In this document: one piece after another, positions 1 through 64,000 of the stretch
Numbering within the stretch: position 1 is the stretch's first letter
Layout: every line of letters starts with the position of its first letter
NCBI RefSeq assembly: GCF_013407185.1
Contig: NZ_CP026995.1
Span: forward strand, 1,571,913-1,635,912
Direction of reading: 5' to 3'
DNA: 64,000 bases
Source: Nitrosopumilus ureiphilus
Lineage (GTDB): Archaea > Thermoproteota > Nitrososphaeria > Nitrososphaerales > Nitrosopumilaceae
Program-made: the position numbers and the translations under genes
The notes under the pieces: model-generated
What the model was told of the DNA's origin: nothing
Database searches by the model: none
Seen by the model: only the letters and a program-made list of their open reading frames with translations

Positions 1-137
1 AGCTTGCCGATGCCCCACTAAGAATAATTATAATTATTGTTAATCCTAACTCTGTGCTATTTTTCCTTCGAGTTGTTTCTGACACGCTAACACTACAAAA
101 TTCAAAGTATTTAAAATACAAAGTTCGTAGGATCGTA

Positions 138-503
138 GTGACTTTGAATCATCATAGTAATGTAGTTTGTTTGTGCCCACTTGATGGAATAATTGAAACA
201 ATAGGTAAGAAATGGACCATGTTATTGGTAAATGAGATAGGAAATCATGGTTCTCTTAGATACAATAATCTTCTAGAAGAGCTAAAAGGAATCAGTCCTT
301 CTACTTTGGCATCAATGCTCAAAGAACTTCAAAAAGAAGGCATTATCTCAAGGGAAGCATTCAATGAGATTCCTCCACGTGTAGAATATACCCTAACCAA
401 ACGAGGTAAGGAACTACGTATTGCAATAATCCCTCTACTAAAATGGGCTACAAAGAAAGGTAATTTCAAAATGCATTGTAATTGTAGTTTATTGAAAAAA
501 TAA
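138..503 (+). CDS. HxlR-family transcriptional regulator
   Basis: A winged-helix DNA-binding protein of the HxlR family, about 121 aa from the GTG at 138. The N-terminal CPLDG with a nearby Cys, the GKKW segment, the helix-turn-helix around ISPSTLASMLKEL and the wing RVEYTLTKRGKEL are typical of the family. The frame stays open upstream to a TTG at 54, but those 28 extra residues do not look like the family; GTG 138 or TTG 144 gives the usual length. Cysteines near the N-terminus and in the C-terminal CNCSLL could make it redox- or ligand-sensitive (inference). It lies 10 nt upstream of two UPF0060 membrane proteins and may control them. Confidence 0.85.
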   Translation: MTLNHHSNVVCLCPLDGIIETIGKKWTMLLVNEIGNHGSLRYNNLLEELKGISPSTLASMLKELQKEGIISREAFNEIPPRVEYTLTKRGKELRIAIIPLLKWATKKGNFKMHCNCSLLKK

Positions 504-513
504 TTGAAAAGAC

Positions 514-879
514 ATGGGCGAACAATCAAAAAATGTTCTCATTTCAGTCCTACTGTTTTTTTTAGCAGGTCTTTGTGAGATTGGTGGAGGGTACCTTGTT
601 TGGCTTTGGTTACGTGAAAACTTTAGCTGGATGTTAGGTGCAGTGGGTGGTTTTGTATTATTTTTGTATGGCATAGTTCCAACATTTCAGAAAGCTCATT
701 TTCATAGAGTCTATGCAGCTTATGGCGGAGTCTTTATTGTAATGTCAGTATTTTGGGGATGGTTAATTGATGGAGTAATACCTGACAACTATGACATCAT
801 TGGAACGATAATTGCAGTAATTGGAGTTTTGGTAATTTTTTACTATCCAAGAAAAGGGGAGAAGATTTGGTCGAAGTAA
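514..879 (+). CDS. UPF0060 (YnfA-like) membrane protein, first of tandem pair
   Basis: A small integral membrane protein with four predicted membrane segments. It matches the UPF0060/YnfA family, which is related in fold to small multidrug resistance transporters. Family marks are EIGGGYLVW near residue 22, the [11 protein letters not shown] segment and [10 protein letters not shown] before the last helix. About 121 aa is slightly longer than the usual 107-110 because of an N-terminal extension. It overlaps the next gene, a second UPF0060 protein, by 13 nt, so the two are probably translated together. The substrate is unknown. Confidence 0.85.
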
Positions 880-1196
880 CAACTACTCTGAGCATATTCT
901 TTTTTGCAGCACTGCTAGAAATCGGTGGAGGTTATCTTGTATGGAGATGGTTGAAAGATCATAAAACAAAAATTTTTGGTTTGGTTGGAGCATTAATTTT
1001 ATTTTCTTATGGAATTGTCATGACTTTGCAACCTGCAAATTTTGGGAAAGTGTATGCAACGTATGGAGGAATTTTTGTTGTATCATCAATTATTTGGGGA
1101 TATTGGATTGATAAGAAAAGGCCAGATAAATTTGAGATAATAGGTTCAGTAGTTGTCATAATTGGCGTAGCAATCATGTTTTATTTTCCAAGATAG
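867..1196 (+). CDS. UPF0060 (YnfA-like) membrane protein, second of tandem pair
   Basis: A 109-aa four-helix membrane protein of the UPF0060/YnfA family, starting at a TTG inside the end of the preceding paralogue. [12 protein letters not shown] (from residue 18), [11 protein letters not shown] and [10 protein letters not shown] follow the family pattern. The two copies are clearly related but diverged. SMR-like transporters act as dimers, and paired paralogous genes are common for heterodimeric members, so an obligate heterodimer is a reasonable inference. Confidence 0.85.
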
Positions 1197-1235
1197 GTCA
1201 TACAAAAAATTCAGGCAAAATGTAGAGGCGATTAA

Positions 1236-1559
1236 TTGTTATATGAGTTAAATCAGGATTGTTTCAAATTGCAAAAAATTGATTATGAAGGACCAGTTTG
1301 GGTGCTAAATTACAACAATCCAAAACCACTATTAGATCACGCCATTCACATGCTAGAAAGGCATGGAGTTAAACGAGAAGACATGGTAATTACAGAAACT
1401 CCAACTGCAAAAGTAGGTGCGATAGTAGTTGAGATTTGGCCATATGAATTAGTCATAGGAAGAGTTAGAACAACTCGTAATGATTCATTTATCAGCGGTA
1501 CAGAATTTACAGTAGAATTAAAGTTAGACGAAGATGGAAATTATATAGATTATCTTTGA
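1236..1559 (+). CDS. Conserved hypothetical protein, 107 aa
   Basis: No family recognised. A soluble alpha/beta-looking protein rich in acidic and hydrophobic residues, without cysteine clusters or membrane segments. It starts at TTG 1236; no in-frame ATG is better placed. The stop codon overlaps the TTG start of the next gene (TTTGA at 1556-1559), so translational coupling with a membrane-anchored protein is likely. It may act with that protein at the membrane (inference). Confidence 0.7.
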   Translation: MLYELNQDCFKLQKIDYEGPVWVLNYNNPKPLLDHAIHMLERHGVKREDMVITETPTAKVGAIVVEIWPYELVIGRVRTTRNDSFISGTEFTVELKLDEDGNYIDYL

Positions 1560-2245
1560 AAAAAAAGAAAATTCAAAATATCATAATTGCAGTAATAGCA
1601 GTTCTCATTATAGGGGCAATTGCAGCATACAATTTTTCAGTAGAACAGACCAAACAGAAAGGGCTTCAGTTTGGAACAGAATTAGAACAAATTCAAGAAG
1701 ATGTGAAAGAATTGCAGACAAAATTCTATTCTGAAAAAACAAGATGGGAAGAAGGGGACATTACAAAAGAAGAGTTACTGGAATTCTATGAAAAACATTT
1801 GAAAGATTTTGAAGAGATAATTTCCAGATATGACGAATTATCACCTCCAGAGATTTTCAAGAGTTCAGCAGATCTGTTAAAATTATCATCTGAGGTTCAA
1901 CTGGAAAGTGACTCACAGTTCATTGAATGGATTAAAACAGGAGATGAATCAGCAAAAATTCGATCAGATACACAAATTCAGGAATCATTAGAATATGAAA
2001 TGCTAGGCCTAGTTGAGTTTTATTCAGCCAAAACAGGTGTAAAAAACTATGATGAGCCAGAAAAATTCGAAGCACCACAAACAGGCCTCACACAAAAAGT
2101 AATTCAAATTTCTGAAAATATGAAAAATAAATGTGACAAAAAATATAGAAACGAATTGGGAGAATTTGATTCAGGGCAAATGGAAATCGAATGGTTCAAT
2201 TGTACTAATGAGGCCAAAAAATGGAAAATAGAGCATTTACCCTAA
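1556..2245 (+). CDS. Membrane-anchored extracytoplasmic protein, 229 aa
   Basis: One N-terminal membrane segment (about residues 6-25, after a KKKKIQ cytoplasmic tail) is followed by an acidic, mostly helical domain with coiled-coil character (residues 30-110) and a C-terminal part with two cysteines. The domain should face the outside. No known family is recognised. The TTG start overlaps the stop of the preceding gene. A T-rich stretch after the stop may terminate the unit. Confidence 0.65.
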   Translation: MKKKKIQNIIIAVIAVLIIGAIAAYNFSVEQTKQKGLQFGTELEQIQEDVKELQTKFYSEKTRWEEGDITKEELLEFYEKHLKDFEEIISRYDELSPPEIFKSSADLLKLSSEVQLESDSQFIEWIKTGDESAKIRSDTQIQESLEYEMLGLVEFYSAKTGVKNYDEPEKFEAPQTGLTQKVIQISENMKNKCDKKYRNELGEFDSGQMEIEWFNCTNEAKKWKIEHLP

Positions 2246-2358
2246 TTAAGAAAAAATAATTTTTCTATTAATTCAACCCCATAGTATTCAAATTATTTGA
2301 AAAGTTCTTCCAAAAATATTTTAGTAAATTTTATCATCTAGAATGTTTTCATACAATT

Positions 2359-2706
2359 ATGGAAATTGAAGCAGCTGTTGAAAAGCTATTGAAGCTAAGT
2401 CCATCAGTCAGAGTCGTAACTGTATGCGATCTAAAAGGTAAATTAGTTTATTCAGCACGTTCAAAGAAAGTAAGCATTCTGGTGTCAAAGAAACAAAGTT
2501 TGGCATCATTAAAGGCAGCAGCATATGACTGGAGACAAAGAAAGAAACTATTGAAATCTCTAGGCGCATGCAAATATGTAGTTGCGGAATATGACAGAAT
2601 CAAGAGAATAGTTATTCCTGCTGGAAAGAATCACATTTTGTATGTGACTACCACTGCTTCCTTAGATCATAACAAAGTTGTTCGAAAGGTACGCTCTTTC
2701 AAATAA
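2359..2706 (+). CDS. DUF6659-type thaumarchaeal protein
   Basis: A 115-aa soluble protein of the pattern I associate with DUF6659, common in ammonia-oxidising archaea. It contains VRVVTVCDLKGKLVYSAR, a central stretch with DWRQRKKL, and a YVVAEYDRIKRIVIP segment followed by a beta strand ending HILYVTTT. The same arrangement occurs in the product at 58856-59218. The layout resembles small PAS/roadblock-like sensor folds, but the function is unknown. ATG 2359 is the start; no operon partner is close. Confidence 0.65.
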   Translation: MEIEAAVEKLLKLSPSVRVVTVCDLKGKLVYSARSKKVSILVSKKQSLASLKAAAYDWRQRKKLLKSLGACKYVVAEYDRIKRIVIPAGKNHILYVTTTASLDHNKVVRKVRSFK

Positions 2707-2803
2707 TCACAACAACTAAATTTTTTTCTATTTTTTAATAAGGTAATTTTATGATGTCAATATTTCAAAAAGGATGAATTGAATTAGCAGTATTTTGAGA
2801 TGG

Positions 2804-3055
2804 CTAGAGTTTTCTCTTACCAGTTCCACGTCCTGAACTTACCCACATACCTTTTGTGGATGTGGTTTTAGTTGAGGGAATGTCACCGAATTTTATTGTA
2901 CCAGTTCCTCTTCCAACAGTAACATACTTGTCTTTTGAAGCTTCTTTTCTTGCAGCTTGAATTTTTTTGAAATCAGAACCTGCCCATTTAGTGGCATCGT
3001 CATCAACTTCAATTATTCTTGTACCTCTACCAGATCGTATTTTTATTTTAGCCAT
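2804..3055 (-). CDS. Small basic protein with three GRGT motifs
   Basis: An 83-aa, lysine- and arginine-rich protein of unknown function. The tetrapeptide GRGT occurs three times (residues 9-12, 48-51 and 75-78), each preceded by Ser or Val. Between the first two is a helical, charged stretch (KKIQAARKEASKDK). The basic, glycine-containing repeats suggest nucleic-acid contact, but that is inference. A related GRGTWG tail ends the protein at 7539-7772. Confidence 0.6.
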   Translation of the reverse strand: MAKIKIRSGRGTRIIEVDDDATKWAGSDFKKIQAARKEASKDKYVTVGRGTGTIKFGDIPSTKTTSTKGMWVSSGRGTGKRKL

Positions 3056-3218
3056 AATTTCTAATTAGTATAGCTAATTCTCATTAATAAGATTTTTAAA
3101 AAGACCAATTTCTCGAGCAAAATTATCTTGGGAGTTCATTCAATTCAATTATGCTTTCACAGAAAGAAGTTAAAGTGTTTGACATAAACTTCTTTAAAGA
3201 ATTCAATCAAAGTAAGAC

Positions 3219-3977
3219 ATGGAAAGAATTTTCATTATCTTATTTCTATTTGCAGGAATTATTCCATCTGTGTTTGGGGATGCATTTATTGAAAATGATC
3301 AACAGTATATTGGAGACGACAAATCACTCCACATAGTTGGAGAAATCACAAATAATCTAAAGGTCCCCTTAAGCCAAATCAGTGTTCTAATAACACTGCT
3401 TGATGAAAATAAAAATCCTATTGCAGTAAAGGAGGCAAATTCATTGGTCAACACAATCATGCCTGGAATGAAGGGACCGTTTGAACTGGTATTAGTCAAT
3501 AATGAAGCAAAAAATACTGAATCATATTCACTGAAATTAAATTATGAGCTAAGCCATCCAAAAAGCCAGGTGATCGATATTACTGAATCAAAATTATCAA
3601 CTGACAAATACAACAACCTAATGATTACAGGAGTTGTCACGAATAAAGGAGACATTACAGCAAATACCGTAGCAATTGTTGCAACATTTTATGACATCGA
3701 AGGCAATGTAGTTGCTGTCTCCAGAGTTCATCCAGAACCGGATTATTTGGGAGTAAATGACAATGCTTTCTTTTTAGTTACAATACCAGACAAAATTCAA
3801 AACAATCAGATAAAAGAATACTCATTGGTTGCAGAATCAGAAGAATATGCAGCAGTTCCAGAATTTCCCACAGGAACACTTGTTTTACTTGTAGTTACAT
3901 TATCGGCATATGTTGGTATTACAAGGTATTCAAGTAGAATTACAACAAACCTAATTTCTGCAGTAAATCTAAAGTAG
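3219..3977 (+). CDS. Secreted surface protein with PEF-type C-terminal anchor
   Basis: A 252-aa exported protein. It has a signal peptide (residues 1-20, ending near VFGDA) and two Ig-like/FxLYD-type beta domains (about 25-110 and 115-205), whose second half contains the ITGVVTNKGDITANTVAI pattern of such domains. The C-terminus is PEFPTG followed by a membrane helix and a basic tail, the layout of the PEF-type sorting tails of thaumarchaeal surface proteins. ATG 3219 is chosen because it places the signal peptide at the N-terminus. Its 3' end overlaps the convergent gene by 38 nt. Confidence 0.75.
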   Translation: MERIFIILFLFAGIIPSVFGDAFIENDQQYIGDDKSLHIVGEITNNLKVPLSQISVLITLLDENKNPIAVKEANSLVNTIMPGMKGPFELVLVNNEAKNTESYSLKLNYELSHPKSQVIDITESKLSTDKYNNLMITGVVTNKGDITANTVAIVATFYDIEGNVVAVSRVHPEPDYLGVNDNAFFLVTIPDKIQNNQIKEYSLVAESEEYAAVPEFPTGTLVLLVVTLSAYVGITRYSSRITTNLISAVNLK

Positions 3978-4398
3978 TAAAAAGTTCTTCCAGCAAGTGT
4001 TTTTTTTCAAGAGGAGTTGGTTTTGAAAACCTCACTTCAAATGTTATTGTTAGCATATCTTGATCTGTGTGCGATATTCTAATGGAGTGTTTTTGGCGAT
4101 TAGTTTCAGATAAAAAAATATTCCATTTTTGCAGATGTTCATTTACTCGAGTTACATTTTGCTCTACTGTAGAGATATCAGTATCCAAATCAGTGTCAAA
4201 TAAACCAAACTTTACTAGAGGAACCATCATTACACCACCTAAAATTTTATCATGGTTTTTTAGCATTGATGTGATAATTTCTTCGGCATTTTCTTTTGGG
4301 AAAATCTCCCCATAATCTGGATCAAAGTATCCTGCAACCATTTTTTTTGAATCATATATTCGAAAAAAACCTTCGTCAGATTCTAATTTCCACAACAT
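3940..4398 (-). CDS. Hypothetical protein, 152 aa
   Basis: No family recognised. A soluble mixed alpha/beta protein. The N-terminal half has an aromatic, acidic stretch (YFDPDYGEIFP) and the C-terminal half is amphipathic helix ending LLQKLGLL. It is convergent with, and overlaps by 38 nt, the surface protein gene on the other strand. Confidence 0.6.
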   Translation of the reverse strand: MLWKLESDEGFFRIYDSKKMVAGYFDPDYGEIFPKENAEEIITSMLKNHDKILGGVMMVPLVKFGLFDTDLDTDISTVEQNVTRVNEHLQKWNIFLSETNRQKHSIRISHTDQDMLTITFEVRFSKPTPLEKKHLLEELFTTLDLLQKLGLL

Positions 4399-4472
4399 CT
4401 AGAAAATAATTCATGAATAAATAAACGATTAATCAAAGACAATTAAATAAACTAGGAAATAGAGAAAAAGTC

Positions 4473-4790
4473 ATGGCAATTTCTAAAGAGAACAAAGATT
4501 TTGTTGATAGTTTGATCGATTATTACATTAATGAATCAGAGTCATACAGACAAATTGCAGAGAATTTTGTGCCAGAAATAGAATCTGTTCCAGATACAGC
4601 ATTTGGGATTATTACAGGATGTGTGTATTCAGGATTTTTGCAGGCATATCAAAATCAACAACAAACTCCAAGTTTGGAAGATATGAAAGAATTCAACCAC
4701 ATAATAAAAGAACGAGCTCCACTAATCAAAAAGTCCATTTTAGAACCACATGAATTGGAAATCGATAAAAAAGAAACAGATGATAATTAA
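4473..4790 (+). CDS. Hypothetical protein, 105 aa
   Basis: A soluble, acidic, largely helical protein with no recognised domain. ATG 4473 follows an AT-rich promoter-like stretch. The C-terminus (LEIDKKETDDN) is highly charged. It stands alone upstream of a structured intergenic segment. Confidence 0.6.
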   Translation: MAISKENKDFVDSLIDYYINESESYRQIAENFVPEIESVPDTAFGIITGCVYSGFLQAYQNQQQTPSLEDMKEFNHIIKERAPLIKKSILEPHELEIDKKETDDN

Positions 4791-4820
4791 GATTCCATAT
4801 ACAGTAATTCATAATTTTAA

Positions 4821-4918
4821 TGGGAAAAAGGTAACCCAATCAGGCACTCTTTCTTGACTCCTCCGTTGGAAAGAGTTGTTACGCGTGGTATGAACACGGT
4901 TTTTTGGCTCGTAATAAC
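4821..4918 (+). ncRNA. Candidate structured RNA, three consecutive hairpins
   Basis: This is the only locally GC-richer stretch in the 236-bp gap between 4790 and 5027. It folds on paper as TGGG/CCCA (4821-4824 with 4835-4838), an 8-bp stem ACTCTTTC/GAAAGAGT (4846-4853 with 4869-4876), and a two-part stem TGTTACG/CGTAATA (4877-4883 with 4910-4916) enclosing CGTG/CACG (4884-4887 with 4895-4898). No open frame of useful length crosses it. It could be a small RNA, a leader of the membrane protein at 5027, or on the other strand. No known RNA family was recognised. Confidence 0.4.
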
Positions 4919-5026
4919 AAAAAATAGAATTTTTCTATCAAAACACTTACGTAGAAATTATCAGTGAAGTGATTTAGAAAAATGAAAAACCAGTACAGTT
5001 TAATTCTAATTGAATGAAATAAAATT

Positions 5027-5471
5027 ATGAAAGTCGATGGTAGTAAAATCATCTTTGGGTTAGGTGTTAGTGCAGCTGTAGCAACAGCAGTAATTGCGCT
5101 ATATTTTTCAATTCGTTAAAGATAAATCATCAAAAAAAACAAACAAAGCATTGTCAGCAACAAATGAATTCAAGATTACACAGATAGTAGATAATGGGCA
5201 AATGGTTCAATTGACATTAATTGAAAATGTTTCAACTGAGCCAATCTCACAAAAACAAATGATCATAGAAAATGTTTCAAAGAAGCTTGATTCTGAAACA
5301 AAAGAACAAGTAATGCCATTACTTGAGGCCATCTTACAAGCACAACCAACAGTTAATATCAAATCATATCAACAAACACAAATTACTATAGCTATGCCAA
5401 AATCAAGATATGACAACATGGGAAGACCGCAAGTTGGAAATACGATTGACGTGAATTTGAAAAAAATCTAA
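5027..5471 (+). pseudogene. Membrane-anchored small protein, split by a frameshift
   Basis: From ATG 5027 a 30-codon frame encodes a short lead and one clear membrane helix (FGLGVSAAVATAVIALYF) and stops at 5117-5119. A second frame overlaps it (open from TTG 5094) and encodes about 115 residues of soluble protein ending at 5471. Removing one T from the T5 run at 5104-5108 joins them into one 147-aa N-terminally anchored protein, reading YFQFVKDK across the junction. The C-terminal domain (QMVQLTLIENVSTE, then QTQITIAMPKSRYDN) is not recognised. Whether this is decay, recoding or sequence error cannot be told here. Confidence 0.55.
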
Positions 5472-7495
5472 AGATGTGAATTTATCTCATCTAGTGTGTG
5501 TAACGGTAAGGAACAAGAAAAATTCTTACAAACAAAAACACTAGTTTTATCTTCAAAAGTCTTTCCAGTAAAGAAGGGAAATTCAGAAAGAACATCTAAT
5601 TGAGAAGAGTTTTGAATAGTTACAATAAACGAATTGTGCAGATAATCCGTTAGAACAGAGTTGCACAGTTTGGAATTTTCTGTGTTAATAATTATAATTT
5701 CCAATGGTTTTTCCAGATAGCAAAAAATGGTATTGAGTAAATAACCAAATCCAAAAGGATTTTCTGCAGCCATCTGTGCTTGAGATTCCATTATTTTTGT
5801 GGAAATTTCAAGGAAATTTTGTTTTTGAGATAGATGATATAGTCTTAGCATTACAAAGGCAGAGACGGAGTTTCCAGAGGGCAATGACAAATCATAATTG
5901 CTCTTTGGTCGAATGATTAGTTTTTCATGATTATCAGAAGTCATAAAGAAGCTGTTAGTGTTTGAGTCCCAAAAATGATCCACCAAATGATGACCTAATT
6001 TTAAGGCCAATTCAAGATATTTTTTTTCAGGTTCAATTTCAAATACATCTAACAATGCATTTACAAAATAGGAGTAATCTTCCAAATATCCATCGATTTT
6101 TGCTGTTCCATTTTTGTAAGTACGCAATAATTTACCATTTTCAAAAAGATTATTCTCAATAAAAGAAATACAGTTTTTTGCAGCATTAAGATATCTAGCA
6201 TCATTAGTAACGCGATATCCTTTTGCAAATGCTGTAATCATCAAAGAATTCCATGAAACCAAAATTTTATCATCCAATCCTGGAGGAATCCGTGCAGAGC
6301 GGGCTTTTAATAATTTTTCAGAACATGAATTTATTATTTCTTGAGCCTTTTGCTCTGTTATTCCAAAATTAAATGCAACAGTTGAGAGATTAAGATTATT
6401 ACACAGAATATTATTTCCCTCCCAATTTCCGCCATCAGTAACATCAAAGTAAAGGCAAAACAGATCAGCATCATTGCCAAGAATTTCTTTGATTTCACTT
6501 TTCTTCCAAACATAGAATTTTCCTTCAACGCCTTCTGAATCTGCATCATATGCAGAATAGAATCCACCTTCAGGAGAAGTCATTTCACGTAAAACAAAAT
6601 CAAGTGTCTTTTTCATTACATCAAGATAGAAAAGATCTTTTGTAATTTGATACGCCTCTACATAATTAACAGGCATCAGGGCATTATCATAAAGCATCTT
6701 TTCAAAATGTGGGACTAGCCACTTTGCATCCGTAGAGTATCTAGAAAAACCACCTCCTATTTGATCAAAAATGCCACCCTTTGCCATTTTCCTGAGTGTT
6801 TTGAGTGCAAATTCGTTGAATTTTGAGATGCCTGAAAGTTTTGCGTAACGAAATAGAAAGGAAATATTTGCAGCATTAGGAAACTTTGGTGCCGAACCAA
6901 ATCCACCATATGTTGGATCACCCATTTGAAATAGATTCATGGCAGCCTCATCAAGAATTACTCGTTCTAGTTTTGTTGTAACTGCAATGGTTTCTGTTTT
7001 TTGAAGGGCGTCAAGGAATTTTTCAGCTGATTTTTCAACATCTTTTGGTTTTTCCTTCCATGCTTGAGATAGCTGTCTACAAATACTTCCAAAACCTGGT
7101 CGTCCATAAGAATCTAAAACAGGAAAGTATGTACCAACATAGAAGGGCTTTTGATCAGGCGTAAGAAAAATACTCAGAGGCCAACCACCTTGACCTGTTG
7201 CTATCTGGCAAACTTTTTGATAAATATCATCAATGTCAGGTCTTTCTTCTCGGTCAACCTTAATGTTCACAAAATTTTCATTCATGAATTTAGCAACTTC
7301 TTCATTTTCAAATGATTCATGAGCCATCACATGGCACCAGTGGCACGAGCTATAACCAATGCTAAGAAAAATGGGCTTGTTTTCATCTTTTGCTTTTTTT
7401 AATGCAATTTCATTCCAGCCATGCCATTCAACTGGATTATGTGCATGTTGAAGTAAATATGGACTGGTTTCATAAATGAGATTATTTTCTACCAC
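5468..7495 (-). CDS. DUF255 thioredoxin-domain protein (YyaL/SPATA20 family)
   Basis: A full-length 675-aa member of the DUF255/YyaL/SSP411 family. The N-terminal thioredoxin-like domain (1-160) has [15 protein letters not shown] with the CxxC centre near residue 50, then DREERPDID and GGWPLSIFL. The remainder is an (alpha/alpha)6 barrel related to N-acylglucosamine epimerases ([34 protein letters not shown]). The cellular role is not settled for any family member. The 3' end overlaps the convergent gene by 4 nt. Confidence 0.92.
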
Positions 7496-7538
7496 GTTTA
7501 ATCAAAGTTATTTCAGTATTAGTAGTTAATTGGACACA

Positions 7539-7772
7539 TCATCCCCAGGTCCCTCTCCCTTCAGTTAATTCGTAAATTCTAACATTGATTTTTCCTAGCA
7601 ACTTTACTTTTGATTTGTGAGCCTTTTTATCATGACTGTAATCTTTTTTTTCAACTAGCTCTTGTAGTCGCTGCAATTGTTCTAAGGATAATTTCTTAAA
7701 TTCGTTTTTAGAAGAAGTGATTTGTTGCAACAATTTTACTCTTTCACGATCCTCATCAGTAATTTCAGTCAT
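7539..7772 (-). CDS. Small charged protein ending GRGTWG
   Basis: A 77-aa protein of unknown function: mostly charged amphipathic helix (residues 5-58), then a short beta-like segment (KINVRIYEL) and the C-terminal GRGTWG. The GRGT tetrapeptide is shared with the protein at 2804-3055. It lies 43 nt upstream of the DUF255 gene on the same strand, so cotranscription is possible. Confidence 0.6.
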   Translation of the reverse strand: MTEITDEDRERVKLLQQITSSKNEFKKLSLEQLQRLQELVEKKDYSHDKKAHKSKVKLLGKINVRIYELTEGRGTWG

Positions 7773-7845
7773 GGTAAAATTGAGTACTAGTCCTTTATTT
7801 TTCTAATGAGCGAATCTTAAAATTTCGTGCCACACAGTCTAGATT

Positions 7846-8880
7846 ATGGAAAAAATGCGTGCGATGGTGCTTTCTAAATGTGCCAAAATTGAAACAAATC
7901 CATTGAAATTAACCGAAATTGACAGGCATGAAATTCAAAGACCAAATGAAATTCTACTAAAAATTGAGGCATGCGGGGTTTGTCATTCTCAGCTTCACGG
8001 AATTGAGGGGGATTGGAAAGATATTGGAATTCCACCTACTCTTCCAACAGTTCCAGGTCATGAGCTTGTTGGAAAAGTAGTTCAAATCGGAGATTCAGTT
8101 TCAAAATTCAAAGTAGGAGATAGAGCAGGCATCACCCCACTTTTAGAGGCATGTAAAGAATGCCAATATTGCAAAGAAGGCAAAGAGTATCTTTGTGAAT
8201 CATCAATAATTACAGGAGAGTCATTCAAGGGAGGATATACAGAATACATTACAGTTACAGAAGATTTTGCAACCAAAGTTCCAGAAAATATGAAACCAGA
8301 GTATGCTGCACCATTGTTTTGTGCAGGCATTACAGCATACAAAGCAGTAAAAGCAGCTGAACCAAAATCACATAAAAAAATTGGAATTTTTGGAATTGGC
8401 GGAGTTGGACACATGGCAGTACAGTTTGCCAAAGTTGAAAACTGTGATGTCATAGCATTTTCTAGGACCCAAAAACACCTGGATGTTGCAAATAGACTAG
8501 GCGCAATTGATACAATGATGTTTTCTGAAAATCAAGAAGAATTTCTTGACAAATTAAAAGAAAAACATGGAATGTTAGATGCTGCCATAGTTTTTGCACC
8601 AGCCGATATAGTAACAGATACTGCAATAAAATCAGTAAAGAAAGGAGGACTAATTGTTATTGCTACAGTTGGAAAAAATCCCTCATTTATGGCATTTGAG
8701 GAAAAAACAATCAGAGGTACTTTGATAGGATCTACAAAAGACATGGAACAAGTCATCAAAATATGTGACGAAAATAATATCGAAGTCATATCCCAAGTAT
8801 TCCCATTAGAAAGTGCAAATGAAGTACTCAAAAAATTAAAAGATTCAGAAATAGAAGCAAGAGCAGTCTTAATACCTTGA
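7846..8880 (+). CDS. Zinc-dependent alcohol dehydrogenase
   Basis: A 344-aa medium-chain dehydrogenase/reductase. The catalytic zinc site is indicated by EACGVCHSQLHG (Cys plus downstream GHELVG). The structural zinc site is the four-cysteine run CKECQYCKEGKEYLC. The Rossmann NAD(P)-binding motif is GIFGIGGVGHMAVQFA near residue 183. It interconverts an alcohol and aldehyde or ketone; the substrate cannot be read from sequence. ATG 7846 is followed by a second in-frame ATG at 7855, either of which could serve. Confidence 0.92.
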   Translation: MEKMRAMVLSKCAKIETNPLKLTEIDRHEIQRPNEILLKIEACGVCHSQLHGIEGDWKDIGIPPTLPTVPGHELVGKVVQIGDSVSKFKVGDRAGITPLLEACKECQYCKEGKEYLCESSIITGESFKGGYTEYITVTEDFATKVPENMKPEYAAPLFCAGITAYKAVKAAEPKSHKKIGIFGIGGVGHMAVQFAKVENCDVIAFSRTQKHLDVANRLGAIDTMMFSENQEEFLDKLKEKHGMLDAAIVFAPADIVTDTAIKSVKKGGLIVIATVGKNPSFMAFEEKTIRGTLIGSTKDMEQVIKICDENNIEVISQVFPLESANEVLKKLKDSEIEARAVLIP

Positions 8881-8917
8881 CTTGCAGATTAAATATTGGA
8901 GAATATGATTTTTCAAC

Positions 8918-9070
8918 ATGAATTGTAATAGATGCCATCATACGGATGAAGCACATTCTCCAAATGAGAATAGCAATTCTATTATCAAGGTAGGGAAATG
9001 TCAAATTCCTACTTGTACATGTCGGCAATACTTGGATCCAATTCAAGAGATTGATGAAGATTTATTGTAA
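8918..9070 (+). CDS. Small cysteine-rich protein, 50 aa
   Basis: A 50-codon frame begins MNCNRCHH and later has CQIPTCTCRQYLDP, giving five cysteines and two early histidines that could hold a zinc ion. It starts at ATG 8918, 38 nt after the alcohol dehydrogenase on the same strand, and ends with an acidic tail (IQEIDEDLL). The family is not recognised. The Cys spacing and acceptable codon use support a real gene. Confidence 0.55.
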   Translation: MNCNRCHHTDEAHSPNENSNSIIKVGKCQIPTCTCRQYLDPIQEIDEDLL

Positions 9071-9102
9071 CGATTCATATAGTAAAATCAATTAAGAGCA
9101 CT

Positions 9103-9336
9103 ATGGACAAACACAAACCATCTGATGAGATGATCAAAGAACTAGATAATCTCCTATCAAAAATTAATGCAATGGAAATTGTTGCGTCAGACGATTATCA
9201 AAAAAATTCAATCAAAATAATGAGGGCATTAGTTGAGGGTCAAATGCACGCAATCAATGAATTTCAGCATTTGAAAAAAGCAATTGATTTGCTTACATTA
9301 CAATTGTTTGATGTCCAAAACAAAGTCAACAGTTAA
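9103..9336 (+). CDS. Hypothetical helical protein, 77 aa
   Basis: A small soluble protein that appears to be two amphipathic helices (about 8-24 and 30-72) with no cysteine or membrane segment. No family is recognised. It overlaps the convergent zinc-finger gene by 11 nt at its 3' end. Confidence 0.6.
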   Translation: MDKHKPSDEMIKELDNLLSKINAMEIVASDDYQKNSIKIMRALVEGQMHAINEFQHLKKAIDLLTLQLFDVQNKVNS

Positions 9337-9874
9337 GTTTTGTATCGCTTAATCCACAACTAGTACAGCGATAAACAGTAGATTTTTCAAGAGTTTGTTC
9401 TGCCTTCATTTCAGAGCCACAGCACAAGCAAGAAATTTTTTGTGGTTCTAAATTTGTTTTCTCAGATTTTCGAACAGCATATTCAGGCTCTGTTTTTGGA
9501 GCATTTCCAGAATTGCATGGAGGTTTGTATCTAGACAGTATCTTGTTGCATACATTTTGCCTCTGATCCTGGTTTGATTCAAACATAGGCAATATTGCAA
9601 GGTACAATGATTTTTCAGACCCTGATTTCTGAACCCAGCATTTGAAATCTTGGTGTTGGGCAAAAAAGGATTTGTCATCAGTCTTTTCACAGTCACCAAT
9701 ATAGAGAATATTGAATTTGTCTTGATCTTTGGATAGGATAAGAAATACCAGTTTTTCCATGGGAGGTCCCCATTCATCAAGAGGAATTGGTCCAAGAAAT
9801 TCATACTGGAGAATTTGAATACTCAATGTAGAACTTTTAGAGTAACTTTCTTTTCTTTTTTTCCCAAAAAACAC
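9326..9874 (-). CDS. Hypothetical protein with C-terminal zinc ribbon, 182 aa
   Basis: The first 115 residues form an unrecognised alpha/beta domain; VFLILSKDQDKFNILYIGDCE looks like core strands. The C-terminal 35 residues hold a zinc ribbon, CLCCGSEMK then YRCTSCGLSD, two CxxC knuckles. Such a ribbon usually binds nucleic acid or protein. The role is unknown. The 3' end overlaps the convergent 77-aa gene by 11 nt. Confidence 0.65.
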   Translation of the reverse strand: MFFGKKRKESYSKSSTLSIQILQYEFLGPIPLDEWGPPMEKLVFLILSKDQDKFNILYIGDCEKTDDKSFFAQHQDFKCWVQKSGSEKSLYLAILPMFESNQDQRQNVCNKILSRYKPPCNSGNAPKTEPEYAVRKSEKTNLEPQKISCLCCGSEMKAEQTLEKSTVYRCTSCGLSDTKLNC

Positions 9875-9947
9875 ACGAGTTCCAGTAAATTGATCGCAAA
9901 ATCTAAACTTGAAAAGATTAAATTCAAGAGTTTTTGATTTTCAGTAA

Positions 9948-10196
9948 ATGAAAGAGCCTCACAATTATGCCAAAGTAGGATATGCAATGATTCTAGTTTC
10001 AGCTAGTCTTGCTGCAGTGGGTCTTTTAGCATTAGCAATCGGCTCAGATGTACTTTTTTCAGATAACATGCAAAGAGAAAATACGGCTCATTTCAATGAA
10101 TGCAAATTAAATGATTTCAAAACAGAAGGTTGTGAAAAATATTTGGATAGAATTAATAATGAAATTTCAGGAATTTACGTAGACCTAGATAAATAA
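9948..10196 (+). CDS. Small single-pass membrane protein, 82 aa
   Basis: One membrane helix (about residues 12-33, AMILVSASLAAVGLLALAIG) is followed by a polar domain with two cysteines (NECKLNDFKTEGCEKYL) that could form a disulfide outside the membrane. No family is recognised. It starts at ATG 9948 and ends one base before the convergent membrane protein gene. Confidence 0.6.
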   Translation: MKEPHNYAKVGYAMILVSASLAAVGLLALAIGSDVLFSDNMQRENTAHFNECKLNDFKTEGCEKYLDRINNEISGIYVDLDK

Positions 10197-10197
10197 T

Positions 10198-10884
10198 TTA
10201 ATAACCATTAGTAAAATCTTCAAGTATATTTTGATTTTTTGTCAGTTTATTCATTGCATAAAATGCTCCACCAACGATACCAGCCTGATAAAAGGTATAC
10301 AAGAAAACCCCTGAAGACGTAGGATCAGATTTTGTGAAACTCAAAACGAGAATTGTCATGAATACAAATGTTCCAACAAATGTTACCAATCTATTTAAAA
10401 ATCCAGAATTCATTCCAACAATTCGTTTAGTTGCAGATGCCATCAAGGTAATGCTTGTAATAATCAGGAATGTTGCGCCACCATTTGCCGTGACAAATTC
10501 ATTTACCCAGGGCAAAAGTCCATCGTTTAAAATTGAAACATCAGGCATAATACTACCTCCATTTATTGCAAAGTTTACAGCACTGAACATTCCACCTATA
10601 ACAAAAAAGAACAAGAAAATTTTTACAACAGATCTTTTAAATGAGCTACGAATTTCTGAGGGACTAACAGCTCTTTCTGTAATTCTTACCCCATAAAGAA
10701 ATCCAATTGCCATGGCAGGGAGGAACATGATATTAATCAAAATCGGGGATTCTTTGTGGATAGATTCAATTTGTGGATGAAAGACTAGAAACAGGATTAT
10801 TGCCAGAGATGCAGAAGAGGCAAACAATATCAAGCCCAAATATTTGTGGTTACTAGACTCATAGGTTGCATCCCAATCGTGCAT
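10198..10884 (-). CDS. Polytopic membrane protein, 228 aa
   Basis: A membrane protein with about six predicted helices (near residues 17-36, 48-66, 86-108, 130-150, 160-182 and 195-212). No transporter signature or cofactor ligand pattern stands out and the family is not recognised. ATG 10884 gives a short polar N-terminus (MHDWDATYESSNHK). Confidence 0.65.
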   Translation of the reverse strand: MHDWDATYESSNHKYLGLILFASSASLAIILFLVFHPQIESIHKESPILINIMFLPAMAIGFLYGVRITERAVSPSEIRSSFKRSVVKIFLFFFVIGGMFSAVNFAINGGSIMPDVSILNDGLLPWVNEFVTANGGATFLIITSITLMASATKRIVGMNSGFLNRLVTFVGTFVFMTILVLSFTKSDPTSSGVFLYTFYQAGIVGGAFYAMNKLTKNQNILEDFTNGY

Positions 10885-10931
10885 TTTATGGACTCTTAGG
10901 AATATAATTAAAGGCCAAATCGAAAAATCAT

Positions 10932-11198
10932 TTGGTCAAATTATCAATTCTGTTTACCCTTTTTACTGCTAGAATCCACAAGTATTTTGTGAAAAATGGA
11001 ATTTCCATAATTGTAGCAGGAGGAGTCATTGGAATCTTAGGAATTATTTTTCATCTTCAAGGGTACTCAGTGGTAGGACCTGAATCGTCATTTATGTATT
11101 CCAACCCAGATTGGATAACGTATGGAATCCAAATTGCAATAATTGGATTGATTACAGTAGGGATAGGGACAGCAATCATCATTATGAAAAAAGGTTAG
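10932..11198 (+). CDS. Small membrane protein with two helices, 88 aa
   Basis: Starts at TTG 10932. Two membrane helices (about 24-44 and 64-84) are separated by a short loop (QGYSVVGPESSFMYSNPD). The length and two-helix layout resemble many small thaumarchaeal membrane proteins, but no function is known. It overlaps the convergent Lrp-like gene by 4 nt. Confidence 0.55.
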   Translation: MVKLSILFTLFTARIHKYFVKNGISIIVAGGVIGILGIIFHLQGYSVVGPESSFMYSNPDWITYGIQIAIIGLITVGIGTAIIIMKKG

Positions 11199-11425
11199 TT
11201 TGTTACACGAAGTGTGATAGTGCTTCTAATTTTTTGGAGTTTTCTTATTTTGGTTGTTATTATATCATTCATTTGTGCAGGAGTATCTGTGACAAATTCT
11301 GCTACCAAGTCATAACTACCATAAGTTATCAAACAATTTTTTACTTCAGGAATTTCTTTTAATTGAGAATAAAGTGATTGTTCTTCACCTATTTCACAAC
11401 TAATTAGCATGTATGCTTTTTCCAT
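11195..11425 (-). CDS. Stand-alone Lrp/AsnC ligand-binding (RAM) domain protein
   Basis: A 76-aa protein consisting only of the RAM effector domain of Lrp/AsnC regulators: AYMLISCEIG, an alpha helix, VKNCLITYGSYDLVAEFVT, then the second helix and TLRVTN. There is no DNA-binding helix-turn-helix. Such stand-alone RAM proteins bind amino acids or small effectors and may modulate full-length Lrp proteins (family knowledge). No partner regulator is adjacent. Confidence 0.85.
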   Translation of the reverse strand: MEKAYMLISCEIGEEQSLYSQLKEIPEVKNCLITYGSYDLVAEFVTDTPAQMNDIITTKIRKLQKIRSTITLRVTN

Positions 11426-11494
11426 CTAAATCAAATTTTCTTAAAAAAACACCAACTTAAAGACATCTAAGAAATCATCTTTATGAAAATGATC

Positions 11495-12691
11495 TCAAAA
11501 GCCTGCAATCACAGGATCTTCAGGTTTCATTATCTCTCTTAACAAAATTGTTGCAAACATGCCTCTTGATAATGAAAACTCGACGGTATTTTCATGAGAT
11601 GAATAATCAAAACAATGTATTGCAGCTTGCCTAAAGCCACCTTCACTACTTACCTCCTGCATCTCTTTGATGAAAAAATCTTTTGGTGTGATCTCTTCTT
11701 GTTTTAGTATTTTAGTTATTTGATAGTCAAATCTTGTTTTTTTGTAATATGAATATCCAACAAAAGGCAATGCCAGTCTTTGATCTAAACCTTGTACATA
11801 TTTTCCAATGATACCATGAAAGTCAAAACAAACATCACTTGATTGAGCCTCAAAAAGATTTTCACCATCTAAAAAAGATAAACTTAGGGATTGATTGAAA
11901 ATAAAAGATTGATAGGCTTGAATATAAAATCGTCTCAAAGCTAATGGAATAGCTCGAATTGCGCTAATGGGATCATCATGTTCAATCATTTCTTTTAGAA
12001 CAATTCTTTCAACATCCATTTGATTTGGAACTTGATCAAAATATTGCTCATAGTTTGCCTTGTCTGAAAGTTTTTCACGAATCTCAGTATTTTCTTTTGA
12101 GTCATAAGAGGATGTGAAGGACAGTATCAATTCAACAGCTTTTTTGAAATCTCGCTGCAAAATGGCCTTACCAATCAGATGGGTTACAGGTCTTTTTGAA
12201 CCAAAACGTTGGTAGCCATAAAAATTCAAGATTTTATGAAATTCAGTAAAAGAAGACAATTCGTTTGAACATTCAGAAATTTTAATTTTGAAATGATTTG
12301 CTATCATGTCTTTTTTTGACAATGGTTTTTTCACGTAACCGATTTTTTCTAAAGAGTATTTTTCAGTTGAAAAATTTTCAATTGCTTTTCCTTTATTTCC
12401 AGAGCAGACAAATTGTTCTGTGATGGCAGATGCATCTTTTAGGCCAAGGGACTTTAAACGAATTCCTTTTTTTCGAAAAATACTAGATAGTGCATGATTT
12501 GTGTCAATTTTTTTCTTTTTTAGTTTGTATACAGCATATCCTTGTTGATCACTTATGGAGTTTTTTGCTTTCTCAGAGATGATTTCATTTACATGAAAAT
12601 CCTCAGGATCAACTCGGATTTTCCCTCCAATTCCAGAAAAAGTAGTACTGTAAACAGTAATACCAATTTGTGAATCTAAGTTTGGTATCAC
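11495..12691 (-). CDS. truD: tRNA pseudouridine(13) synthase TruD
   Basis: A 398-aa TruD-family enzyme that makes pseudouridine at position 13 of tRNA. Supporting motifs are the early VDPEDFHVNEI segment, YAVYKLKKKKIDT, the catalytic aspartate in GLKDASAITEQ, the GYQRFGSKRP motif and IQAYQSFIFNQSL. The length suits archaeal TruD with its inserted TRUD domain. The start overlaps the stop of the upstream beta-propeller gene by 4 nt, although the two functions look unrelated. Confidence 0.93.
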   Translation of the reverse strand: MIPNLDSQIGITVYSTTFSGIGGKIRVDPEDFHVNEIISEKAKNSISDQQGYAVYKLKKKKIDTNHALSSIFRKKGIRLKSLGLKDASAITEQFVCSGNKGKAIENFSTEKYSLEKIGYVKKPLSKKDMIANHFKIKISECSNELSSFTEFHKILNFYGYQRFGSKRPVTHLIGKAILQRDFKKAVELILSFTSSYDSKENTEIREKLSDKANYEQYFDQVPNQMDVERIVLKEMIEHDDPISAIRAIPLALRRFYIQAYQSFIFNQSLSLSFLDGENLFEAQSSDVCFDFHGIIGKYVQGLDQRLALPFVGYSYYKKTRFDYQITKILKQEEITPKDFFIKEMQEVSSEGGFRQAAIHCFDYSSHENTVEFSLSRGMFATILLREIMKPEDPVIAGF

Positions 12692-14289
12692 TCTATTGTC
12701 ACTGTGACAAATTTGCTAATTGCAACATCAGTAGATTGTGTACCAAGTAAAATTTTGTAAGTTCCAGGAACTGCATCTTCTGAAGCATGAATAGAAGTGT
12801 AGATTGAACGTGGAGCATCAGAATCTAATTGGAATGTTTTAGGAGAATTGTTGACAAGTTCAACATTTAGAAAATCATGAGTAGGAGACAGAATTAATGA
12901 AATTCCCAACAAGTCTTTATGTGATTTTGGAGATACAATAAAGTTGAAATGTTTTGTTTCACCAGGTGCAAGTGCTATTGAATCAGATTCAAATTGAATT
13001 TCAAGAGGCAATGAAACTGAAGTATCAACAACGCCTATGTTATTTTCAACCCATTCAGTAAACCAAATTTTTTCACCATCTATTGCAAAATCAAAGATTT
13101 GGGCCAAACCGCAATCAGCTAACATCAAACCAGTCCCAGGATCACAGTCTCCCCAATGAGGATTCTTTGAAGGAACATGATATTCCACAAGAGATTGGGA
13201 TTTGGGATCCATCACAGAGATATTGTTTGCAGTTTGTGCATTAAATACAAGTCTACCTTGTTCATCAGTTTCAATCCAGTAGGGTCTAGAAATAGGAGTT
13301 TTTACAATTCCAGTTTGATTACCATATGTGGCAGGTAACGGATCAGATGTTACGTACTGAGTAAATTCTTCAGTAACAGGATCAAAATTAAAGAAATATG
13401 ATGTAGTTGTGTCTGCCAACCAAATAGTTCCATCATCAGCAACTACTGAGCCATTTGGAGTAAGTAGTTCTGGAGGCAATTGATAGATTTCAATAAAGTC
13501 AAGTAGTGGAAGAGATTTTTCATCAGAATTTGAAACAGAATCAAAATACCCATTTTGATTAAATTTAACTAAAACTCCTCCTTGCTGGAATAACCAATTT
13601 GTAAACCAGACATTGTTATTTGCATCTATTGCAAAATCAGCAGTTACCGAATCATCAACAGGTGAGGGAATACTAAGATAATTAACATCGTCTTCAGATT
13701 GATTTGGATCTAAGAAGGTAATTTTATTTCCAGTGAAATCATTAATTATAATTTGAGAACCATGAATTTGGAGTTTTTGAGGCAAGGAATTTCCTTCAGA
13801 CGGATAAGATAGTCTACCATACTTTTCATCAATGGTTGAAAACTTCCATACAGAATCATATGTTTCATCAGTGTACCAAACAGTGCCGTCAGGAGCATAG
13901 TCAATTCCCCACATCATAGAACGTCCTCCTTTTGGCCAAGAAGGGTTGTCATATTCAGTAAATGTTTCAGTAGTAGGATCAAATTTTGCCAGATTTCCAG
14001 TATTTGTTTCAGTAAACCAAACATTTCCATCATAATCAGCTACGATTGCTAAAGGATTAGTACACAATGTTGGAATAGAATACTCTTGAATGTAATCAGT
14101 GGATTTTGCATTACTTGAACCACAAAACTGAGCACGTTGGTCATCAGGAAAATTATCAGCAGGAGTACCTGTAATTGTCATTTCAGATTCTTCTCCGTCT
14201 GGAAGAATGCCAGGAAGCGTAATCATTACAGTAGATGATAGTAAGATAAATCCAAAAAACACAGTTACCAGTATTGCTTTTTTCTTCAT
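12688..14289 (-). CDS. Secreted Vgb-like beta-propeller protein
   Basis: A 533-aa exported protein. The N-terminal hydrophobic segment (residues 4-27) is a signal anchor. Residues 70-430 contain repeated blades with GNVWFTE, GTVWYTDE, NNVWFTNW, GTIWLADT and KIWFTEW, the pattern of virginiamycin B lyase-like/NHL-type propellers. The last ~110 residues form a beta-sandwich resembling NEW3/Ig domains (VSPKSHKDLLGISL). Such proteins are abundant in Nitrosopumilaceae. The lyase activity of Vgb is not implied; a sugar, protein or metal interaction outside the cell is more likely. Confidence 0.85.
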   Translation of the reverse strand: MKKKAILVTVFFGFILLSSTVMITLPGILPDGEESEMTITGTPADNFPDDQRAQFCGSSNAKSTDYIQEYSIPTLCTNPLAIVADYDGNVWFTETNTGNLAKFDPTTETFTEYDNPSWPKGGRSMMWGIDYAPDGTVWYTDETYDSVWKFSTIDEKYGRLSYPSEGNSLPQKLQIHGSQIIINDFTGNKITFLDPNQSEDDVNYLSIPSPVDDSVTADFAIDANNNVWFTNWLFQQGGVLVKFNQNGYFDSVSNSDEKSLPLLDFIEIYQLPPELLTPNGSVVADDGTIWLADTTTSYFFNFDPVTEEFTQYVTSDPLPATYGNQTGIVKTPISRPYWIETDEQGRLVFNAQTANNISVMDPKSQSLVEYHVPSKNPHWGDCDPGTGLMLADCGLAQIFDFAIDGEKIWFTEWVENNIGVVDTSVSLPLEIQFESDSIALAPGETKHFNFIVSPKSHKDLLGISLILSPTHDFLNVELVNNSPKTFQLDSDAPRSIYTSIHASEDAVPGTYKILLGTQSTDVAISKFVTVTIE

Positions 14290-14337
14290 ATCTTAAAAAA
14301 TATCAAGCCTCGTTATATCTTATTCCAAGTATGTGAA

Positions 14338-14691
14338 TTAAAGTAATTTTAGATCAACAGTTATTTTGTCAATCAAATTTTCTGGAGCAGGACCAATTGA
14401 AATACACGTAGTTGTTCCAGGTGCAATCTGAGTATGTCCAGCATCGGTAACTTCAGACCAGGGAAGATTCAAGTCAATTGCATGTCTTTTAACTTCTTGT
14501 AATTCTTTAATTCCGGATACTTTGAGTACAATTTTTTCTTGTCCACCCCACCATTCACCATACCATTCAGGATGAGATCTTCTAACATGTTCTGCGCCAA
14601 GAACACAAGCATGCCCTACTTGGGCAGCTATCTTTCCTTTTCCCATTTTTAGATCAGTTCGAACAACAATTACTTGTTTAATGTCACCCAT
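14338..14691 (-). CDS. pth2: Peptidyl-tRNA hydrolase, Pth2 type
   Basis: A 117-aa archaeal/eukaryotic-type peptidyl-tRNA hydrolase that releases tRNA from prematurely detached peptidyl-tRNA. Diagnostic segments are KQVIVVRTDLKMGKGKIAAQ with the catalytic lysines, VGHACVLGA, the DAGHTQIAPGT loop and CISIGPAPE. Length and ends are normal for the family. It is transcribed toward the beta-propeller gene, with a 48-bp gap. Confidence 0.96.
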   Translation of the reverse strand: MGDIKQVIVVRTDLKMGKGKIAAQVGHACVLGAEHVRRSHPEWYGEWWGGQEKIVLKVSGIKELQEVKRHAIDLNLPWSEVTDAGHTQIAPGTTTCISIGPAPENLIDKITVDLKLL

Positions 14692-14880
14692 AATCTAATC
14701 AAATACAGGCTTAATGAAAAACTTTTGATTTTCATTACATCGTGTACTTTAATTGTTATTTAATATCATTATATCCATCCAAATTCATTCCAATTCGCAG
14801 ATAATACCAAAGCATAAGGAGGAATTGTAAGATTGGTTCAAATTTTATAGGAATTGAATCATTTCCAGATTTTCAAAAAT

Positions 14881-15147
14881 TCATTTACTTTTTCTTTTAC
14901 CGCGAAGCTGAGTTCTGCAGCAGGGACATCGAACTCCTTCATATTCTAAATACGTATCACAAGAAGTACATCTTTTGACACCATAATTGTATCTTCTATT
15001 CTCAGAACGATATCTTTCACAAATTCCTCGGCAGGTCAATTCTTACGGAACTAAGCATCTCTTGCATTTTGGACACAAGTTGACTTTTTGAAAATGATTT
15101 ATAAAAATATCCCCACATTTACCACATTGATTCAGTGATGCAAGCAT
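14881..15147 (-). pseudogene. Cysteine-rich zinc-ribbon protein with in-frame TAA
   Basis: Reading leftward from ATG 15147, 34 codons encode a zinc-ribbon-like segment (NQCGKCGDIF, then LCPKCKRC) and end at TAA 15043-15045. The same frame continues with LTCRGICERYR, KRCTSCDTYLEYEG and RCPCCRTQL to TGA 14881-14883. This second part is the pattern of a small thaumarchaeal zinc-ribbon family. It could be a separate 52-aa gene from TTG 15039, a single gene broken by a nonsense codon, or two adjacent genes. The rest of 14692-14880 holds a 38-codon open stretch without a usable start and nothing else supported. Confidence 0.55.
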
Positions 15148-15381
15148 TAACATACAAACATGAGTGTAACTGTAAAATTAAAACAAGATCTTTGTTTTAC
15201 AAAGCTAGAACATCATTTCAAGACTAAATTTTAATAACTATATAAAAAAGCATTCATCTAGTATTTCAAAACATCCGTAAACTATTTTGTTTAAACAATG
15301 AATATTTAATTAGAATAATTACAAATATCTTAAATTATTATAATATGATTGAATTATAAAACGGATTTAGTATGATGCGCC

Positions 15382-15822
15382 ATGAGCAAACAAACTCAAA
15401 CATTACAGAAACAAACTCAAACATCTGAGAACTTCTTTGATGTCTACAAGCAAAATGTAGAAAAATATTTTGAAAATGCAGTAGATTCTGTTCCACAGAA
15501 TCTGCAATCATTGACAAATATTCAATCAGAATGGTATAAAGCTTGGAAAGCTACAATTAGCTCTGCAATCTCTTTGCAACAAGAATTTGCAGCAAAGACT
15601 GGAATTAATACTGACATTTCAGAGGCAGCAAAAACCGCAATCGTAGATACCAACAAGCAAATTATCAAAGCTAAATCTGTACAAAATCAGATTTTTCAAG
15701 CAACTACTAGTGCAATCCAAAAAAACATCCAGACCTGGACCAATAGTGCAAGTACTTTTACTGATTTGAATAAAAATATTCTACAGTCATGGATTTCAAC
15801 ATTCACACAACCAAGAAATTAG
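15382..15822 (+). CDS. Phasin-like protein
   Basis: A 146-aa helical protein with the layout of phasin family proteins, which coat polyhydroxyalkanoate granules. It has an N-terminal polar Gln/Thr-rich segment, an amphipathic helix with NFFDVYKQNVEKYFENA, then regularly spaced helices with alanines and few charges to TSAIQKNIQTW. Thaumarchaea encode PhaC/PhaE-type synthases (general knowledge), but none is in this window, so the granule role is inference. The 234 bp upstream are very AT-rich with promoter-like TATA stretches and no other gene. Confidence 0.6.
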   Translation: MSKQTQTLQKQTQTSENFFDVYKQNVEKYFENAVDSVPQNLQSLTNIQSEWYKAWKATISSAISLQQEFAAKTGINTDISEAAKTAIVDTNKQIIKAKSVQNQIFQATTSAIQKNIQTWTNSASTFTDLNKNILQSWISTFTQPRN

Positions 15823-15925
15823 TGTGATGTTTTTTTCTTTTCTTTATTATTGAGGATAGTTCAATTCCTCACAGATCCATACTGTTATTGAAACAAGTAT
15901 GGTTCCTTCAGAGGGATTTACAGAA

Positions 15926-16107
15926 TTAGTTTAACACTCTCAATTTAGATTCAAATCCTTGTGAATTAATCTCAATGTCAGGACCACCTCTTGCAATTAC
16001 AGTCTTGATTTTTTACAGTCAGGCCACTTTAGATAATTGAGGATTATCTTCTTTGTTTTCATCTTAGCAATGAATCTAGAGATAAAGTGATCCTTAGCTT
16101 TTTTCAT
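15926..16107 (-). pseudogene. Small unknown gene interrupted at an A6 run
   Basis: From ATG 16107 the frame reads MKKAKDHFISRF to YLKWPDCKK, then stops. The neighbouring frame carries KTVIARGGPDIEIN and ends at TAA 15926-15928. Restoring one A in the A6 run near 16010-16015 joins them into a 60-aa basic protein (DCKKIKTVIARGG across the junction). No family is named. It occupies most of the 312-bp gap between the phasin-like and geranylgeranyl reductase genes. Confidence 0.45.
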
Positions 16108-16134
16108 CAAATTATTTTCAGAAACTGATCAAAA

Positions 16135-17322
16135 ATGGAAATAATTATGCCCAACCCTCAAATAATTGACAAAGAAACGAAAAATGTGTACTTTGATGTA
16201 GTAGTTGCTGGAGGAAGTGTTGCAGGATTATTGTGTTCAAGAGAAATTGCTTCAAAAGGATTTTCCGTACTTGTAATTGAAGAAGATTATGAAATAGGCA
16301 CTCCTGAGCATTGTGGAGGTCTAGTCAGCATTGCAGGCTTAGAAGAACTTGGAATAATTCCATTTAGAAAAACTTTCGAGCACATGATAGAATCAGCTGA
16401 AATCAAATCACCCAACGGAAACAGTTTTACAATTAATTCAAAGAAACAAAAAGTAGTTGAAATCAGCAGAAGGGAATTAGACAAGCAAATAGCTTTTCAA
16501 GCTCAGAATAACGGGGCAGTAATCAAAGTCAGAACAAGTTTTCAAGAAATAACAGACACAGGAATTAGAACAAAAGAAGAGAAAATCGATTGTAAAATTT
16601 TTGTTGATGCAAGAGGAGTTTCATCTCTAATTCATAAAGATAGAACTGGAATTTTATCATCAGCTCAATATGAGATTTATTCCAATTGGATAAAGAAAGG
16701 AAAGGTTGAAGTGATTTTCGATCAGGAAAAATTTCCAGGATTTTTCGCATGGATTATTCCATCAGGAGAAGGTAAAGGAAAAGTCGGAGTGGCAGGTAGA
16801 GGAATTAACGTAGCTGAAACATTAGACAAGATTCTAGAAGAAAGAGAAAAGTATTCAGTTATCAGAAAAATTTTTGCCCCAATTTGGATTAAAGGTCCAA
16901 TTGAGAATTTTGTTGAAGGAAAAACAGTAATTGTAGGAGACGCTGCAGGACAAGCAAAACCAACAACAGCAGGAGGTATTTTTACTAGTGGCATGGGCGG
17001 GATTTATGCAGGACAAGCAATTTCGAAATTTTTAGAAACAAATAACAAATCAGATCTGGATGAATATCAAAAAAAATGGATGGGTAGATTTGGTAAAGAA
17101 TTTGAAAAACAATCACTTGCTCGAAAAATTTTAGAGCGAATAGACAACAATACAATCAATAAATTATTTGAATCAATCACACCGGAAATCACAAAAGAGA
17201 TTTCCGAAAAAGATGATTTTGATTTCCACACTGGCTCAATTATTAAATTACTAGGAGTGAAGGGTTCGCTGAAAACTGCCCAAACTCTAATTGGCGGAGA
17301 ACTCAAAAAATTATTGAGCTAA
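16135..17322 (+). CDS. Geranylgeranyl reductase-family flavoprotein
   Basis: A 395-aa FAD-dependent oxidoreductase of the geranylgeranyl reductase family, which saturates isoprenoid chains of archaeal lipids or quinones. The FAD-binding motif is VVVAGGSVAGLLCSREIA near residue 22. EHCGGLVS follows. GDAAGQAKPTTAGGI near residue 270 is the second FAD contact and a family hallmark. ATG 16135 or ATG 16147 could be the start. Whether the substrate is membrane lipid or menaquinone cannot be read from sequence. Confidence 0.9.
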   Translation: MEIIMPNPQIIDKETKNVYFDVVVAGGSVAGLLCSREIASKGFSVLVIEEDYEIGTPEHCGGLVSIAGLEELGIIPFRKTFEHMIESAEIKSPNGNSFTINSKKQKVVEISRRELDKQIAFQAQNNGAVIKVRTSFQEITDTGIRTKEEKIDCKIFVDARGVSSLIHKDRTGILSSAQYEIYSNWIKKGKVEVIFDQEKFPGFFAWIIPSGEGKGKVGVAGRGINVAETLDKILEEREKYSVIRKIFAPIWIKGPIENFVEGKTVIVGDAAGQAKPTTAGGIFTSGMGGIYAGQAISKFLETNNKSDLDEYQKKWMGRFGKEFEKQSLARKILERIDNNTINKLFESITPEITKEISEKDDFDFHTGSIIKLLGVKGSLKTAQTLIGGELKKLLS

Positions 17323-17376
17323 AACGGGCTCAATTTCTAAGCAAGGTATAAATGATGTTTACAGAAAATTGGGGAT

Positions 17377-17556
17377 ATGTCGTCTACTATTTCATTACCA
17401 ACATGTAGTTGTTGTCACAGACCTATTATGCCTAATGATAAATGTGTAAAATTCAATTGTCCTAATTGCGGTGCAGATTTAATTTGGAGATGTCAAAGTT
17501 GCAGAGAAGCTGCAAGAAACTATACTTGTTCTTCATGTAATTTTCAGGGGCCTTAA
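17377..17556 (+). CDS. Small zinc-ribbon (HVO_2753-like) protein, 59 aa
   Basis: A 59-aa protein with four zinc knuckles: CSCC, CPNCG, CQSC and CSSC. This matches the small archaeal zinc-ribbon family associated with translation genes (DUF1610/HVO_2753 type). ATG 17377 gives the usual length. It lies 3 bp upstream of aEF1B and is likely cotranscribed with it, a conserved archaeal pairing. Confidence 0.88.
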   Translation: MSSTISLPTCSCCHRPIMPNDKCVKFNCPNCGADLIWRCQSCREAARNYTCSSCNFQGP

Positions 17557-17559
17557 AAA

Positions 17560-17841
17560 ATGACTCAATTACTATTAATAACAAAAATTCTTCCTGATGG
17601 AACCGAGACGGATCTGGACAAATTAGCAGAAACCATCAAAAGTTCACTAAAAGAAGGAATTTCAATGAAAAGACATGCCAAAGAGCCATTGGCTTTTGGA
17701 TTAGAATTTCTAAAAGCAGAATTTATTCTAGAAGATGAAGAAGGACAAATGGATTCATTGGAAGATGCCGTCAGATCAGTAGAAGGAGTAAGTGAATTTG
17801 AAGTGCTCAACATGAGTCGAATGTCAGTTGACATGAAATAG
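17560..17841 (+). CDS. Elongation factor 1-beta (aEF1B)
   Basis: A 93-aa archaeal elongation factor 1-beta, the nucleotide exchange factor for aEF1A. The ferredoxin-like fold is recognisable from [36 protein letters not shown] and [17 protein letters not shown] at the C-terminus. Length is normal. It sits between the small zinc ribbon and Cdc48, all on one strand with gaps under 10 bp. Confidence 0.95.
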
Positions 17842-17849
17842 GTGATATT

Positions 17850-20018
17850 TTGGCACGCAAAGAAGAACCTTTGCAAATGAGAATTGGAGAAGCAAAACAA
17901 AGAGACGTAGGTAAAAAACGTGCTAGAATTGGCCCAGAAGCTATGGATTTTCTTAGAGTCACTCCAGGAGATATTATTGAAGTGATGGGTTCAAGAACTA
18001 GTTGTGCAGTTGTTTGGCCAGTTGATGAAGATGAAAAATTTCCAGACATCATAAGAATTGACGGACAAACAAGAAAAAATGTTGGCGGTTCACTAAATGA
18101 TTTTGTAAAGATTAGAAAGGTTACATCAAAATTTGCAAAAGCAGTTTCGCTTACACCGGTAAATGATTCAGTTACTGTAGACAAAGAATTTACTGATTTT
18201 GTAAAAAATAGGTTGAAAGGACTACCAATTACACACGGGGATGAAATATCTGTAATGATTTTAGGTAATTCCATGGATTTTAAAATTACAAAGACTACTC
18301 CAAAGGGAGTAGTAAAAATAGATCGTAGCACAAATCTTGCAATTTCAACTGAATCTACAGTCGATAGAAAAGTTAGAGTGACATACGAAGAAGTCGGAGG
18401 ACTAAGACAAGAAGTCAAAGCAATGAGAGAAATTGTAGAACTACCATTAAAACATCCAGAGTTATTTACAAGATTAGGAATTGAGCCACATAGTGGAATT
18501 CTACTTTATGGCCCTCCCGGATGTGGAAAAACACTACTAGCTAAAGTCATGGCAAGTGAATCAGAAGCTAACATGTTTTCAATTAATGGTCCAGAAATTA
18601 TGAACAAATATTATGGCGAAACAGAAGCTAAGCTAAGAGAGATTTTCAAAGAGGCAAAAGACAATTCCCCTAGCATAATTTTCATTGATGAAATTGATGC
18701 TATTGCACCAAAAAGAGAAGAAGCATACGGAGATGTTGAGAAAAGAGTCGTTGCTCAATTATTAGCACTAATGGATGGACTCACGGATAGAGGAAATGTC
18801 ATTGTACTTGGTGCAACTAATAGACCAGATAGTGTGGATCCAGCACTTAGAAGACCAGGTAGATTCGATAGAGAATTTGAAATCTCTGTTCCTAATGAAG
18901 ATGGAAGATTAGAGATTCTTGAAATCCATACAAGAGGAATGCCAATAAGTGACGATATTGATTTGAAGGATTTATCATCAGAACTACACGGATATACGGG
19001 TGCGGACATTAAATCACTTTGTAGAGAAGCTGCACTAAAATCAATCAGGAGGTATCTGCCAGAAATAGATCTCGAAACAGAAAAGATTCCTTCTGAAGTG
19101 TTACAATCCATGCAGATTAAACTAATTGACTTTTACGATGCAATGCATGAAGTAATCCCCACAGCTATGAGAGAATTTTACGTTGAGAGACCAAAAGTAT
19201 GGTGGCAAGACGTAGGGGGATTAGACGACATCAAAAAAGCATTAACTGACAACTTAATTATTGCAATGAAAGAACCAAGTAAATTTACAAAGATGGGAAT
19301 TAGACCACCCAAAGGTGCTTTGATTTATGGCCCTCCAGGATGTGGAAAGACATTACTTGGAAGAGCACTTGCTACAGAAACTGGGGCAAATATGATTTTA
19401 GTTAGAGGTCCTGAGATTCTTTCCAAATGGATGGGTGAATCAGAAAAAGCAATTAGAGAAATATTTAGAAAAGCAAAAGCGTCATCACCATGCGTTGTTA
19501 TTTTTGATGAGTTAGACTCACTAGCACGATTTAAATCAGGAGAAGGAGGAGTTGGTGAAACTATTCTAAGTCAGCTACTAACAGAAATCGAAGAAGGTAT
19601 TTCTTCAAGAGTTGTAGTAATTGGAATCACAAATAGGCCGGATGTTGTAGATAATTCTTTGTTAAGAACGGGAAGACTAGATCTAGTTCTCTATGTTGCG
19701 CCTCCAGATGAAAAAGGAAGATTAGAGATAATCAAGATATTAACAAAAAAAATGCCTTTGACAAATGATGTAAAATTACAAGAGATAGCAGTTGCTACTC
19801 AAAACTATACAGGGGCAGATCTAGCTGCACTTTGTAGAGAAGCAGCAGTCGCTGCAATGCGAGATAATTCATCAAAAATATCCAGTCAGCATTTTGCAAA
19901 TAGTTTGAAGCAAATAAGACCATCAATTACCAAAGAAGTGGATCAGTGGTACAATACTGTTAAGGAAAGTATATCTAACGTCGTACCAAAGACAGGAGAT
20001 AAATCATTCTACGGATAA
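17850..20018 (+). CDS. Cdc48/VCP AAA+ ATPase
   Basis: A 722-aa archaeal Cdc48 (VAT) unfoldase that feeds substrates to the proteasome. It has an N-terminal double-psi barrel and four-stranded domain (1-185), D1 with GPPGCGKT near residue 217 and Walker [11 protein letters not shown], and D2 with GPPGCGKT near 494 and [16 protein letters not shown]. Sensor and arginine-finger segments ([28 protein letters not shown]) are present. The TTG start at 17850 gives MARKEEP, the usual beginning. Genes upstream and downstream are within 10 bp, so this is an operon. Confidence 0.96.
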
Positions 20019-20020
20019 AA

Positions 20021-20317
20021 ATGACAATTCCACTACGAAATACAATATATGACAAGATTAAGGAGGTTACTTCATTAACAGATATTGATCTTTACAAAAG
20101 CCTGACAAAAGATGGATTCATCATTCCAGACGATAAATTCAACAAACTTCTTTTAGATTTAGAGATTCTTGGTCTTATCACGGTTGCATGGATTACAAAA
20201 GACGAACGTAGAATAGAAATATCAAGGGTTGAAGCAGAAGTAGATAGTGTAGAAGAACAAAATAAGGAAATGATGGAAAAAGACTATGAAGCTAGTTTTC
20301 CAGGTTTTGAAAAATAA
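20021..20317 (+). CDS. Small winged-helix-like protein, 98 aa
   Basis: Two nucleotides after Cdc48. The first 70 residues read as a winged helix (IYDKIKEVTSLTDIDLY, then FNKLLLDLEILGLITVAWI and a wing KDERRIEISRV). The C-terminus is an acidic helix. It may be an adaptor or regulator working with Cdc48 (inference from tight linkage). No named family was recognised. Confidence 0.7.
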   Translation: MTIPLRNTIYDKIKEVTSLTDIDLYKSLTKDGFIIPDDKFNKLLLDLEILGLITVAWITKDERRIEISRVEAEVDSVEEQNKEMMEKDYEASFPGFEK

Positions 20318-20320
20318 TTA

Positions 20321-21208
20321 TTAAAACAACGGAATGTGAAATGCTGCATCTAATGCAACTGCAACAAAGATAATTGTAAGATAGGGGGCTGTAACTTTGT
20401 ATGCCTTCCAAGCAAAGTCAGATGTAGGATTCTTTGTCAGTTTATAGTGATATACAAGCATCAGTCCGCCAGAAACTATTGCAATAATGGTGTAAACAAT
20501 CCCCATCCCATCAGGAATTAATGAGAGCATCAAAGAGTATGGAATTAGAATCAAGGTATTTCCTAAAATGTACTTTGATGTTTTTTGCATTCCAATTACA
20601 ACAGGCAACATTGGAACTTTAGCTTGTGCATATTCATCTTTAATTTTCATTGCAAGACACCAAAAGTGTGAAGGCGTCCAAACAAATACCAAAAAGCCAA
20701 CTAAGAATCCTAACAAATCCATACTGCCAGTGGCTGCTGCCCATCCAGCCCAAGCTGCTGCACTACCTGCAATTCCACCAATTACGATATTAGAGGTATT
20801 TCTACGTTTTAACCAAACTGTATAGATTATTACGTATGAAAATATTCCAACAGCAATAAAGAATGCAGATACTGCGTTTAATGCAAAATATCCATAGATT
20901 ACAGAAATGCAGCTTAGAACAGTTCCATATATCAAAACATTTGATGCTGCCATTCGTCCTGAAGGAATCGGTCTAGTACTAGTTCGTGTCATTTTTGGAT
21001 CAATATCTTTATCATAATAGTGATTCAGGGCACTAGAGCCTGCCGATGCCAATGCACCTGCAATAATTATGTGCAAATATGACCAATAATCAAGCTCTGG
21101 TGCTCCGGGAACTAGTTTACTTGCAGCATACATGGACGTAACTGCAGTTATTACTAAAAGCACTACAATTCTGGGTTTTGATATCTCCAGTATTTCATTA
21201 AATCCCAA
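20321..21208 (-). CDS. ctaB: Protoheme IX farnesyltransferase (haem O synthase)
   Basis: A 295-aa UbiA-family prenyltransferase that attaches a farnesyl-type chain to haem b for haem-copper oxidases. The allylic diphosphate motif NHYYDKDIDPKMTRTSTRPI (near residue 63) and the second motif in the TPSHFWCLAMKIKDEY segment are intact. About nine membrane helices are present. It is divergent from the membrane cupredoxin gene at 21307, which may share a role in oxidase assembly or electron supply. Confidence 0.94.
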   Translation of the reverse strand: MGFNEILEISKPRIVVLLVITAVTSMYAASKLVPGAPELDYWSYLHIIIAGALASAGSSALNHYYDKDIDPKMTRTSTRPIPSGRMAASNVLIYGTVLSCISVIYGYFALNAVSAFFIAVGIFSYVIIYTVWLKRRNTSNIVIGGIAGSAAAWAGWAAATGSMDLLGFLVGFLVFVWTPSHFWCLAMKIKDEYAQAKVPMLPVVIGMQKTSKYILGNTLILIPYSLMLSLIPDGMGIVYTIIAIVSGGLMLVYHYKLTKNPTSDFAWKAYKVTAPYLTIIFVAVALDAAFHIPLF

Positions 21209-21306
21209 TTGACTCTATCCTCTTCCAAAGCCATTTAATTTCTTCGTCCACATGATCTGTAATATTTCAAAAGGAATAAGTATCTCAGCTCTATCAGCTA
21301 TCTTAA

Positions 21307-22398
21307 ATGAGTAATTGGGACCTCATGATGCCTGGAATGGGACTTACAGCTATAGGCTTGGCTGGCCTTACATTGGCTTATTCAGGTATTGCGCATACTT
21401 TCATTGATGGATTGCATGCATTAACAGGTCTTACCATGTTTGTTGGATTGATTTTCTTATCAGCAGGTATCCTTGATGGAGGAATTTCAACCAGCAATAG
21501 AGCCAAAGCAACGACTTTGGTAATTCTTTCAATAGCCCTAGGATTTGGAATGTTTGCATTTACAATGAACACATCAAATTACACAATAACAATTGCAGGA
21601 ATTTTAATGGCAATTGCATTCCCTGCAATCATCATCGCATATCTAGCAATGAAGCATCCGGCTTATCTAAAACCTGTCGGATCAATTGTCGGCATAGCAG
21701 CTGCAACAGGGATTATCATGTGGGTAGCTTTTGGATTTATTAGTCCTGATACATACATGATACCACAGCAAGTAGCAATTGAGGAACCCATTGAGGAAAT
21801 CGCATCAACAGGGCCAATCTTTGCAATTACAATTCTGGAAGGATCCACACAGCAAGGAAATCCAGATTATGATCCAGATGTTGCAGTTGTTCCTCAAGGA
21901 TATACAGTTGAATGGACAAATGCAGATTCACTTGTGCACACAGTTACTAGTTCAGAAGGATTTGGCGAGACATTTGATTCCAGCATGATTGACGTCGGTG
22001 GAATCTTTACATTAGATACAACAGATTTAGAAATTGGTGAACATGAATATGTATGCAGTTTACATCCATATATGGTTGCAACATTAATTATTGAAGCACC
22101 AAAAGAACCAACAAAAATTACAATCCCAGAAGGTGCAGCAATTCTAGAAGAAGGGCAGATTTTTTACGATCCAGAAGCAATTGATGTTGCAGTTGGAACT
22201 ACAGTACTTTGGGAAAATGTAGATAACACAATGCACACTGCAACTTCAGGAAATCCAGATTCAGGAGCAGACGGAGTATTTGATTCAGACATTCTATCTA
22301 CAGGAGATACCTATGAATTTACATTTACAGATGCAGGAAATTATGATTACTATTGTATTTTGCATCCATGGATGGTAGGAACAGTTAACGTAGAATAG
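21307..22398 (+). CDS. Membrane protein with two cupredoxin domains
   Basis: A 363-aa protein with about five membrane helices in residues 10-147 followed by two plastocyanin-type domains (about 170-265 and 275-363). Each domain has the full type-1 copper set: a His in LVHTVTS or MHTATSG, then Cys-His-Met in YVCSLHPYMV or YYCILHPWMV. It should hold two copper sites outside the membrane and carry electrons. Its divergent neighbour is haem O synthase, so a link to the terminal oxidase is plausible. ATG 21307 starts near the first helix. Confidence 0.88.
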   Translation: MSNWDLMMPGMGLTAIGLAGLTLAYSGIAHTFIDGLHALTGLTMFVGLIFLSAGILDGGISTSNRAKATTLVILSIALGFGMFAFTMNTSNYTITIAGILMAIAFPAIIIAYLAMKHPAYLKPVGSIVGIAAATGIIMWVAFGFISPDTYMIPQQVAIEEPIEEIASTGPIFAITILEGSTQQGNPDYDPDVAVVPQGYTVEWTNADSLVHTVTSSEGFGETFDSSMIDVGGIFTLDTTDLEIGEHEYVCSLHPYMVATLIIEAPKEPTKITIPEGAAILEEGQIFYDPEAIDVAVGTTVLWENVDNTMHTATSGNPDSGADGVFDSDILSTGDTYEFTFTDAGNYDYYCILHPWMVGTVNVE

Positions 22399-22400
22399 AT

Positions 22401-22793
22401 TTGCAGAAGATCAAAATATCACAATCAGATAAAAAAATTCTATCAGAGTATTCAGAAAACCTGAAACCCAATGAGTCGTGTGCAATATTGTTTGGAAAAA
22501 AGGATCAAGTATTAGATTTATTTTTAACAGAAAATATCGAAGAGTCACCAGTAAATTTTACAATCTCAAATGATCAATTAATTGAAGGTTACAAGATTGC
22601 AGAAGACAAAGAGCTCGATGTAGTAGGAATATTTCATTCTCATCCAGATTCTGATGCATTTCCATCAAACACTGACAAAAAATTTATGCAAAGCAATCCT
22701 GTAGTGTGGATAATTTATTCCGGAGTCAACAAGAATTTTAGGGCATTTGTACTCGAATCAGACATTATAGAAATTCCAATTGAAGAGGAATGA
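22401..22793 (+). CDS. JAMM/MPN+ metalloprotease
   Basis: A 130-aa stand-alone JAB1/MPN/Mov34 domain. The zinc motif is complete: an N-terminal Glu in ESCAILFG and HSHPDSDAFPSNTD, which fits H-x-H-x7-S-x2-D. Such archaeal proteins cleave ubiquitin-like SAMP conjugates or C-terminal extensions of sulfur carriers. The TTG start is 2 nt after the cupredoxin gene stop, so the two are cotranscribed although functionally unlike. Confidence 0.88.
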   Translation: MQKIKISQSDKKILSEYSENLKPNESCAILFGKKDQVLDLFLTENIEESPVNFTISNDQLIEGYKIAEDKELDVVGIFHSHPDSDAFPSNTDKKFMQSNPVVWIIYSGVNKNFRAFVLESDIIEIPIEEE

Positions 22794-22794
22794 T

Positions 22795-23184
22795 TTAGGA
22801 TTTCAAGCAAAATGTGGCACGTTTGCCATCAACATCATTTAGAATAGTTTTGTCTGGAGAAACAATTTTCCCAATGACATTTACAGGCGAAGCAGGAGTA
22901 ATTTCGCCAGGCTTTCCAATTGGGGTCGGACCATAAAACAAACATATTGCTTTTCCAGTCGGCCAATATGCAACATCATTTAGTTCAACAGGAGATTTTG
23001 CATTTTCTTCAGGTTGAGATACAGGGGATTTCAAAGTATAGATTTCATCTCCCCACACATTAAGGTCAACAGTAAAGGGCAATTTTTTAATAAAATCATT
23101 AACAGTTTTTGGGGAATTTGAATCATCTAATTCTAAAAGTATGTTTGATGAGTTTGGAATTTTGACCTCAACTGAATATTTCAT
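22795..23184 (-). CDS. Cyclophilin-like fold protein (TM1367 type)
   Basis: A 129-aa beta-rich protein with the cyclophilin-like (TM1367) pattern: VNDFIKKLPFTVDLNVWGDEIY, then VELNDVAYWPTGKAICLFYGPTPIGKP, and a final VIGKIV. The ligand and activity are unknown; the family is thought to be an inactive cyclophilin relative. Gene ends are convergent with the JAMM gene, 1 bp apart. Confidence 0.78.
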   Translation of the reverse strand: MKYSVEVKIPNSSNILLELDDSNSPKTVNDFIKKLPFTVDLNVWGDEIYTLKSPVSQPEENAKSPVELNDVAYWPTGKAICLFYGPTPIGKPGEITPASPVNVIGKIVSPDKTILNDVDGKRATFCLKS

Positions 23185-23232
23185 AAAGATACATGATCTT
23201 TGAATTAAATATCCCTTTTTTTAATTACATTT

Positions 23233-23490
23233 ATGGAAATTCACGTATACGACACTTATGTCAAAGCAGCAGATGGTCATACCATGCACTTTGATGTAAT
23301 TACTGGTGAAAAAGATCACGACAAAGCCATCACATATGGTAAAGAGTGGTTACAATCAGTCGGCGAGGGAGAAGCAGAGATGACAACAAATGAGTGTCAA
23401 TTCTGTCACTCACAAGGTGCACCAGAGCCTGTAGAACAGGCAATTAAGGAAAAAGGCTACTTTATCCAGAAAATGGAAGGCTGTCCTTAA
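23233..23490 (+). CDS. DUF2024 family protein
   Basis: An 85-aa protein beginning HVYDTYVKAADGHTMHFDV, the typical DUF2024 start. It has a later cysteine pair in ECQFCHSQGAP and a C-terminal EGCP. The function is unknown. The Cys/His arrangement might bind metal, although only part of it is shared with family members I recall. Confidence 0.85.
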   Translation: MEIHVYDTYVKAADGHTMHFDVITGEKDHDKAITYGKEWLQSVGEGEAEMTTNECQFCHSQGAPEPVEQAIKEKGYFIQKMEGCP

Positions 23491-23545
23491 ACATTTTTTT
23501 CCTTTTTCTATAAGACTTTTTTAGATTAATTGTTTTACAAGTAAC

Positions 23546-23734
23546 ATGTCAGAACACAAGTATTCAAAGTGGACAGTAGAAGGAGACAAGAAAACAAAAT
23601 GGATTTGCGGATGTTTTCAAACTGCAGATAATTATTTCAAGTTCTGCGATACCCACAATACAACTTTACAAAAGGCAATTCAAGCTCAAATTGATGAATT
23701 AGATATGACACTAATTGTTGAAGACAAAAACTAG
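23546..23734 (+). CDS. Hypothetical small protein, 62 aa
   Basis: A 62-aa soluble protein with two cysteines around an aromatic stretch (WICGCFQTADNYFKFCDTH), which could form a small zinc site with the histidine. The remainder is amphipathic helix. No family is recognised. It overlaps the convergent pyrophosphatase gene by 4 nt. Confidence 0.6.
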   Translation: MSEHKYSKWTVEGDKKTKWICGCFQTADNYFKFCDTHNTTLQKAIQAQIDELDMTLIVEDKN

Positions 23735-25770
23735 ATTGCAAGTATTGCAACAAATGCAGATACAAAGACAATTGCAATGGTGTTAAGTAATTTAATCACA
23801 GTGTTAAGTGCTGGTCCTGCAGTGTCTTTGTAGGGATCACCAATGATATCTCCAACTACTGCAACTTTGTGTATTTCTGAACCCTTTTCTCCTCTCATCT
23901 CCACTAGCTTCTTTGCATTATCCCATGCACCACCAGTATTTGCCAAGTGATATGCTAATAAAATTCCAGTTACAACTGCGCCCATTAACAATCCTGCTAC
24001 TGCAGTTGGACCTAACAGAATTCCCAAAATTATTGGGGCAAGAATTGCAACAATTGCAGGTTTCCATAGCTCTTTAATTGATGCAACAGTTGCAATGTCT
24101 ACACATTTAGCATAATCAGGTTTTGATGTTCCTGCAAGAATTCCAGAATCTGCTTTGAATTGTCGTCTTACTTCATCTACCATTTTTCCTGCAGCTCTTG
24201 ACACACCATTAATGAGTTGGCCTGTGATGATAAATGGAATCAATCCGCCAATTAGTAGTCCAACTATAATTGCAGGATTGGTCAAACTGTAATCCAAAAT
24301 CAGAATACCTGCAAAGATGTGAGATGCCTCAAATTGAAATGCTTGAATCATAGCCAAAGCAGCTAACGCAGCACTAGCAATGGCAAATCCCTTTGTAACT
24401 GCCTTTGTGGTATTTCCGACTGCATCAATCTCATCAGTGACTTTACGATTTTCCTCACCCATTCCAGTCATTTCGACGATTCCGCCTGCATTATCTGCAA
24501 TTGGTCCAAACGCATCAATGCTTAGAACAATTCCTGCAAGACTTAACATTGCCATTGCAGTCAACGAAGTGCCAAAGATTCCATACAATACAGGATCTGT
24601 CCCTTCAGGTGCAGCTCCAGAAGCAATAGTGTATGATAGAATAATTGCAACTACTAGTGCAATCATAAATGGCCCTGTAGATTGCATTCCTTTGATGATT
24701 CCCATTAAAGTTAATGATGCATATCCCCATTTTGCAGAGTCTGCAATTTCTTTTACAGGACTTTGTTTGTAACTAGTATAGTAATCAGTAATTTTTTGAA
24801 TTATAGGAACCAAAATGACACCAATTACAGTGGATCCAAACAAAGCATATGCTACAGCTGATTCACCAATAAATTGTGTAATGAATACAAAGTTCAATCC
24901 AATTGCAATTGCAGCTGAGACATAAAATGAACGATTAAGAGGCTTCATTACATCTGTGATATTCTTAGAGCCTACAATTACTACACCAATGATTGATGCA
25001 ATCATCCCAGATGAGCCAATCAATATTGGATAAAGGAAAAAGTTTGGAGCGCCAATTAAAGCTGCAATTAACAATGCTGCAAGAATTGTCACAATATAAG
25101 ATTCGTAAACATCAGAGCCCATTCCGGCTGCATCTCCTACATTATCTCCTACGTTATCTGCAATTGTTGCAGGGTTTCTAGGATCATCTTCAGGAATATT
25201 TACTTCAACTTTTCCCACCAAGTCAGCACCCATATCTGCTGCCTTTGTAAAAATACCCCCACCAATTCTAATGAATAGTGCTATGAGACTTGCTCCAATT
25301 CCAACACCTGCAATAGTAATCGGATCTGGATAAATTACATAAAGACCAGTAATTGCCAAAAGAGCCATTGCTGGAACTGCTAGTCCAACGGTAGCTCCTC
25401 CTCTAAAAGCCATTGCAAATGTTTTTCCAAGGCCGCTGCTACTTAGATGGGCAGCTCTGACTGCGGCTTTTACTGTAATTTTTAAGGAAATGACTCCTGC
25501 AACTGCAGATAATGTGGCACCCACTGCAAATGCAATTCCGTTTGATGGTGTAAGAAATACTCCAATTATCACAGACAATCCTATGGCAACTGGAACTATA
25601 ATTTTCATCTCTCTTTTTAGAAATGCTGCAGCGCCTTCTTTGACAGCATTGGAAATATCCATCATTTCTTTTGTTCCTGTTGGTTGTTTGGAAATCCATG
25701 CAACCAGACCTCCAGCAACTAAAAATGATGCAATTCCTGCAACAAATGGCAGAATTTGGGAGATTTCCAT
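23731..25770 (-). CDS. hppA: Membrane H+-translocating pyrophosphatase, K+-independent type
   Basis: A 679-aa membrane pyrophosphatase with about 16 helices that couples PPi hydrolysis to ion pumping. Substrate motifs are present: GGGIFTKAADMGADLVGKVE, the DDPRNPATIADNVGDNVGD loop and DNAKK near the C-terminus. The segment GNTTKAVTKG carries Lys where K+-dependent enzymes have Ala (GNTTAA), so this should be the K+-independent, proton-pumping class. It would recover energy from PPi made in biosynthesis. Confidence 0.96.
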   Translation of the reverse strand: MEISQILPFVAGIASFLVAGGLVAWISKQPTGTKEMMDISNAVKEGAAAFLKREMKIIVPVAIGLSVIIGVFLTPSNGIAFAVGATLSAVAGVISLKITVKAAVRAAHLSSSGLGKTFAMAFRGGATVGLAVPAMALLAITGLYVIYPDPITIAGVGIGASLIALFIRIGGGIFTKAADMGADLVGKVEVNIPEDDPRNPATIADNVGDNVGDAAGMGSDVYESYIVTILAALLIAALIGAPNFFLYPILIGSSGMIASIIGVVIVGSKNITDVMKPLNRSFYVSAAIAIGLNFVFITQFIGESAVAYALFGSTVIGVILVPIIQKITDYYTSYKQSPVKEIADSAKWGYASLTLMGIIKGMQSTGPFMIALVVAIILSYTIASGAAPEGTDPVLYGIFGTSLTAMAMLSLAGIVLSIDAFGPIADNAGGIVEMTGMGEENRKVTDEIDAVGNTTKAVTKGFAIASAALAALAMIQAFQFEASHIFAGILILDYSLTNPAIIVGLLIGGLIPFIITGQLINGVSRAAGKMVDEVRRQFKADSGILAGTSKPDYAKCVDIATVASIKELWKPAIVAILAPIILGILLGPTAVAGLLMGAVVTGILLAYHLANTGGAWDNAKKLVEMRGEKGSEIHKVAVVGDIIGDPYKDTAGPALNTVIKLLNTIAIVFVSAFVAILAI

Positions 25771-25806
25771 GTTATACTCAGCTTGCCAAAGTATTGGAAA
25801 TATAAA

Positions 25807-26184
25807 TCAAATAGCAGAGATCTTGCTTCTTTTTCTATATGGCAAAAATGTTTTTCCTCCAAGTCCTTGTCTTACCAACTTGTTGAATCTTTTGCCATGT
25901 GCAAGATATGGGAATCTCATATGGATTAATTCATGGACCAGAGTATTTTCAAGAGTCTTCTCATCAGGAATTTTTCGTACATTGATAAAAACTAGATTAT
26001 GCTGCAGATATGAAACTCCATAATACTTGTATGCAGATGTGCGTCTACCTTCAGTCATTTCTTTTGGTGCATCAAGGACTTCTTTTGTAGATAATAGAAT
26101 TTGAGGTTCTGAAATAGAGAAACGATTTGAATAGATACCAATTTTTTCTAATATTTGCAGTCTTAATTCAGGATCAAGTTTCAT
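25807..26184 (-). CDS. SprT-like zinc metallopeptidase
   Basis: A 125-aa protein with zinc motif HELIHMRFPYLAHGKRFN (HExxH plus a downstream His), typical of compact SprT/WSS1-like or M48-type minimal peptidases. N-terminal residues form a short helix-strand region; a basic tail follows (PYRKRSKISAI). A role in DNA-protein crosslink repair or protein turnover is possible from family knowledge but unproven. It is upstream of hppA on the same strand, with a 36-bp gap. Confidence 0.75.
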   Translation of the reverse strand: MKLDPELRLQILEKIGIYSNRFSISEPQILLSTKEVLDAPKEMTEGRRTSAYKYYGVSYLQHNLVFINVRKIPDEKTLENTLVHELIHMRFPYLAHGKRFNKLVRQGLGGKTFLPYRKRSKISAI

Positions 26185-26441
26185 AATTCTTTCTCAAGGA
26201 ATTTGTGTTTATCTTGAAATGTCAGTATTTTGTATAGGCATAATGAAACGCATTTGACCCCAAAAACAAATTCGTAATGAAACTTGAATGTTTGCCTGAG
26301 GAATTCAAAAAATTTTATGAACGAGAATTATAAAAACTAAAATGAACTGCGCTTAGCAGTATGCCAAGTGACAAAAAATCTGAAGATAATCAAACATTTT
26401 CCACTCTGAACTAAAAATAGTGATTTTTATGACTAGAATAC

Positions 26442-26513
26442 ATGTTAAGTCCAATTGGATTTGGGGTCACTATCTTTGCGATAATCTTATCTTATCTGGC
26501 ATACTTTAAATGA
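26442..26513 (+). CDS. Candidate single-helix membrane micropeptide, 23 aa
   Basis: ATG 26442 opens a 23-codon frame encoding one membrane helix (IGFGVTIFAIILSYLAYF). It lies in the 661-bp gap 26185-26845, where no ordinary gene is seen; the gap also holds an 18-codon frame at 26277 that I do not call. It is short enough to arise by chance in AT-rich DNA. Confidence 0.3.
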   Translation: MLSPIGFGVTIFAIILSYLAYFK

Positions 26514-26711
26514 TAATCCTTGTTAACTGATACTTTCTCTAATAATGCCTCGTTAAAAACTAGAAAGAGGACACTCATCCAAATGGAAGTTGTTTTTTGT
26601 ATGTGTAGGTAATGATCATGATGACTTGTTACTGTAGATTGTTGATTTTGGCTTAAGAGAGCAACTCCAAATGCACTAATTTATGAAAAGGTACAGATTT
26701 CAATTAAGGCA

Positions 26712-26801
26712 ATGGTAAAACACGGTCTAGTTCTCAACATGATGGCAATAGGGTTAATTTCGACATTCACAATACTAGTTTCTACAAAAATTCTAATCTG
26801 A
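26712..26801 (+). CDS. Candidate single-helix membrane micropeptide, 29 aa
   Basis: ATG 26712 opens a 29-codon frame encoding MVKHGLVLNM followed by a hydrophobic helix ending STKILI. It is in the gap just upstream of the UspA gene at 26846 on the same strand. Similar one-helix frames occur at 26442 and 58765. Chance cannot be ruled out. Confidence 0.35.
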   Translation: MVKHGLVLNMMAIGLISTFTILVSTKILI

Positions 26802-26845
26802 AAAAAGACAGTTAGTTTATTTGTAAAGTACTAGATGGTCAGGTT

Positions 26846-27316
26846 ATGTACAAAACAATACTTGTTCCTCATGCTGGAACTTCAGCTGGAGATGAAGCAT
26901 TAAAGCATGCAATATATGCTGCAAAGGATTCATCTAAACTCATAATTTTACACATAGTTGAAGCAATACAATGTCCGCCATCATTTGCATTATCTTCATC
27001 AGAACGAGAAGGATTGCTAAAGAGTATTGAAGACGCAAATGAGGAAATGCGAAAAGATATGGAGCAAAAAATGGAAAAATATGCTCAACAGTGTAAAGAA
27101 AAAGGTATTGATACCAAAGTTAAAGTGGAAATTGGGGATGCTGCTGAAATAATTTTAGATGTAGTGGAAAAAGAAAAAGTCGATCTAATAGTCATGTCAA
27201 AACGAAGAAAGCTCAAAGGAATAAAAAAACTACTTTCGTTGGGAAGCGTTTCACGAAAAGTTGTCGAAAATGTTACTTGCCCTGTTACTTTAATTGATAT
27301 AGAAAATATTGGATAA
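26846..27316 (+). CDS. Universal stress protein (UspA) with degenerate nucleotide site
   Basis: A 156-aa UspA-fold protein: YKTILVPHAGTSAGDEAL at the start, a charged helical insert (EREGLLKSIEDANEEM), and VDLIVMSKRRKLKG then LSLGSVSRKVVENVTCPVTLI. The ATP-binding loop G-x2-G-x9-G-S/T is replaced by SKRR where the two glycines should be, although GSVSR is kept. It may not bind ATP, unlike the two other UspA proteins in the window. Confidence 0.9.
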   Translation: MYKTILVPHAGTSAGDEALKHAIYAAKDSSKLIILHIVEAIQCPPSFALSSSEREGLLKSIEDANEEMRKDMEQKMEKYAQQCKEKGIDTKVKVEIGDAAEIILDVVEKEKVDLIVMSKRRKLKGIKKLLSLGSVSRKVVENVTCPVTLIDIENIG

Positions 27317-27429
27317 GTTCAAACAAAAAAATAGCATTAAAGCAATTAGAGGTATGCAATAGAATTAATCTTCAAAAATTGAGAAATGTTTTTTTAGTTA
27401 TTCACACATAAGAAATAAAATGATTATTG

Positions 27430-27627
27430 CTATTCAATAACAAAAGCAATTTTTACATTTGTACGATACTCCGAAATCTTTCCATTTTCGACTTTTGCCT
27501 TAAAACTAAGTACGTCTACTGCATGAATGTTTTTCAAGCTCTCGCCGGCTTTACTAATGGCTGATTCTACGGAATCTTCCCAACTTTTGGATGATGTTCC
27601 AATGAGTTCTATCAATTTAACTACCAA
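27430..27627 (-). CDS. Dodecin
   Basis: A 65-aa dodecin: VVKLIELIGTSSKSWEDSV, AGESLKNIHAVDVLSF and NVKIAFVIE match the flavin- or CoA-binding dodecamer family that stores riboflavin-type flavins or CoA. Length is normal. An AT-rich gap of 385 bp follows upstream (27628-28012) in which I see no gene. Confidence 0.92.
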   Translation of the reverse strand: MVVKLIELIGTSSKSWEDSVESAISKAGESLKNIHAVDVLSFKAKVENGKISEYRTNVKIAFVIE

Positions 27628-28012
27628 CTAATCACCTCCATTTTCTCAAAATAAGTTAGGATCAAGTTCAATAAAGAAGAGGATGTAAAATATCATTGTT
27701 GGTAATTGGATAAGAATTTGTAATCTTTCTCAACATAATTGTAAAAATTTCAATTTCTGATCCTAGTATCAGATATGACAATCTAGATCATTCCTTTATG
27801 CTATTTTCACGTAGTACAATACGGATAATAGCCAACTAGAAAGAAAATGATTTGAGCAATCAGATCAGTGTTTGATCTTTGGGTTATTCTATGTCTGGAA
27901 GACTGTTATCTATTCCTTAATGCTATGTTCTTGACATTTATTCAAAAATAACTTTTAAAACAATTTGGAGACAACAATTTTTGTCATAATTTTCATGTCT
28001 ATGTGCAATAAT

Positions 28013-28315
28013 TTTATAGAATGTGAGCGGGAAAACCCAAACCCTTTAGGGTTGGGATGAAAGCGAACACACCACAACTCAAAACAAAACACAATGAAAT
28101 ATTCAAATACAATATGCGTGTAAGAAAACCAATGACATATGGTACCGCAGGAACTGTGGGAACCATCAAAATACAAACGCCTGAATCTGAAAAGATAGAC
28201 CCCGACACAGGGTTGGGAGAGCCACAACCACAAACGTCTGCGAAAGCAACTTTGAGGCTCGATGAAGCAGGAAGAAGCCACGATGCTTTAGCGAGTGGTA
28301 GTTCACTCAAAGATA
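28013..28315 (+). repeat. Uninterrupted copy of a ~300-bp dispersed repeat
   Basis: This segment reappears in reverse orientation, split in two, at 44466-44696 and 47058-47141. Identity is high with small indels. The left end begins TTTATAGAATGTGAGCGGG, followed by an AACCCTTTAGGGTT hairpin; the right end is near GAGTGGTAGTTCACTCAAA. It is locally GC-richer than its surroundings. An 89-codon frame (28057-28326, MKANTPQLKTKH to LASGSSLKDISI) is open here but shifted in the other copy, so I do not treat it as a proven gene. No terminal inverted repeats or transposase are seen, so a non-autonomous element or REP-like unit fits. Confidence 0.75.
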
Positions 28316-28341
28316 TTTCCATATGACTCAAAAATTATGTG

Positions 28342-28764
28342 CTAGTTAATTATGAGAACAGGAACTTTGGAGTTCTGCACAAGGGCATTAGATACACTAC
28401 CCAGTGATGGACCTGTTATCTTGGTTGTCCCTCTACGTCCCATAACAATCATGTCAAATTTTTCCTTTTTTAACAGTTTCAAAATTTCCTCAGACGGATT
28501 ACCATATAGTATCTTCTGACTAGCAAGTAGCCCTTCTTTAAATGCAGAATGTTTTGCGTCTTTTAGGAATTTTTTTACGTGGCTAATCATTTTTCCTTTG
28601 TAGGGTTGGATAATTTTGGCCATTGCATTGTGATATGAAATTACATGAACCACAGTCAATGTCCCCCTTGACAGTTTTGCCAATGCAACTGCGTTACTTA
28701 ATGCCCGCTTTGAATTTTCAGAATTGTCAAAAGGTACAAGAATATTTGTAAATGTTTTTGCCAT
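28342..28764 (-). CDS. Universal stress protein (UspA)
   Basis: A 140-aa UspA domain with NILVPFDNSENSKRALSNAV at the start and a complete ATP-binding loop (GRRG, nine residues, GSVSN). It probably binds ATP and dimerises. It is divergent from the SAM synthetase gene. Confidence 0.93.
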   Translation of the reverse strand: MAKTFTNILVPFDNSENSKRALSNAVALAKLSRGTLTVVHVISYHNAMAKIIQPYKGKMISHVKKFLKDAKHSAFKEGLLASQKILYGNPSEEILKLLKKEKFDMIVMGRRGTTKITGPSLGSVSNALVQNSKVPVLIIN

Positions 28765-28863
28765 TACTAAAAAATTCTAATCCTTTGATAAATAATCTCA
28801 AGATGAATATCAATCATGGAAATCATAAAATACAACTTAAGATCATGTTTGTAATGTTTTTCA

Positions 28864-30063
28864 ATGTCCGACAGAGTATTCATCGAATCTTTACAAAACA
28901 TTCCTACATTCAAAAAAAAGTTTGAAATCGTAGAAAGAAAAGGACTTGGACATCCAGATACGATTTGTGATCTAATCATGAATCAAATATCAATAGATTT
29001 ATCAAAACTATATCTCAAAGAGACAGGTATAGTTCAACATCATAACATGGACAAAGCATTGTTGGTGGCAGGACAAAGTGAAAACAACTTTGGAGGTGGC
29101 ATAATCTCAAAACCCATGAAGATGATTTTGGGGGATCGTGCAACTTTTGATGTAGGGGAGAAAAAACTTCCGATTGGGGATTTTGCCATACAAACCGCAA
29201 AGGAATGGTTTGAAAAAAATTTAAGATTTGTAAATGATGAACATGTTGAATATCAGGTGGAAATTGGTGTTGCATCAAAAGAGTTGCGCTCCATTTTTGA
29301 AAATCCTGGTTCTTTTGTATCAAATGACACATCAGTACTTGTAGGTTATGCCCCTTTCACCGAAACAGAATCAATTGTACTTGACACAGAACAATACATA
29401 AACTCTAAAGAATTCAAAGAAATGTTTCCAGAATCTGGAGAAGATGTCAAGGTGTTGGGATTCAGGAATTCTGATCATGTTGATCTTACCATTGCAATGG
29501 CTTTTGTGGATAGATTCATCTCAACTGAGACTCAATACTTTCAAAGAAAAGATGAAATGCTTAAAGAAATTAATGAATTTCTTTACAAAACACACAGTAT
29601 GAAGATCACTTCTAGCATGAATTGTTTGGATTCTAAAAATAAGGGAATCTCTGGTCTGTATATGACAGTTCTAGGTACTTCTGCAGACAGTGCAGATTCT
29701 GGTCAGGTCGGGAGGGGAAATATGGCTAGCCGTGTAATTTCTCCAAGCAGGCCTGCTGGTGCAGAAGCTACTGCAGGAAAGAATCCTGTAAGTCACATTG
29801 GAAAAATATACAATGCTCTTTCATTTAAAATTGCAAATGAAATCCATCATAACGTTTCTAGTTTAGAGGAAGTGTTTGTTTGGATGTATAATGTGATTGG
29901 GAAGCCTGTAAATGAGCCTCAGGCAGTAGTCGTTCAACCCATCTCTAGAAAAGAACTAGACAACATAGAAAAAAATCAGATAAATGAAATAGTCGATAGA
30001 AATCTTCAAACGATTAATGAGTTTTGCAATGAATTGATTTCAGGCAAGCATCATGTGGTATGA
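28864..30063 (+). CDS. mat: Archaeal S-adenosylmethionine synthetase
   Basis: A 399-aa archaeal-type methionine adenosyltransferase making SAM from methionine and ATP. Characteristic stretches are KGLGHPDTICDLIMNQ, HHNMDKALLVAG, GFRNSDHVDLTIAMAFVDR, DSADSGQVGRGN and RPAGAEATAGKNPVSHIGK. Length is normal for the archaeal family, which is distinct from bacterial MetK. Confidence 0.96.
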   Translation: MSDRVFIESLQNIPTFKKKFEIVERKGLGHPDTICDLIMNQISIDLSKLYLKETGIVQHHNMDKALLVAGQSENNFGGGIISKPMKMILGDRATFDVGEKKLPIGDFAIQTAKEWFEKNLRFVNDEHVEYQVEIGVASKELRSIFENPGSFVSNDTSVLVGYAPFTETESIVLDTEQYINSKEFKEMFPESGEDVKVLGFRNSDHVDLTIAMAFVDRFISTETQYFQRKDEMLKEINEFLYKTHSMKITSSMNCLDSKNKGISGLYMTVLGTSADSADSGQVGRGNMASRVISPSRPAGAEATAGKNPVSHIGKIYNALSFKIANEIHHNVSSLEEVFVWMYNVIGKPVNEPQAVVVQPISRKELDNIEKNQINEIVDRNLQTINEFCNELISGKHHVV

Positions 30064-30133
30064 CTTAGTTTTTAATTTCCAAAATTGACAATTTCATAAA
30101 TCATTATAATTCATCTACCGGTGTAGTTTGTAA

Positions 30134-30244
30134 ATGAGAAGTATTGAAGACATAGGTTCTGATTTGCTACACTTTCATGAAGCAATTCAATATGTTGGAA
30201 TTATGAAGAATGATTTGGTTCTATTTGTAATATTTTTTGTTTAA
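30134..30244 (+). CDS. Candidate 36-aa peptide
   Basis: ATG 30134 opens 36 codons: a polar start (MRSIEDIGSDLLHFHE) and a hydrophobic end (DLVLFVIFFV). It fills much of the 252-bp gap after the SAM synthetase. No relative is recognised. Confidence 0.3.
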   Translation: MRSIEDIGSDLLHFHEAIQYVGIMKNDLVLFVIFFV

Positions 30245-30315
30245 GTAAATCTTTCATTAACCAAAACTGATAATCGTGCATTGGTTTAAAATTTGATTTT
30301 TTTTAACACAACACA

Positions 30316-30537
30316 ATGACAGAACTATGTTTGAATGATAACTGTTACAACAGTGTACATCAGATTACAAAAACATTGGAATTCCTATCACATGTTGATA
30401 GATATGTTGAAGATGCCAAGAAAGCCGGAGATTCTGAAGCTGAAAAAGTTTGGAATACAATAAAATCAGATAGACAAAAACATGCAGTAATGCTAAAGGA
30501 ATTAGTTGTAGCAGATGTGAAAAACAACAAATTCTAA
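30316..30537 (+). CDS. Hypothetical helical protein, 73 aa
   Basis: A two-helix soluble protein: LCLNDNCYNSVHQI with a Cys pair at the start, then HVDRYVEDAKKAGD and SDRQKHAVMLKELV. The helix-loop-helix layout recalls small ferritin-like or four-helix subunits, but no metal motif is complete. An AT-rich gap follows (30538-30755). Confidence 0.55.
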   Translation: MTELCLNDNCYNSVHQITKTLEFLSHVDRYVEDAKKAGDSEAEKVWNTIKSDRQKHAVMLKELVVADVKNNKF

Positions 30538-30755
30538 CCTTTTTATTTTTTATATACAAAGATAGTATATTTTCATGCTAGTGATTGTTTGTGAGTTACC
30601 AGATACTGGGAAAATCACTTTGGCAAAAAAAACTCGCCCAGTCAATTAATTCTATTCGTGCTTGCTATTTTATAACATGTGTTAAGAATAACACTCACAT
30701 TTTCATATGTGATAACTTTGAGCTTGTTTAACTACAAAGATGATTGTTTGATAAT

Positions 30756-30968
30756 ATGGATACTCTAACACAAAAACAAATTGATGAGATAATGTATGAA
30801 ACAAATGAAAAAATTTCTGCTATAGTTGAAGAAATTAGAAATATCAGATTCTCCAAAATGGATGAAAATGAAAAACAAACAAAGTGTGATAAACTGAGAG
30901 TTGAGTTCGAGCAAGTAATGATTGAAGAAGAGGAAAAAATAGTAAAAGTGATGAAAGAATGCCCATGA
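30756..30968 (+). CDS. Hypothetical coiled-coil protein, 70 aa
   Basis: From ATG 30756 (MDTLTQ) a highly charged, probably coiled-coil helix extends over nearly the whole protein, with a C-terminal Cys (MKECP). An upstream in-frame TTG at 30744 adds four residues. Its TGA overlaps an ATG at 30965 that begins a broken downstream gene, so they were probably an operon. Confidence 0.55.
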   Translation: MDTLTQKQIDEIMYETNEKISAIVEEIRNIRFSKMDENEKQTKCDKLRVEFEQVMIEEEEKIVKVMKECP

Positions 30969-31204
30969 AAATCAATGAAATAGATACACCTTAACTGTCT
31001 CATAATCTAGATCAAATTGGAATTGTTGATTCACATACAGGTGCAGTGTTGCTCAAAGACGAAAAAGTTGAATTTATGATGTCTGGTTTTTCATCTGAAG
31101 TTGCAGGAATGATTTCTGGTTTTGTAGAAGGAAAACGTGATGATCCCCCAACAATATACAGATTAGTTGAGCAAATCTGTATTTTACTGGGAAAAAAGAC
31201 ATGA
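30965..31204 (+). pseudogene. Small gene with in-frame TAA at codon 10
   Basis: ATG 30965 overlaps the preceding stop (ATGA). After MKINEIDTP the frame meets TAA (30992-30994) and then stays open for another 69 codons with protein-like content: GIVDSHTGAVLLKDEKVEF, FSSEVAGMISGFVEGKRDD and a last helix ending ILLGKKT. The second half looks like a small sensor (roadblock/DUF6659-like) fold. A shortened protein from GTG 31046 is possible. Confidence 0.45.
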
Positions 31205-31421
31205 TATTTAGAAATTTTAGGGCATCTGATTCGATAGCGTTGGCAACTTATTATCACATTCCAATTCTGGTGAGAAAATCGATGTTACAAAAAATTCAGA
31301 AAAAATAATTTTTATCCCAAACTTTGTAATTATTTAAACCGTATTGGAACATAATATAATTAAATTTTTAATTTTGAAATTATGTTCTTTTTGTTTTAGA
31401 AATGAAAATCATATCATGATC

Positions 31422-31450
31422 ATAAATATACTAAAATAAACTGGTATATC
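31422..31450 (+). promoter_or_regulatory. TATA-type promoter of the thermosome gene
   Basis: CATAAATATA at 31421-31430 is an archaeal TATA-box candidate centred about 25 nt before the ATG at 31451. That spacing implies a nearly leaderless transcript, usual for thaumarchaeal single genes. The 246 bp upstream of the gene hold no other coding sequence. Confidence 0.4.
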
Positions 31451-33091
31451 ATGTCTCAGGTTGGAACAACTCCCGAAGGTGTTCCTATAATTTTACTTAA
31501 AGAAGGAACAAGGCAATCACGTGGTCGCGATGCCCAAAGAAACAACATTAGGGCAGCAAAATTAATTGCCGAAATAATCCAAACAAGTCTTGGTCCAAGA
31601 GGAATGGATAAGATGCTTGTAGATTCACTTGGAGACATTACAATTACAAATGACGGTGCAACAATCCTAAAAGAGATTGATGTACAACATCCTGCCGCGA
31701 AGATGATGGTAGAAGTAGCCAAAGCTACTGATAGTGAGGTAGGAGATGGTACAACATCTGCTGTTGTTCTAGCAGGGGCTTTACTTGAAAAAGCAGAATC
31801 ACTAATTGATGATGAAATTCATCCTGTAATAATTGCTGAGGGTTACAAAAAAGCCTCAAAAAAGGCAATGGAATTTTTAACTGAAATCACAATAAACATT
31901 GAACCAAAAGATAGGAGGATCCTTGAAAAAATTGCAAATACCTCAATGCAGACAAAACTTGTATCAATTGAAGCAACTGATCTTGCTAAATTGGTAGTTG
32001 ATGCCACACTGAAAGTAATTGAAGAAAAAAATGACATATTCAAAGTAAATCTTGACAACATAAAAATAGAAAAAAAGACAGGTGGCTCAATTTCTGACAG
32101 TGAGTTGGTAAGCGGCATAATTCTTGACAAGGAAATAGTCCATAGTGGTATGCCACGAAAAATTGAAAATGCAAAAATTGCTTTGATAAGTGAGGCACTT
32201 GAAATTAAAAAGACAGAGTTTGAAGCAAAGTTAAACATCTCCAACCCCAATCAGATAAAGTCATTCATGGAAGAAGAAAACCAGATGCTCAAAGATATGG
32301 TAAACAAGATAAAATCTACAGGTGCCAACGTTGTTTTGTGTCAAAAGGGGATAGATGATGTCATTCAACATTATCTAAGCAAGGATGGAATACTTGCAGT
32401 CAGAAGAATCAAAGAAAGCGACATGACAAAACTTGCAAAAGCTACTGGTGGTAGAATAGTGGGGAGAGTAGATGATCTTAATGAGGGAGATCTTGGTTTG
32501 GCAGAAAACGTAGAGGAAAAAAGAGTAGAGGAGGACAATTGGGTGTTTATTGAAGGGTGCAAGAATCCTAAAGCCATCAGCATATTGTTAAGAGGTGGTA
32601 CTCAAAGAGTGATTGACGAAGCAGATAGATCATTACATGACGCGTTAATGGTTGTAAAGGATGTAATTGAAAAGCCAAAGATAGTTTATGGTGGTGGCGC
32701 TCCTGAGGCATTTATTGCACTAAAACTCAGAGACTGGTCAAAGTCTCTTTCTGGAAGGGATCAACTTGCAGTTGAAAAGTTTGCTGATGCCATGGAGTCA
32801 ATTCCGCTTGCACTTGCAAGAAATGCTGGAATGAATCCCATTGATACAATCACACAGCTAAGATCGAAACAAAGTAAGGGTGAAAAATATACGGGTGTAG
32901 ATGTAATTAATGGAACAGTTGCAGATTTTGAGAAATTGGGAATAATGGAACCTGTCAAGGTTAAAGAACAGATAATAAAATCAGCTACAGAGACGGCAAA
33001 CATGATTCTACGAATTGATAATATAGTTGCATCATCAAGAGGATCTGCAATGCCCACACCAGGAGGAATGCCTGGAATGGATATGGGGTAA
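31451..33091 (+). CDS. Thermosome subunit (group II chaperonin)
   Basis: A 546-aa group II chaperonin subunit that forms the ATP-driven folding chamber. ATPase motifs include [12 protein letters not shown], the [12 protein letters not shown] loop near residue 98 and [11 protein letters not shown]. The C-terminus ends GGMPGMDMG, the flexible tail facing the cavity. It is complete. Only one subunit is seen in this window. Confidence 0.97.
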
Positions 33092-33314
33092 AATAGATCA
33101 GAAAAACCTGAAAATGATTATTTGTTAATGTTTAAAATTAGAACATGTGTAATCCAATAGAGAAAAATAATGTACAGATTTATGTAATTTGTATCCAACA
33201 TATGATGTTCATTTGTTGTTTGAAATTCAGAAATACTTAGAATTCCATACATATCAATTCCAAAATCGACAATGACATTATTACTTTTAATAGAATTATT
33301 GAAAAATTACCACA

Positions 33315-34364
33315 ATGACAAAAATTATTCAAGTATTATCTTTGATGGCAATTCTTTTGCTAAGTGTAACTGTGACATCAAATTTGGTTGATACTTCGTT
33401 TGCAGTGAAAAGCAAAGGAACACCAAACTCAGTTACCGGTTCTGACAAAGTTTGTGGAGACAGACTTTGCTCTGAAGTTCAAAAAGAATCAAAAACAGAA
33501 ACAAAAAAGAAAGAGGAGATAAAATCTGAAAAAAAGGCTCAGGAAAAAATCAAAGCCGAAGCTGCAAAATCTGAAATTCAGAAAGATCCAACAGAATCTC
33601 ATGAGGAAGAAGCCAAAGAATATGCTGAAAAACGTCTTCAAGAACCTGTTTGGAAGACAATTTCTAGAACTATTACATCCGATACAGATCCTGGAAAGGG
33701 ACATGAAATGCACCAATTAGCAATACTCCTTCCACCTGGAAAGACAATCTACAAAGGTCATCTGACATATTCTGCATCAGAAAATGTTCAGTTAGTTTCT
33801 TTGCATGGTCCTCTTAAGAAAGGTGAAGACAAGGGACAACTGTTTTGGACACTTGATGGAATGACAAAGTATGGCTTGACTCTAGTTGATCAAAAATCAG
33901 ATTCTGGGATATGGACATTTAGTGGGAAAGCTTTGGCAATTCATTCTATGAATTCTGAACCATTCACAGTGACATATTCTGTAACATACAAGGAAATGAT
34001 TCCTTCAAAGAAAATATACTCTGAAAGCATGACATCTATGAGCAGTCCCGCTTTAGGACATGAAGGACACAACATTGCAATGATTTTACCACCAAGTGAT
34101 GAGTTTTACCGTGGTAGAGTAACATTTGTTGCATCAGAGCCAGTACAGTTTGTATCTTTAACAGGCCCGCTAGGTCCTGGAGATAACAAAGGTCAACCAA
34201 CATGGACTATGGATGGAAAAACAAAGTATGGATTTACATTCATCAAAGCAGATAAGACTAGTGGTACATGGGAATTTTCTGGAAATGGGATTGCATTTCA
34301 TAGCATGAACAAGAAACCATTTACCATATCATACACGGTAACTCTGGAATCTATACCAAAGTAA
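33315..34364 (+). CDS. Secreted protein with internal duplication
   Basis: A 349-aa exported protein: a signal peptide (1-27), a Lys/Glu-rich segment (55-105, probably extended helix) and two copies of a beta domain (about 113-225 and 232-347). The copies share LPPGKTIYKGHLTYSASENVQ and LPPSDEFYRGRVTFVASEPVQ, GPLKKGEDKGQ and GPLGPGDNKGQ, and FSGKALAIHSMNSEPFTV and FSGNGIAFHSMNKKPFTI. Function is unknown. Conserved His and Met residues in each copy (GHEMHQLAI, GHEGHNIAM, HSMN) could bind copper (inference). Confidence 0.8.
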   Translation: MTKIIQVLSLMAILLLSVTVTSNLVDTSFAVKSKGTPNSVTGSDKVCGDRLCSEVQKESKTETKKKEEIKSEKKAQEKIKAEAAKSEIQKDPTESHEEEAKEYAEKRLQEPVWKTISRTITSDTDPGKGHEMHQLAILLPPGKTIYKGHLTYSASENVQLVSLHGPLKKGEDKGQLFWTLDGMTKYGLTLVDQKSDSGIWTFSGKALAIHSMNSEPFTVTYSVTYKEMIPSKKIYSESMTSMSSPALGHEGHNIAMILPPSDEFYRGRVTFVASEPVQFVSLTGPLGPGDNKGQPTWTMDGKTKYGFTFIKADKTSGTWEFSGNGIAFHSMNKKPFTISYTVTLESIPK

Positions 34365-34500
34365 CCCTTTTTTTATTTTTTAACTAAAACTTATTTTGTA
34401 CAAAATACATGACCAACATTAAGTTCACTAGTATTTGTAAGATATTCTAAATTGAAAATTGCATTACTAGTATAAATTCTAGAACAAGTATTTTGTTTAC

Positions 34501-34920
34501 ATGGGTAAAATTCTTGTTCCTATTGATGGCTCTCCTAATTCTGTTAGAGGATTAGAAAAAGCAATAGAACTTGCAAGAAAAACAGATTCATCTATCACGT
34601 TGCTTCATGTTGCCATGCTTCCACCAATACATGTAGTTGGTCACCCTTTAGATAAAGTAAAAAGATCACTGGCAAAAAAAGCTCATAAATTCATCAAAGA
34701 TGCAGAAGACAGGTGTATCAATGAAAACATTCAATCCACAACCAAATTGATTTATGGTTCTGATCCTCCATATGATATTGAGCAATTTGCACGTAAATAC
34801 AAACATGATATGATTGTGATTGGTGCAAAGGGTAAGAGTACTCTGAAGCGTCTCTTTTTAGGAAGTGTTTCTAACTATCTTGTTCAAACTACAAAGACAC
34901 CGGTAACTGTGATAAAATAA
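34501..34920 (+). CDS. Universal stress protein (UspA)
   Basis: A 139-aa single UspA domain: KILVPIDGSPNSVRGLEKAI at the start and the complete nucleotide loop GAKG, nine residues, GSVSNYLVQ. Expected to bind ATP. The flanking 34921-35179 gap has no coding potential that I can support. Confidence 0.93.
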   Translation: MGKILVPIDGSPNSVRGLEKAIELARKTDSSITLLHVAMLPPIHVVGHPLDKVKRSLAKKAHKFIKDAEDRCINENIQSTTKLIYGSDPPYDIEQFARKYKHDMIVIGAKGKSTLKRLFLGSVSNYLVQTTKTPVTVIK

Positions 34921-35179
34921 TACAATCATTGTTTGTGTGATTATATCTGGTTGATTTTTTACGAGTTTTTTCATATGCAAGTACCTTTTCAAAAATATCC
35001 GTATTTCGTTCCCAATGAAAATTAATCTCGACAATAATACTTTACATCGAATCCCTATATAGTTTGGACATCTTTACACATTGTTAGATGTTTGTAGTTA
35101 CCATACAAATTATTTTTAAGATTATTGATCAGGTCATACTTGAAATTTTCAATGATAGAAAAACCACTTCGTTTTAAAA

Positions 35180-36358
35180 CTAGAATATAGGATGTCTCAT
35201 TTTTCTAATGCTTTTTCTAGAACGCTTGTTATCATATCTGTTGGTATGTTTGGATAGAGACCTTAGTAGTTTTTGTCCTAATTCATCCAAAACCTCACTG
35301 AGATCAAATCCAACTGAACTGAAAATTAGTGGGGCATGATGAGAAGTTGTAACTATTATAGTCACTTCATACTTTCCTTCTTTTTTATCTCCAGTTCTTT
35401 GTTGTTTAATTGAAACCCTGGCCTCGTGTATTTCAGAATATACTTTTTGTACTTTTTTGAGAGTGTTCTCAAATTTCTTACTAATCAAATTGATATTTGT
35501 TTGATCTTCTGGCAACCCAACAACGTATAACGGAATTGCTGCCTCTAGTTTTGATACTAATAACTCCAGAACGTCCCTATATGTGATGATTCCTTGTAGA
35601 TTTTCCCAGAGATTTACTAAACAGCAAGTAGTATCTGTTTTTAACATAGAGTCTACGATTTTATTCAAGTCATCATTAGGTGTGCATTGTGGAATTCTTG
35701 TACTTCCAATATTTCCAATTTTAAATTCTAGTTTATGGGTTGTCTTGCCTTTAAATGATTTTTTTCCCTGTCTTTCTTGCGGTAGAATATACTCCAGAAT
35801 ATGTGCAGATGTGAGAACCTGTTTGATTTTTCCCTGACTCACCACAGGTAGATGATCCAGTCTTTTTGAAGTCATTATTTTTTTAGCATTTCCAAGTAGT
35901 TCTTCTGAAGAAATCGTTATTGGGTTCTGAGTGTAAATCAAGTTTGCCTTGATCCATCTGTTGTCTTTAGTTGAAAGGATTTCCAATATTCGTTTTGCAG
36001 TAACTACTCCGATGATCTGATTTTTTTGAACTATGGGAACTTCACGAATTCTATAATGTGTGAGAATATCTGCAGCTTTTTGAACAGAGTCATTTGGAGA
36101 TATGTGGGGGATTGGATAAAGGAATGGGTCTATATTCATTTGTGTGATATTTTTTGCATTTAACAGTGCCCTGATGTTAGTTGAAAGTGTAGATTTTCCA
36201 TCAAAATAGAAAACATCGTATGCATTATCTTTTATAATTTTGTTAATAACACTGGAAACAGTATCTGATGGATCAATTGTAGTTGCTTTAGAAATTAATG
36301 GCTCTACCTTGGCAGTCTGTATGTCTCTTAGATGCTCATAAATTGTATCTGTAATCAT
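35180..36358 (-). CDS. Four-CBS-domain protein
   Basis: A 392-aa soluble protein with two CBS pairs (about residues 10-130 and 140-280; motifs DTVSSVINKIIKDNAYDVFYF, VQKAADILTHYRIREVPIVQ and NAKKIMTSKRLDHLPVVSQGK). A C-terminal 110 residues form a ferredoxin-like alpha/beta domain (RVSIKQQ, KYEVTIIVTTSHH) related to ribosome-hibernation or dimerisation folds, which I do not assign. CBS pairs usually bind adenine nucleotides and sense energy state. Confidence 0.85.
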   Translation of the reverse strand: MITDTIYEHLRDIQTAKVEPLISKATTIDPSDTVSSVINKIIKDNAYDVFYFDGKSTLSTNIRALLNAKNITQMNIDPFLYPIPHISPNDSVQKAADILTHYRIREVPIVQKNQIIGVVTAKRILEILSTKDNRWIKANLIYTQNPITISSEELLGNAKKIMTSKRLDHLPVVSQGKIKQVLTSAHILEYILPQERQGKKSFKGKTTHKLEFKIGNIGSTRIPQCTPNDDLNKIVDSMLKTDTTCCLVNLWENLQGIITYRDVLELLVSKLEAAIPLYVVGLPEDQTNINLISKKFENTLKKVQKVYSEIHEARVSIKQQRTGDKKEGKYEVTIIVTTSHHAPLIFSSVGFDLSEVLDELGQKLLRSLSKHTNRYDNKRSRKSIRKMRHPIF

Positions 36359-36398
36359 TTTATTCTATCTTAACGTCCAGAAGATCTATTTATCATCT

Positions 36399-36554
36399 TT
36401 ACTGTATTGCCTTGTGTGATTTTGCTTTTTTATTTTTTGTGATTGGTTTTGCTTGTTTATGCATTCCCTTAGGTGGTGGAAATTCCTGATCTGACTTGTT
36501 TTCATCTCTCGATGTTTTCAGGTTCTTTCTGGTTTTCTCATTGACTTTTTCCAT
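36399..36554 (-). CDS. Candidate small basic protein, 51 aa
   Basis: ATG 36554 opens 51 codons encoding a highly basic, unstructured protein (MEKVNEKTRKNLKTSRDENK, then a KKAKSHKAIQ end). It lies in the 343-bp gap between the CBS protein and dephospho-CoA kinase. Composition fits a nucleic-acid-binding micro-protein but may also be chance. Confidence 0.4.
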   Translation of the reverse strand: MEKVNEKTRKNLKTSRDENKSDQEFPPPKGMHKQAKPITKNKKAKSHKAIQ

Positions 36555-36701
36555 GTATTATGTATCATCCATGTATTAAACAATGTCAATTGTTGTGAGA
36601 AGTTTGGTGTATTTTCATTCTTTAAAAATATGAATTAATAGGGTCAGAAGGTTTAGTAGAGTAATCATCAATCATACAGCCACCGTCTCATCACACCCCA
36701 A

Positions 36702-37196
36702 TTATTCCATTAAATCAAGAAGTGATTGCGCTTTATTTCTAATTTCGGGAGTAATTGTTACTATAACTAGTCCCTCGTTTGGCTGACCATACAAAACAAT
36801 TGCATTTTCAGGAGCATGAATGCAAACTGGAAGAACTAAAAGATCTTCTTCTCCATCAACAAAAAGTCTCACAGGAGGCTGCATAGTAAAGGCCTTCTTA
36901 ATCACATCAATACTGGGAGTAGTTATTTCTGCTGCAGGATTTTTAACAGTCAATTCAATAGCATTTTCCAGTTTTGGTGGTTCTTTTTTTTCTCTTTTTT
37001 CCTGACCATCAATAATTTGTAATGAAGGAACAAGACCAAATTCAATCATCTTTTTAGTGGTTCTATCACCAACAGTAATGATGTAGGAATTCTTGGAGAG
37101 ATGTTTTTGAATATTTGTTTTATCAGCTTGGCTTTCAGGTAAAAGCAATCCTAAAGGAATTTTCAACTGGTCTCTTAAAGAATCAGGTAATTTCAC
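36702..37196 (-). CDS. GTP-dependent dephospho-CoA kinase
   Basis: A 164-aa archaeal dephospho-CoA kinase (DUF359 family) that phosphorylates dephospho-CoA using GTP, the last step of coenzyme A synthesis. Typical segments are the IPLGLLLP start, YIITVGDRTTKKMIEFGLVPSL with the GDRT motif, IDGQEKR, NPAAEIT, and VDGEEDLLVLPVCIHAPENA near residue 115. Downstream of mrp on the same strand with an 11-bp gap. Confidence 0.9.
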   Translation of the reverse strand: MKLPDSLRDQLKIPLGLLLPESQADKTNIQKHLSKNSYIITVGDRTTKKMIEFGLVPSLQIIDGQEKREKKEPPKLENAIELTVKNPAAEITTPSIDVIKKAFTMQPPVRLFVDGEEDLLVLPVCIHAPENAIVLYGQPNEGLVIVTITPEIRNKAQSLLDLME

Positions 37197-37207
37197 ATTA
37201 ATCGTGA

Positions 37208-38320
37208 CTAACTAGTACTTGCCTCAGGTGCAGATTCTTCACCAGAACTTTCAGATGCCATTTCATCTTGTAGTTTTGCTGCAAGAATACTGCATTGTGC
37301 TGCAATATTTTTTGCGCTCTTTCTAAAAGCCGTTGCACTTGGAGAATCAGGATTTGTAATCATAATTGGTTTTCCCAAATCAGAGCCTTCCATGATTCCA
37401 GAGTTTAATGGAATCTCACCTAAGAAAGGCATGTTAAACTGTTCACTGATTTTCTTTGCACCACCATCACCAAAGATGTAATGTTTTTCATCGCAGTTTG
37501 GACAGATAAAGTGACTCATGTTTTCAACAACCCCAATAATTGGAACATTTAGCTTCTCAAACATGGATACAGCTTTTACTGCAACATTGCTTGCAACATC
37601 TTGTGGAGTTGTAACAACGAGGATTCCAGTAATTGGAATTGTTTGAGCAAGTGTTAGTGGAATATCACCAGTACCAGGAGGAAGATCTACAATAAGATAG
37701 TCCAAGTCAGACCAATTAGTATCAACTAAAAATTGTTTTAAGATTCCAGAAATGATAGGACCACGGTAAATTGCTGCCTGATTGGATTGATCTGCAAAGA
37801 AACCAAAGGATACTACTTTTAATCCATGAGAGTCTGCAGGCTGAAGTTTGTTTTCTTCTACTTCCATGAATCCGTCCTTCATTCCCAACATTAACGGAAT
37901 GCTAGGACCATAGATATCAGCATCCAGCAAGCCAACTTTAGCTCCTGATTCAGATAATGCCAATGCCAAGTTTAATGAAACAGTTGATTTTCCAACACCC
38001 CCCTTTCCACTTGCAACACCGATAATGTTTTTGACAGATGCCATTCCAGTGTCTGCATCAAGTGAACGGCCCTCCATTACTTTTGCAGTTACTTTCAAAT
38101 CAAAATTTTTCAATTCAGTAATTTCACCAATTACTTTTCTTACATCATCCTCAATTTCGACATTGAAAGGGCATGCAGGAGTTGTTAATTCCAAAGTAAA
38201 TTTGAGATTACCATCATTTAGTTCCAAGTCTTTAATCATACCCATAGATACAATGTCTTTTTTCAAATCAGGATCAATGACAGTGCCAAGTTTTTCCAGA
38301 ACCTGATCTATTCCAACCAT
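37208..38320 (-). CDS. Mrp/NBP35-family Fe-S carrier ATPase
   Basis: A Mrp-type P-loop ATPase that carries Fe-S clusters. The start is best at ATG 38320 (MVGIDQVLEKLG), although the frame is open to 38368. An N-terminal DUF59/MIP18 domain (1-85) with VIDPDLKKDIVSMGMI and ACPFNVEIEDDV precedes the deviant Walker A GVASGKGGVGKSTVSLNL. The C-terminal half keeps CPNC near residue 265, the cluster-binding pair. The last 25 residues are acidic. Confidence 0.92.
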   Translation of the reverse strand: MVGIDQVLEKLGTVIDPDLKKDIVSMGMIKDLELNDGNLKFTLELTTPACPFNVEIEDDVRKVIGEITELKNFDLKVTAKVMEGRSLDADTGMASVKNIIGVASGKGGVGKSTVSLNLALALSESGAKVGLLDADIYGPSIPLMLGMKDGFMEVEENKLQPADSHGLKVVSFGFFADQSNQAAIYRGPIISGILKQFLVDTNWSDLDYLIVDLPPGTGDIPLTLAQTIPITGILVVTTPQDVASNVAVKAVSMFEKLNVPIIGVVENMSHFICPNCDEKHYIFGDGGAKKISEQFNMPFLGEIPLNSGIMEGSDLGKPIMITNPDSPSATAFRKSAKNIAAQCSILAAKLQDEMASESSGEESAPEASTS

Positions 38321-38467
38321 TGCGTCAAAAAGCCAGTCTACATTATTTAAACATAAGTCAGACATCAAAAAAAATTGTCATTTTTTTGAAAAATCAGTAA
38401 AATATTTGGAGAATTATGAGTAAATCACCCAAAGATTCATAAATTGAAATTCAAGAAAAATACATAA

Positions 38468-39064
38468 TTGTTTTCTATATCCACTCTAGTTGATGTTGTT
38501 AGGATTCCTCCTAGCCTGTTTGGAACTACTCTCAAAAAGGCAGCTGTAAACATCCTCAAAGAGAAATACGAGAGCATGATTAATGCAGATTTAGGATACA
38601 TCATTATGATTTTAGATGCCAAAGTTGACGAAATGGGAAAAATGATTGCAGGAGATGGCGGCACATTCCATAGAGTACAATTTGAAGCATTAACATTTTA
38701 TCCAAAATTACAAGAAATTGTTCAAGGAGAAATTGTAGATATTACAGACTTTGGAGCATTTGTAAGAATTGGTCCAACTGATGCATTACTTCACTTGTCA
38801 CAAGTGATGGATGATTATCTTAAAAGTGATGTAAAGTCGGGAATGATTTTAGCTAATCAAAGTGGTAGAACATTAAAAGTTGGTTCTACACTTCGTGCAA
38901 GAATTACTGCCGTATCATTAGGAAAAGCTGCTGCAATGGGCAAGATTGGAATCACATGTAGACAACCATTCCTTGGAGCAGATGCCTGGATTGCAGAAGA
39001 GATTAAAAAATCCACAGGGGATTCAGATAAACCTGCAAAAGAAGCTGAAGTAGAGGCAAGTTAA
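38468..39064 (+). CDS. rpo7: RNA polymerase subunit Rpo7 (RpoE')
   Basis: A 198-aa archaeal RNA polymerase stalk subunit. The N-terminal RNP-like tip (1-80, RIPPSLFGTTLKKAAVNIL) and C-terminal S1/OB domain (GEIVDITDFGAFVRIGP, DALLHLSQVMDDY) are clear. The start is TTG 38468. It is followed 1 nt later by Spt4, a conserved archaeal pairing; with Rpo4 it would form the stalk. Confidence 0.94.
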   Translation: MFSISTLVDVVRIPPSLFGTTLKKAAVNILKEKYESMINADLGYIIMILDAKVDEMGKMIAGDGGTFHRVQFEALTFYPKLQEIVQGEIVDITDFGAFVRIGPTDALLHLSQVMDDYLKSDVKSGMILANQSGRTLKVGSTLRARITAVSLGKAAAMGKIGITCRQPFLGADAWIAEEIKKSTGDSDKPAKEAEVEAS

Positions 39065-39065
39065 G

Positions 39066-39254
39066 ATGGCACGAGAGATGGCATGCCGAAAATGCAAGTT
39101 TGTTACAACAGGCAAAGTTTGTCCTGGTTGCAAATCATCGGATTTGACACCGGACTGGAGCGGAATTGTACTTGTAGTTGATCCAACAAATTCAGAGATT
39201 TCAAAAACTCTAGGTATCACTCAAAAAGGCAAGTATGCAATCAAAGTAACATAG
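39066..39254 (+). CDS. spt4: Transcription elongation factor Spt4 (RpoE'')
   Basis: A 62-aa Spt4 zinc protein: ACRKCKFVTTGKVCPGCKSS holds the four-cysteine zinc site, followed by WSGIVLVVDPTNSEI and GKYAIKV, the Spt5-binding face. It overlaps nothing and starts 1 nt after rpo7. Confidence 0.95.
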   Translation: MAREMACRKCKFVTTGKVCPGCKSSDLTPDWSGIVLVVDPTNSEISKTLGITQKGKYAIKVT

Positions 39255-39297
39255 AATATTTCTAAATCTTTAAAATCACATTAACATTCTAACAATA

Positions 39298-40116
39298 ATG
39301 TTGTCATTTAATTCTAAAAAACAATTACTACAATTTCTTACAGAAGACATAGGATCTGGAGATATAACAAGTGTCCTTCTACCAAAGAAAAGGATTTCAG
39401 CTAAAATAATTTCAAGAGAAAATGCAATTGTAGCAGGAGTAGTTTATGCAAAAGAGATTTTCAAATTAAAAGGATGTAATGTAAAAATTGTTAGAAAGGA
39501 TGGCTCTAAAATAAAACCCAATCAAACTATAATGACAATTAGTGGGGACGCAGGGAAAATTCTCACATGTGAGAGAACTGTATTAAATCTCCTTACAAGA
39601 ATGAGCGGAATTGCAACTCAAACAAATGAACTTGTAAAAAAGATCCCAACAAAAACAAAATTGTATGCAACTAGAAAAACAGCTCCAGGACTTAGATATT
39701 TTGATAAAGAGGCAGTAGAGATAGGCGGAGGCAAAAAACACAGACTACGACTGGATGAAATGGTGATGATCAAAGACAATCATATTGCAGTTGAGGGCTC
39801 GTTATTATCATTAATTAAAAAAGCAAAGAAAAAATACAAAAAATTTGAAGTGGAAGTTGAAAATACATCAGATGCAGTTCTTGCAGCAAAAGAGGGAGCA
39901 ACAATAATCATGCTAGATAACTTCTTACCTGCACAAATCAAGAAAACAATTCAAGTACTCAGAAATGAGAAATTGCGAGGCAAAGTATTACTTGAAGCAT
40001 CAGGCGGCATTAATTCTAAAAATATTGCAAGTTATGGAAAAACAAAAGTAGACATCATATCAGTTGGAAGTATTACAAATTCTGTCAAAGGAATTGATAT
40101 GAGTTTGGAAATTTAA
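39298..40116 (+). CDS. nadC: Nicotinate-nucleotide pyrophosphorylase (quinolinate phosphoribosyltransferase)
   Basis: A 272-aa NadC that converts quinolinate and PRPP to nicotinate mononucleotide. Motifs include TEDIGSGDITSVLLPKK, ERTVLNLLTRMSGIAT, TRKTAPGLRYFDKEAV, KKHRLRLDEMVMIKDNH and LEASGGINSKNI. Convergent with the TPR gene (4-nt overlap) and close to nadA and nadX, so this region makes NAD de novo from aspartate. Confidence 0.95.
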   Translation: MLSFNSKKQLLQFLTEDIGSGDITSVLLPKKRISAKIISRENAIVAGVVYAKEIFKLKGCNVKIVRKDGSKIKPNQTIMTISGDAGKILTCERTVLNLLTRMSGIATQTNELVKKIPTKTKLYATRKTAPGLRYFDKEAVEIGGGKKHRLRLDEMVMIKDNHIAVEGSLLSLIKKAKKKYKKFEVEVENTSDAVLAAKEGATIIMLDNFLPAQIKKTIQVLRNEKLRGKVLLEASGGINSKNIASYGKTKVDIISVGSITNSVKGIDMSLEI

Positions 40117-40535
40117 GAATTCAATTCTTCTAGTAAAACAAGTACTGCCTTGTTTTTTGGATCAATTTCTTGAATTTTTTCACAACACTGAATTGCCCTT
40201 TTATTCTCACCTAATTTCTGATGAGAGTATGCTTTGAGCAATAAAACTTCAACATCATAAGAAGCGATTTCGAGTGCTTTATCAAAATAAGATATTGCAG
40301 TTTTGTATTTGTTTTGCAAATGGTAAATTCCGCCCATAGTAAACAAAATATCATGATGATGCGGAACTTTGTGCAAAAAATCTTTACCTGATTTTAAGGC
40401 AGCGTCATATTTTTTTTCTTTAACTAGTTTTTTTATCTCTTTGAGTTTTTCAATGTTTTTTTTCTTTTGAGGATCTCTTGGAGTTCTACTAAATAATCCA
40501 ACCAAAATAGTCCACTCAATCTTAGCTGATTTCAA
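40113..40535 (-). CDS. TPR-repeat protein, 140 aa
   Basis: A small tetratricopeptide protein with about three repeats (DILFTMGGIYHLQNKYKTAI, VEVLLLKAYSHQKLGENKRA, then the C-terminal helix), after a basic N-terminal helix. It binds a protein partner by family habit. It overlaps nadC by 4 nt at its 3' end and nadA by 14 nt at its 5' end and is probably cotranscribed with nadA. Confidence 0.8.
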   Translation of the reverse strand: MKSAKIEWTILVGLFSRTPRDPQKKKNIEKLKEIKKLVKEKKYDAALKSGKDFLHKVPHHHDILFTMGGIYHLQNKYKTAISYFDKALEIASYDVEVLLLKAYSHQKLGENKRAIQCCEKIQEIDPKNKAVLVLLEELNS

Positions 40536-41487
40536 GCATTCTATTAATTGCTAAACGCGCCTTATCGGCAATCTCTTTTGGAACGGTGACAACATTTTTT
40601 TCATTTACCAGCGCATCATATACTTTTTCAAGGGTAATCATCTTCATGTATTGGCATTCAGCTTTCTCTGATGCAGGGATGAATGTTTTTCCAGGATTTT
40701 GCTGCCTCATTTTATACAAGATACCAGTCTCTGTTGCAACAACAAAGTTTTTTGATTGTGATTGATGGACATGATTTAGCATTCCCTCTGTGGAAAGAAT
40801 TGAAACTTTTTTGCCATCATAACTTCCATCTGCAACATCATACATCATAGGAGTCGTACAACTGCATTCTGGATGAATAACAAATTCTGCATCTTTCATA
40901 GAATTTAATTTTTCAGTTACATCTTCAGGAGTAATTCCTGCATGGACATGGCATTCTCCTGCCCAGATATGCATGTTTTTTCTTCCAGTCATTTTTGCAA
41001 CATAAGAACCAAGGAACATATCAGGCAAAAATAATATTTCTTTTTCTTCAGGTATTGCCTTTACAACATTAACTGCATTTGATGAAGTACAACAATAATC
41101 AAGTTCGGCTTTAATTTCTGCAGTGGTATTAACATAACCTACTGCAATTGCATTAGGATGTTGTTTTTTCCAATTACGCAATTCTTCAACAGTGATTGAA
41201 TCAGACAATGAGCATCCAGCCTCTAAATCAGGAAGTAGTACTTTTTTGTCAGGACTAATAATGGCAGCAGTTTCAGCCATAAAGTTTACACCACAAAACA
41301 AAATTGTCTTTTGGTCTACAGTAGCAGCTTGCCTTGAAAGACCTAAAGAGTCACCTGTAAAATCAGCAATATCCTGTACATCAGGAATCTGATAATTGTG
41401 TGCCAAAATTACTACGTCTTTTTCCTTCTTGAGTTTTAGAATCTCTTCTTTAAGCTGGGATGACTGTTGAACTAACATAGACCACAA
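40522..41487 (-). CDS. nadA: Quinolinate synthase
   Basis: A 321-aa NadA condensing iminoaspartate with dihydroxyacetone phosphate to quinolinate. Diagnostic features are AHNYQIPDVQDIADFTGDSL near residue 30, CGVNFMAETAAI, the cluster cysteines in DLEAGCSL, AECHVHAGI and ECSCTTPMM. The last named sites bind the [4Fe-4S] cluster. The ORF opens at TTG 41487; MLVQQSS at 41478 is the better start. Confidence 0.95.
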   Translation of the reverse strand: MWSMLVQQSSQLKEEILKLKKEKDVVILAHNYQIPDVQDIADFTGDSLGLSRQAATVDQKTILFCGVNFMAETAAIISPDKKVLLPDLEAGCSLSDSITVEELRNWKKQHPNAIAVGYVNTTAEIKAELDYCCTSSNAVNVVKAIPEEKEILFLPDMFLGSYVAKMTGRKNMHIWAGECHVHAGITPEDVTEKLNSMKDAEFVIHPECSCTTPMMYDVADGSYDGKKVSILSTEGMLNHVHQSQSKNFVVATETGILYKMRQQNPGKTFIPASEKAECQYMKMITLEKVYDALVNEKNVVTVPKEIADKARLAINRMLEIS

Positions 41488-41621
41488 AATTTTGCGTTTG
41501 TGAGGATTTAAAGAATGGGAAGTAGTCCAGAATTCTCTAAAAAGATAGCTAATGTGGCAAGAATTTCCCCTTTTCAGATTACTACCTCATGATATAAACA
41601 AAGGTAGAAAATTAACCAATT

Positions 41622-41765
41622 ATGGGAAAGCGAATTACAGTAATAATAGATGATGGCATTGTAAAAAAACTTCGTGAAAAACAAGCAAAGAAGATCAAAG
41701 AGTCCTCAGAGTCAGTGAGTTTCTCCAGGGTTTTAAATGAAGCATTACGTAACAGTATGAAATAA
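41622..41765 (+). CDS. Small ribbon-helix-helix protein, 47 aa
   Basis: ATG 41622 opens 47 codons with the RHH/CopG layout: a beta strand RITVIIDD, helix VKKLREKQAKKIK, then SFSRVLNEALRNS as the second helix. It sits between nadA (divergent) and nadX. As an RHH protein it may bind DNA as a dimer; control of the NAD genes is inference. Confidence 0.7.
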   Translation: MGKRITVIIDDGIVKKLREKQAKKIKESSESVSFSRVLNEALRNSMK

Positions 41766-41815
41766 TTACAAACGGTTGATATTCAATTGAAATCAGCAAA
41801 TATGATTTTGTTATA

Positions 41816-42634
41816 CTATGTACCAATCTGAATATCATCAGAACAGTATTTTCTTAGAGTTTCAATTGCAGACAAAATTGCCAATCTGCTTGTTTTAGGA
41901 TTATTAGAATCAGGAAAATTCTCAATTGTAAAGTTCATCTTTCCAAATTTTCCTTCAGCCTCAATGTGATGGGTGTTTTTGTCAGTATCAGGATCAGCGA
42001 TAATTTTCACAATTGTTTTTTCACTTCCTATTCCAGATAATGAAAGAAGGGCTGCAACATTGATGTTTGCAGGAAATAAAGAAACTGCTTGTTTTGCAGT
42101 TCCTTCAAAGATTGTTGTAGGAGAACAAATAGCATCCAAATCAATTTGAGAAGTTTCAAAAAACTTTGCACCCTTTAGGGAATGTGGATGTTTTGTTGTT
42201 GTAATAGATACAGACTCTAATTCATCTTTGACAGATTTAATTCCATCCAAACCGGCAATTGCACCAGAAGGAAGATAGATAGTTTTTTTGAAATGGTTGC
42301 AGGCATCTGATAAAATAGCATAGATTGATTCATCTAATAATGCACCAACACTCATTATCATCAAATCACGTTTATTCTGCAATACACTTAGTCCAACGTC
42401 TTTAACAGCATCTTGAGATGCAGCTTCGACTATGATGTTGACGCTATGAGACGACAAGAGATGCGAGTTTTCAACTATTTCAGGTTTTGAGTTTAATTTT
42501 GAGACAAGCTCAATTGCGGTTTCTTTTGATACGTCATAAACATGGGTAAGCATGCCAGGTATCTTTCCTGAATCAATTGCAAGTGCAATCTGAGTACCTA
42601 TTGCACCACAACCCAACAAACCAATTTTTTTCAA
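41816..42634 (-). CDS. nadX: L-aspartate dehydrogenase NadX
   Basis: A 272-aa NadX, making iminoaspartate from aspartate with NAD(P). The Rossmann motif GLLGCGAIGTQIALAI is at the N-terminus; IIVEAASQDAVKDV, SVGALLDESIYAIL, LPSGAIAGLDGIKS and the catalytic His in HIEAEG follow. Family enzymes feed NadA. Downstream of nadA on the same strand, separated by the RHH gene. Confidence 0.92.
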   Translation of the reverse strand: MKKIGLLGCGAIGTQIALAIDSGKIPGMLTHVYDVSKETAIELVSKLNSKPEIVENSHLLSSHSVNIIVEAASQDAVKDVGLSVLQNKRDLMIMSVGALLDESIYAILSDACNHFKKTIYLPSGAIAGLDGIKSVKDELESVSITTTKHPHSLKGAKFFETSQIDLDAICSPTTIFEGTAKQAVSLFPANINVAALLSLSGIGSEKTIVKIIADPDTDKNTHHIEAEGKFGKMNFTIENFPDSNNPKTSRLAILSAIETLRKYCSDDIQIGT

Positions 42635-42657
42635 GTGAATTTATTAGAAAAGGTCAC

Positions 42658-43239
42658 TTAATTAATTCTAGTCCAATCTCTTACAAGAGGGTTCTTTTGT
42701 GCTACGTAAATTATTGCCATTATAGGAATTCCAAGAATCAAAATTGACAATCCTTCAAATTCTGGAATGACACGGGTTCCAATGATTTCAATATTTTTAG
42801 TGTCTTCTGAAATAATAAAACCAACCACATAATCATTAGGAAATTTCATCAAATCATATCTAGTATCAACGCCATCAACTAAAACTGTAAATTTTTCACC
42901 TTTAGCAGAAATTACATCAGTGGGAGCTCTTACCCAGAAATCAGTCTTTTCAGGAACATCATCCATAATAATTTCAATTGATTTTCTCTCTTCATTGATT
43001 TTCATAGAAGACAGTACTGGAATGGGATCATCAGAACCCATAGCATCAAAGCTTCCATGATACCCATAGTAAACATCGTAGGATTTTTCATCATACTCAA
43101 AAGTGACTTTTTCAGATTCTAATTGAGAGATGTCAAGGTACTGAGCATATGCATCAGAATTGAATATGTGCTCAGCAAAGGCATGACTGGATGAAGGTAT
43201 TATCAAAAGCAAAAGAAATACAAAAACATAACGAATCAA
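42658..43239 (-). CDS. Secreted protein with PEF-type C-terminal membrane tail
   Basis: A membrane-anchored exported protein of about 193 aa from TTG 43239, where a signal peptide MIRYVFVFLLLLIIPSS begins (the frame is open to 43272). A central beta domain includes DIKLEYDEKSY-like strands and VRAPTDVISAKGEKFTVL. The C-terminus is IPEFEGLSILILGIPIMAI followed by a short charged tail, a PEF-type sorting signal also seen at 3219-3977. Confidence 0.7.
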   Translation of the reverse strand: MIRYVFVFLLLLIIPSSSHAFAEHIFNSDAYAQYLDISQLESEKVTFEYDEKSYDVYYGYHGSFDAMGSDDPIPVLSSMKINEERKSIEIIMDDVPEKTDFWVRAPTDVISAKGEKFTVLVDGVDTRYDLMKFPNDYVVGFIISEDTKNIEIIGTRVIPEFEGLSILILGIPIMAIIYVAQKNPLVRDWTRIN

Positions 43240-43359
43240 GCAATAACAGTATAATTCTAACGCATATAACAAAAGAGTAAATTCTCAATTTTGATTTTCT
43301 AATTTGAATTCAAGTATGATTTATCACCAAATTATTTATGTAAAGAAATTCAAAAATTT

Positions 43360-44337
43360 ATGATGAATTTTTCCCAAATTACAATAATTTGCAGTCTTTT
43401 TCTCCTAGTAATTCAACCATCATATGGCGACTTGGAATCACCTAGAAAACAAATGGAGCAAGGTACTCTAGCTCAAGATGTCATTTGCAAATCAGGATTA
43501 GAACTAGTAATCAGAACAAATGGGTTTGCAGCATGTGTAAGACCAGATACTGCAGATAAGATGCAAAAAATAGGAATGTTAATCATTCCAATAAAGTTTA
43601 CAGATTTGGAAAAAGAGTTCAAATCAGTTTCTGCCTCAGAAGAAGAAATTGATACAGTTCCTGCATCAAGCATGTCAATTGTAAACTTCTACATAAAGGA
43701 TCAAGATTTGAATGTGGCACACAATGGTGTTGAAGTAATATCAACACAAGGATTGTTTGAATTTACAATTAACGGAATTGAAATTAACGGTCCTCAAAAA
43801 ATGATTGAGACAGGACCCAACACGGGTGAATTTTATGTCAGATTGGAGTTGCCAGAAACAATCAATGGAAAACCATTAAGTCAAGAGGATATTGTTCTCA
43901 TAAAATACTTGGATGAATCGGATTTTGCCGGAGAGCGAAGAATTCTAGTAAAATCAGTTCCATTAACATCTACATTTGCCAAAGTTGAAACTTTTGGTGG
44001 CGGTTCCAGGATTGGTCACGAATTTACATTAAGAATTTACGAGCCTGATGCAAATAGGGACTCCAAAGATGAAGACAAAATTCCACTGAGTTCTTTTGAA
44101 TACAGAGGTGACGGCGGCATTAGAACAACACTTGCAAACCCTAAATTTGATGCAAATTCCAGTTCATTAATTGAGACAGGTCCCAATACAAGCACGTTTG
44201 AAGTAAAGATTAAGATTCCAAGAGAATTAGACGGCAAAGTTATTCACATTGGAGACAAATATGAAATCAGATACATAGACAGAAGTACACCTTCGGGAAC
44301 TGATGAGAAGATTATTTTGAAAGGAAAAATTGGATAA
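43360..44337 (+). CDS. Secreted protein of unknown function, 325 aa
   Basis: Has a signal peptide (1-23, ending PSYGD), a cysteine pair in the first 60 residues (DVICKSGLELVIRTNGFAACV) and two Ig-like repeats with ETGPNTGEFYVRLELPE and ETGPNTSTFEVKIKIPR. Such TGPNTxxF repeats occur in archaeal surface proteins. A 60-codon open stretch follows the stop in another frame (to 44468) but has no start. Confidence 0.72.
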   Translation: MMNFSQITIICSLFLLVIQPSYGDLESPRKQMEQGTLAQDVICKSGLELVIRTNGFAACVRPDTADKMQKIGMLIIPIKFTDLEKEFKSVSASEEEIDTVPASSMSIVNFYIKDQDLNVAHNGVEVISTQGLFEFTINGIEINGPQKMIETGPNTGEFYVRLELPETINGKPLSQEDIVLIKYLDESDFAGERRILVKSVPLTSTFAKVETFGGGSRIGHEFTLRIYEPDANRDSKDEDKIPLSSFEYRGDGGIRTTLANPKFDANSSSLIETGPNTSTFEVKIKIPRELDGKVIHIGDKYEIRYIDRSTPSGTDEKIILKGKIG

Positions 44338-44465
44338 AGAAGACGATTCAGAGGTATTCAAGATTCACTGAGAAGATACTAGTCGACGAAGACAATGGAT
44401 TGGACCTGAAAATTATACAGATAGGAGATTTTGAGGCTGGACAGTATCTGCAGTATACTAGTTTC

Positions 44466-44696
44466 ATTTGAGCTGTGAACTACCACTCGCTAAAGCATCG
44501 TGGCTCTTCTTCCTGCTTCATCGAGCCTCAAAGTTGCTTTCGCAGACGTTTGTGGTTGTGGCTATCCCAACCCTGTGTCGGGGTCTCTATCTTTTCAGAT
44601 TCAGGCGTTTGTATTTTGATGGTTCCCACAGTTCCTACGGTACCATATGTCATTGGTTTTCTTACACGCATATTGTATTTGAATATTTCATTGTGT
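44466..44696 (-). repeat. Left part of the interrupted ~300-bp repeat
   Basis: Matches 28090-28315 in inverted orientation with a few indels (for example GGCTCTTCTTCC here against GGCTTCTTCC there). It ends exactly at the 8-bp target duplication CATTGTGT (44689-44696) and the inverted repeat of the inserted element. The remaining part resumes at 47058. Confidence 0.75.
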
Positions 44697-44723
44697 GGTT
44701 CTGCTAACTTGTCGAGACCTGAA
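44697..44723 (+). repeat. Left terminal inverted repeat of the element
   Basis: Starts GGTTCTGCTAACTTG and is 27 bp long, matching the reverse complement of 47031-47057 without mismatch; similarity stops at the 28th base. It lies 31 bp from the transposase stop. Confidence 0.9.
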
Positions 44724-44754
44724 ATACGGATCTTCTCTAGATTGAATTTCATAC

Positions 44755-45870
44755 CTAGTTGGAATTTGCCTTGTGTAGGCTAGCGTTTTGGATTATTGTC
44801 TTCCATCTATTCTTGCCATCAACTTTTATCAATGCTTCCTCTGATGGGGTCTTTCCCTTTAATGCACCATGCTTTTTTGTAAAATTGTAGTATGCTTTCA
44901 TTCCGTCAAGAATAGGAGTGTCTATTTTTTTTAGACCCCTGAATACCTTTTCTCTGTCTCTAATTTCACCGTTTAATCTCTCCATCTTGTTATTGTTCAT
45001 ATCACCTTGAATGTGGATATGTCTAGTATGTTGTGTCTTTTTTCCAAATATTCTCTTTGATGATTTTTTATATGCTGGGAGTCCATCTGTAATGAACTGA
45101 GTGGGATTTTTTCCTATTGCTTCTTTAGTGAGTTTTAGTAAATTGTCTGCATTGTGCTGAAATTTGGTGTCTGCCATGTCAGAAGCCAACCAATATCTAG
45201 TATCATCATCCATTGAAGCAAAAAGATATTTTTGTTCTCCATTCACTTTAATCCAAACCTCATCTGCCCTTACCCAATTTCCAGTTCTAGGAACTATCTC
45301 ATTGAGATACTTTGAAACCATTGTAGAGTATTTGCAAATCCATTCGTATATTGTAACACATGATACCTCAATTCCCATCATCTCATAATGGTTTGAAATG
45401 TCACGTGTGGACATTCCAGAATAGTACATTTGTAACGCACCTGTAATCGTATTTACATCAAACCTTGTTTTCTCAAATCCATAGTTTGTTGAGAATTTCT
45501 TTTTACAGTCAAGACACTTGAAAATCTGCACGTTTCCATTCTTGTTCTTTCTAGTTCCCTTTTTGGTTATTCTGCCAGAGTCACAATACTTGCAAAGGTT
45601 AAGTGCTGAGCGTTCCATGATTCTAAAGATGTTGTTTCTATAACACTTGTTTTTCATGATTAGTTCCAATGTAATCTTGATGTGCTTACAATCTGCTTTT
45701 CTTGTGATGTGATCCATACACTCACAGATTAGACCGTTTCCAGTTCGTGATACGATATAGAATTTCTCTGGATTTGTCTGTGAACGAACCTTGAATTTGG
45801 TTGATTCAAACTGTGTTGCATAACCTGTTGATTCCATCATTTGTTTTGCTCTTTGTTCTCTCAAATTCAT
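44755..45870 (-). CDS. DDE transposase with SWIM and zinc-ribbon domains
   Basis: A 371-aa transposase. A SWIM zinc site (C49, C51, C61, H63 in LICECMDH and ADCKHI) is followed by an IS1/IS6-like zinc ribbon (C93, C96, C119, C122). The catalytic core has D203 (RADEVWI), D262 (ITDGLPAY) and E297 (NNKMERLNGE), a DD(34)E spacing typical of IS6/IS240. It looks intact. It is divergent from the AbrB-like gene across 62 bp containing two palindromes and lies near the left inverted repeat. Confidence 0.92.
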   Translation of the reverse strand: MNLREQRAKQMMESTGYATQFESTKFKVRSQTNPEKFYIVSRTGNGLICECMDHITRKADCKHIKITLELIMKNKCYRNNIFRIMERSALNLCKYCDSGRITKKGTRKNKNGNVQIFKCLDCKKKFSTNYGFEKTRFDVNTITGALQMYYSGMSTRDISNHYEMMGIEVSCVTIYEWICKYSTMVSKYLNEIVPRTGNWVRADEVWIKVNGEQKYLFASMDDDTRYWLASDMADTKFQHNADNLLKLTKEAIGKNPTQFITDGLPAYKKSSKRIFGKKTQHTRHIHIQGDMNNNKMERLNGEIRDREKVFRGLKKIDTPILDGMKAYYNFTKKHGALKGKTPSEEALIKVDGKNRWKTIIQNASLHKANSN

Positions 45871-45880
45871 ATATTATATT

Positions 45881-45892
45881 ATACGTACGTAT
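45881..45892. promoter_or_regulatory. Operator-like palindrome 1
   Basis: ATACGTACGTAT, a perfect 12-bp palindrome in the 62-bp divergent region between the transposase and the AbrB-like gene. An identical copy follows at 45910-45921, 29 bp centre to centre (close to three helical turns). A likely binding site for a dimeric regulator such as the adjacent AbrB-like protein (inference). Confidence 0.6.
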
Positions 45893-45909
45893 ATTTATAT
45901 TTAATTATT

Positions 45910-45921
45910 ATACGTACGTAT
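45910..45921. promoter_or_regulatory. Operator-like palindrome 2
   Basis: Second copy of ATACGTACGTAT, extended left by TT as in copy 1. It ends 12 bp before the ATG at 45933 and so probably overlaps the promoter/start of that gene. Confidence 0.6.
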
Positions 45922-45932
45922 GATTTTTATAC

Positions 45933-46121
45933 ATGAATCAAACAGTTAGTCTATTGACAAGATGGAAAAAAGATGAGACAGAATTTCCAGTAAAACTGTC
46001 GTTTGACGGAACTAACAGCATGACGTGCAGGATACCCAAACCCATACTGGAATTACTGGGAGAGCCTGAAGGAATCAAGTTTGTTATTCAAGGCAAGCGT
46101 ATAGTGGTCACAGGTAGCTAG
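45933..46121 (+). CDS. AbrB-like small DNA-binding protein
   Basis: A 62-aa protein. The VKLSFDGTNSMTCRIPKPI segment followed by LELLGEPEGIKFVIQGKR resembles the swapped-hairpin AbrB/SpoVT fold used by antitoxins and transition regulators. It is divergent from the transposase with two palindromes between them, so it may repress transposition. A partner toxin is not seen. Confidence 0.6.
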   Translation: MNQTVSLLTRWKKDETEFPVKLSFDGTNSMTCRIPKPILELLGEPEGIKFVIQGKRIVVTGS

Positions 46122-46127
46122 TTACGT

Positions 46128-46144
46128 CATGGTACCGTACCATG
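46128..46144. promoter_or_regulatory. 17-bp palindrome after the AbrB-like gene
   Basis: CATGGTACCGTACCATG, an 8-bp inverted repeat with one central base, 7 bp after the stop at 46121. It could be a regulatory site or a 3' hairpin. It is not followed by a T-run, so a simple terminator is less likely. Confidence 0.45.
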
Positions 46145-46206
46145 TCGTCATGCCGAAGTTGCTTTTTTAAGTGAATGTTGTGTGTATAGAATATACAAGT
46201 AGTGGG

Positions 46207-46278
46207 TGGAGATGTCGGGACTTGAACCCGATATTGCACCGTCTGAAGGAGCTGGTTTACCAGTTAGCCTACATCCCC
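46207..46278 (-). tRNA. tRNA-like gene, class I body, apparent CAG anticodon
   Basis: The minus strand folds as a 72-nt cloverleaf. Acceptor GGGGATG/CATCTCC has one G-U pair. The D-loop AACTGGTA is canonical. The T-arm is TCGGG, TTCAAGT, CCCGA, and the discriminator is A. The anticodon stem GCTCC/GGTGC has one T-T mismatch and encloses TTCAGAC, giving anticodon CAG (Leu). The D-stem has a C-A mismatch. Leu tRNAs normally have a long variable arm; here it is 4 nt. No CCA is encoded. It lies inside the transposable element, one base after the stop of the winged-helix gene. Confidence 0.7.
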
Positions 46279-46373
46279 ATTATCTTGTACGAGTTGGAGA
46301 GTTTTGAACTTTTAACGGTTCAATGCTATTCTCAAACTCCAACTCATTTACTTTTTGTGTTACAAGATAATGG
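46277..46373. repeat. Nested inverted repeat at the 3' end of the cargo gene
   Basis: 13-bp arms at 46277-46289 and 46361-46373 (TACAAGATAATGG and its complement) enclose a second pair, GAGTTGGAG near 46291 and CTCCAACTC near 46337. The arm touches the first bases of the tRNA-like gene. The stretch also encodes the C-terminal 30 residues of the winged-helix protein. A 13-bp direct repeat CAATGCTATTCTC is at 46321-46333 and 46922-46934. Confidence 0.55.
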
Positions 46374-46924
46374 ATAATTTTTGAATTTGGTTTTCTTTTT
46401 TCTCTTAGATAACCTTCCAACAACAATACATCTATGATAGCTTTAATTCTTTGATTGTTGCTAACTACTCCTTTATTTACAAAAAAACTTTTTGGGATTG
46501 ATTTAGTTGTAGGAAATACGTGTAACACTTTCCATAAAATTGAATTAGGATCTTCAATCTTTCCTATCTTTGCAAATGGTTTTGTCATACCATTTTTTAT
46601 TAAAAATCCAAAATTTCCTCTTGAATCTTTGAAATAGTGGTAATAATGAATTGATTTTCCATTCTTAGGATTTGATTCTTTAATAGAAATGAGTTTGTAT
46701 CCTACTGGAATTAATGTATCCTCATATTCTACATAACCTAACGTTGTTGATCTACGAATAAGTTTATCAATTTTTGTTTCATGTTGTAATTTTTCTTCAT
46801 ATTCAAATTTTTTCTTTAGTTGTTGATACAATTCTTTAACTTCATCATCATAGATGTCTATGCGTCTATCGCCAAATCGTATGGTAAAAGGTGGATTACT
46901 TATTAATCCTCTATCGGTTTCCAA
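46280..46924 (-). CDS. Cargo protein with C-terminal winged helix
   Basis: A 214-aa protein from TTG 46924 (METDRGL). The N-terminal part is helical and charged (residues 25-65) with an unrecognised beta-rich middle. Residues 130-190 read as a winged helix (KSIPKSFFVNKGVVSNNQ, IIDVLLLEGYLREKRKP). The tail after residue 190 is encoded inside an inverted repeat and may be recent. It may be a regulator or a cargo gene of the element. Confidence 0.65.
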   Translation of the reverse strand: METDRGLISNPPFTIRFGDRRIDIYDDEVKELYQQLKKKFEYEEKLQHETKIDKLIRRSTTLGYVEYEDTLIPVGYKLISIKESNPKNGKSIHYYHYFKDSRGNFGFLIKNGMTKPFAKIGKIEDPNSILWKVLHVFPTTKSIPKSFFVNKGVVSNNQRIKAIIDVLLLEGYLREKRKPNSKIIHYLVTQKVNELEFENSIEPLKVQNSPTRTR

Positions 46925-47030
46925 TGCTATTCTCGTTTATCTGTACGGCAAAATTGCTTAAAAGGTTTTTGACGTATTATATAACAACCCATATTCAGAT
47001 CTTTGACAATATCGTCTTTTTGACATTTAA

Positions 47031-47057
47031 TTCAGGTCTCGACAAGTTAGCAGAACC
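47031..47057 (-). repeat. Right terminal inverted repeat of the element
   Basis: A 27-bp perfect inverted match to 44697-44723, ending ...CAAGTTAGCAGAACC at 47057, immediately followed by the duplicated target CATTGTGT at 47058-47065. Confidence 0.9.
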
Positions 47058-47141
47058 CATTGTGTTTTGTTTTGAGTTGTGGTGTGTTCGCTTTCATCCC
47101 AACCCCAAAGGGTTTGGGTTTTCCCGCTCACATTCTATAAA
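47058..47141 (-). repeat. Right part of the interrupted ~300-bp repeat
   Basis: CATTGTGTTTTGTTTTGAG through ACATTCTATAAA corresponds inverted to 28013-28097, including the CCCAAACCC hairpin. It is the continuation of 44466-44696 across the insertion. Confidence 0.75.
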
Positions 47142-47221
47142 TCAAGTGGAAACTCTGATAACTAACAGTCAGATTATTACTCTAGGAAAATATCATACCA
47201 CTCAGAGGGGAGAAAATACAC

Positions 47222-48319
47222 ATGATTGAAGATCCAGTAAAAAGTTTGATTGCAGATCTTGGTGCTCATCTTTCACAAAAAGAGCACTCAGATATTGTCC
47301 TAAACAATGGGAATGGAAAGCAGTTTCTCATTGCACCATCTGAATTTGCAGAAATAAAGCCAATTGATTCACCTCGCAAAATTGCATTTGTAGATGGTGG
47401 TGATGGACCACTAGAAGAGTCACCGAACTTTTTGATAACAATTAATCGAGTATACTATTCATTGTTCCAGGGCAAAAAGAGAATAAAACCTAGAGCCAAT
47501 CCACGAGTTCAGTTTTTCTCCAGTGTTACATCAAACATTCAAACCATCAATGGAAAGAAAACTGTCAGTTACGATACAAAGTTATTTCCACACACTACAG
47601 AAGATAAAAAATTCTTGCCTGCCGAATCTGATTTGACATCTAACACTGAAAGTACCACAGTACTTCAAGGCGCAAGACTGAATTCCTTGGGTCGCAGGTT
47701 CGCTGAATGGCAATTAGCAATTCATGTAGTCGAATCAGAATTAGAAAGAGATGACATGATAGTAATGGATGGTTCTCTGCAGACGCATTTTAAAAATGAG
47801 TCAAAGTATGCAAATAGATTGTATGACTTGGCAAAGAGTAAGGGAGTGATTGTTTGCGGTCTGGCAAAGACTAGCAGATTAATCACAGAGTCCGGTCACC
47901 CGTTACTTGCAAGAGTTGCAGAAATTTCTGAAGATGTTTCATTTGGAAAATGGTATGTAAAAATTGCAGAAGAAGTATCAGCTGACGATAGAGGATTCAT
48001 GTTGGCAGTAAAGTTTCATCCACAATCAAAATTTGTATTTAGATTTGAGATTCTGCGAGAGCAGTTCTCAAAGATGAGTGATGAGGAGTTAAATTCAGTT
48101 CTTGGTAGTTTGGCTGAGAATTCCCAGGATGTAGCCATGATTGGCTATCCATATGGGGCAATTGACGCAGACAGATTTGCCCAAGTTAGGCGTGATGAAT
48201 TGGGAATGTATCAGGGATTCATTCTATCTGAGAAGCTCCGCCATCCCGAATGGAAGAGATTGCAAAAGTACAGTGCAAGTCTGGGAGCACATGATGATCT
48301 TAATGGAGTGACCAGTTAA
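47222..48319 (+). CDS. nurA: NurA nuclease
   Basis: A 365-aa NurA-family 5'-3' nuclease that works with HerA in resecting DNA ends. Acidic RNase H-like centre residues are seen in [13 protein letters not shown] near residue 60 and [12 protein letters not shown] near residue 180, followed by GLAKTSRL. The stop overlaps the ATG of herA (TAATG), the first of four tightly linked genes. Confidence 0.9.
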
Positions 48320-49902
48320 TGGACGAGTTATCTGTAGTCGGTCAAGTAGTTGGCGGAAGCTTTGGAGATATAGTAATTCGACAAAAGGCGGGAACTGATT
48401 TGGAGATTGGTGATTTGATGGTTTCAGAAGAGAATGGTTCTTTTTTGATTTTACAAGTCTTTGCACTACAGTATGGCTCTCAGATTCAAGACAAGATGCA
48501 GCAGATGATGTCAGGTGTTAATTTGGAACAAGGCGTAGTTGATGCACATTTTTACGAGCCTGATTTTGTAAATTATGTTTTGGCTCGAATAAAGCCATTG
48601 GCACGAGTGTACAAAGAAAACAATGATGTTAAAATTCCAAAATCACTACCTTCGTTTTTTAACAAATTGCGATTGATCAGTAAGGACGATTTGAAATTCT
48701 TGCAAAAGGAGAAAGATTCGATATTTGTAGGATACATTAGAAGTGGAAGTAAAGTAATCAAAGAAGCTGAGGTTTGGCTGCCAGCAGAAGATGTATTTTC
48801 ACACCACATGTTAATTCCTGCAACTACTGGTCGAGGCAAATCAAATCTGGTAAAAACAATCCTATGGCATGTACTAGATACAAACAAAGTTGGTGCATTG
48901 GTATTAGATGCACATGATGAATACTTTGGACGAGGTGGAATTGGATTAAAAGACCATCCCAAAGCCAAAGATAATTTGATGTATTACACACCATCAAATC
49001 CACCAGTTGGTGCTAATCGTTTAACAGTTAATTTGCAATCAATTAGACCTGAGCACTTTGAAGGGATTGCTGATTTTTCAGATCCACAATTTCAAGCAAT
49101 TAGAATGGCATTTAGAAAATCTCGAAAAAATTGGATTCGGGATTTGATGCTAACTGATGCAGTAGATGCTGGAATGGAAAGCAGCAGTCAGAGTAGAGGC
49201 GAATTTGCAGCAGCCACAATGATGGTGGTTCAGAGGAAATTACGTCTGCTTTTGAGCCTGGAAAAAGATGAAGAAGGTGTCGTGTTTTCAAGACATGAGG
49301 TATTTGATAGTACAACAAAGGGTCTGAACACAGTAGATGGTATTGTAAAAGATATCGAGCAAGGAAAGGTTGTAGTTTTGGATACATCGCGATTAGGTGA
49401 TGAGGCAGAATTACTAGTTGGAAATATCATTGCATCAAAGTTACTTGAAAAATACAAAGACGCCAAAGCCGGTGGGGAATTAGAAAGAAAGCCCGTAGCT
49501 ACCATAGTAATTGAAGAAGCACCTCGCGTCATTGGTGTGGATGTATTGACATCAAGAAATGACAACATCTATTCTACAATTGCTAAAGAAGGGCGCAAAT
49601 TCAAAGTAGGACTCACTGCAATTACACAACTCAGTAGTGTCATTCCAAAAACAATTCTTGCAAACATGAATACTAAAATCATTTTAGGAAACGAGATGAA
49701 GCAAGAAAGAGAGGCAATTATAGCTTCTGCATCTCAAGATTTATCTGAAGACGACAAGAACATTGCAAGCTTGGATAAGGGCGAGGCAATTATTACTAGC
49801 ATCTTTGTGCCATTTGCGATGCCAATCAAAGTTCCTTTGTTTGAAGATATTGTAAAAGATAAAGGGATAATACCTGAATCTGGCAAGACAAAGGTGTTCT
49901 AG
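48319..49902 (+). CDS. herA: HerA bipolar DNA translocase/helicase
   Basis: A 527-aa FtsK/HerA-type hexameric ATPase: an N-terminal HAS barrel (1-80), Walker [17 protein letters not shown] near residue 169 and Walker [14 protein letters not shown] shortly after; the second acidic element [13 protein letters not shown] follows near residue 395, with [11 protein letters not shown] as sensor. The start overlaps nurA and the next gene begins 1 nt later. Confidence 0.95.
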
Positions 49903-49903
49903 T

Positions 49904-51157
49904 TTGTACTTTGCGCATTTATCGGATATCCATCTAGGCTTTCAAAAACATGAATCATTGCAGAGAATAGAACAGCAAGTATTTGAAAAAGCAATGGATG
50001 AATGCATTAATCGTAAAATTGATTTCATTTTAATTCCAGGGGATTTGTTTCATGTGAATATTCCAGAGATGCGAGTCCAAAAGTATGCATTTGCAAAGTT
50101 TCGTCAAGTGTATGATGCGGGAATTCCAGTCTATGTAGTTTATGGGAGTCATGACTTTTCTCCAGTGTCAAATTCTGTAATTGATTTGCTAGCTGAAGTA
50201 GGCTACATTACTAAAGTCACTCGAGCTACAAGCAATGAGGATGGCACTATTTCTTTGAAATTTTTAATTGATGAGAAGACAGGTGCCAAGATTGCAGGAC
50301 TTTCTGGCTTGAAGGTTGGAAAAGACAGGGAATGGTATGAAAAACTAGATAGGACTTTTGAGTCAGAATCAGGTTTTAAGATATTCCTATTTCATGGCGG
50401 AATTTCAGATATGAAGACCGAATCAGGCATGGATGGCGACCATATGCCTCTATCTTTGCTACCTAAAGGATTCTCATACTATGCAGGAGGTCACATGCAC
50501 AAGTTCAATCACCAGTCATTTGATGGGTATTCTAATGTCATATATCCTGGAACTCTATTTGCAGGATATCATGCAGATTTGGAGGACAATGCAAATGGAC
50601 AAAAGCGTGGATTTGTGCTAGTCGAGTTTGAGAAAGATGTCAAATCAGTTGAATTTATAGAGATACAAAATACTGCTTATGAAATTATTGAAGTTGATGC
50701 AAATAATAGAAAAGCAGAATCAATCAATCAGGAATTACTAGATAAAACAAAAGACATCGATCCTACAGACAAGGTTGTAATAATAAAGGTCAAAGGAGAG
50801 TTGACATCAGGCAAGACTGCAGATGTGGATATTTCTACAATCAGAGAAAATCTAAATTCACGTAATGCAATGGTAGTAAATGTAAGTAAGAACGGTTTAA
50901 CATCAAAGGAATATTCCATTACAGAAGCCAAGGGGAATAACAAAGAAGAGATTGAAACAAATGTATTTTCAGAAAACATTGGACAATTACGATTTGAATA
51001 TCAAGAGTTGCTAGGTGATGAAGGAATAAAACTTGCAAAAAAGTTACTTCGAGAATTAGGACAGCCTGCATTAATCAATGAGAAAAAGAATGAATACATT
51101 CCAAGAATTCGTGATAATGCATTTGCCATTTTAGGATTGAATAAGGATGATTCTTAA
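49904..51157 (+). CDS. mre11: Mre11 nuclease
   Basis: A 417-aa Mre11 exo/endonuclease. Metal motifs: HLSDIHLG (residue 5), PGDLFH, YGSHDFSP (usually GNHD), FLFHGGISD and GGHMHKFNH. The Asn of motif III is replaced by Ser. The C-terminal domain that caps Rad50 follows. TTG start 2 nt after herA; the 3' end overlaps rad50 by 11 nt. Confidence 0.94.
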   Translation: MYFAHLSDIHLGFQKHESLQRIEQQVFEKAMDECINRKIDFILIPGDLFHVNIPEMRVQKYAFAKFRQVYDAGIPVYVVYGSHDFSPVSNSVIDLLAEVGYITKVTRATSNEDGTISLKFLIDEKTGAKIAGLSGLKVGKDREWYEKLDRTFESESGFKIFLFHGGISDMKTESGMDGDHMPLSLLPKGFSYYAGGHMHKFNHQSFDGYSNVIYPGTLFAGYHADLEDNANGQKRGFVLVEFEKDVKSVEFIEIQNTAYEIIEVDANNRKAESINQELLDKTKDIDPTDKVVIIKVKGELTSGKTADVDISTIRENLNSRNAMVVNVSKNGLTSKEYSITEAKGNNKEEIETNVFSENIGQLRFEYQELLGDEGIKLAKKLLRELGQPALINEKKNEYIPRIRDNAFAILGLNKDDS

Positions 51158-53567
51158 TTCCATAATCATTGATAATATTCGAAGTTATGAGCACGAAGAG
51201 ATAGAATTTCCTCAAGGAATTTCTTTGTTTGAAGGAGACATTGGTTCAGGAAAATCAACGGTACTCATGGCAATAGAGTTTGCATTATTTGGATTGGGAT
51301 CTCAGAAAGCAGAATCACTTTTGGCAAAAAAGTCAGATTCGGGTAGTGTGATTTTGGATTTTTCAGTGGATGGTGAAAAGTATGAGATTAAACGAACACT
51401 TTTGAGAAAAAAATATGGAGTCAATCAGGATCCTAGACATTCCTGGATAAAGATTCAAGGAGTCAAAGAGCCACTATCCCCATCTGAATTAAAACAGCGA
51501 GTCTTGCAGATTCTCAAGTTTAATGAGCCTGCAGATCCTAAAGCTGAGAGTAAAATATTTCGATATGCCATATTTACTCCTCAGGAAGCCATGAAGGAAG
51601 TGCTTTTTGACTCTGGAAAACGTCTTGAGACCATTCGCAAGGCATTTGGAATTGAGGATTACAGCATTGCAAAATCTAATGCTCTTGAAGTACTATCTGA
51701 AATTAAAACCAAGGTTGCAGTTTTGCAGGAGAAATTCAGTGATGTAACAGAGTTGGAGTTGCAAATTAACCAGTCAGAAAAATTTGTTTCAGAGATTGAA
51801 TCAGAGATTGCAAGAAAAAGATCACAGATAAAAACACTTGAGATCCAAGAAGTTGAGAAAAACACTCAATTAAAAAAATTGCGTGAAAAAAACAATGACA
51901 AAGTCAAGCTAGAATCAAAAAAAGAGAATTTGGAAGAGAAGATAGAGACAGGAAAGATACGAATTGAAACCATTGAATCTCAATTTGGAGAGTATGAAAT
52001 TGAATTAAAAAGAAATAATGAAAAGATGGAAAAATTAATTGAGATAAAAAGACCAGAAACTAGTAAAAGTGCATCTGATTTAACATTAGAGATAAAGAAA
52101 TTCCAGGAAATCAATAATGACTCAATCAGACTAGAGTCTGAGAAGAACAGTATTGCATTGGACATTGCAAGATTAAAAGAAAATCTAGGTGAGAAGATAA
52201 ATTCAGACAAACAAGTAATGCAAAATGCATTAAATGATTTAGAGCAAGAAAAAGAATCACTAGAAAAGTTTGCAATAGAGATTAAAGAAAATCTAGACCT
52301 AGTCAAAGAGTCCAGAGTACAAAAAGAGACTCTTAAAAGAAGATTAGAAGACGAGATTGCTAAATTTTCAGCATTAGGAAATGCGTGTCCTACATGCAAG
52401 CAAGAAATTACTGAGAAACGTCATCATGATTTAGTCGATGAAAAGAAAAAAGAAGTTGATGTATTGAGTAGTGAATTGCAAACAATCATCGATTCATTTT
52501 TTGAATCAAATAAAAAATCAAAAGAGATTCAATCAAAGATAGAATCATACCAGCAAGAGATGTTGCAGATTCAGAGAATCATCCCAGGAATTGAAGAGTA
52601 TGAAGGAAAATCTGCAAAATTATCAGAAATTGAGGCTAAAATCCAGGAATTGGACAAGAGATTATCAGAGTTTGAAGGAAGAAATCCCGTAGAGCATCTC
52701 ACAGAACTCAAAGATGAACTAGTTGCATATGAGAATGCTTCTGAGCAAATCAAGCAAATTATTGAAGCAAGAAATAAAGTTGAAAAATTAATTGTAGAGC
52801 ATCAAAAAGAAGCAGAGACAACAGAATCAGAAATTTTGCAAAGAGAATCAGAATTAAAAAAGATAGAAACAGAACTTGAAACATTTGAAGAAACCGACAA
52901 GGAAATTTCAGATATTGATGATGATCTTGGATTACTTCGAAAAGAGATTACCAAAGTTTCAAGTGTGATTGCAGCATCTGCTGAAAAACAAGACAATGAG
53001 AAATTGAAAATTAAAGAAAATCAAGCCAAAGTTGCAGAATCCAAAAGATGGGAGACAAAATACAAGAAATTTGCTCAATTCAAAGAATGGTTAGAGATGT
53101 TTTTTATTCCAACGATATCACAAATTGAAAAACAGGTGTTGTTATCAATTTTGCAGAATTTTAATGAAACCTATACTAGATGGTATTCAATTCTAGTTGA
53201 AGATCCTACAAAAGAATCCAGAATTGATGAGAACTTTACACCAATTGTAAATCAGGACGGATATGACCAGGAAATTGGATATCTGTCAGGTGGTGAGAAG
53301 ACAAGTATTGCATTAGCTTATAGATTGACTCTAAATTCTCTAATGAGGAAAGAAACAGAATCAATGAAATCTAATTTGTTGATTTTAGATGAGCCAACTG
53401 ATGGGTTTTCCAAGAACCAATTAGGAAAGGTCAGAGAACTACTAAACGAATTAAAATCAGAACAAATCGTGCTGGTCTCACATGAGAAAGAGTTAGAGGC
53501 ATACGTGGATAATATTTTCCAAATTTCAAAGCAAAACGGAGTTTCAAAAATTAGTAAAATGAATTAG
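51147..53567 (+). CDS. rad50: Rad50 ATPase
   Basis: An 806-aa Rad50: Walker A FEGDIGSGKSTVLMAIEFAL near residue 35, two long coiled coils with the zinc hook CPTC near residue 414, then the signature YLSGGEKTSIALAYRL and Walker B LLILDEPTDGFS. It starts inside mre11. The four genes nurA-herA-mre11-rad50 form the usual archaeal end-resection operon. Confidence 0.96.
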   Translation: MILNSIIIDNIRSYEHEEIEFPQGISLFEGDIGSGKSTVLMAIEFALFGLGSQKAESLLAKKSDSGSVILDFSVDGEKYEIKRTLLRKKYGVNQDPRHSWIKIQGVKEPLSPSELKQRVLQILKFNEPADPKAESKIFRYAIFTPQEAMKEVLFDSGKRLETIRKAFGIEDYSIAKSNALEVLSEIKTKVAVLQEKFSDVTELELQINQSEKFVSEIESEIARKRSQIKTLEIQEVEKNTQLKKLREKNNDKVKLESKKENLEEKIETGKIRIETIESQFGEYEIELKRNNEKMEKLIEIKRPETSKSASDLTLEIKKFQEINNDSIRLESEKNSIALDIARLKENLGEKINSDKQVMQNALNDLEQEKESLEKFAIEIKENLDLVKESRVQKETLKRRLEDEIAKFSALGNACPTCKQEITEKRHHDLVDEKKKEVDVLSSELQTIIDSFFESNKKSKEIQSKIESYQQEMLQIQRIIPGIEEYEGKSAKLSEIEAKIQELDKRLSEFEGRNPVEHLTELKDELVAYENASEQIKQIIEARNKVEKLIVEHQKEAETTESEILQRESELKKIETELETFEETDKEISDIDDDLGLLRKEITKVSSVIAASAEKQDNEKLKIKENQAKVAESKRWETKYKKFAQFKEWLEMFFIPTISQIEKQVLLSILQNFNETYTRWYSILVEDPTKESRIDENFTPIVNQDGYDQEIGYLSGGEKTSIALAYRLTLNSLMRKETESMKSNLLILDEPTDGFSKNQLGKVRELLNELKSEQIVLVSHEKELEAYVDNIFQISKQNGVSKISKMN

Positions 53568-53696
53568 ATATTTCAAAGACAAATAATGAGGCTCATTAGA
53601 ATCATTCCAAGATCTTAAATTATTTAATAAAAATATGTTCATTGTTACTTTAGAATTCACAGATTGATATTTTAAGTTGTTATTATTTATTTGAGT

Positions 53697-55100
53697 ATGA
53701 CTTCATTAACTTTCTATGGCGGAGTAAATGAAATTGGAGGAAACAAAATTTTACTCCAAGACAAAGACACAAAAATATTCTTAGATTTTGGTAAAGGATT
53801 CACATCTCTAGGCAAATATTTTGAAGAATATTTGGCACCACGTTCATCAAATGGAATTTTAGACTTTATTACAATGGGTTTAGTGCCGGACATCCCTGGA
53901 ATTTATCGAGATGATTTGATGCTCAGAGCAGGCCGTGAAATCAAAGACCCAGATGTTGATGCAGTACTAATCTCTCATGCCCATTCAGACCATGTAGATT
54001 ATGCATCATTTCTGCATAGAGATATTCCACTTTACATGGGACAAACTACACAAAACATGATCAGAGCAATTCAAGAACGCTCATCAGGTGCAATTGATAG
54101 AGAGATTCTAGAATTCAAATTAACAGGTGCAAAACGAGGAGAACCAAAAATTGCAAGAACTGTAAACACATTTCGTACTGGAGAAAAATTCAATGTTGGT
54201 TCATTAGAAATTGAGCCAATTCACGTAGACCATTCCATTCCTGGAGCATATGGATTTATCATTTACACATCTGAAGGCCCTGTAGTATATACTGGAGACT
54301 TGAGACGACATGGTTCAAAACCACAAATGACTGAAGAATTTATTGCAAAAGCAAAAGAGGTAAAACCAATTGCGTTGATTGCAGAAGGAACAAGAATTAA
54401 AGATGAGCCGACCAATGAGAACGAACAATTAGTATATGATCAATCAAATAACTTGACTGAAAAAACAAAAAATCTAGTTTTTACTGATTTTAATTTCAAA
54501 GATGTTGACAGAGTTCAAACTTTTTACAATGTTGCAAAGAAAAATGGTAGAAAACTTGTAATCAAAATAAAAGATGCTTATTTTCTAAAACATTTGGCCT
54601 CTGATCCTAATCTAAATTTACCAAACTGGGATGATGAGCATATTGCAATTTACAAGGCAAAATATCGAACAGGAACATATTCTGATTCAGATTATTATGG
54701 CGATGATAGAGTATTTGCAACTGCACCTAATGCATTAACTGCAGCTGAAATTGCACAACATCCAGACAAATATCTCTGTGCCATGGGGTTTTTCAGTTTT
54801 AATGCTTTGATAGACATGAAACCAAAGTCGGGGGCAGTTTACATACATTCGGCAAGTGAAGCATACAACGAAGAACAAGTTTTAAGCACAAAACGACTTA
54901 AAAATTGGATTGAAAAATTTCAAATGGAGCATCATCAGATTCACTGTTCAGGTCATGCTAAAGGTGAAGATCTGATGAGCATGGTAAAAGAGATTGATGC
55001 CAAAATACTTTTTCCAGTTCATACAGAATATCCTACTGAATACGTCAGAGTCACAAACAAAATCAATATTGTAGAATTAAATAAAAAATACAATGTTTGA
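53697..55100 (+). CDS. RNase J-like metallo-beta-lactamase-fold nuclease
   Basis: A 467-aa MBL/beta-CASP protein. ATG 53697 (MTSLTFYGGVNEIGGN) is chosen over TTG 53691. Zinc motifs: ISHAHSDHVDYAS, HVDHSIPGAYGF, YTGDLRRHG, and beta-CASP GHAKGEDL and FPVHTEYP near the C-terminus. It would degrade or trim RNA as RNase J family members do; an exact role is not shown. Confidence 0.88.
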   Translation: MTSLTFYGGVNEIGGNKILLQDKDTKIFLDFGKGFTSLGKYFEEYLAPRSSNGILDFITMGLVPDIPGIYRDDLMLRAGREIKDPDVDAVLISHAHSDHVDYASFLHRDIPLYMGQTTQNMIRAIQERSSGAIDREILEFKLTGAKRGEPKIARTVNTFRTGEKFNVGSLEIEPIHVDHSIPGAYGFIIYTSEGPVVYTGDLRRHGSKPQMTEEFIAKAKEVKPIALIAEGTRIKDEPTNENEQLVYDQSNNLTEKTKNLVFTDFNFKDVDRVQTFYNVAKKNGRKLVIKIKDAYFLKHLASDPNLNLPNWDDEHIAIYKAKYRTGTYSDSDYYGDDRVFATAPNALTAAEIAQHPDKYLCAMGFFSFNALIDMKPKSGAVYIHSASEAYNEEQVLSTKRLKNWIEKFQMEHHQIHCSGHAKGEDLMSMVKEIDAKILFPVHTEYPTEYVRVTNKINIVELNKKYNV

Positions 55101-55236
55101 AGGAATCTCTGAAAGATTTTATCAAGAAATTATCAAACAATAGGATAACAGCAATTTACAACAACCCATTTATGTAATTTAAAAACATCATGCAATACAT
55201 TTACACGGGAATTTGAGATTTGAAGATGACAGTATA

Positions 55237-55311
55237 CTAAAATATGGGTTTCCCAAAAAATCCATTTTTTAATTCTTTTTTGCTACCACAATGTCTACAT
55301 TTTTCAACCAT
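55237..55311 (-). CDS. Candidate 24-aa zinc-knuckle peptide (remnant?)
   Basis: ATG 55311 opens 24 codons: MVEKCRHCGSKKELKNGFF, with a single CxxC. Too short for a confident call. It overlaps by a few bases the end of the broken gene at 55304-55608, in a row of remnants. Confidence 0.25.
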   Translation of the reverse strand: MVEKCRHCGSKKELKNGFFGKPIF

Positions 55312-55608
55312 TATTTTTTCTCCAACGCATTTTTCTTAGTTTTATTCCCAATTTGATGAAATTATCATCTATTCCAAATTTCTCAAAGACTCGTCTCAAA
55401 AAATAACTTCTGGTAAATGAAACAGAAGCATAGACAAATGTAATGAGTGAATTTGCAACTAGTGGGTCCCTTGAATCCATCCCATAGATAGTGGTAAAAT
55501 AACAATTCCAAGTGCATATCCTATTGGATATCCTCCAAATGAGTTGACAAATGCTTCAGACAGGCTCTTTTTGTGAGAGTCAATTGATTGCTTTGGTTCG
55601 TTTTTCAT
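55304..55608 (-). pseudogene. Frameshifted membrane protein resembling DUF7220
   Basis: From ATG 55608 (MKNEPKQSIDSHKK) one frame gives SLSEAFVNSFGGYPIGYALG and stops near 55459. The adjoining frame continues with LVANSLITFVYASVSFTRSY then FLRRVFEKFG and ends TGA 55304-55306. A one-base shift near 55465-55480 (GGGACCC) joins them to about 101 aa. The EALVN-like start and SxxRSYxLRRxF end resemble DUF7220 phage membrane proteins. Confidence 0.55.
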
Positions 55609-55634
55609 ATAGGCGCTCTTCCCTAAATTCCAAA

Positions 55635-55734
55635 TCATTTCAAGTTGTAAGGCCAAAAGAATAGTGTGCCTGGATCATGCCATTTTGAATCCCACCATCT
55701 TTGCTCAAGCCATTTGTAATTTTCATTTATTCAT
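55635..55734 (-). pseudogene. Trp-rich small gene with a one-base shift
   Basis: The frame encodes NYKWLEQRWWDSKWHDPG and then TLFFWPYNLK before TGA 55635-55637. No start codon is in frame, but deleting one A after ATG 55734 gives MNNENYKW, a 32-aa protein. The unusual tryptophan density supports coding origin. It follows the gene at 55727-55895 with overlapping ends, as in phage operons. Confidence 0.45.
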
Positions 55735-55895
55735 CTCCATACATCATTGGTTTTTCATTATCATCAAACTCTCGAATTATTCTTGGAAAAAAAGTGGGTT
55801 TTGTGGACTCTTCTCCCACTAGATGACTTTTGTGTAATAGTATGATTGATTTCATAGAGTATCTTTGCGACCAGAATTATTATATAACATGTCAA
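55727..55895 (-). pseudogene. Small membrane protein with a shift at a T7 run
   Basis: From TTG 55895 (the frame is open to 55946) a membrane helix TCYIIILVAKILYEIN is followed by polar sequence that stops at 55764. The neighbouring frame reads FFPRIIREFDDNEKPMMYGDE to TAA 55727-55729. One T less in the T7 run near 55790 joins them. A start at 55895 avoids overlap with the divergent gene at 55921. Confidence 0.45.
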
Positions 55896-55920
55896 TAGTA
55901 TGCATACTGCACATACTATT

Positions 55921-56664
55921 ATGGCTAAAATTGCAAAATTACGCATCCATATTGCCCCTGTAGGCTATGAAGTGGATAGAATAATCCTTCCTGCAAAGCA
56001 AGAAAGAGCAGATAAGGTATGGTTATTGGTCCATGAGAACAAAAGTAATGACAAGGCAGTTCCTTTTATTACAAAAATCATAAAGCAATTAGAAAAGTTA
56101 CAGATTGAAACAGTTCAAGAATCTCATGATAGACAGGACCTCTTTAAGATAATTCGTGCAATAAAAAACATCATAGAGCAAGAAAAGGGAAATGAAATCT
56201 ATGTAAATTTAGCATCTGGTAGTAAGATCCAGGCAATTGGAACAATGATGGCATGTATGATGTTCAATGATGATTCAAACATCCATCCATTTTATGTAGA
56301 GGCACAACACTATCCAGGATTTGATACAAAGCAACCACTATCTACTGGAATAAAAGAGATTGTCGATGTTCCACCATATTCGATAAAGATACCTGATCAA
56401 AAATTAATCTCTGCATTGCAAATCATTTCAGAACATAGCGGTAAATTAACTAAAAAAGAGATGGCAACACTTGCTGAAAATAAAGAAATAATCACAATTA
56501 ACGCAAAAGAGAAAAATCATTCCATGGCAAGATTTGCAAGCCTAGATAAAAATATCATACAGCCATTAGAAGAATGGGGGTTCATTGTAGTAGAAAAAAT
56601 TGGAAGAAATAGATGGATAAAAATTACTGAAGAAGGAAGTAACGCGGCAGAGTTTTTACTTTAG
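55921..56664 (+). CDS. CARF-like domain, winged-helix transcription regulator
   Basis: A 247-aa protein of the HFX_2341/DUF6293 type. Residues 1-160 form a Rossmann-like CARF domain: RIHIAPVGYEVDR, a central DKVWLLVHENK, and the signature YVNLASGSKIQAIGTMMACM (95-113). Residues 165-247 read as a winged helix (KKEMATLAENKEI, EEWGFIVVEKIGRNRWIKIT). ATG 55921 is preferred; ATG 55900 adds seven residues. CARF domains bind cyclic oligonucleotides in CRISPR systems, but no cas gene or array is in the window. Confidence 0.75.
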   Translation: MAKIAKLRIHIAPVGYEVDRIILPAKQERADKVWLLVHENKSNDKAVPFITKIIKQLEKLQIETVQESHDRQDLFKIIRAIKNIIEQEKGNEIYVNLASGSKIQAIGTMMACMMFNDDSNIHPFYVEAQHYPGFDTKQPLSTGIKEIVDVPPYSIKIPDQKLISALQIISEHSGKLTKKEMATLAENKEIITINAKEKNHSMARFASLDKNIIQPLEEWGFIVVEKIGRNRWIKITEEGSNAAEFLL

Positions 56665-57311
56665 TTAACATTTACAATTCCGGTCATCCATGGATGAACC
56701 ATACAGAAATAGTCATATGTTCCTGCTTCATCAAATGTAAATGGAAAAGTTGAACCAGACATGAATAATCCAGAATCAAACATTCCAGATAATCCTGCAT
56801 CAGGAGTTCCACTAGTTACAGTATGTGCTGCAGAATCATCATTGCTCCAAGTAACTGTTTGACCAACAGATACTGAAACTTCATAAGGCAAATAACATTC
56901 CAATGTTTCTTCACATCCTGGAACTGCTGCACCTGCAGGAATTGAAACTATAGCCATAGGCATTTTTTCTGGTTCTGCAATTGGTTCAGGTGTTACCTCA
57001 ACTACAGGTTCTGGTTCTGCAACGGGTTCAGGTGTTGCTTCAACTACGGGTTCAGGTTTAGCAATATTACATTCACCAGAATAATCTAATTTAACATCAG
57101 CAGCTTTTAGCATACATAAATTACCATAAGTTTCTCCATCAATTCCACAAACGGGAGTATAATCTAAAGTACAAGGAGTTGGTTTTTCTTCAACTGAAAC
57201 CATTCTTGGTTGTATTACATCATCAGGATTCATTGCAATAAATCCAATAGAAATTGCAACAAGAACACCAACTATTGCTATAATTCCAACTGAAAAGTTC
57301 ATCTCATCCAC
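56661..57311 (-). CDS. Kazal-cupredoxin membrane-anchored protein
   Basis: A 216-aa exported protein: membrane anchor (7-26), a short Kazal-like domain (47-81, CTLDYTPVCGIDGETYGNLC with four rather than six Cys), a repetitive Pro/Glu/Val linker (84-115) and a plastocyanin-type domain (118-216) with type-1 copper ligands His163, Cys203, His206 and Met209. It probably carries electrons at the cell surface; the Kazal domain could limit proteolysis. Start overlaps the HEAT gene by 8 nt. Confidence 0.88.
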   Translation of the reverse strand: MDEMNFSVGIIAIVGVLVAISIGFIAMNPDDVIQPRMVSVEEKPTPCTLDYTPVCGIDGETYGNLCMLKAADVKLDYSGECNIAKPEPVVEATPEPVAEPEPVVEVTPEPIAEPEKMPMAIVSIPAGAAVPGCEETLECYLPYEVSVSVGQTVTWSNDDSAAHTVTSGTPDAGLSGMFDSGLFMSGSTFPFTFDEAGTYDYFCMVHPWMTGIVNVN

Positions 57312-57792
57312 CCGTTAACTTTGCAAACTTTTCGTTCTTACTTAACTTTTCCATAAACTCAATATTAGATAATGCAACAACTGCAGATTCTACGACTGGT
57401 TTGTCTGGATCGTTTAATGCCTTTTCCAAAGCGTCTTTTGCATCCAGGTTGCCAACAACACCCAATGCGATTGCAGCTTCATGTCTTACAAACATACTTG
57501 GATCATGAAGTGTCGCATCAATTAAGGGCGGAATTGCACTAGAGTAGCTCATCTGACCTAGAGAAAATGCAGCCTCATGTCTTACCAACTCATTGTCATC
57601 ATTTTTTAAAACTTTGGCAATATATGGAATTTTATCTTCTCCACCAAAATCAACCAAAATACAAGTAGCTCTTGTTCTAACTACATAATCAGGATGCTCT
57701 AAAAGAGAGACAAAATAATCAGTGTCTTTCTGCTCATATTTTCCTTCCATTTCAGCAAAAAGTGCTAATCGTTCATCAGTTACTACTTGCAA
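57304..57792 (-). CDS. HEAT-repeat protein
   Basis: A 162-aa helical-repeat protein: four HEAT/PBS-type repeats (PDYVVRTRATCILVDFG, NELVRHEAAFSLGQM, SMFVRHEAAIALGVVG, KPVVESAVVALSNIE). Such repeats hold protein or heme/bilin partners. It is immediately upstream of the cupredoxin gene (8-nt overlap), so a metal-protein assembly role is possible. The 305-bp divergent gap 57793-58097 holds only a frame without start evidence. Confidence 0.85.
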   Translation of the reverse strand: MQVVTDERLALFAEMEGKYEQKDTDYFVSLLEHPDYVVRTRATCILVDFGGEDKIPYIAKVLKNDDNELVRHEAAFSLGQMSYSSAIPPLIDATLHDPSMFVRHEAAIALGVVGNLDAKDALEKALNDPDKPVVESAVVALSNIEFMEKLSKNEKFAKLTGG

Positions 57793-58097
57793 TTTGTTTT
57801 GAAACTTTGTGTGTCCTATATTAGGTTACTTGAAAAAAATCTAGTAATTTTGATTCAACACAAAAGAAGTCGAAGTCCTTTTGTCACGAAGTGTTTTTTT
57901 CTTTTCATCAATATTATCGGAAACTTTCTCACAGATACAATAAATTTCCAAGGAATTTATCGAATTGTTTATTTCAACAATCAAAAATTATGGATTGATC
58001 TTTTGCTAGAATCTAGGAATGATTTAAGACAGAAATTCAGTATAAAGAAGAGGCATTCAGCAGTTAGTATTTAATGGAAAAAATATGAGATTGTATT

Positions 58098-58763
58098 ATG
58101 AGCGCAGTAATAGGGCAAAAAGTGCCAAATTTCAGGGTTTCAGAATGGGTGCAGGGCGCCCCAACAAATTTCGACCAGGAAAAAGACCACATTGTAGTAT
58201 TAGAAGTCTTTCAAGTAAATTGTCCAGGATGTTTTATGCATGCACTCCCAGAGGCAATCAACATTTACAACAAATTCAAGGATGATGGGGTCAGAGTTTT
58301 AGGTCTTGCGACAGCATTTGAAGATTTTGATAAAAATACATTAGAGAATTTGAAGATGCTTGCAGAAACTGGCGAAGTGATTGGAGAAACAAAGAATGCA
58401 CTATCAATGCATGGACAATTAAAAGACGGAAACAAACTAAATTACAAAATTCCATTTCCATTAGGGATGGATAATTTAACCAAGACTTCAGGTGAAATAA
58501 GCCAAGAAAAAATCATGCAGTTCATTTATCCACAAATTCCTGATTTTGATTCACAGCCGGAGGATTACAAAAATCAAATAATTCAAAGAGTCAAAGAGTA
58601 TATGAAGTCAAAGGAATACTCTGCTGAAACATTTGAAAAATTTGCATTACAGGGAACCCCATCAACAATAATAGTGGACAGAAAAGGAATTCTCAGAGAT
58701 GTGTCATTTGGTCAAACTGGGCATATTGAATCAATTATTGAAAAATTACTCGCTGAAGATTAA
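58098..58763 (+). CDS. Redoxin (thioredoxin-fold) protein
   Basis: A 221-aa TlpA/peroxiredoxin-like protein: VPNFRVSEWVQG at the start, active-site CPGCFMHALPEAINIYNKF near residue 40 and the cis-Pro segment GTPSTIIVDRKGILRDV near the C-terminus. Without a membrane segment it is probably cytosolic. A large insert (70-160) follows the CPGC core. Confidence 0.85.
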   Translation: MSAVIGQKVPNFRVSEWVQGAPTNFDQEKDHIVVLEVFQVNCPGCFMHALPEAINIYNKFKDDGVRVLGLATAFEDFDKNTLENLKMLAETGEVIGETKNALSMHGQLKDGNKLNYKIPFPLGMDNLTKTSGEISQEKIMQFIYPQIPDFDSQPEDYKNQIIQRVKEYMKSKEYSAETFEKFALQGTPSTIIVDRKGILRDVSFGQTGHIESIIEKLLAED

Positions 58764-58764
58764 A

Positions 58765-58845
58765 TCAAAGAATCAAAACAAGAGCAATTGATAAAGCAAC
58801 AACTACAACAAATCCTTCAATCAGGGCAATTTTTGGATTATCCAT
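58765..58845 (-). CDS. Candidate single-helix membrane micropeptide, 26 aa
   Basis: ATG 58845 opens 26 codons: MDNPKIALIEG followed by one membrane helix (FVVVVALSIALVLIL). It ends 1 nt after the redoxin gene, convergent, and is 10 nt downstream of the DUF6659 gene on the same strand, so it may be cotranscribed. Confidence 0.45.
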   Translation of the reverse strand: MDNPKIALIEGFVVVVALSIALVLIL

Positions 58846-58855
58846 AGGAGATCAA

Positions 58856-59218
58856 TCAGGTTTGGTTTTGATAATAGAGTTTGATTACTTCGTCAACTAC
58901 AACATTAGTGTCTGAATCTTTTTCAGCACTAACTAAAAGTAAATGCTCATCACCAAGATAAAATGAAAATCGCTTGACTTTATCATATTCACCTAGAGTG
59001 TATTTTGTCATCCCCAACCATTTTGCCATATCCTTACGTGCTTTCCAATCAATAATTGAAAGATTAACTAATTCGTTTTCAGCATGCTGAGAAAGTAAAT
59101 TTTCCACTCCCGGTCTAATTCCACCTGCTACACGAACTGCCCATTCATCATACACTGTGGCAAATCGAATTTTAGGATCTGCATCTAAAATTTCTGAGCA
59201 AAATTTTTCATAATCCAT
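58856..59218 (-). CDS. DUF6659-type thaumarchaeal protein
   Basis: From ATG 59218 (MDYEKFCSEIL; frame open to 59239) a 120-aa protein: DPKIRFATVYDEWAVRVAG, a middle with DWKARKDMAKWLG, then YTLGEYDKVKRFSFYLGDE and a helix at the end. It parallels the protein at 2359-2706, including the DW-RK and EYDxxKR segments. Function is unknown. Confidence 0.7.
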   Translation of the reverse strand: MDYEKFCSEILDADPKIRFATVYDEWAVRVAGGIRPGVENLLSQHAENELVNLSIIDWKARKDMAKWLGMTKYTLGEYDKVKRFSFYLGDEHLLLVSAEKDSDTNVVVDEVIKLYYQNQT

Positions 59219-59298
59219 TGATTGTATGGCACATCTCAAATTATTAGAGTTTTTGTATTAGAATTAGTTTTGCTGAGAAAATAATAAAATCAGATGAA

Positions 59299-59847
59299 TT
59301 ATTTTTTATTCCTTATTTTCACTACAATTAATGCCATAACAACTGCTAAAAATCCAAGCAATGCAAGCCATCCAAAATAATCAGATAACATTTCTCCTTT
59401 TTGTAGAGCAGGTGATTCTATTTGAGGTATTTCTTTGTCTGCTAAACCATCAAGATAACTAGTTCCAAAAATTTCTAATTTATTTTCACCAGAGCCTGTA
59501 AAATTCAATGTAATGAAAGAAATTTTTTCATTAGAATTAATTTTTGGAAAATATTGTTGATCATTTAGATAAAATGTAAAATTTCCACCCAAAAGGGTTT
59601 GGGGGATTAGTATCTCACCCAAATTATGTTCTAACCCACTGTTAATGAATAGAGACAATCTTTTCTCATCCTTGTCAAAATTATAATCATGTATATTGAA
59701 ATTAGATATAGTTTCAATTTCAAAAGCATATCCGCCAGTTTGAACATCTAGTCTATTTACTAATCCTGTTGCATCAGACAGTGACTGTCCATATACAGGA
59801 GAAATTACAAAAAGTAAAATCAGTGAGAGTAAAAATATTATCTTCAA
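59299..59847 (-). CDS. Secreted/membrane-anchored beta-rich protein, 182 aa
   Basis: Signal peptide (1-20, ending VYGQS), a beta-rich extracytoplasmic domain (25-130), and a C-terminal membrane helix (155-175, GWLALLGFLAVVMALIVV) with a basic tail. No family is recognised. Starts 1 nt after rpl15e. Confidence 0.65.
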   Translation of the reverse strand: MKIIFLLSLILLFVISPVYGQSLSDATGLVNRLDVQTGGYAFEIETISNFNIHDYNFDKDEKRLSLFINSGLEHNLGEILIPQTLLGGNFTFYLNDQQYFPKINSNEKISFITLNFTGSGENKLEIFGTSYLDGLADKEIPQIESPALQKGEMLSDYFGWLALLGFLAVVMALIVVKIRNKK

Positions 59848-59848
59848 C

Positions 59849-60313
59849 TTATGCAGTTTGAGGAATTCGTCTGTTTAATTCTTTATCTTGAGCAATTCGT
59901 GGGTGTTGCGGATCGGCTAAAATAACTTCAAACCAATAATGTTTTCCATCTTTGTAGATGAAATAAGATCCTAAAAGCTTCATGTTTGGATATCTTTCAA
60001 GAACTCTTCTGTTTGCGACAGTTTGCATGTTGTCATCTGCTTTGATTCTTGTAACACCGAGATGTTTTGGTCTTCTACCACCAGTAGGTCTTTGTTTTCT
60101 CATACCACCAGTACCAACTCTCATTCTAACAACAATGATTCCTTGTTTTGCTTTGTAGCCTAATCTCCTAGCTCTTTCTAATCGGCTTGGCTTGTCAATT
60201 CTAGTAATAGCGTTTTGCTTACGCCATCCAACTATACGTTCACGTAGTTCAGGGGCATTCTCTTTCCAAAGACTGATCCATATTTTGTCTTGATGACTAG
60301 GCATATCAGGCAT
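59849..60313 (-). CDS. rpl15e: Ribosomal protein L15e
   Basis: A 154-aa archaeal/eukaryotic L15e. Recognisable segments are SLERARRLGYKAKQGIIVVR-like RLERARRLGYKAKQ, RVGTGGMRKQRPTGGRRP, LGVTRIKADDNMQTVANRR and WFEVILADPQHPRIAQD. Very basic, normal length; binds 23S rRNA in the large subunit. Confidence 0.96.
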   Translation of the reverse strand: MPDMPSHQDKIWISLWKENAPELRERIVGWRKQNAITRIDKPSRLERARRLGYKAKQGIIVVRMRVGTGGMRKQRPTGGRRPKHLGVTRIKADDNMQTVANRRVLERYPNMKLLGSYFIYKDGKHYWFEVILADPQHPRIAQDKELNRRIPQTA

Positions 60314-60383
60314 AAAAAAATTCCCTTTAATAACTGTAAATCAGTTGAATTACTCCCTTTAACTACAAGGCGCAACAACCCTC

Positions 60384-60503
60384 ATGGTTACTAATCAGAA
60401 ATTCTTCAAAGCAATTCACCAAGAATCTACAAAGAAGGCTTGCAAATTCACAACAAATAATTCCCAGATTATGTTCATGATTAGTTACGGCATTCATCCT
60501 TAA
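60384..60503 (+). CDS. Candidate small protein, 39 aa
   Basis: ATG 60384 opens 39 codons (MVTNQKFFKAIHQESTKKAC, ending SYGIHP). On the opposite strand a 60-codon frame covers the same stretch (60363-60545). Neither resembles a known family. It lies in the gap between rpl15e and the CBS gene. Confidence 0.3.
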   Translation: MVTNQKFFKAIHQESTKKACKFTTNNSQIMFMISYGIHP

Positions 60504-60617
60504 ACAAAATACTGTTTCTTGAGCAATTTTGGTAATTTCAAACACACTAGAGTTTCCCAGAATCGATCATGGTAATTGAAGAGCATTTATTATTACCAAA
60601 TCAGATTCAGGCAAATA

Positions 60618-61436
60618 GTGTCACAATTAGAAGAATTAATGAATAGTCCGATAACTACAGGTATAGAGTCCACAATAGCTGATATTGCAAAAATAATGCT
60701 TGAAAAAAAAATAAGCAGAGTTTTAGTTACAGAAAATGAAAAAATAACATCAATTGTTACAGAAAAAGATCTAGGATTATTTCTTCTAAAGGACAAATCA
60801 GACAGAACGTTACAACAAATACCATTAAGCGAATTGTCAAAGCCAATCATAACAACTTCTCAATCCACAGAGATCCAAGAGTGTGCAAAAATAATGCTTG
60901 AAAAAAATATCGGTTCACTTGGAATAGTCTCGGATGATAAAGGTATTGTTGGGATTATAACAAAAACAGATCTGGTAAAAGATTTTGCAAAAAACCATCA
61001 GAATAAAAAAATAGTTGGGGAATACATGTCTGCACATTATTTTTGGGTTTATTCTGATGTCAATCTAAGCAAAGTTGTCTCAAAAATGTCAGAGAATAAA
61101 ATATCTCGTGTGATTGTTAGAAATAAGGAGGAGATCCCCATTGGCATTATTACATTTCGAGATTTATTCAATCTTGTAATTTCTATGGGAATTCAAAGGG
61201 ATGTAGCATTTCCAAAAAGTTTTGAATCAGAACAAGGATTGGGTAAAACTCTTCAAGCCCAAGAAGTGATGAAAAATGAGATCATTACTTCTAATTATCA
61301 TGAAGATATGTCAAAAGCATGTCAATTACTTCTTGATAATAAAATCAACGGAGTGGGAGTTTTATCAGATAAAGGGGATTTGGTTGGAATTTTAAGTAAG
61401 ACAGACATAGTCAAAGCAATTGCAACACTAAACTAA
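60618..61436 (+). CDS. CBS-domain protein (four CBS motifs)
   Basis: From GTG 60618 (MSQLEELMNSPITTG; open to TTG 60576) a 272-aa protein of four CBS motifs: TIADIAKIMLEKKISRVLVT, TEIQECAKIMLEKNIGSLGI, NLSKVVSKMSENKISRVIV and DMSKACQLLLDNKINGVGVL. The second linker has YMSAHYFWVYSD. CBS quartets usually sense adenine nucleotides; a target is not obvious. Confidence 0.88.
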   Translation: MSQLEELMNSPITTGIESTIADIAKIMLEKKISRVLVTENEKITSIVTEKDLGLFLLKDKSDRTLQQIPLSELSKPIITTSQSTEIQECAKIMLEKNIGSLGIVSDDKGIVGIITKTDLVKDFAKNHQNKKIVGEYMSAHYFWVYSDVNLSKVVSKMSENKISRVIVRNKEEIPIGIITFRDLFNLVISMGIQRDVAFPKSFESEQGLGKTLQAQEVMKNEIITSNYHEDMSKACQLLLDNKINGVGVLSDKGDLVGILSKTDIVKAIATLN

Positions 61437-61488
61437 ATTTGAACAGTTCTTGAATTTGTACTTACATGACGGATTAAAAGTTTGAAGA

Positions 61489-61980
61489 TTATGTTAATGA
61501 TGCATTTTCGTGTGCTTCAACATTGCCTTGATCTACTTTGATTGCTTGTGGTGGACAAACAGACACGCATGCCATACACCAAATACAATCATGCTCAAGG
61601 ATTGGATCTGCTTTGTCAGTATAGTCTTTGCGTTCATCTTTAACTCTACTTCCTGTCCCTTCAAAAGTTTGATCAATGACATCTTTTGCGGGAATGTCTT
61701 TTTCTGTTCTATACCACTGAAATACTTGAACTGGACATGCTTCAATACAGGCACCATCTGCAACACAAGAGTCCCAGTCAACGGCTACTGCTGTTCCACT
61801 AACCCCTAGAGGAATTTGTTTTTCTCCGTGTGCTTCATATGCTTTAATCACGTTTTCATCTTTAGATGCTTCACCATCTGCTTTTCCAGGACCCCAAATC
61901 CAATGAAAATGCTCCCCATCTGAATGATTAATTTTTCCTATTGGCTTTAGACCTTCAGGGAAATTCTCTGCTATAGGCAC
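61489..61980 (-). CDS. Ferredoxin with N-terminal extension
   Basis: A 163-aa two-cluster ferredoxin: CVADGACIEACPVQVFQW and CIWCMACVSVCPPQAIKV carry the Cys sets for two [4Fe-4S] (or 3Fe/4Fe) clusters. The N-terminal extension with His residues (HSDGEHFHWIWG) is like the zinc-binding tails of archaeal ferredoxins. It is an electron carrier, probably for oxidoreductases. Confidence 0.92.
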   Translation of the reverse strand: MPIAENFPEGLKPIGKINHSDGEHFHWIWGPGKADGEASKDENVIKAYEAHGEKQIPLGVSGTAVAVDWDSCVADGACIEACPVQVFQWYRTEKDIPAKDVIDQTFEGTGSRVKDERKDYTDKADPILEHDCIWCMACVSVCPPQAIKVDQGNVEAHENASLT

Positions 61981-62112
61981 AATGTATGAAATACAGGATT
62001 ATTATTTAAATTAAGTAAAACACACTGACATTCTAATTTTTTTACACTTGGTATTTATGCATATCAAAGTTTGTAAGATCATGTTTTTCAATGATGCAGT
62101 GATATAGTTACT

Positions 62113-62787
62113 ATGGAAGTTCATTCTGCAACAAAAGAAGATCTTTTGAATATTATTGAAAATGACGCTAAGATTAAGATAGATAGTTTTGTCGAAGGGG
62201 CAATAGAATTAGCAGAGGAAGTTCATTCAGGAGTAAAAAGAGAAGATGGAAAATCATCATTTTTAGAAACACATGTTTGGCCTGTAACTATTGATGTGAT
62301 ACAACATTATCAGAAAGTAAACAAATTACTTACAACACTGCAAATTGTTTCAGCTATTTTACATGATGTAATGGAAGACAATGAGAAAATTTTAGATTTG
62401 AACGCTTCTAAAGCATATGGATTTGAGGCATATTTTAGACACAGATTTGGAGAGTATGTTTACAACATAGCCATGACTTTGAAAACAAAGCCATTGGAAA
62501 ATTATTTTGGTACAAATAATGAACAAAGACAAACTGCAAGATTTTTTGAATATTGTACTAATCTAACAAAATCTGCATATGATGTAAAGATAATCAAGCT
62601 TGCTGATAGACTAAACAACATGAAATTTATATCTCAAATTTCAGAACAGGGAAAAATAAAGAGATACCTTAGAGAAGCTGAGGACTTTTACATAGCGTTT
62701 TCAATCTTTCCTCCAACTGTAAGTGAGTTTTACAGTAAAATGAGAGAAGCTTATGACGAGTTAAAACGCATTAAAGTTACAGTCTGA
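62113..62787 (+). CDS. SpoT/MESH1-type HD hydrolase
   Basis: A 224-aa HD-domain protein with the RelA/SpoT hydrolase pattern: a His in LETHVWPVTIDVI, the HD pair in SAILHDVMEDNE, and DVKIIKLADRLNNMKFI. No synthetase or TGS domain is present, so it would only degrade. (p)ppGpp or NADPH hydrolysis is known from relatives; whether this one does either is inference. Confidence 0.85.
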   Translation: MEVHSATKEDLLNIIENDAKIKIDSFVEGAIELAEEVHSGVKREDGKSSFLETHVWPVTIDVIQHYQKVNKLLTTLQIVSAILHDVMEDNEKILDLNASKAYGFEAYFRHRFGEYVYNIAMTLKTKPLENYFGTNNEQRQTARFFEYCTNLTKSAYDVKIIKLADRLNNMKFISQISEQGKIKRYLREAEDFYIAFSIFPPTVSEFYSKMREAYDELKRIKVTV

Positions 62788-62791
62788 GTAG

Positions 62792-64000
62792 TTATCCGTA
62801 TTTGTAATGAATTCCTTTTTCACCACGGGGATGTCTCCACTCTGTTTCTTGCGAACATGTTCCACAATCCACACATCCTTCATGCTGAATTATGACTTTT
62901 CCTCCTTCTTCACTGTAACATTTTGCAGGACATAGAATTACCATTTTTTTCATGTATTCACTTGTAGGATTTAGAACCTTAATGTGTGCAAGACCATCAT
63001 CATTGTAATTCAAGTTTGCAATTCTGTCTGCAATAGACGGGGTGCTAGGAGAATAAGAAGATGAAACTGTTTTGCCCAATCTTTCTGCCAACTGAATTGG
63101 TACTTTGACATAGGTATCTTCTGATTCAATCATTGGTAGTAGTTTATCATATCCAAGGATATTTGCAAACTTTACAGCAATACCACGCATCGTTCCACTA
63201 GACATCATTTTTAAAATCGGCCCATAACGAGAACCGATAATGTCTTTTGGCACATCTTTTGCAGCATCAAGGAAGATCTTCAGATAATCCTTGTCAATTT
63301 GTTTCATATCAGTAGTAAATGGACTCTCGTCTCCTGATTTTGAATAATGTTGCCCCATACTGTTCTCAGAAAAGTCATTTTTATCAAGAGCCTGTGCCAC
63401 TGCATTGGCAGCTCTTATACCATCATCAATTCCAACATTAAGACCCTCAATTCTAGGACCAACAAAAACACCTCTTCCTGCTGCATCCCCAATAAATAAG
63501 ATATTCTTAAAGAACGGTTTTTTCACTCTACATCTCTTTCCATCTGGAACTAACTTTGCGCCATATTCATCCTCAAGATAGTCATCTCCAAAAGTAAGAC
63601 CAAATTTCTCAGTCAATTGTTCTTCAATTGCAGATACTCTTTTCTCAATGTCTTCAACTGTTTTGTATTTACCTGAACTAATCAAATTATTTCGTCCATC
63701 AGAAGATAGAGATGCTTCTCTAATCTCATACCAATTTTTAATTAATTTTGCAACTGCGAAACGAATTCTAAGCTGCTCTTCTTGTGGGAGACTTTTATCA
63801 ATCTCCGGTTTAATTGGAACCTTATCCTTGATGAATTCACTAACCATGGGATTTTTCAGCAAAGCATCAATCAAGTCGTATGGTGTTGTTGGGTTTGTTA
63901 GTTGTGAATCAAAATGATAGACAGCCCCTACTGATAGAGTATCATTATTTGTATAAAGAAATCCTCCACCAATATGATTTAGAGTAACATCTCCTGCAAA
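62792..64000 (-). CDS. FixC-like flavoprotein with fused FixX ferredoxin, 5' end outside
   Basis: Open to the window edge, so the N-terminal FAD motif is missing. The visible part has IGDAAGRGVFVGPRIEGLNVGID (second FAD site) and the ETF-QO/FixC-like domain, followed by a C-terminal ferredoxin domain with CPAKCYSEEGGKVIIQHEGC and CVDCGTC. It would pass electrons from a flavoprotein to quinone. It ends 4 bp after the HD gene, convergent. Confidence 0.88.
   Translation of the reverse strand, partial: FAGDVTLNHIGGGFLYTNNDTLSVGAVYHFDSQLTNPTTPYDLIDALLKNPMVSEFIKDKVPIKPEIDKSLPQEEQLRIRFAVAKLIKNWYEIREASLSSDGRNNLISSGKYKTVEDIEKRVSAIEEQLTEKFGLTFGDDYLEDEYGAKLVPDGKRCRVKKPFFKNILFIGDAAGRGVFVGPRIEGLNVGIDDGIRAANAVAQALDKNDFSENSMGQHYSKSGDESPFTTDMKQIDKDYLKIFLDAAKDVPKDIIGSRYGPILKMMSSGTMRGIAVKFANILGYDKLLPMIESEDTYVKVPIQLAERLGKTVSSSYSPSTPSIADRIANLNYNDDGLAHIKVLNPTSEYMKKMVILCPAKCYSEEGGKVIIQHEGCVDCGTCSQETEWRHPRGEKGIHYKYG

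Follow-up and report, generated by a model that had tools for sequence, protein, structure and literature searches.

Insertion sequences of the IS6 family (IS26, IS240 and the archaeal IS6 elements) typically take a short, single-gene form, with a transposase of 220-250 aa and GG-tipped ends of 15-20 bp that carry a cTGTt motif. A 2021 review of the family describes one passenger-bearing member, ISDsp3, and short archaeal elements (PMC7986276), and a 2019 analysis found extra N-terminal domains in clostridial members only (PMC6807381). Passenger-carrying DNA transposons were undetected in archaea in a 2019 survey of thaumarchaeal mobile elements (PMC6563490). Such passengers are known from tIS and from Tn7-like cargo transposons. 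Outside the field of transposons, the Ashbya mitochondrial tRNA-Ala(UAG) and the bacterial tRNA-ProX combine the identity set of one amino acid with the anticodon of another.

Here, we analyzed a window of 64,000 nucleotides (positions 1571913-1635912 of the single-contig, 2.17-Mb genome of Nitrosopumilus ureiphilus), in which an earlier note had proposed a cargo-bearing IS6-type element of a thaumarchaeon. The element shares with the IS6 family a DD(34)E catalytic domain with K/R at +7, matches to IS6 models and an 8-bp target duplication. Its own tips are GGTTCTGCTAAC and those of most relatives are GGTTCTGT; the GG tip of IS6 ends is seen in some relatives, which end in GGTTCTGTTGCAAA. In contrast to the 220-250 aa of IS6 transposases, its transposase has 371 aa and includes SWIM and zinc-ribbon domains, and elements of its family measure 1.9-5.4 kb and include passenger genes along with a divergent regulator. 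As it lacks the compact single-gene form, we class it as an IS6-like cargo transposon rather than a classical IS6 element. As in tIS, a single transposase unit and passenger genes lie between the element's own ends, flanked by a target duplication. The family also resembles tIS and Tn7-like transposons in having variable, defence-rich cargo and in occupying, in part, one fixed genomic site. It differs from them in its single IS6-like transposase, in that no Tns proteins were seen, and in a cargo of 0.2 to about 4 kb. We found no earlier description of this cargo family in the open-access literature; one may exist outside it.

Boundaries and insertion site

The transposon lies exactly where the earlier note had placed it, correct to the base (Table 1). 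Its terminal repeats are complementary at 97% over 30 bp, and the outer 27 are identical. When the two flanks were joined through one copy of CATTGTGT and searched against the genome, the target repeat turned up once more within the window, with 97.7% identity across 298 bp. This paralogous copy is uninterrupted and holds CATTGTGT once; therefore, the insertion was exact. The transposon inserted precisely, through a staggered cut in the 298-bp repeat upstream of nurA-herA that left the 8-bp duplication. The target repeat itself has subterminal hairpins and a right end of the form CCCAACCC..GGGTTTGGGTTTTCCCGC, and it looks like a non-autonomous IS200/IS605 derivative, the family being assigned by eye.

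Table 1. Features of the transposon, its target site and the radA-site loci (window coordinates unless a locus is named)
Feature	Position	Strand	Remarks
Whole transposon	44697-47057		2,361 bp, four genes
Left terminal inverted repeat	44697..44726	+	27 bp perfect, 30 bp 97%
Right terminal inverted repeat	47028..47057	-	Pairs with left end
Target-site duplication, left copy CATTGTGT	44689..44696		Direct 8-bp repeat
Target-site duplication, right copy CATTGTGT	47058..47065		Direct 8-bp repeat
Target repeat interrupted by the transposon	44475-44696 + 47066-47141		298-bp repeat
Intact copy of target repeat (paralogous empty site)	28013..28306	-	Single CATTGTGT
Transposase, 371 aa	44755..45870	-	SWIM-type CxC..CxH, zinc ribbon, DD(34)E IS6-like catalytic domain
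Palindrome TATACGTACGTATA, putative operator 1	45880..45893		
Palindrome ATACGTACGTAT, putative operator 2	45910..45921		
AbrB-like protein, 62 aa	45933..46121	+	Divergent from transposase
Palindrome TGGTACCGTACCA	46130..46142		Same 13 bases 3' of radA TATA box in related species
tRNA gene, type I	46207..46278	-	Anticodon CAG, G3:U70 and A73; CCC directly after A73
Winged-helix-like protein, 214 aa	46280..46924	-	TAA stop 46280-46282
Candidate TATA-box-like TTATATAA	46977..46984	-	Upstream of 214-aa ORF and tRNA; picked by eye
radA-site locus L216 (G000:C1:1775000-1794500)	4643-13940		
radA-site locus L248 (G030:C5)	844-8718		
Further radA-site loci: L120, L133, L134, L137, L144, L158, L165, L171			

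The left-end core, GGTTCTGCTAACTTGTCGAGACC, also terminates an element in another genome of the genus (G030). The earlier note had named two observations that would count against a transposon, namely cargo genes standing in conserved host gene order in relatives without the ends, and ends that occur unpaired. The searches for both favoured the element, with one exception, a lone end that has its own duplication. This 23-bp end, again GGTTCTGCTAACTTGTCGAGACC (L005:1493-1531; G000:C1:1153831-1153869), has an exact 8-bp repeat, TGAAAAGC, on both sides, no element adjoining, and an inner edge, GAGACC, similar to an outer tip. It is either a footprint or else the smallest unit moved by the transposase.

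Transposase and regulatory region

The proposal of a SWIM-plus-zinc-ribbon DD(34)E transposase near one end was borne out by comparison with 18 relatives. The catalytic residues D203, D262 and E297 (34 residues from D262 to E297) and R304, at E+7, are unchanged in all of them, as are the SWIM pattern C49-x-C51..C61-x-H63 and the zinc-ribbon cysteines C93xxC96..C119xxC122. The NCBIfam IS6 equivalog model is passed by a narrow margin (126.8 bits, cut-off 125), and all 18 relatives match it; Pfam reports a SWIM match in 7/18 family members. A search of viral contigs with the transposase returned one partial relative.

The divergently encoded 62-aa protein has 48% identity to its counterpart in a relative (L108). 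It had no match in the Pfam search, which covered the MazE/AbrB model, nor in a search of the PDB; proteins of sister elements do match PF04014, and a profile-profile comparison linked it to AbrB/MazE-type proteins only weakly (E 2.5e-4, probability only 43%). The palindrome ATACGTACGTAT is present twice between the transposase and AbrB-like genes. Elsewhere in the family this place is taken by other palindromes, again repeated: TAGGTACCTA in L080 (the second element of G030), L131 and L157, TAGGCGCCTA in L155, and CACGTG in L108 (by eye, from the printed sequence). This recurrence at one place across the family speaks for autoregulation through a small, divergently encoded repressor. We infer that the transposase and AbrB-like repressor genes are driven divergently from a promoter region whose two identical palindromes would serve as operators of the repressor.

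The earlier note had counted the AbrB-like gene as cargo together with the winged-helix gene and the tRNA. Those two stand as cargo. Since the 1.86-kb L108 consists of a transposase, an AbrB-like gene and one short ORF, the AbrB-like gene probably belongs instead to a self-regulated transposition module. The palindrome TGGTACCGTACCA, just 3' of the AbrB-like gene, is the sole exact copy in the host genome; its occurrence in the element and at radA of relatives possibly reflects a shared operator, or chance.

A family with exchangeable cargo

We scanned genome contigs with the transposase and obtained 64 loci. Matching inverted ends and an 8/8 direct repeat surrounded the transposase at 27 of the 53 loci tested; the same test at six shifted offsets gave 0, 0, 0, 1, 0 and 0 loci. 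Another 35 elements, from Nitrososphaeria, Methanoperedens and Bathyarchaeota, could be delimited; the majority have target duplications that match at 8/8 positions, and their cargo varies. DNA methyltransferases, with or without a nuclease, are carried by L109, L112, L114, L122, L125, L130, L136, L140 and L172; GmrSD-HNH proteins by L125 and L126; proteasome-like hydrolases by L137, L141 and L157; NurA by L111; and an NYN protein by L116.

The earlier note had anticipated copies elsewhere with the same ends, the same cargo and their own duplications. The closest element, that of G030, shares the 23-bp end core, is flanked by a duplication of its own (TGTTTTAG) and has an 85%-identical transposase region. 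Its cargo is wholly different, a type IIG restriction enzyme with a specificity subunit. The cargo-bearing element proposed earlier is upheld, and it belongs to an entire family in which cargo is exchangeable. Because related elements exchange their cargo, the cargo would be dispensable for transposition.

In roughly ten genomes, one end of a family element is found immediately above the radA TATA box, at exactly 47 bp (44 in L080) upstream of the start codon. The radA site of the host genome holds three elements in tandem with the same 8-bp sequence, TGTTTCGA, between them, and that of G030 holds two in tandem with TGTTTTAG. This fixed site recalls attTn7-type targeting; we found no report of a radA hotspot for such elements in the open-access literature. 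At the distal ends of L120, L123, L128, L133, L134, L139, L152 and L158, the last cargo ORF continues across the inverted repeat into flanking sequence, at radA in several cases. These ORFs often have CxxC zinc-finger motifs, and they could encode a targeting factor or be read-through fusions.

Winged-helix-like gene of the cargo unit

The cargo comprises two genes on the minus strand, one for a winged-helix-like protein of 214 aa and a tRNA gene; a single base separates the stop codon of the former from position 1 of the tRNA, and the two would be co-transcribed. Pfam gave no match for the 214-aa protein. Its residues 70-185 match a domain found at the C-termini of DNA methyltransferases of thaumarchaea and of AbrB-like proteins (E down to 1e-10). 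Distantly related proteins serve as cargo in two of the sister elements (L110 and L147), and its first half is similar to small divergent ORFs found in several others. Structure prediction gave a pLDDT of 35. From these similarities we suggest, with some caution, that the protein binds DNA and probably has a regulatory role. We rejected a methyltransferase remnant, as only the C-terminal domain is in common and the N-terminal 70 aa differ. At window positions 46277-46373, CCATTATCTTGTA and its reverse complement enclose GAGTTGGAGA/TCCAACTC and form a hairpin at the end of this ORF that extends into the tRNA 5' end.

The tRNA gene and its predicted identity

The tRNA-like gene reported in the earlier note was recovered by two programs. 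ARAGORN calls a tRNA-Leu(CAG) at 46203-46279, and Rfam model RF00005 matches the tRNA body with 50.4 bits (cut-off 29, genome E 6e-10), a score at the low end of the host tRNA range yet inside it. The gene is real as a match of sequence and structure. Its 72 nt include a short variable region and no long variable arm, and its acceptor stem, GGGGATG/CATCTCC followed by A73, forms 7/7 pairs, including G1-C72, G2-C71, G3:U70 and G4-C69. A tmRNA was rejected: RF00023 scores 29.3 bits against a threshold of 47, matching the acceptor and T arm only, with no coding domain.

Relatives of this tRNA were sought in several ways. A structural pattern search of 400 Nitrososphaeria left this copy alone among the matches judged to be tRNAs, DNA searches of 200 relatives and of 398 genomes from the phylum, two sets that overlap, and of phages and plasmids yielded no long match, and none of the 35 other delimited elements carries a tRNA (0/35). 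The pattern occurred in viral contigs in one stretch, which ARAGORN did not call a tRNA and which we judged unrelated. As relatives were not found, conservation gives the tRNA no support.

In archaea, leucine identity and recognition by LeuRS require a long variable arm (PMC9976931). The host has four tRNA-Leu genes, each with the long arm, among them one (L076) that already carries the anticodon CAG. The element gene was thus rejected as a plain tRNA-Leu for its missing long arm, with A73 present. A functional tRNA-Leu(CAG) that supplements CUG translation of mobile genes would accord with the anticodon and with the AbrB-like gene, where CTG makes up 3/6 leucine codons compared with about 6% in the host (P 0.004, uncorrected), a bias that is suggestive only. 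The short variable region and the host's own tRNA-Leu(CAG) speak against such a supplement, as does the count of CTG in the transposase and winged-helix genes, 0/40 leucine codons, and we regard it as barely plausible.

Alanine is the likely identity. G3:U70 is sufficient for AlaRS (PMC11415595), and among 42 host tRNAs typed, only the three tRNA-Ala genes have it. The tRNA also has the tRNA-Ala identity elements G2-C71 and A73, and G4-C69 from the bacterial set; G20 is absent. The anticodon, CAG, departs from the NGC of tRNA-Ala, and the anticodon is absent from AlaRS identity sets (PMC9976931). In Ashbya mitochondria, a tRNA with the leucine anticodon UAG and G3:U70 is alanylated and decodes CUU/CUA as alanine (PMC3874161). 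Because leucine identity needs the long arm, G3:U70 suffices for alanine and the Ashbya tRNA provides a precedent, the element tRNA likely has alanine identity and reads the codon CUG. Like the Ashbya tRNA, it pairs a Leu-box anticodon with G3:U70. It differs from that tRNA and from tRNA-ProX in being transposon-borne, in an archaeon, with an intact tRNA-Leu(CAG) alongside and no dedicated synthetase. Our best reading is a mobile tRNA-Ala(CAG), predicted to be able to place alanine at leucine codons if expressed.

Decay offers another account of the same features. The tRNA could be a functionless passenger that was captured and drifted until its origin could no longer be recognized, a change of C70 to U having created G3:U70 by chance. 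It has two stem mismatches, C12-A23 in the D stem and U29-U41 in the anticodon stem, its Rfam score is the lowest of the genome's intron-less type I tRNAs, it is a single copy in one element, and searches of genomes, phages and plasmids turned up no relatives of it. Folded as a lone strand, it favours another D arm (z -1.5). D-stem mismatches are found in host tRNAs too, however, and all 7 acceptor pairs and 5 T-stem pairs, U33, A37, the T-loop and A73 are intact. The preceding ORF is still open up to its stop one base before the tRNA, and the tRNA keeps a GC content of 53% inside an element of 34%. We consider decay rather unlikely, though credible.

The tRNA and winged-helix genes might also be the remnant of a tRNA-targeting provirus or plasmid, with half of its attachment site trapped between the transposon ends. 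This would fit the finding that tRNA genes host 57% of thaumarchaeal integrated elements (PMC6563490), but an attachment site should keep host tRNA sequence, at least its 3' half, and no similar tRNA occurs in the host or the relatives searched. Nor is an integrase left in the element, and we judge such a remnant very improbable. A trapped attachment site as such was rejected, since no host tRNA is similar to the element tRNA.

Proposed explanation and implications

The explanation to which we give moderate credence is that this locus is a cargo-bearing, self-regulated 2,361-bp IS6-like transposon with a tRNA that is predicted to be charged with alanine and would put alanine at some CUG codons. 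The host alanyl-tRNA synthetase would charge the tRNA through G3:U70 and A73 without reading the anticodon, charging with leucine would fail at the missing variable arm, and the alanylated tRNA would then insert alanine at some of the CUG codons for leucine. Control of the cargo unit probably lies with the winged-helix protein. Because the cargo slot of sister elements often holds restriction or nuclease systems, we speculate that the cargo probably gives a conditional advantage to the element or the host, for example in defence or addiction. A more specific form of this idea is that a code-changing tRNA sits in the slot used by the sisters' restriction systems and that alanine at CUG acts as a conditional toxin under winged-helix control, an addiction or antiviral device; this we think quite unlikely. 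If the tRNA misreads CUG, the AbrB-like repressor would be its first victim.

These findings show that cargo transposons with a single transposase exist in archaea and disseminate genes for restriction-modification, nucleases and protease-like proteins; the 2019 survey had listed this class as undetected there (PMC6563490). The element described here adds a natural, testable candidate for a mobile tRNA in which the anticodon and the identity set point to different amino acids, and such a tRNA would bear on sense-codon reassignment and on a possible benefit of mistranslation to mobile elements.
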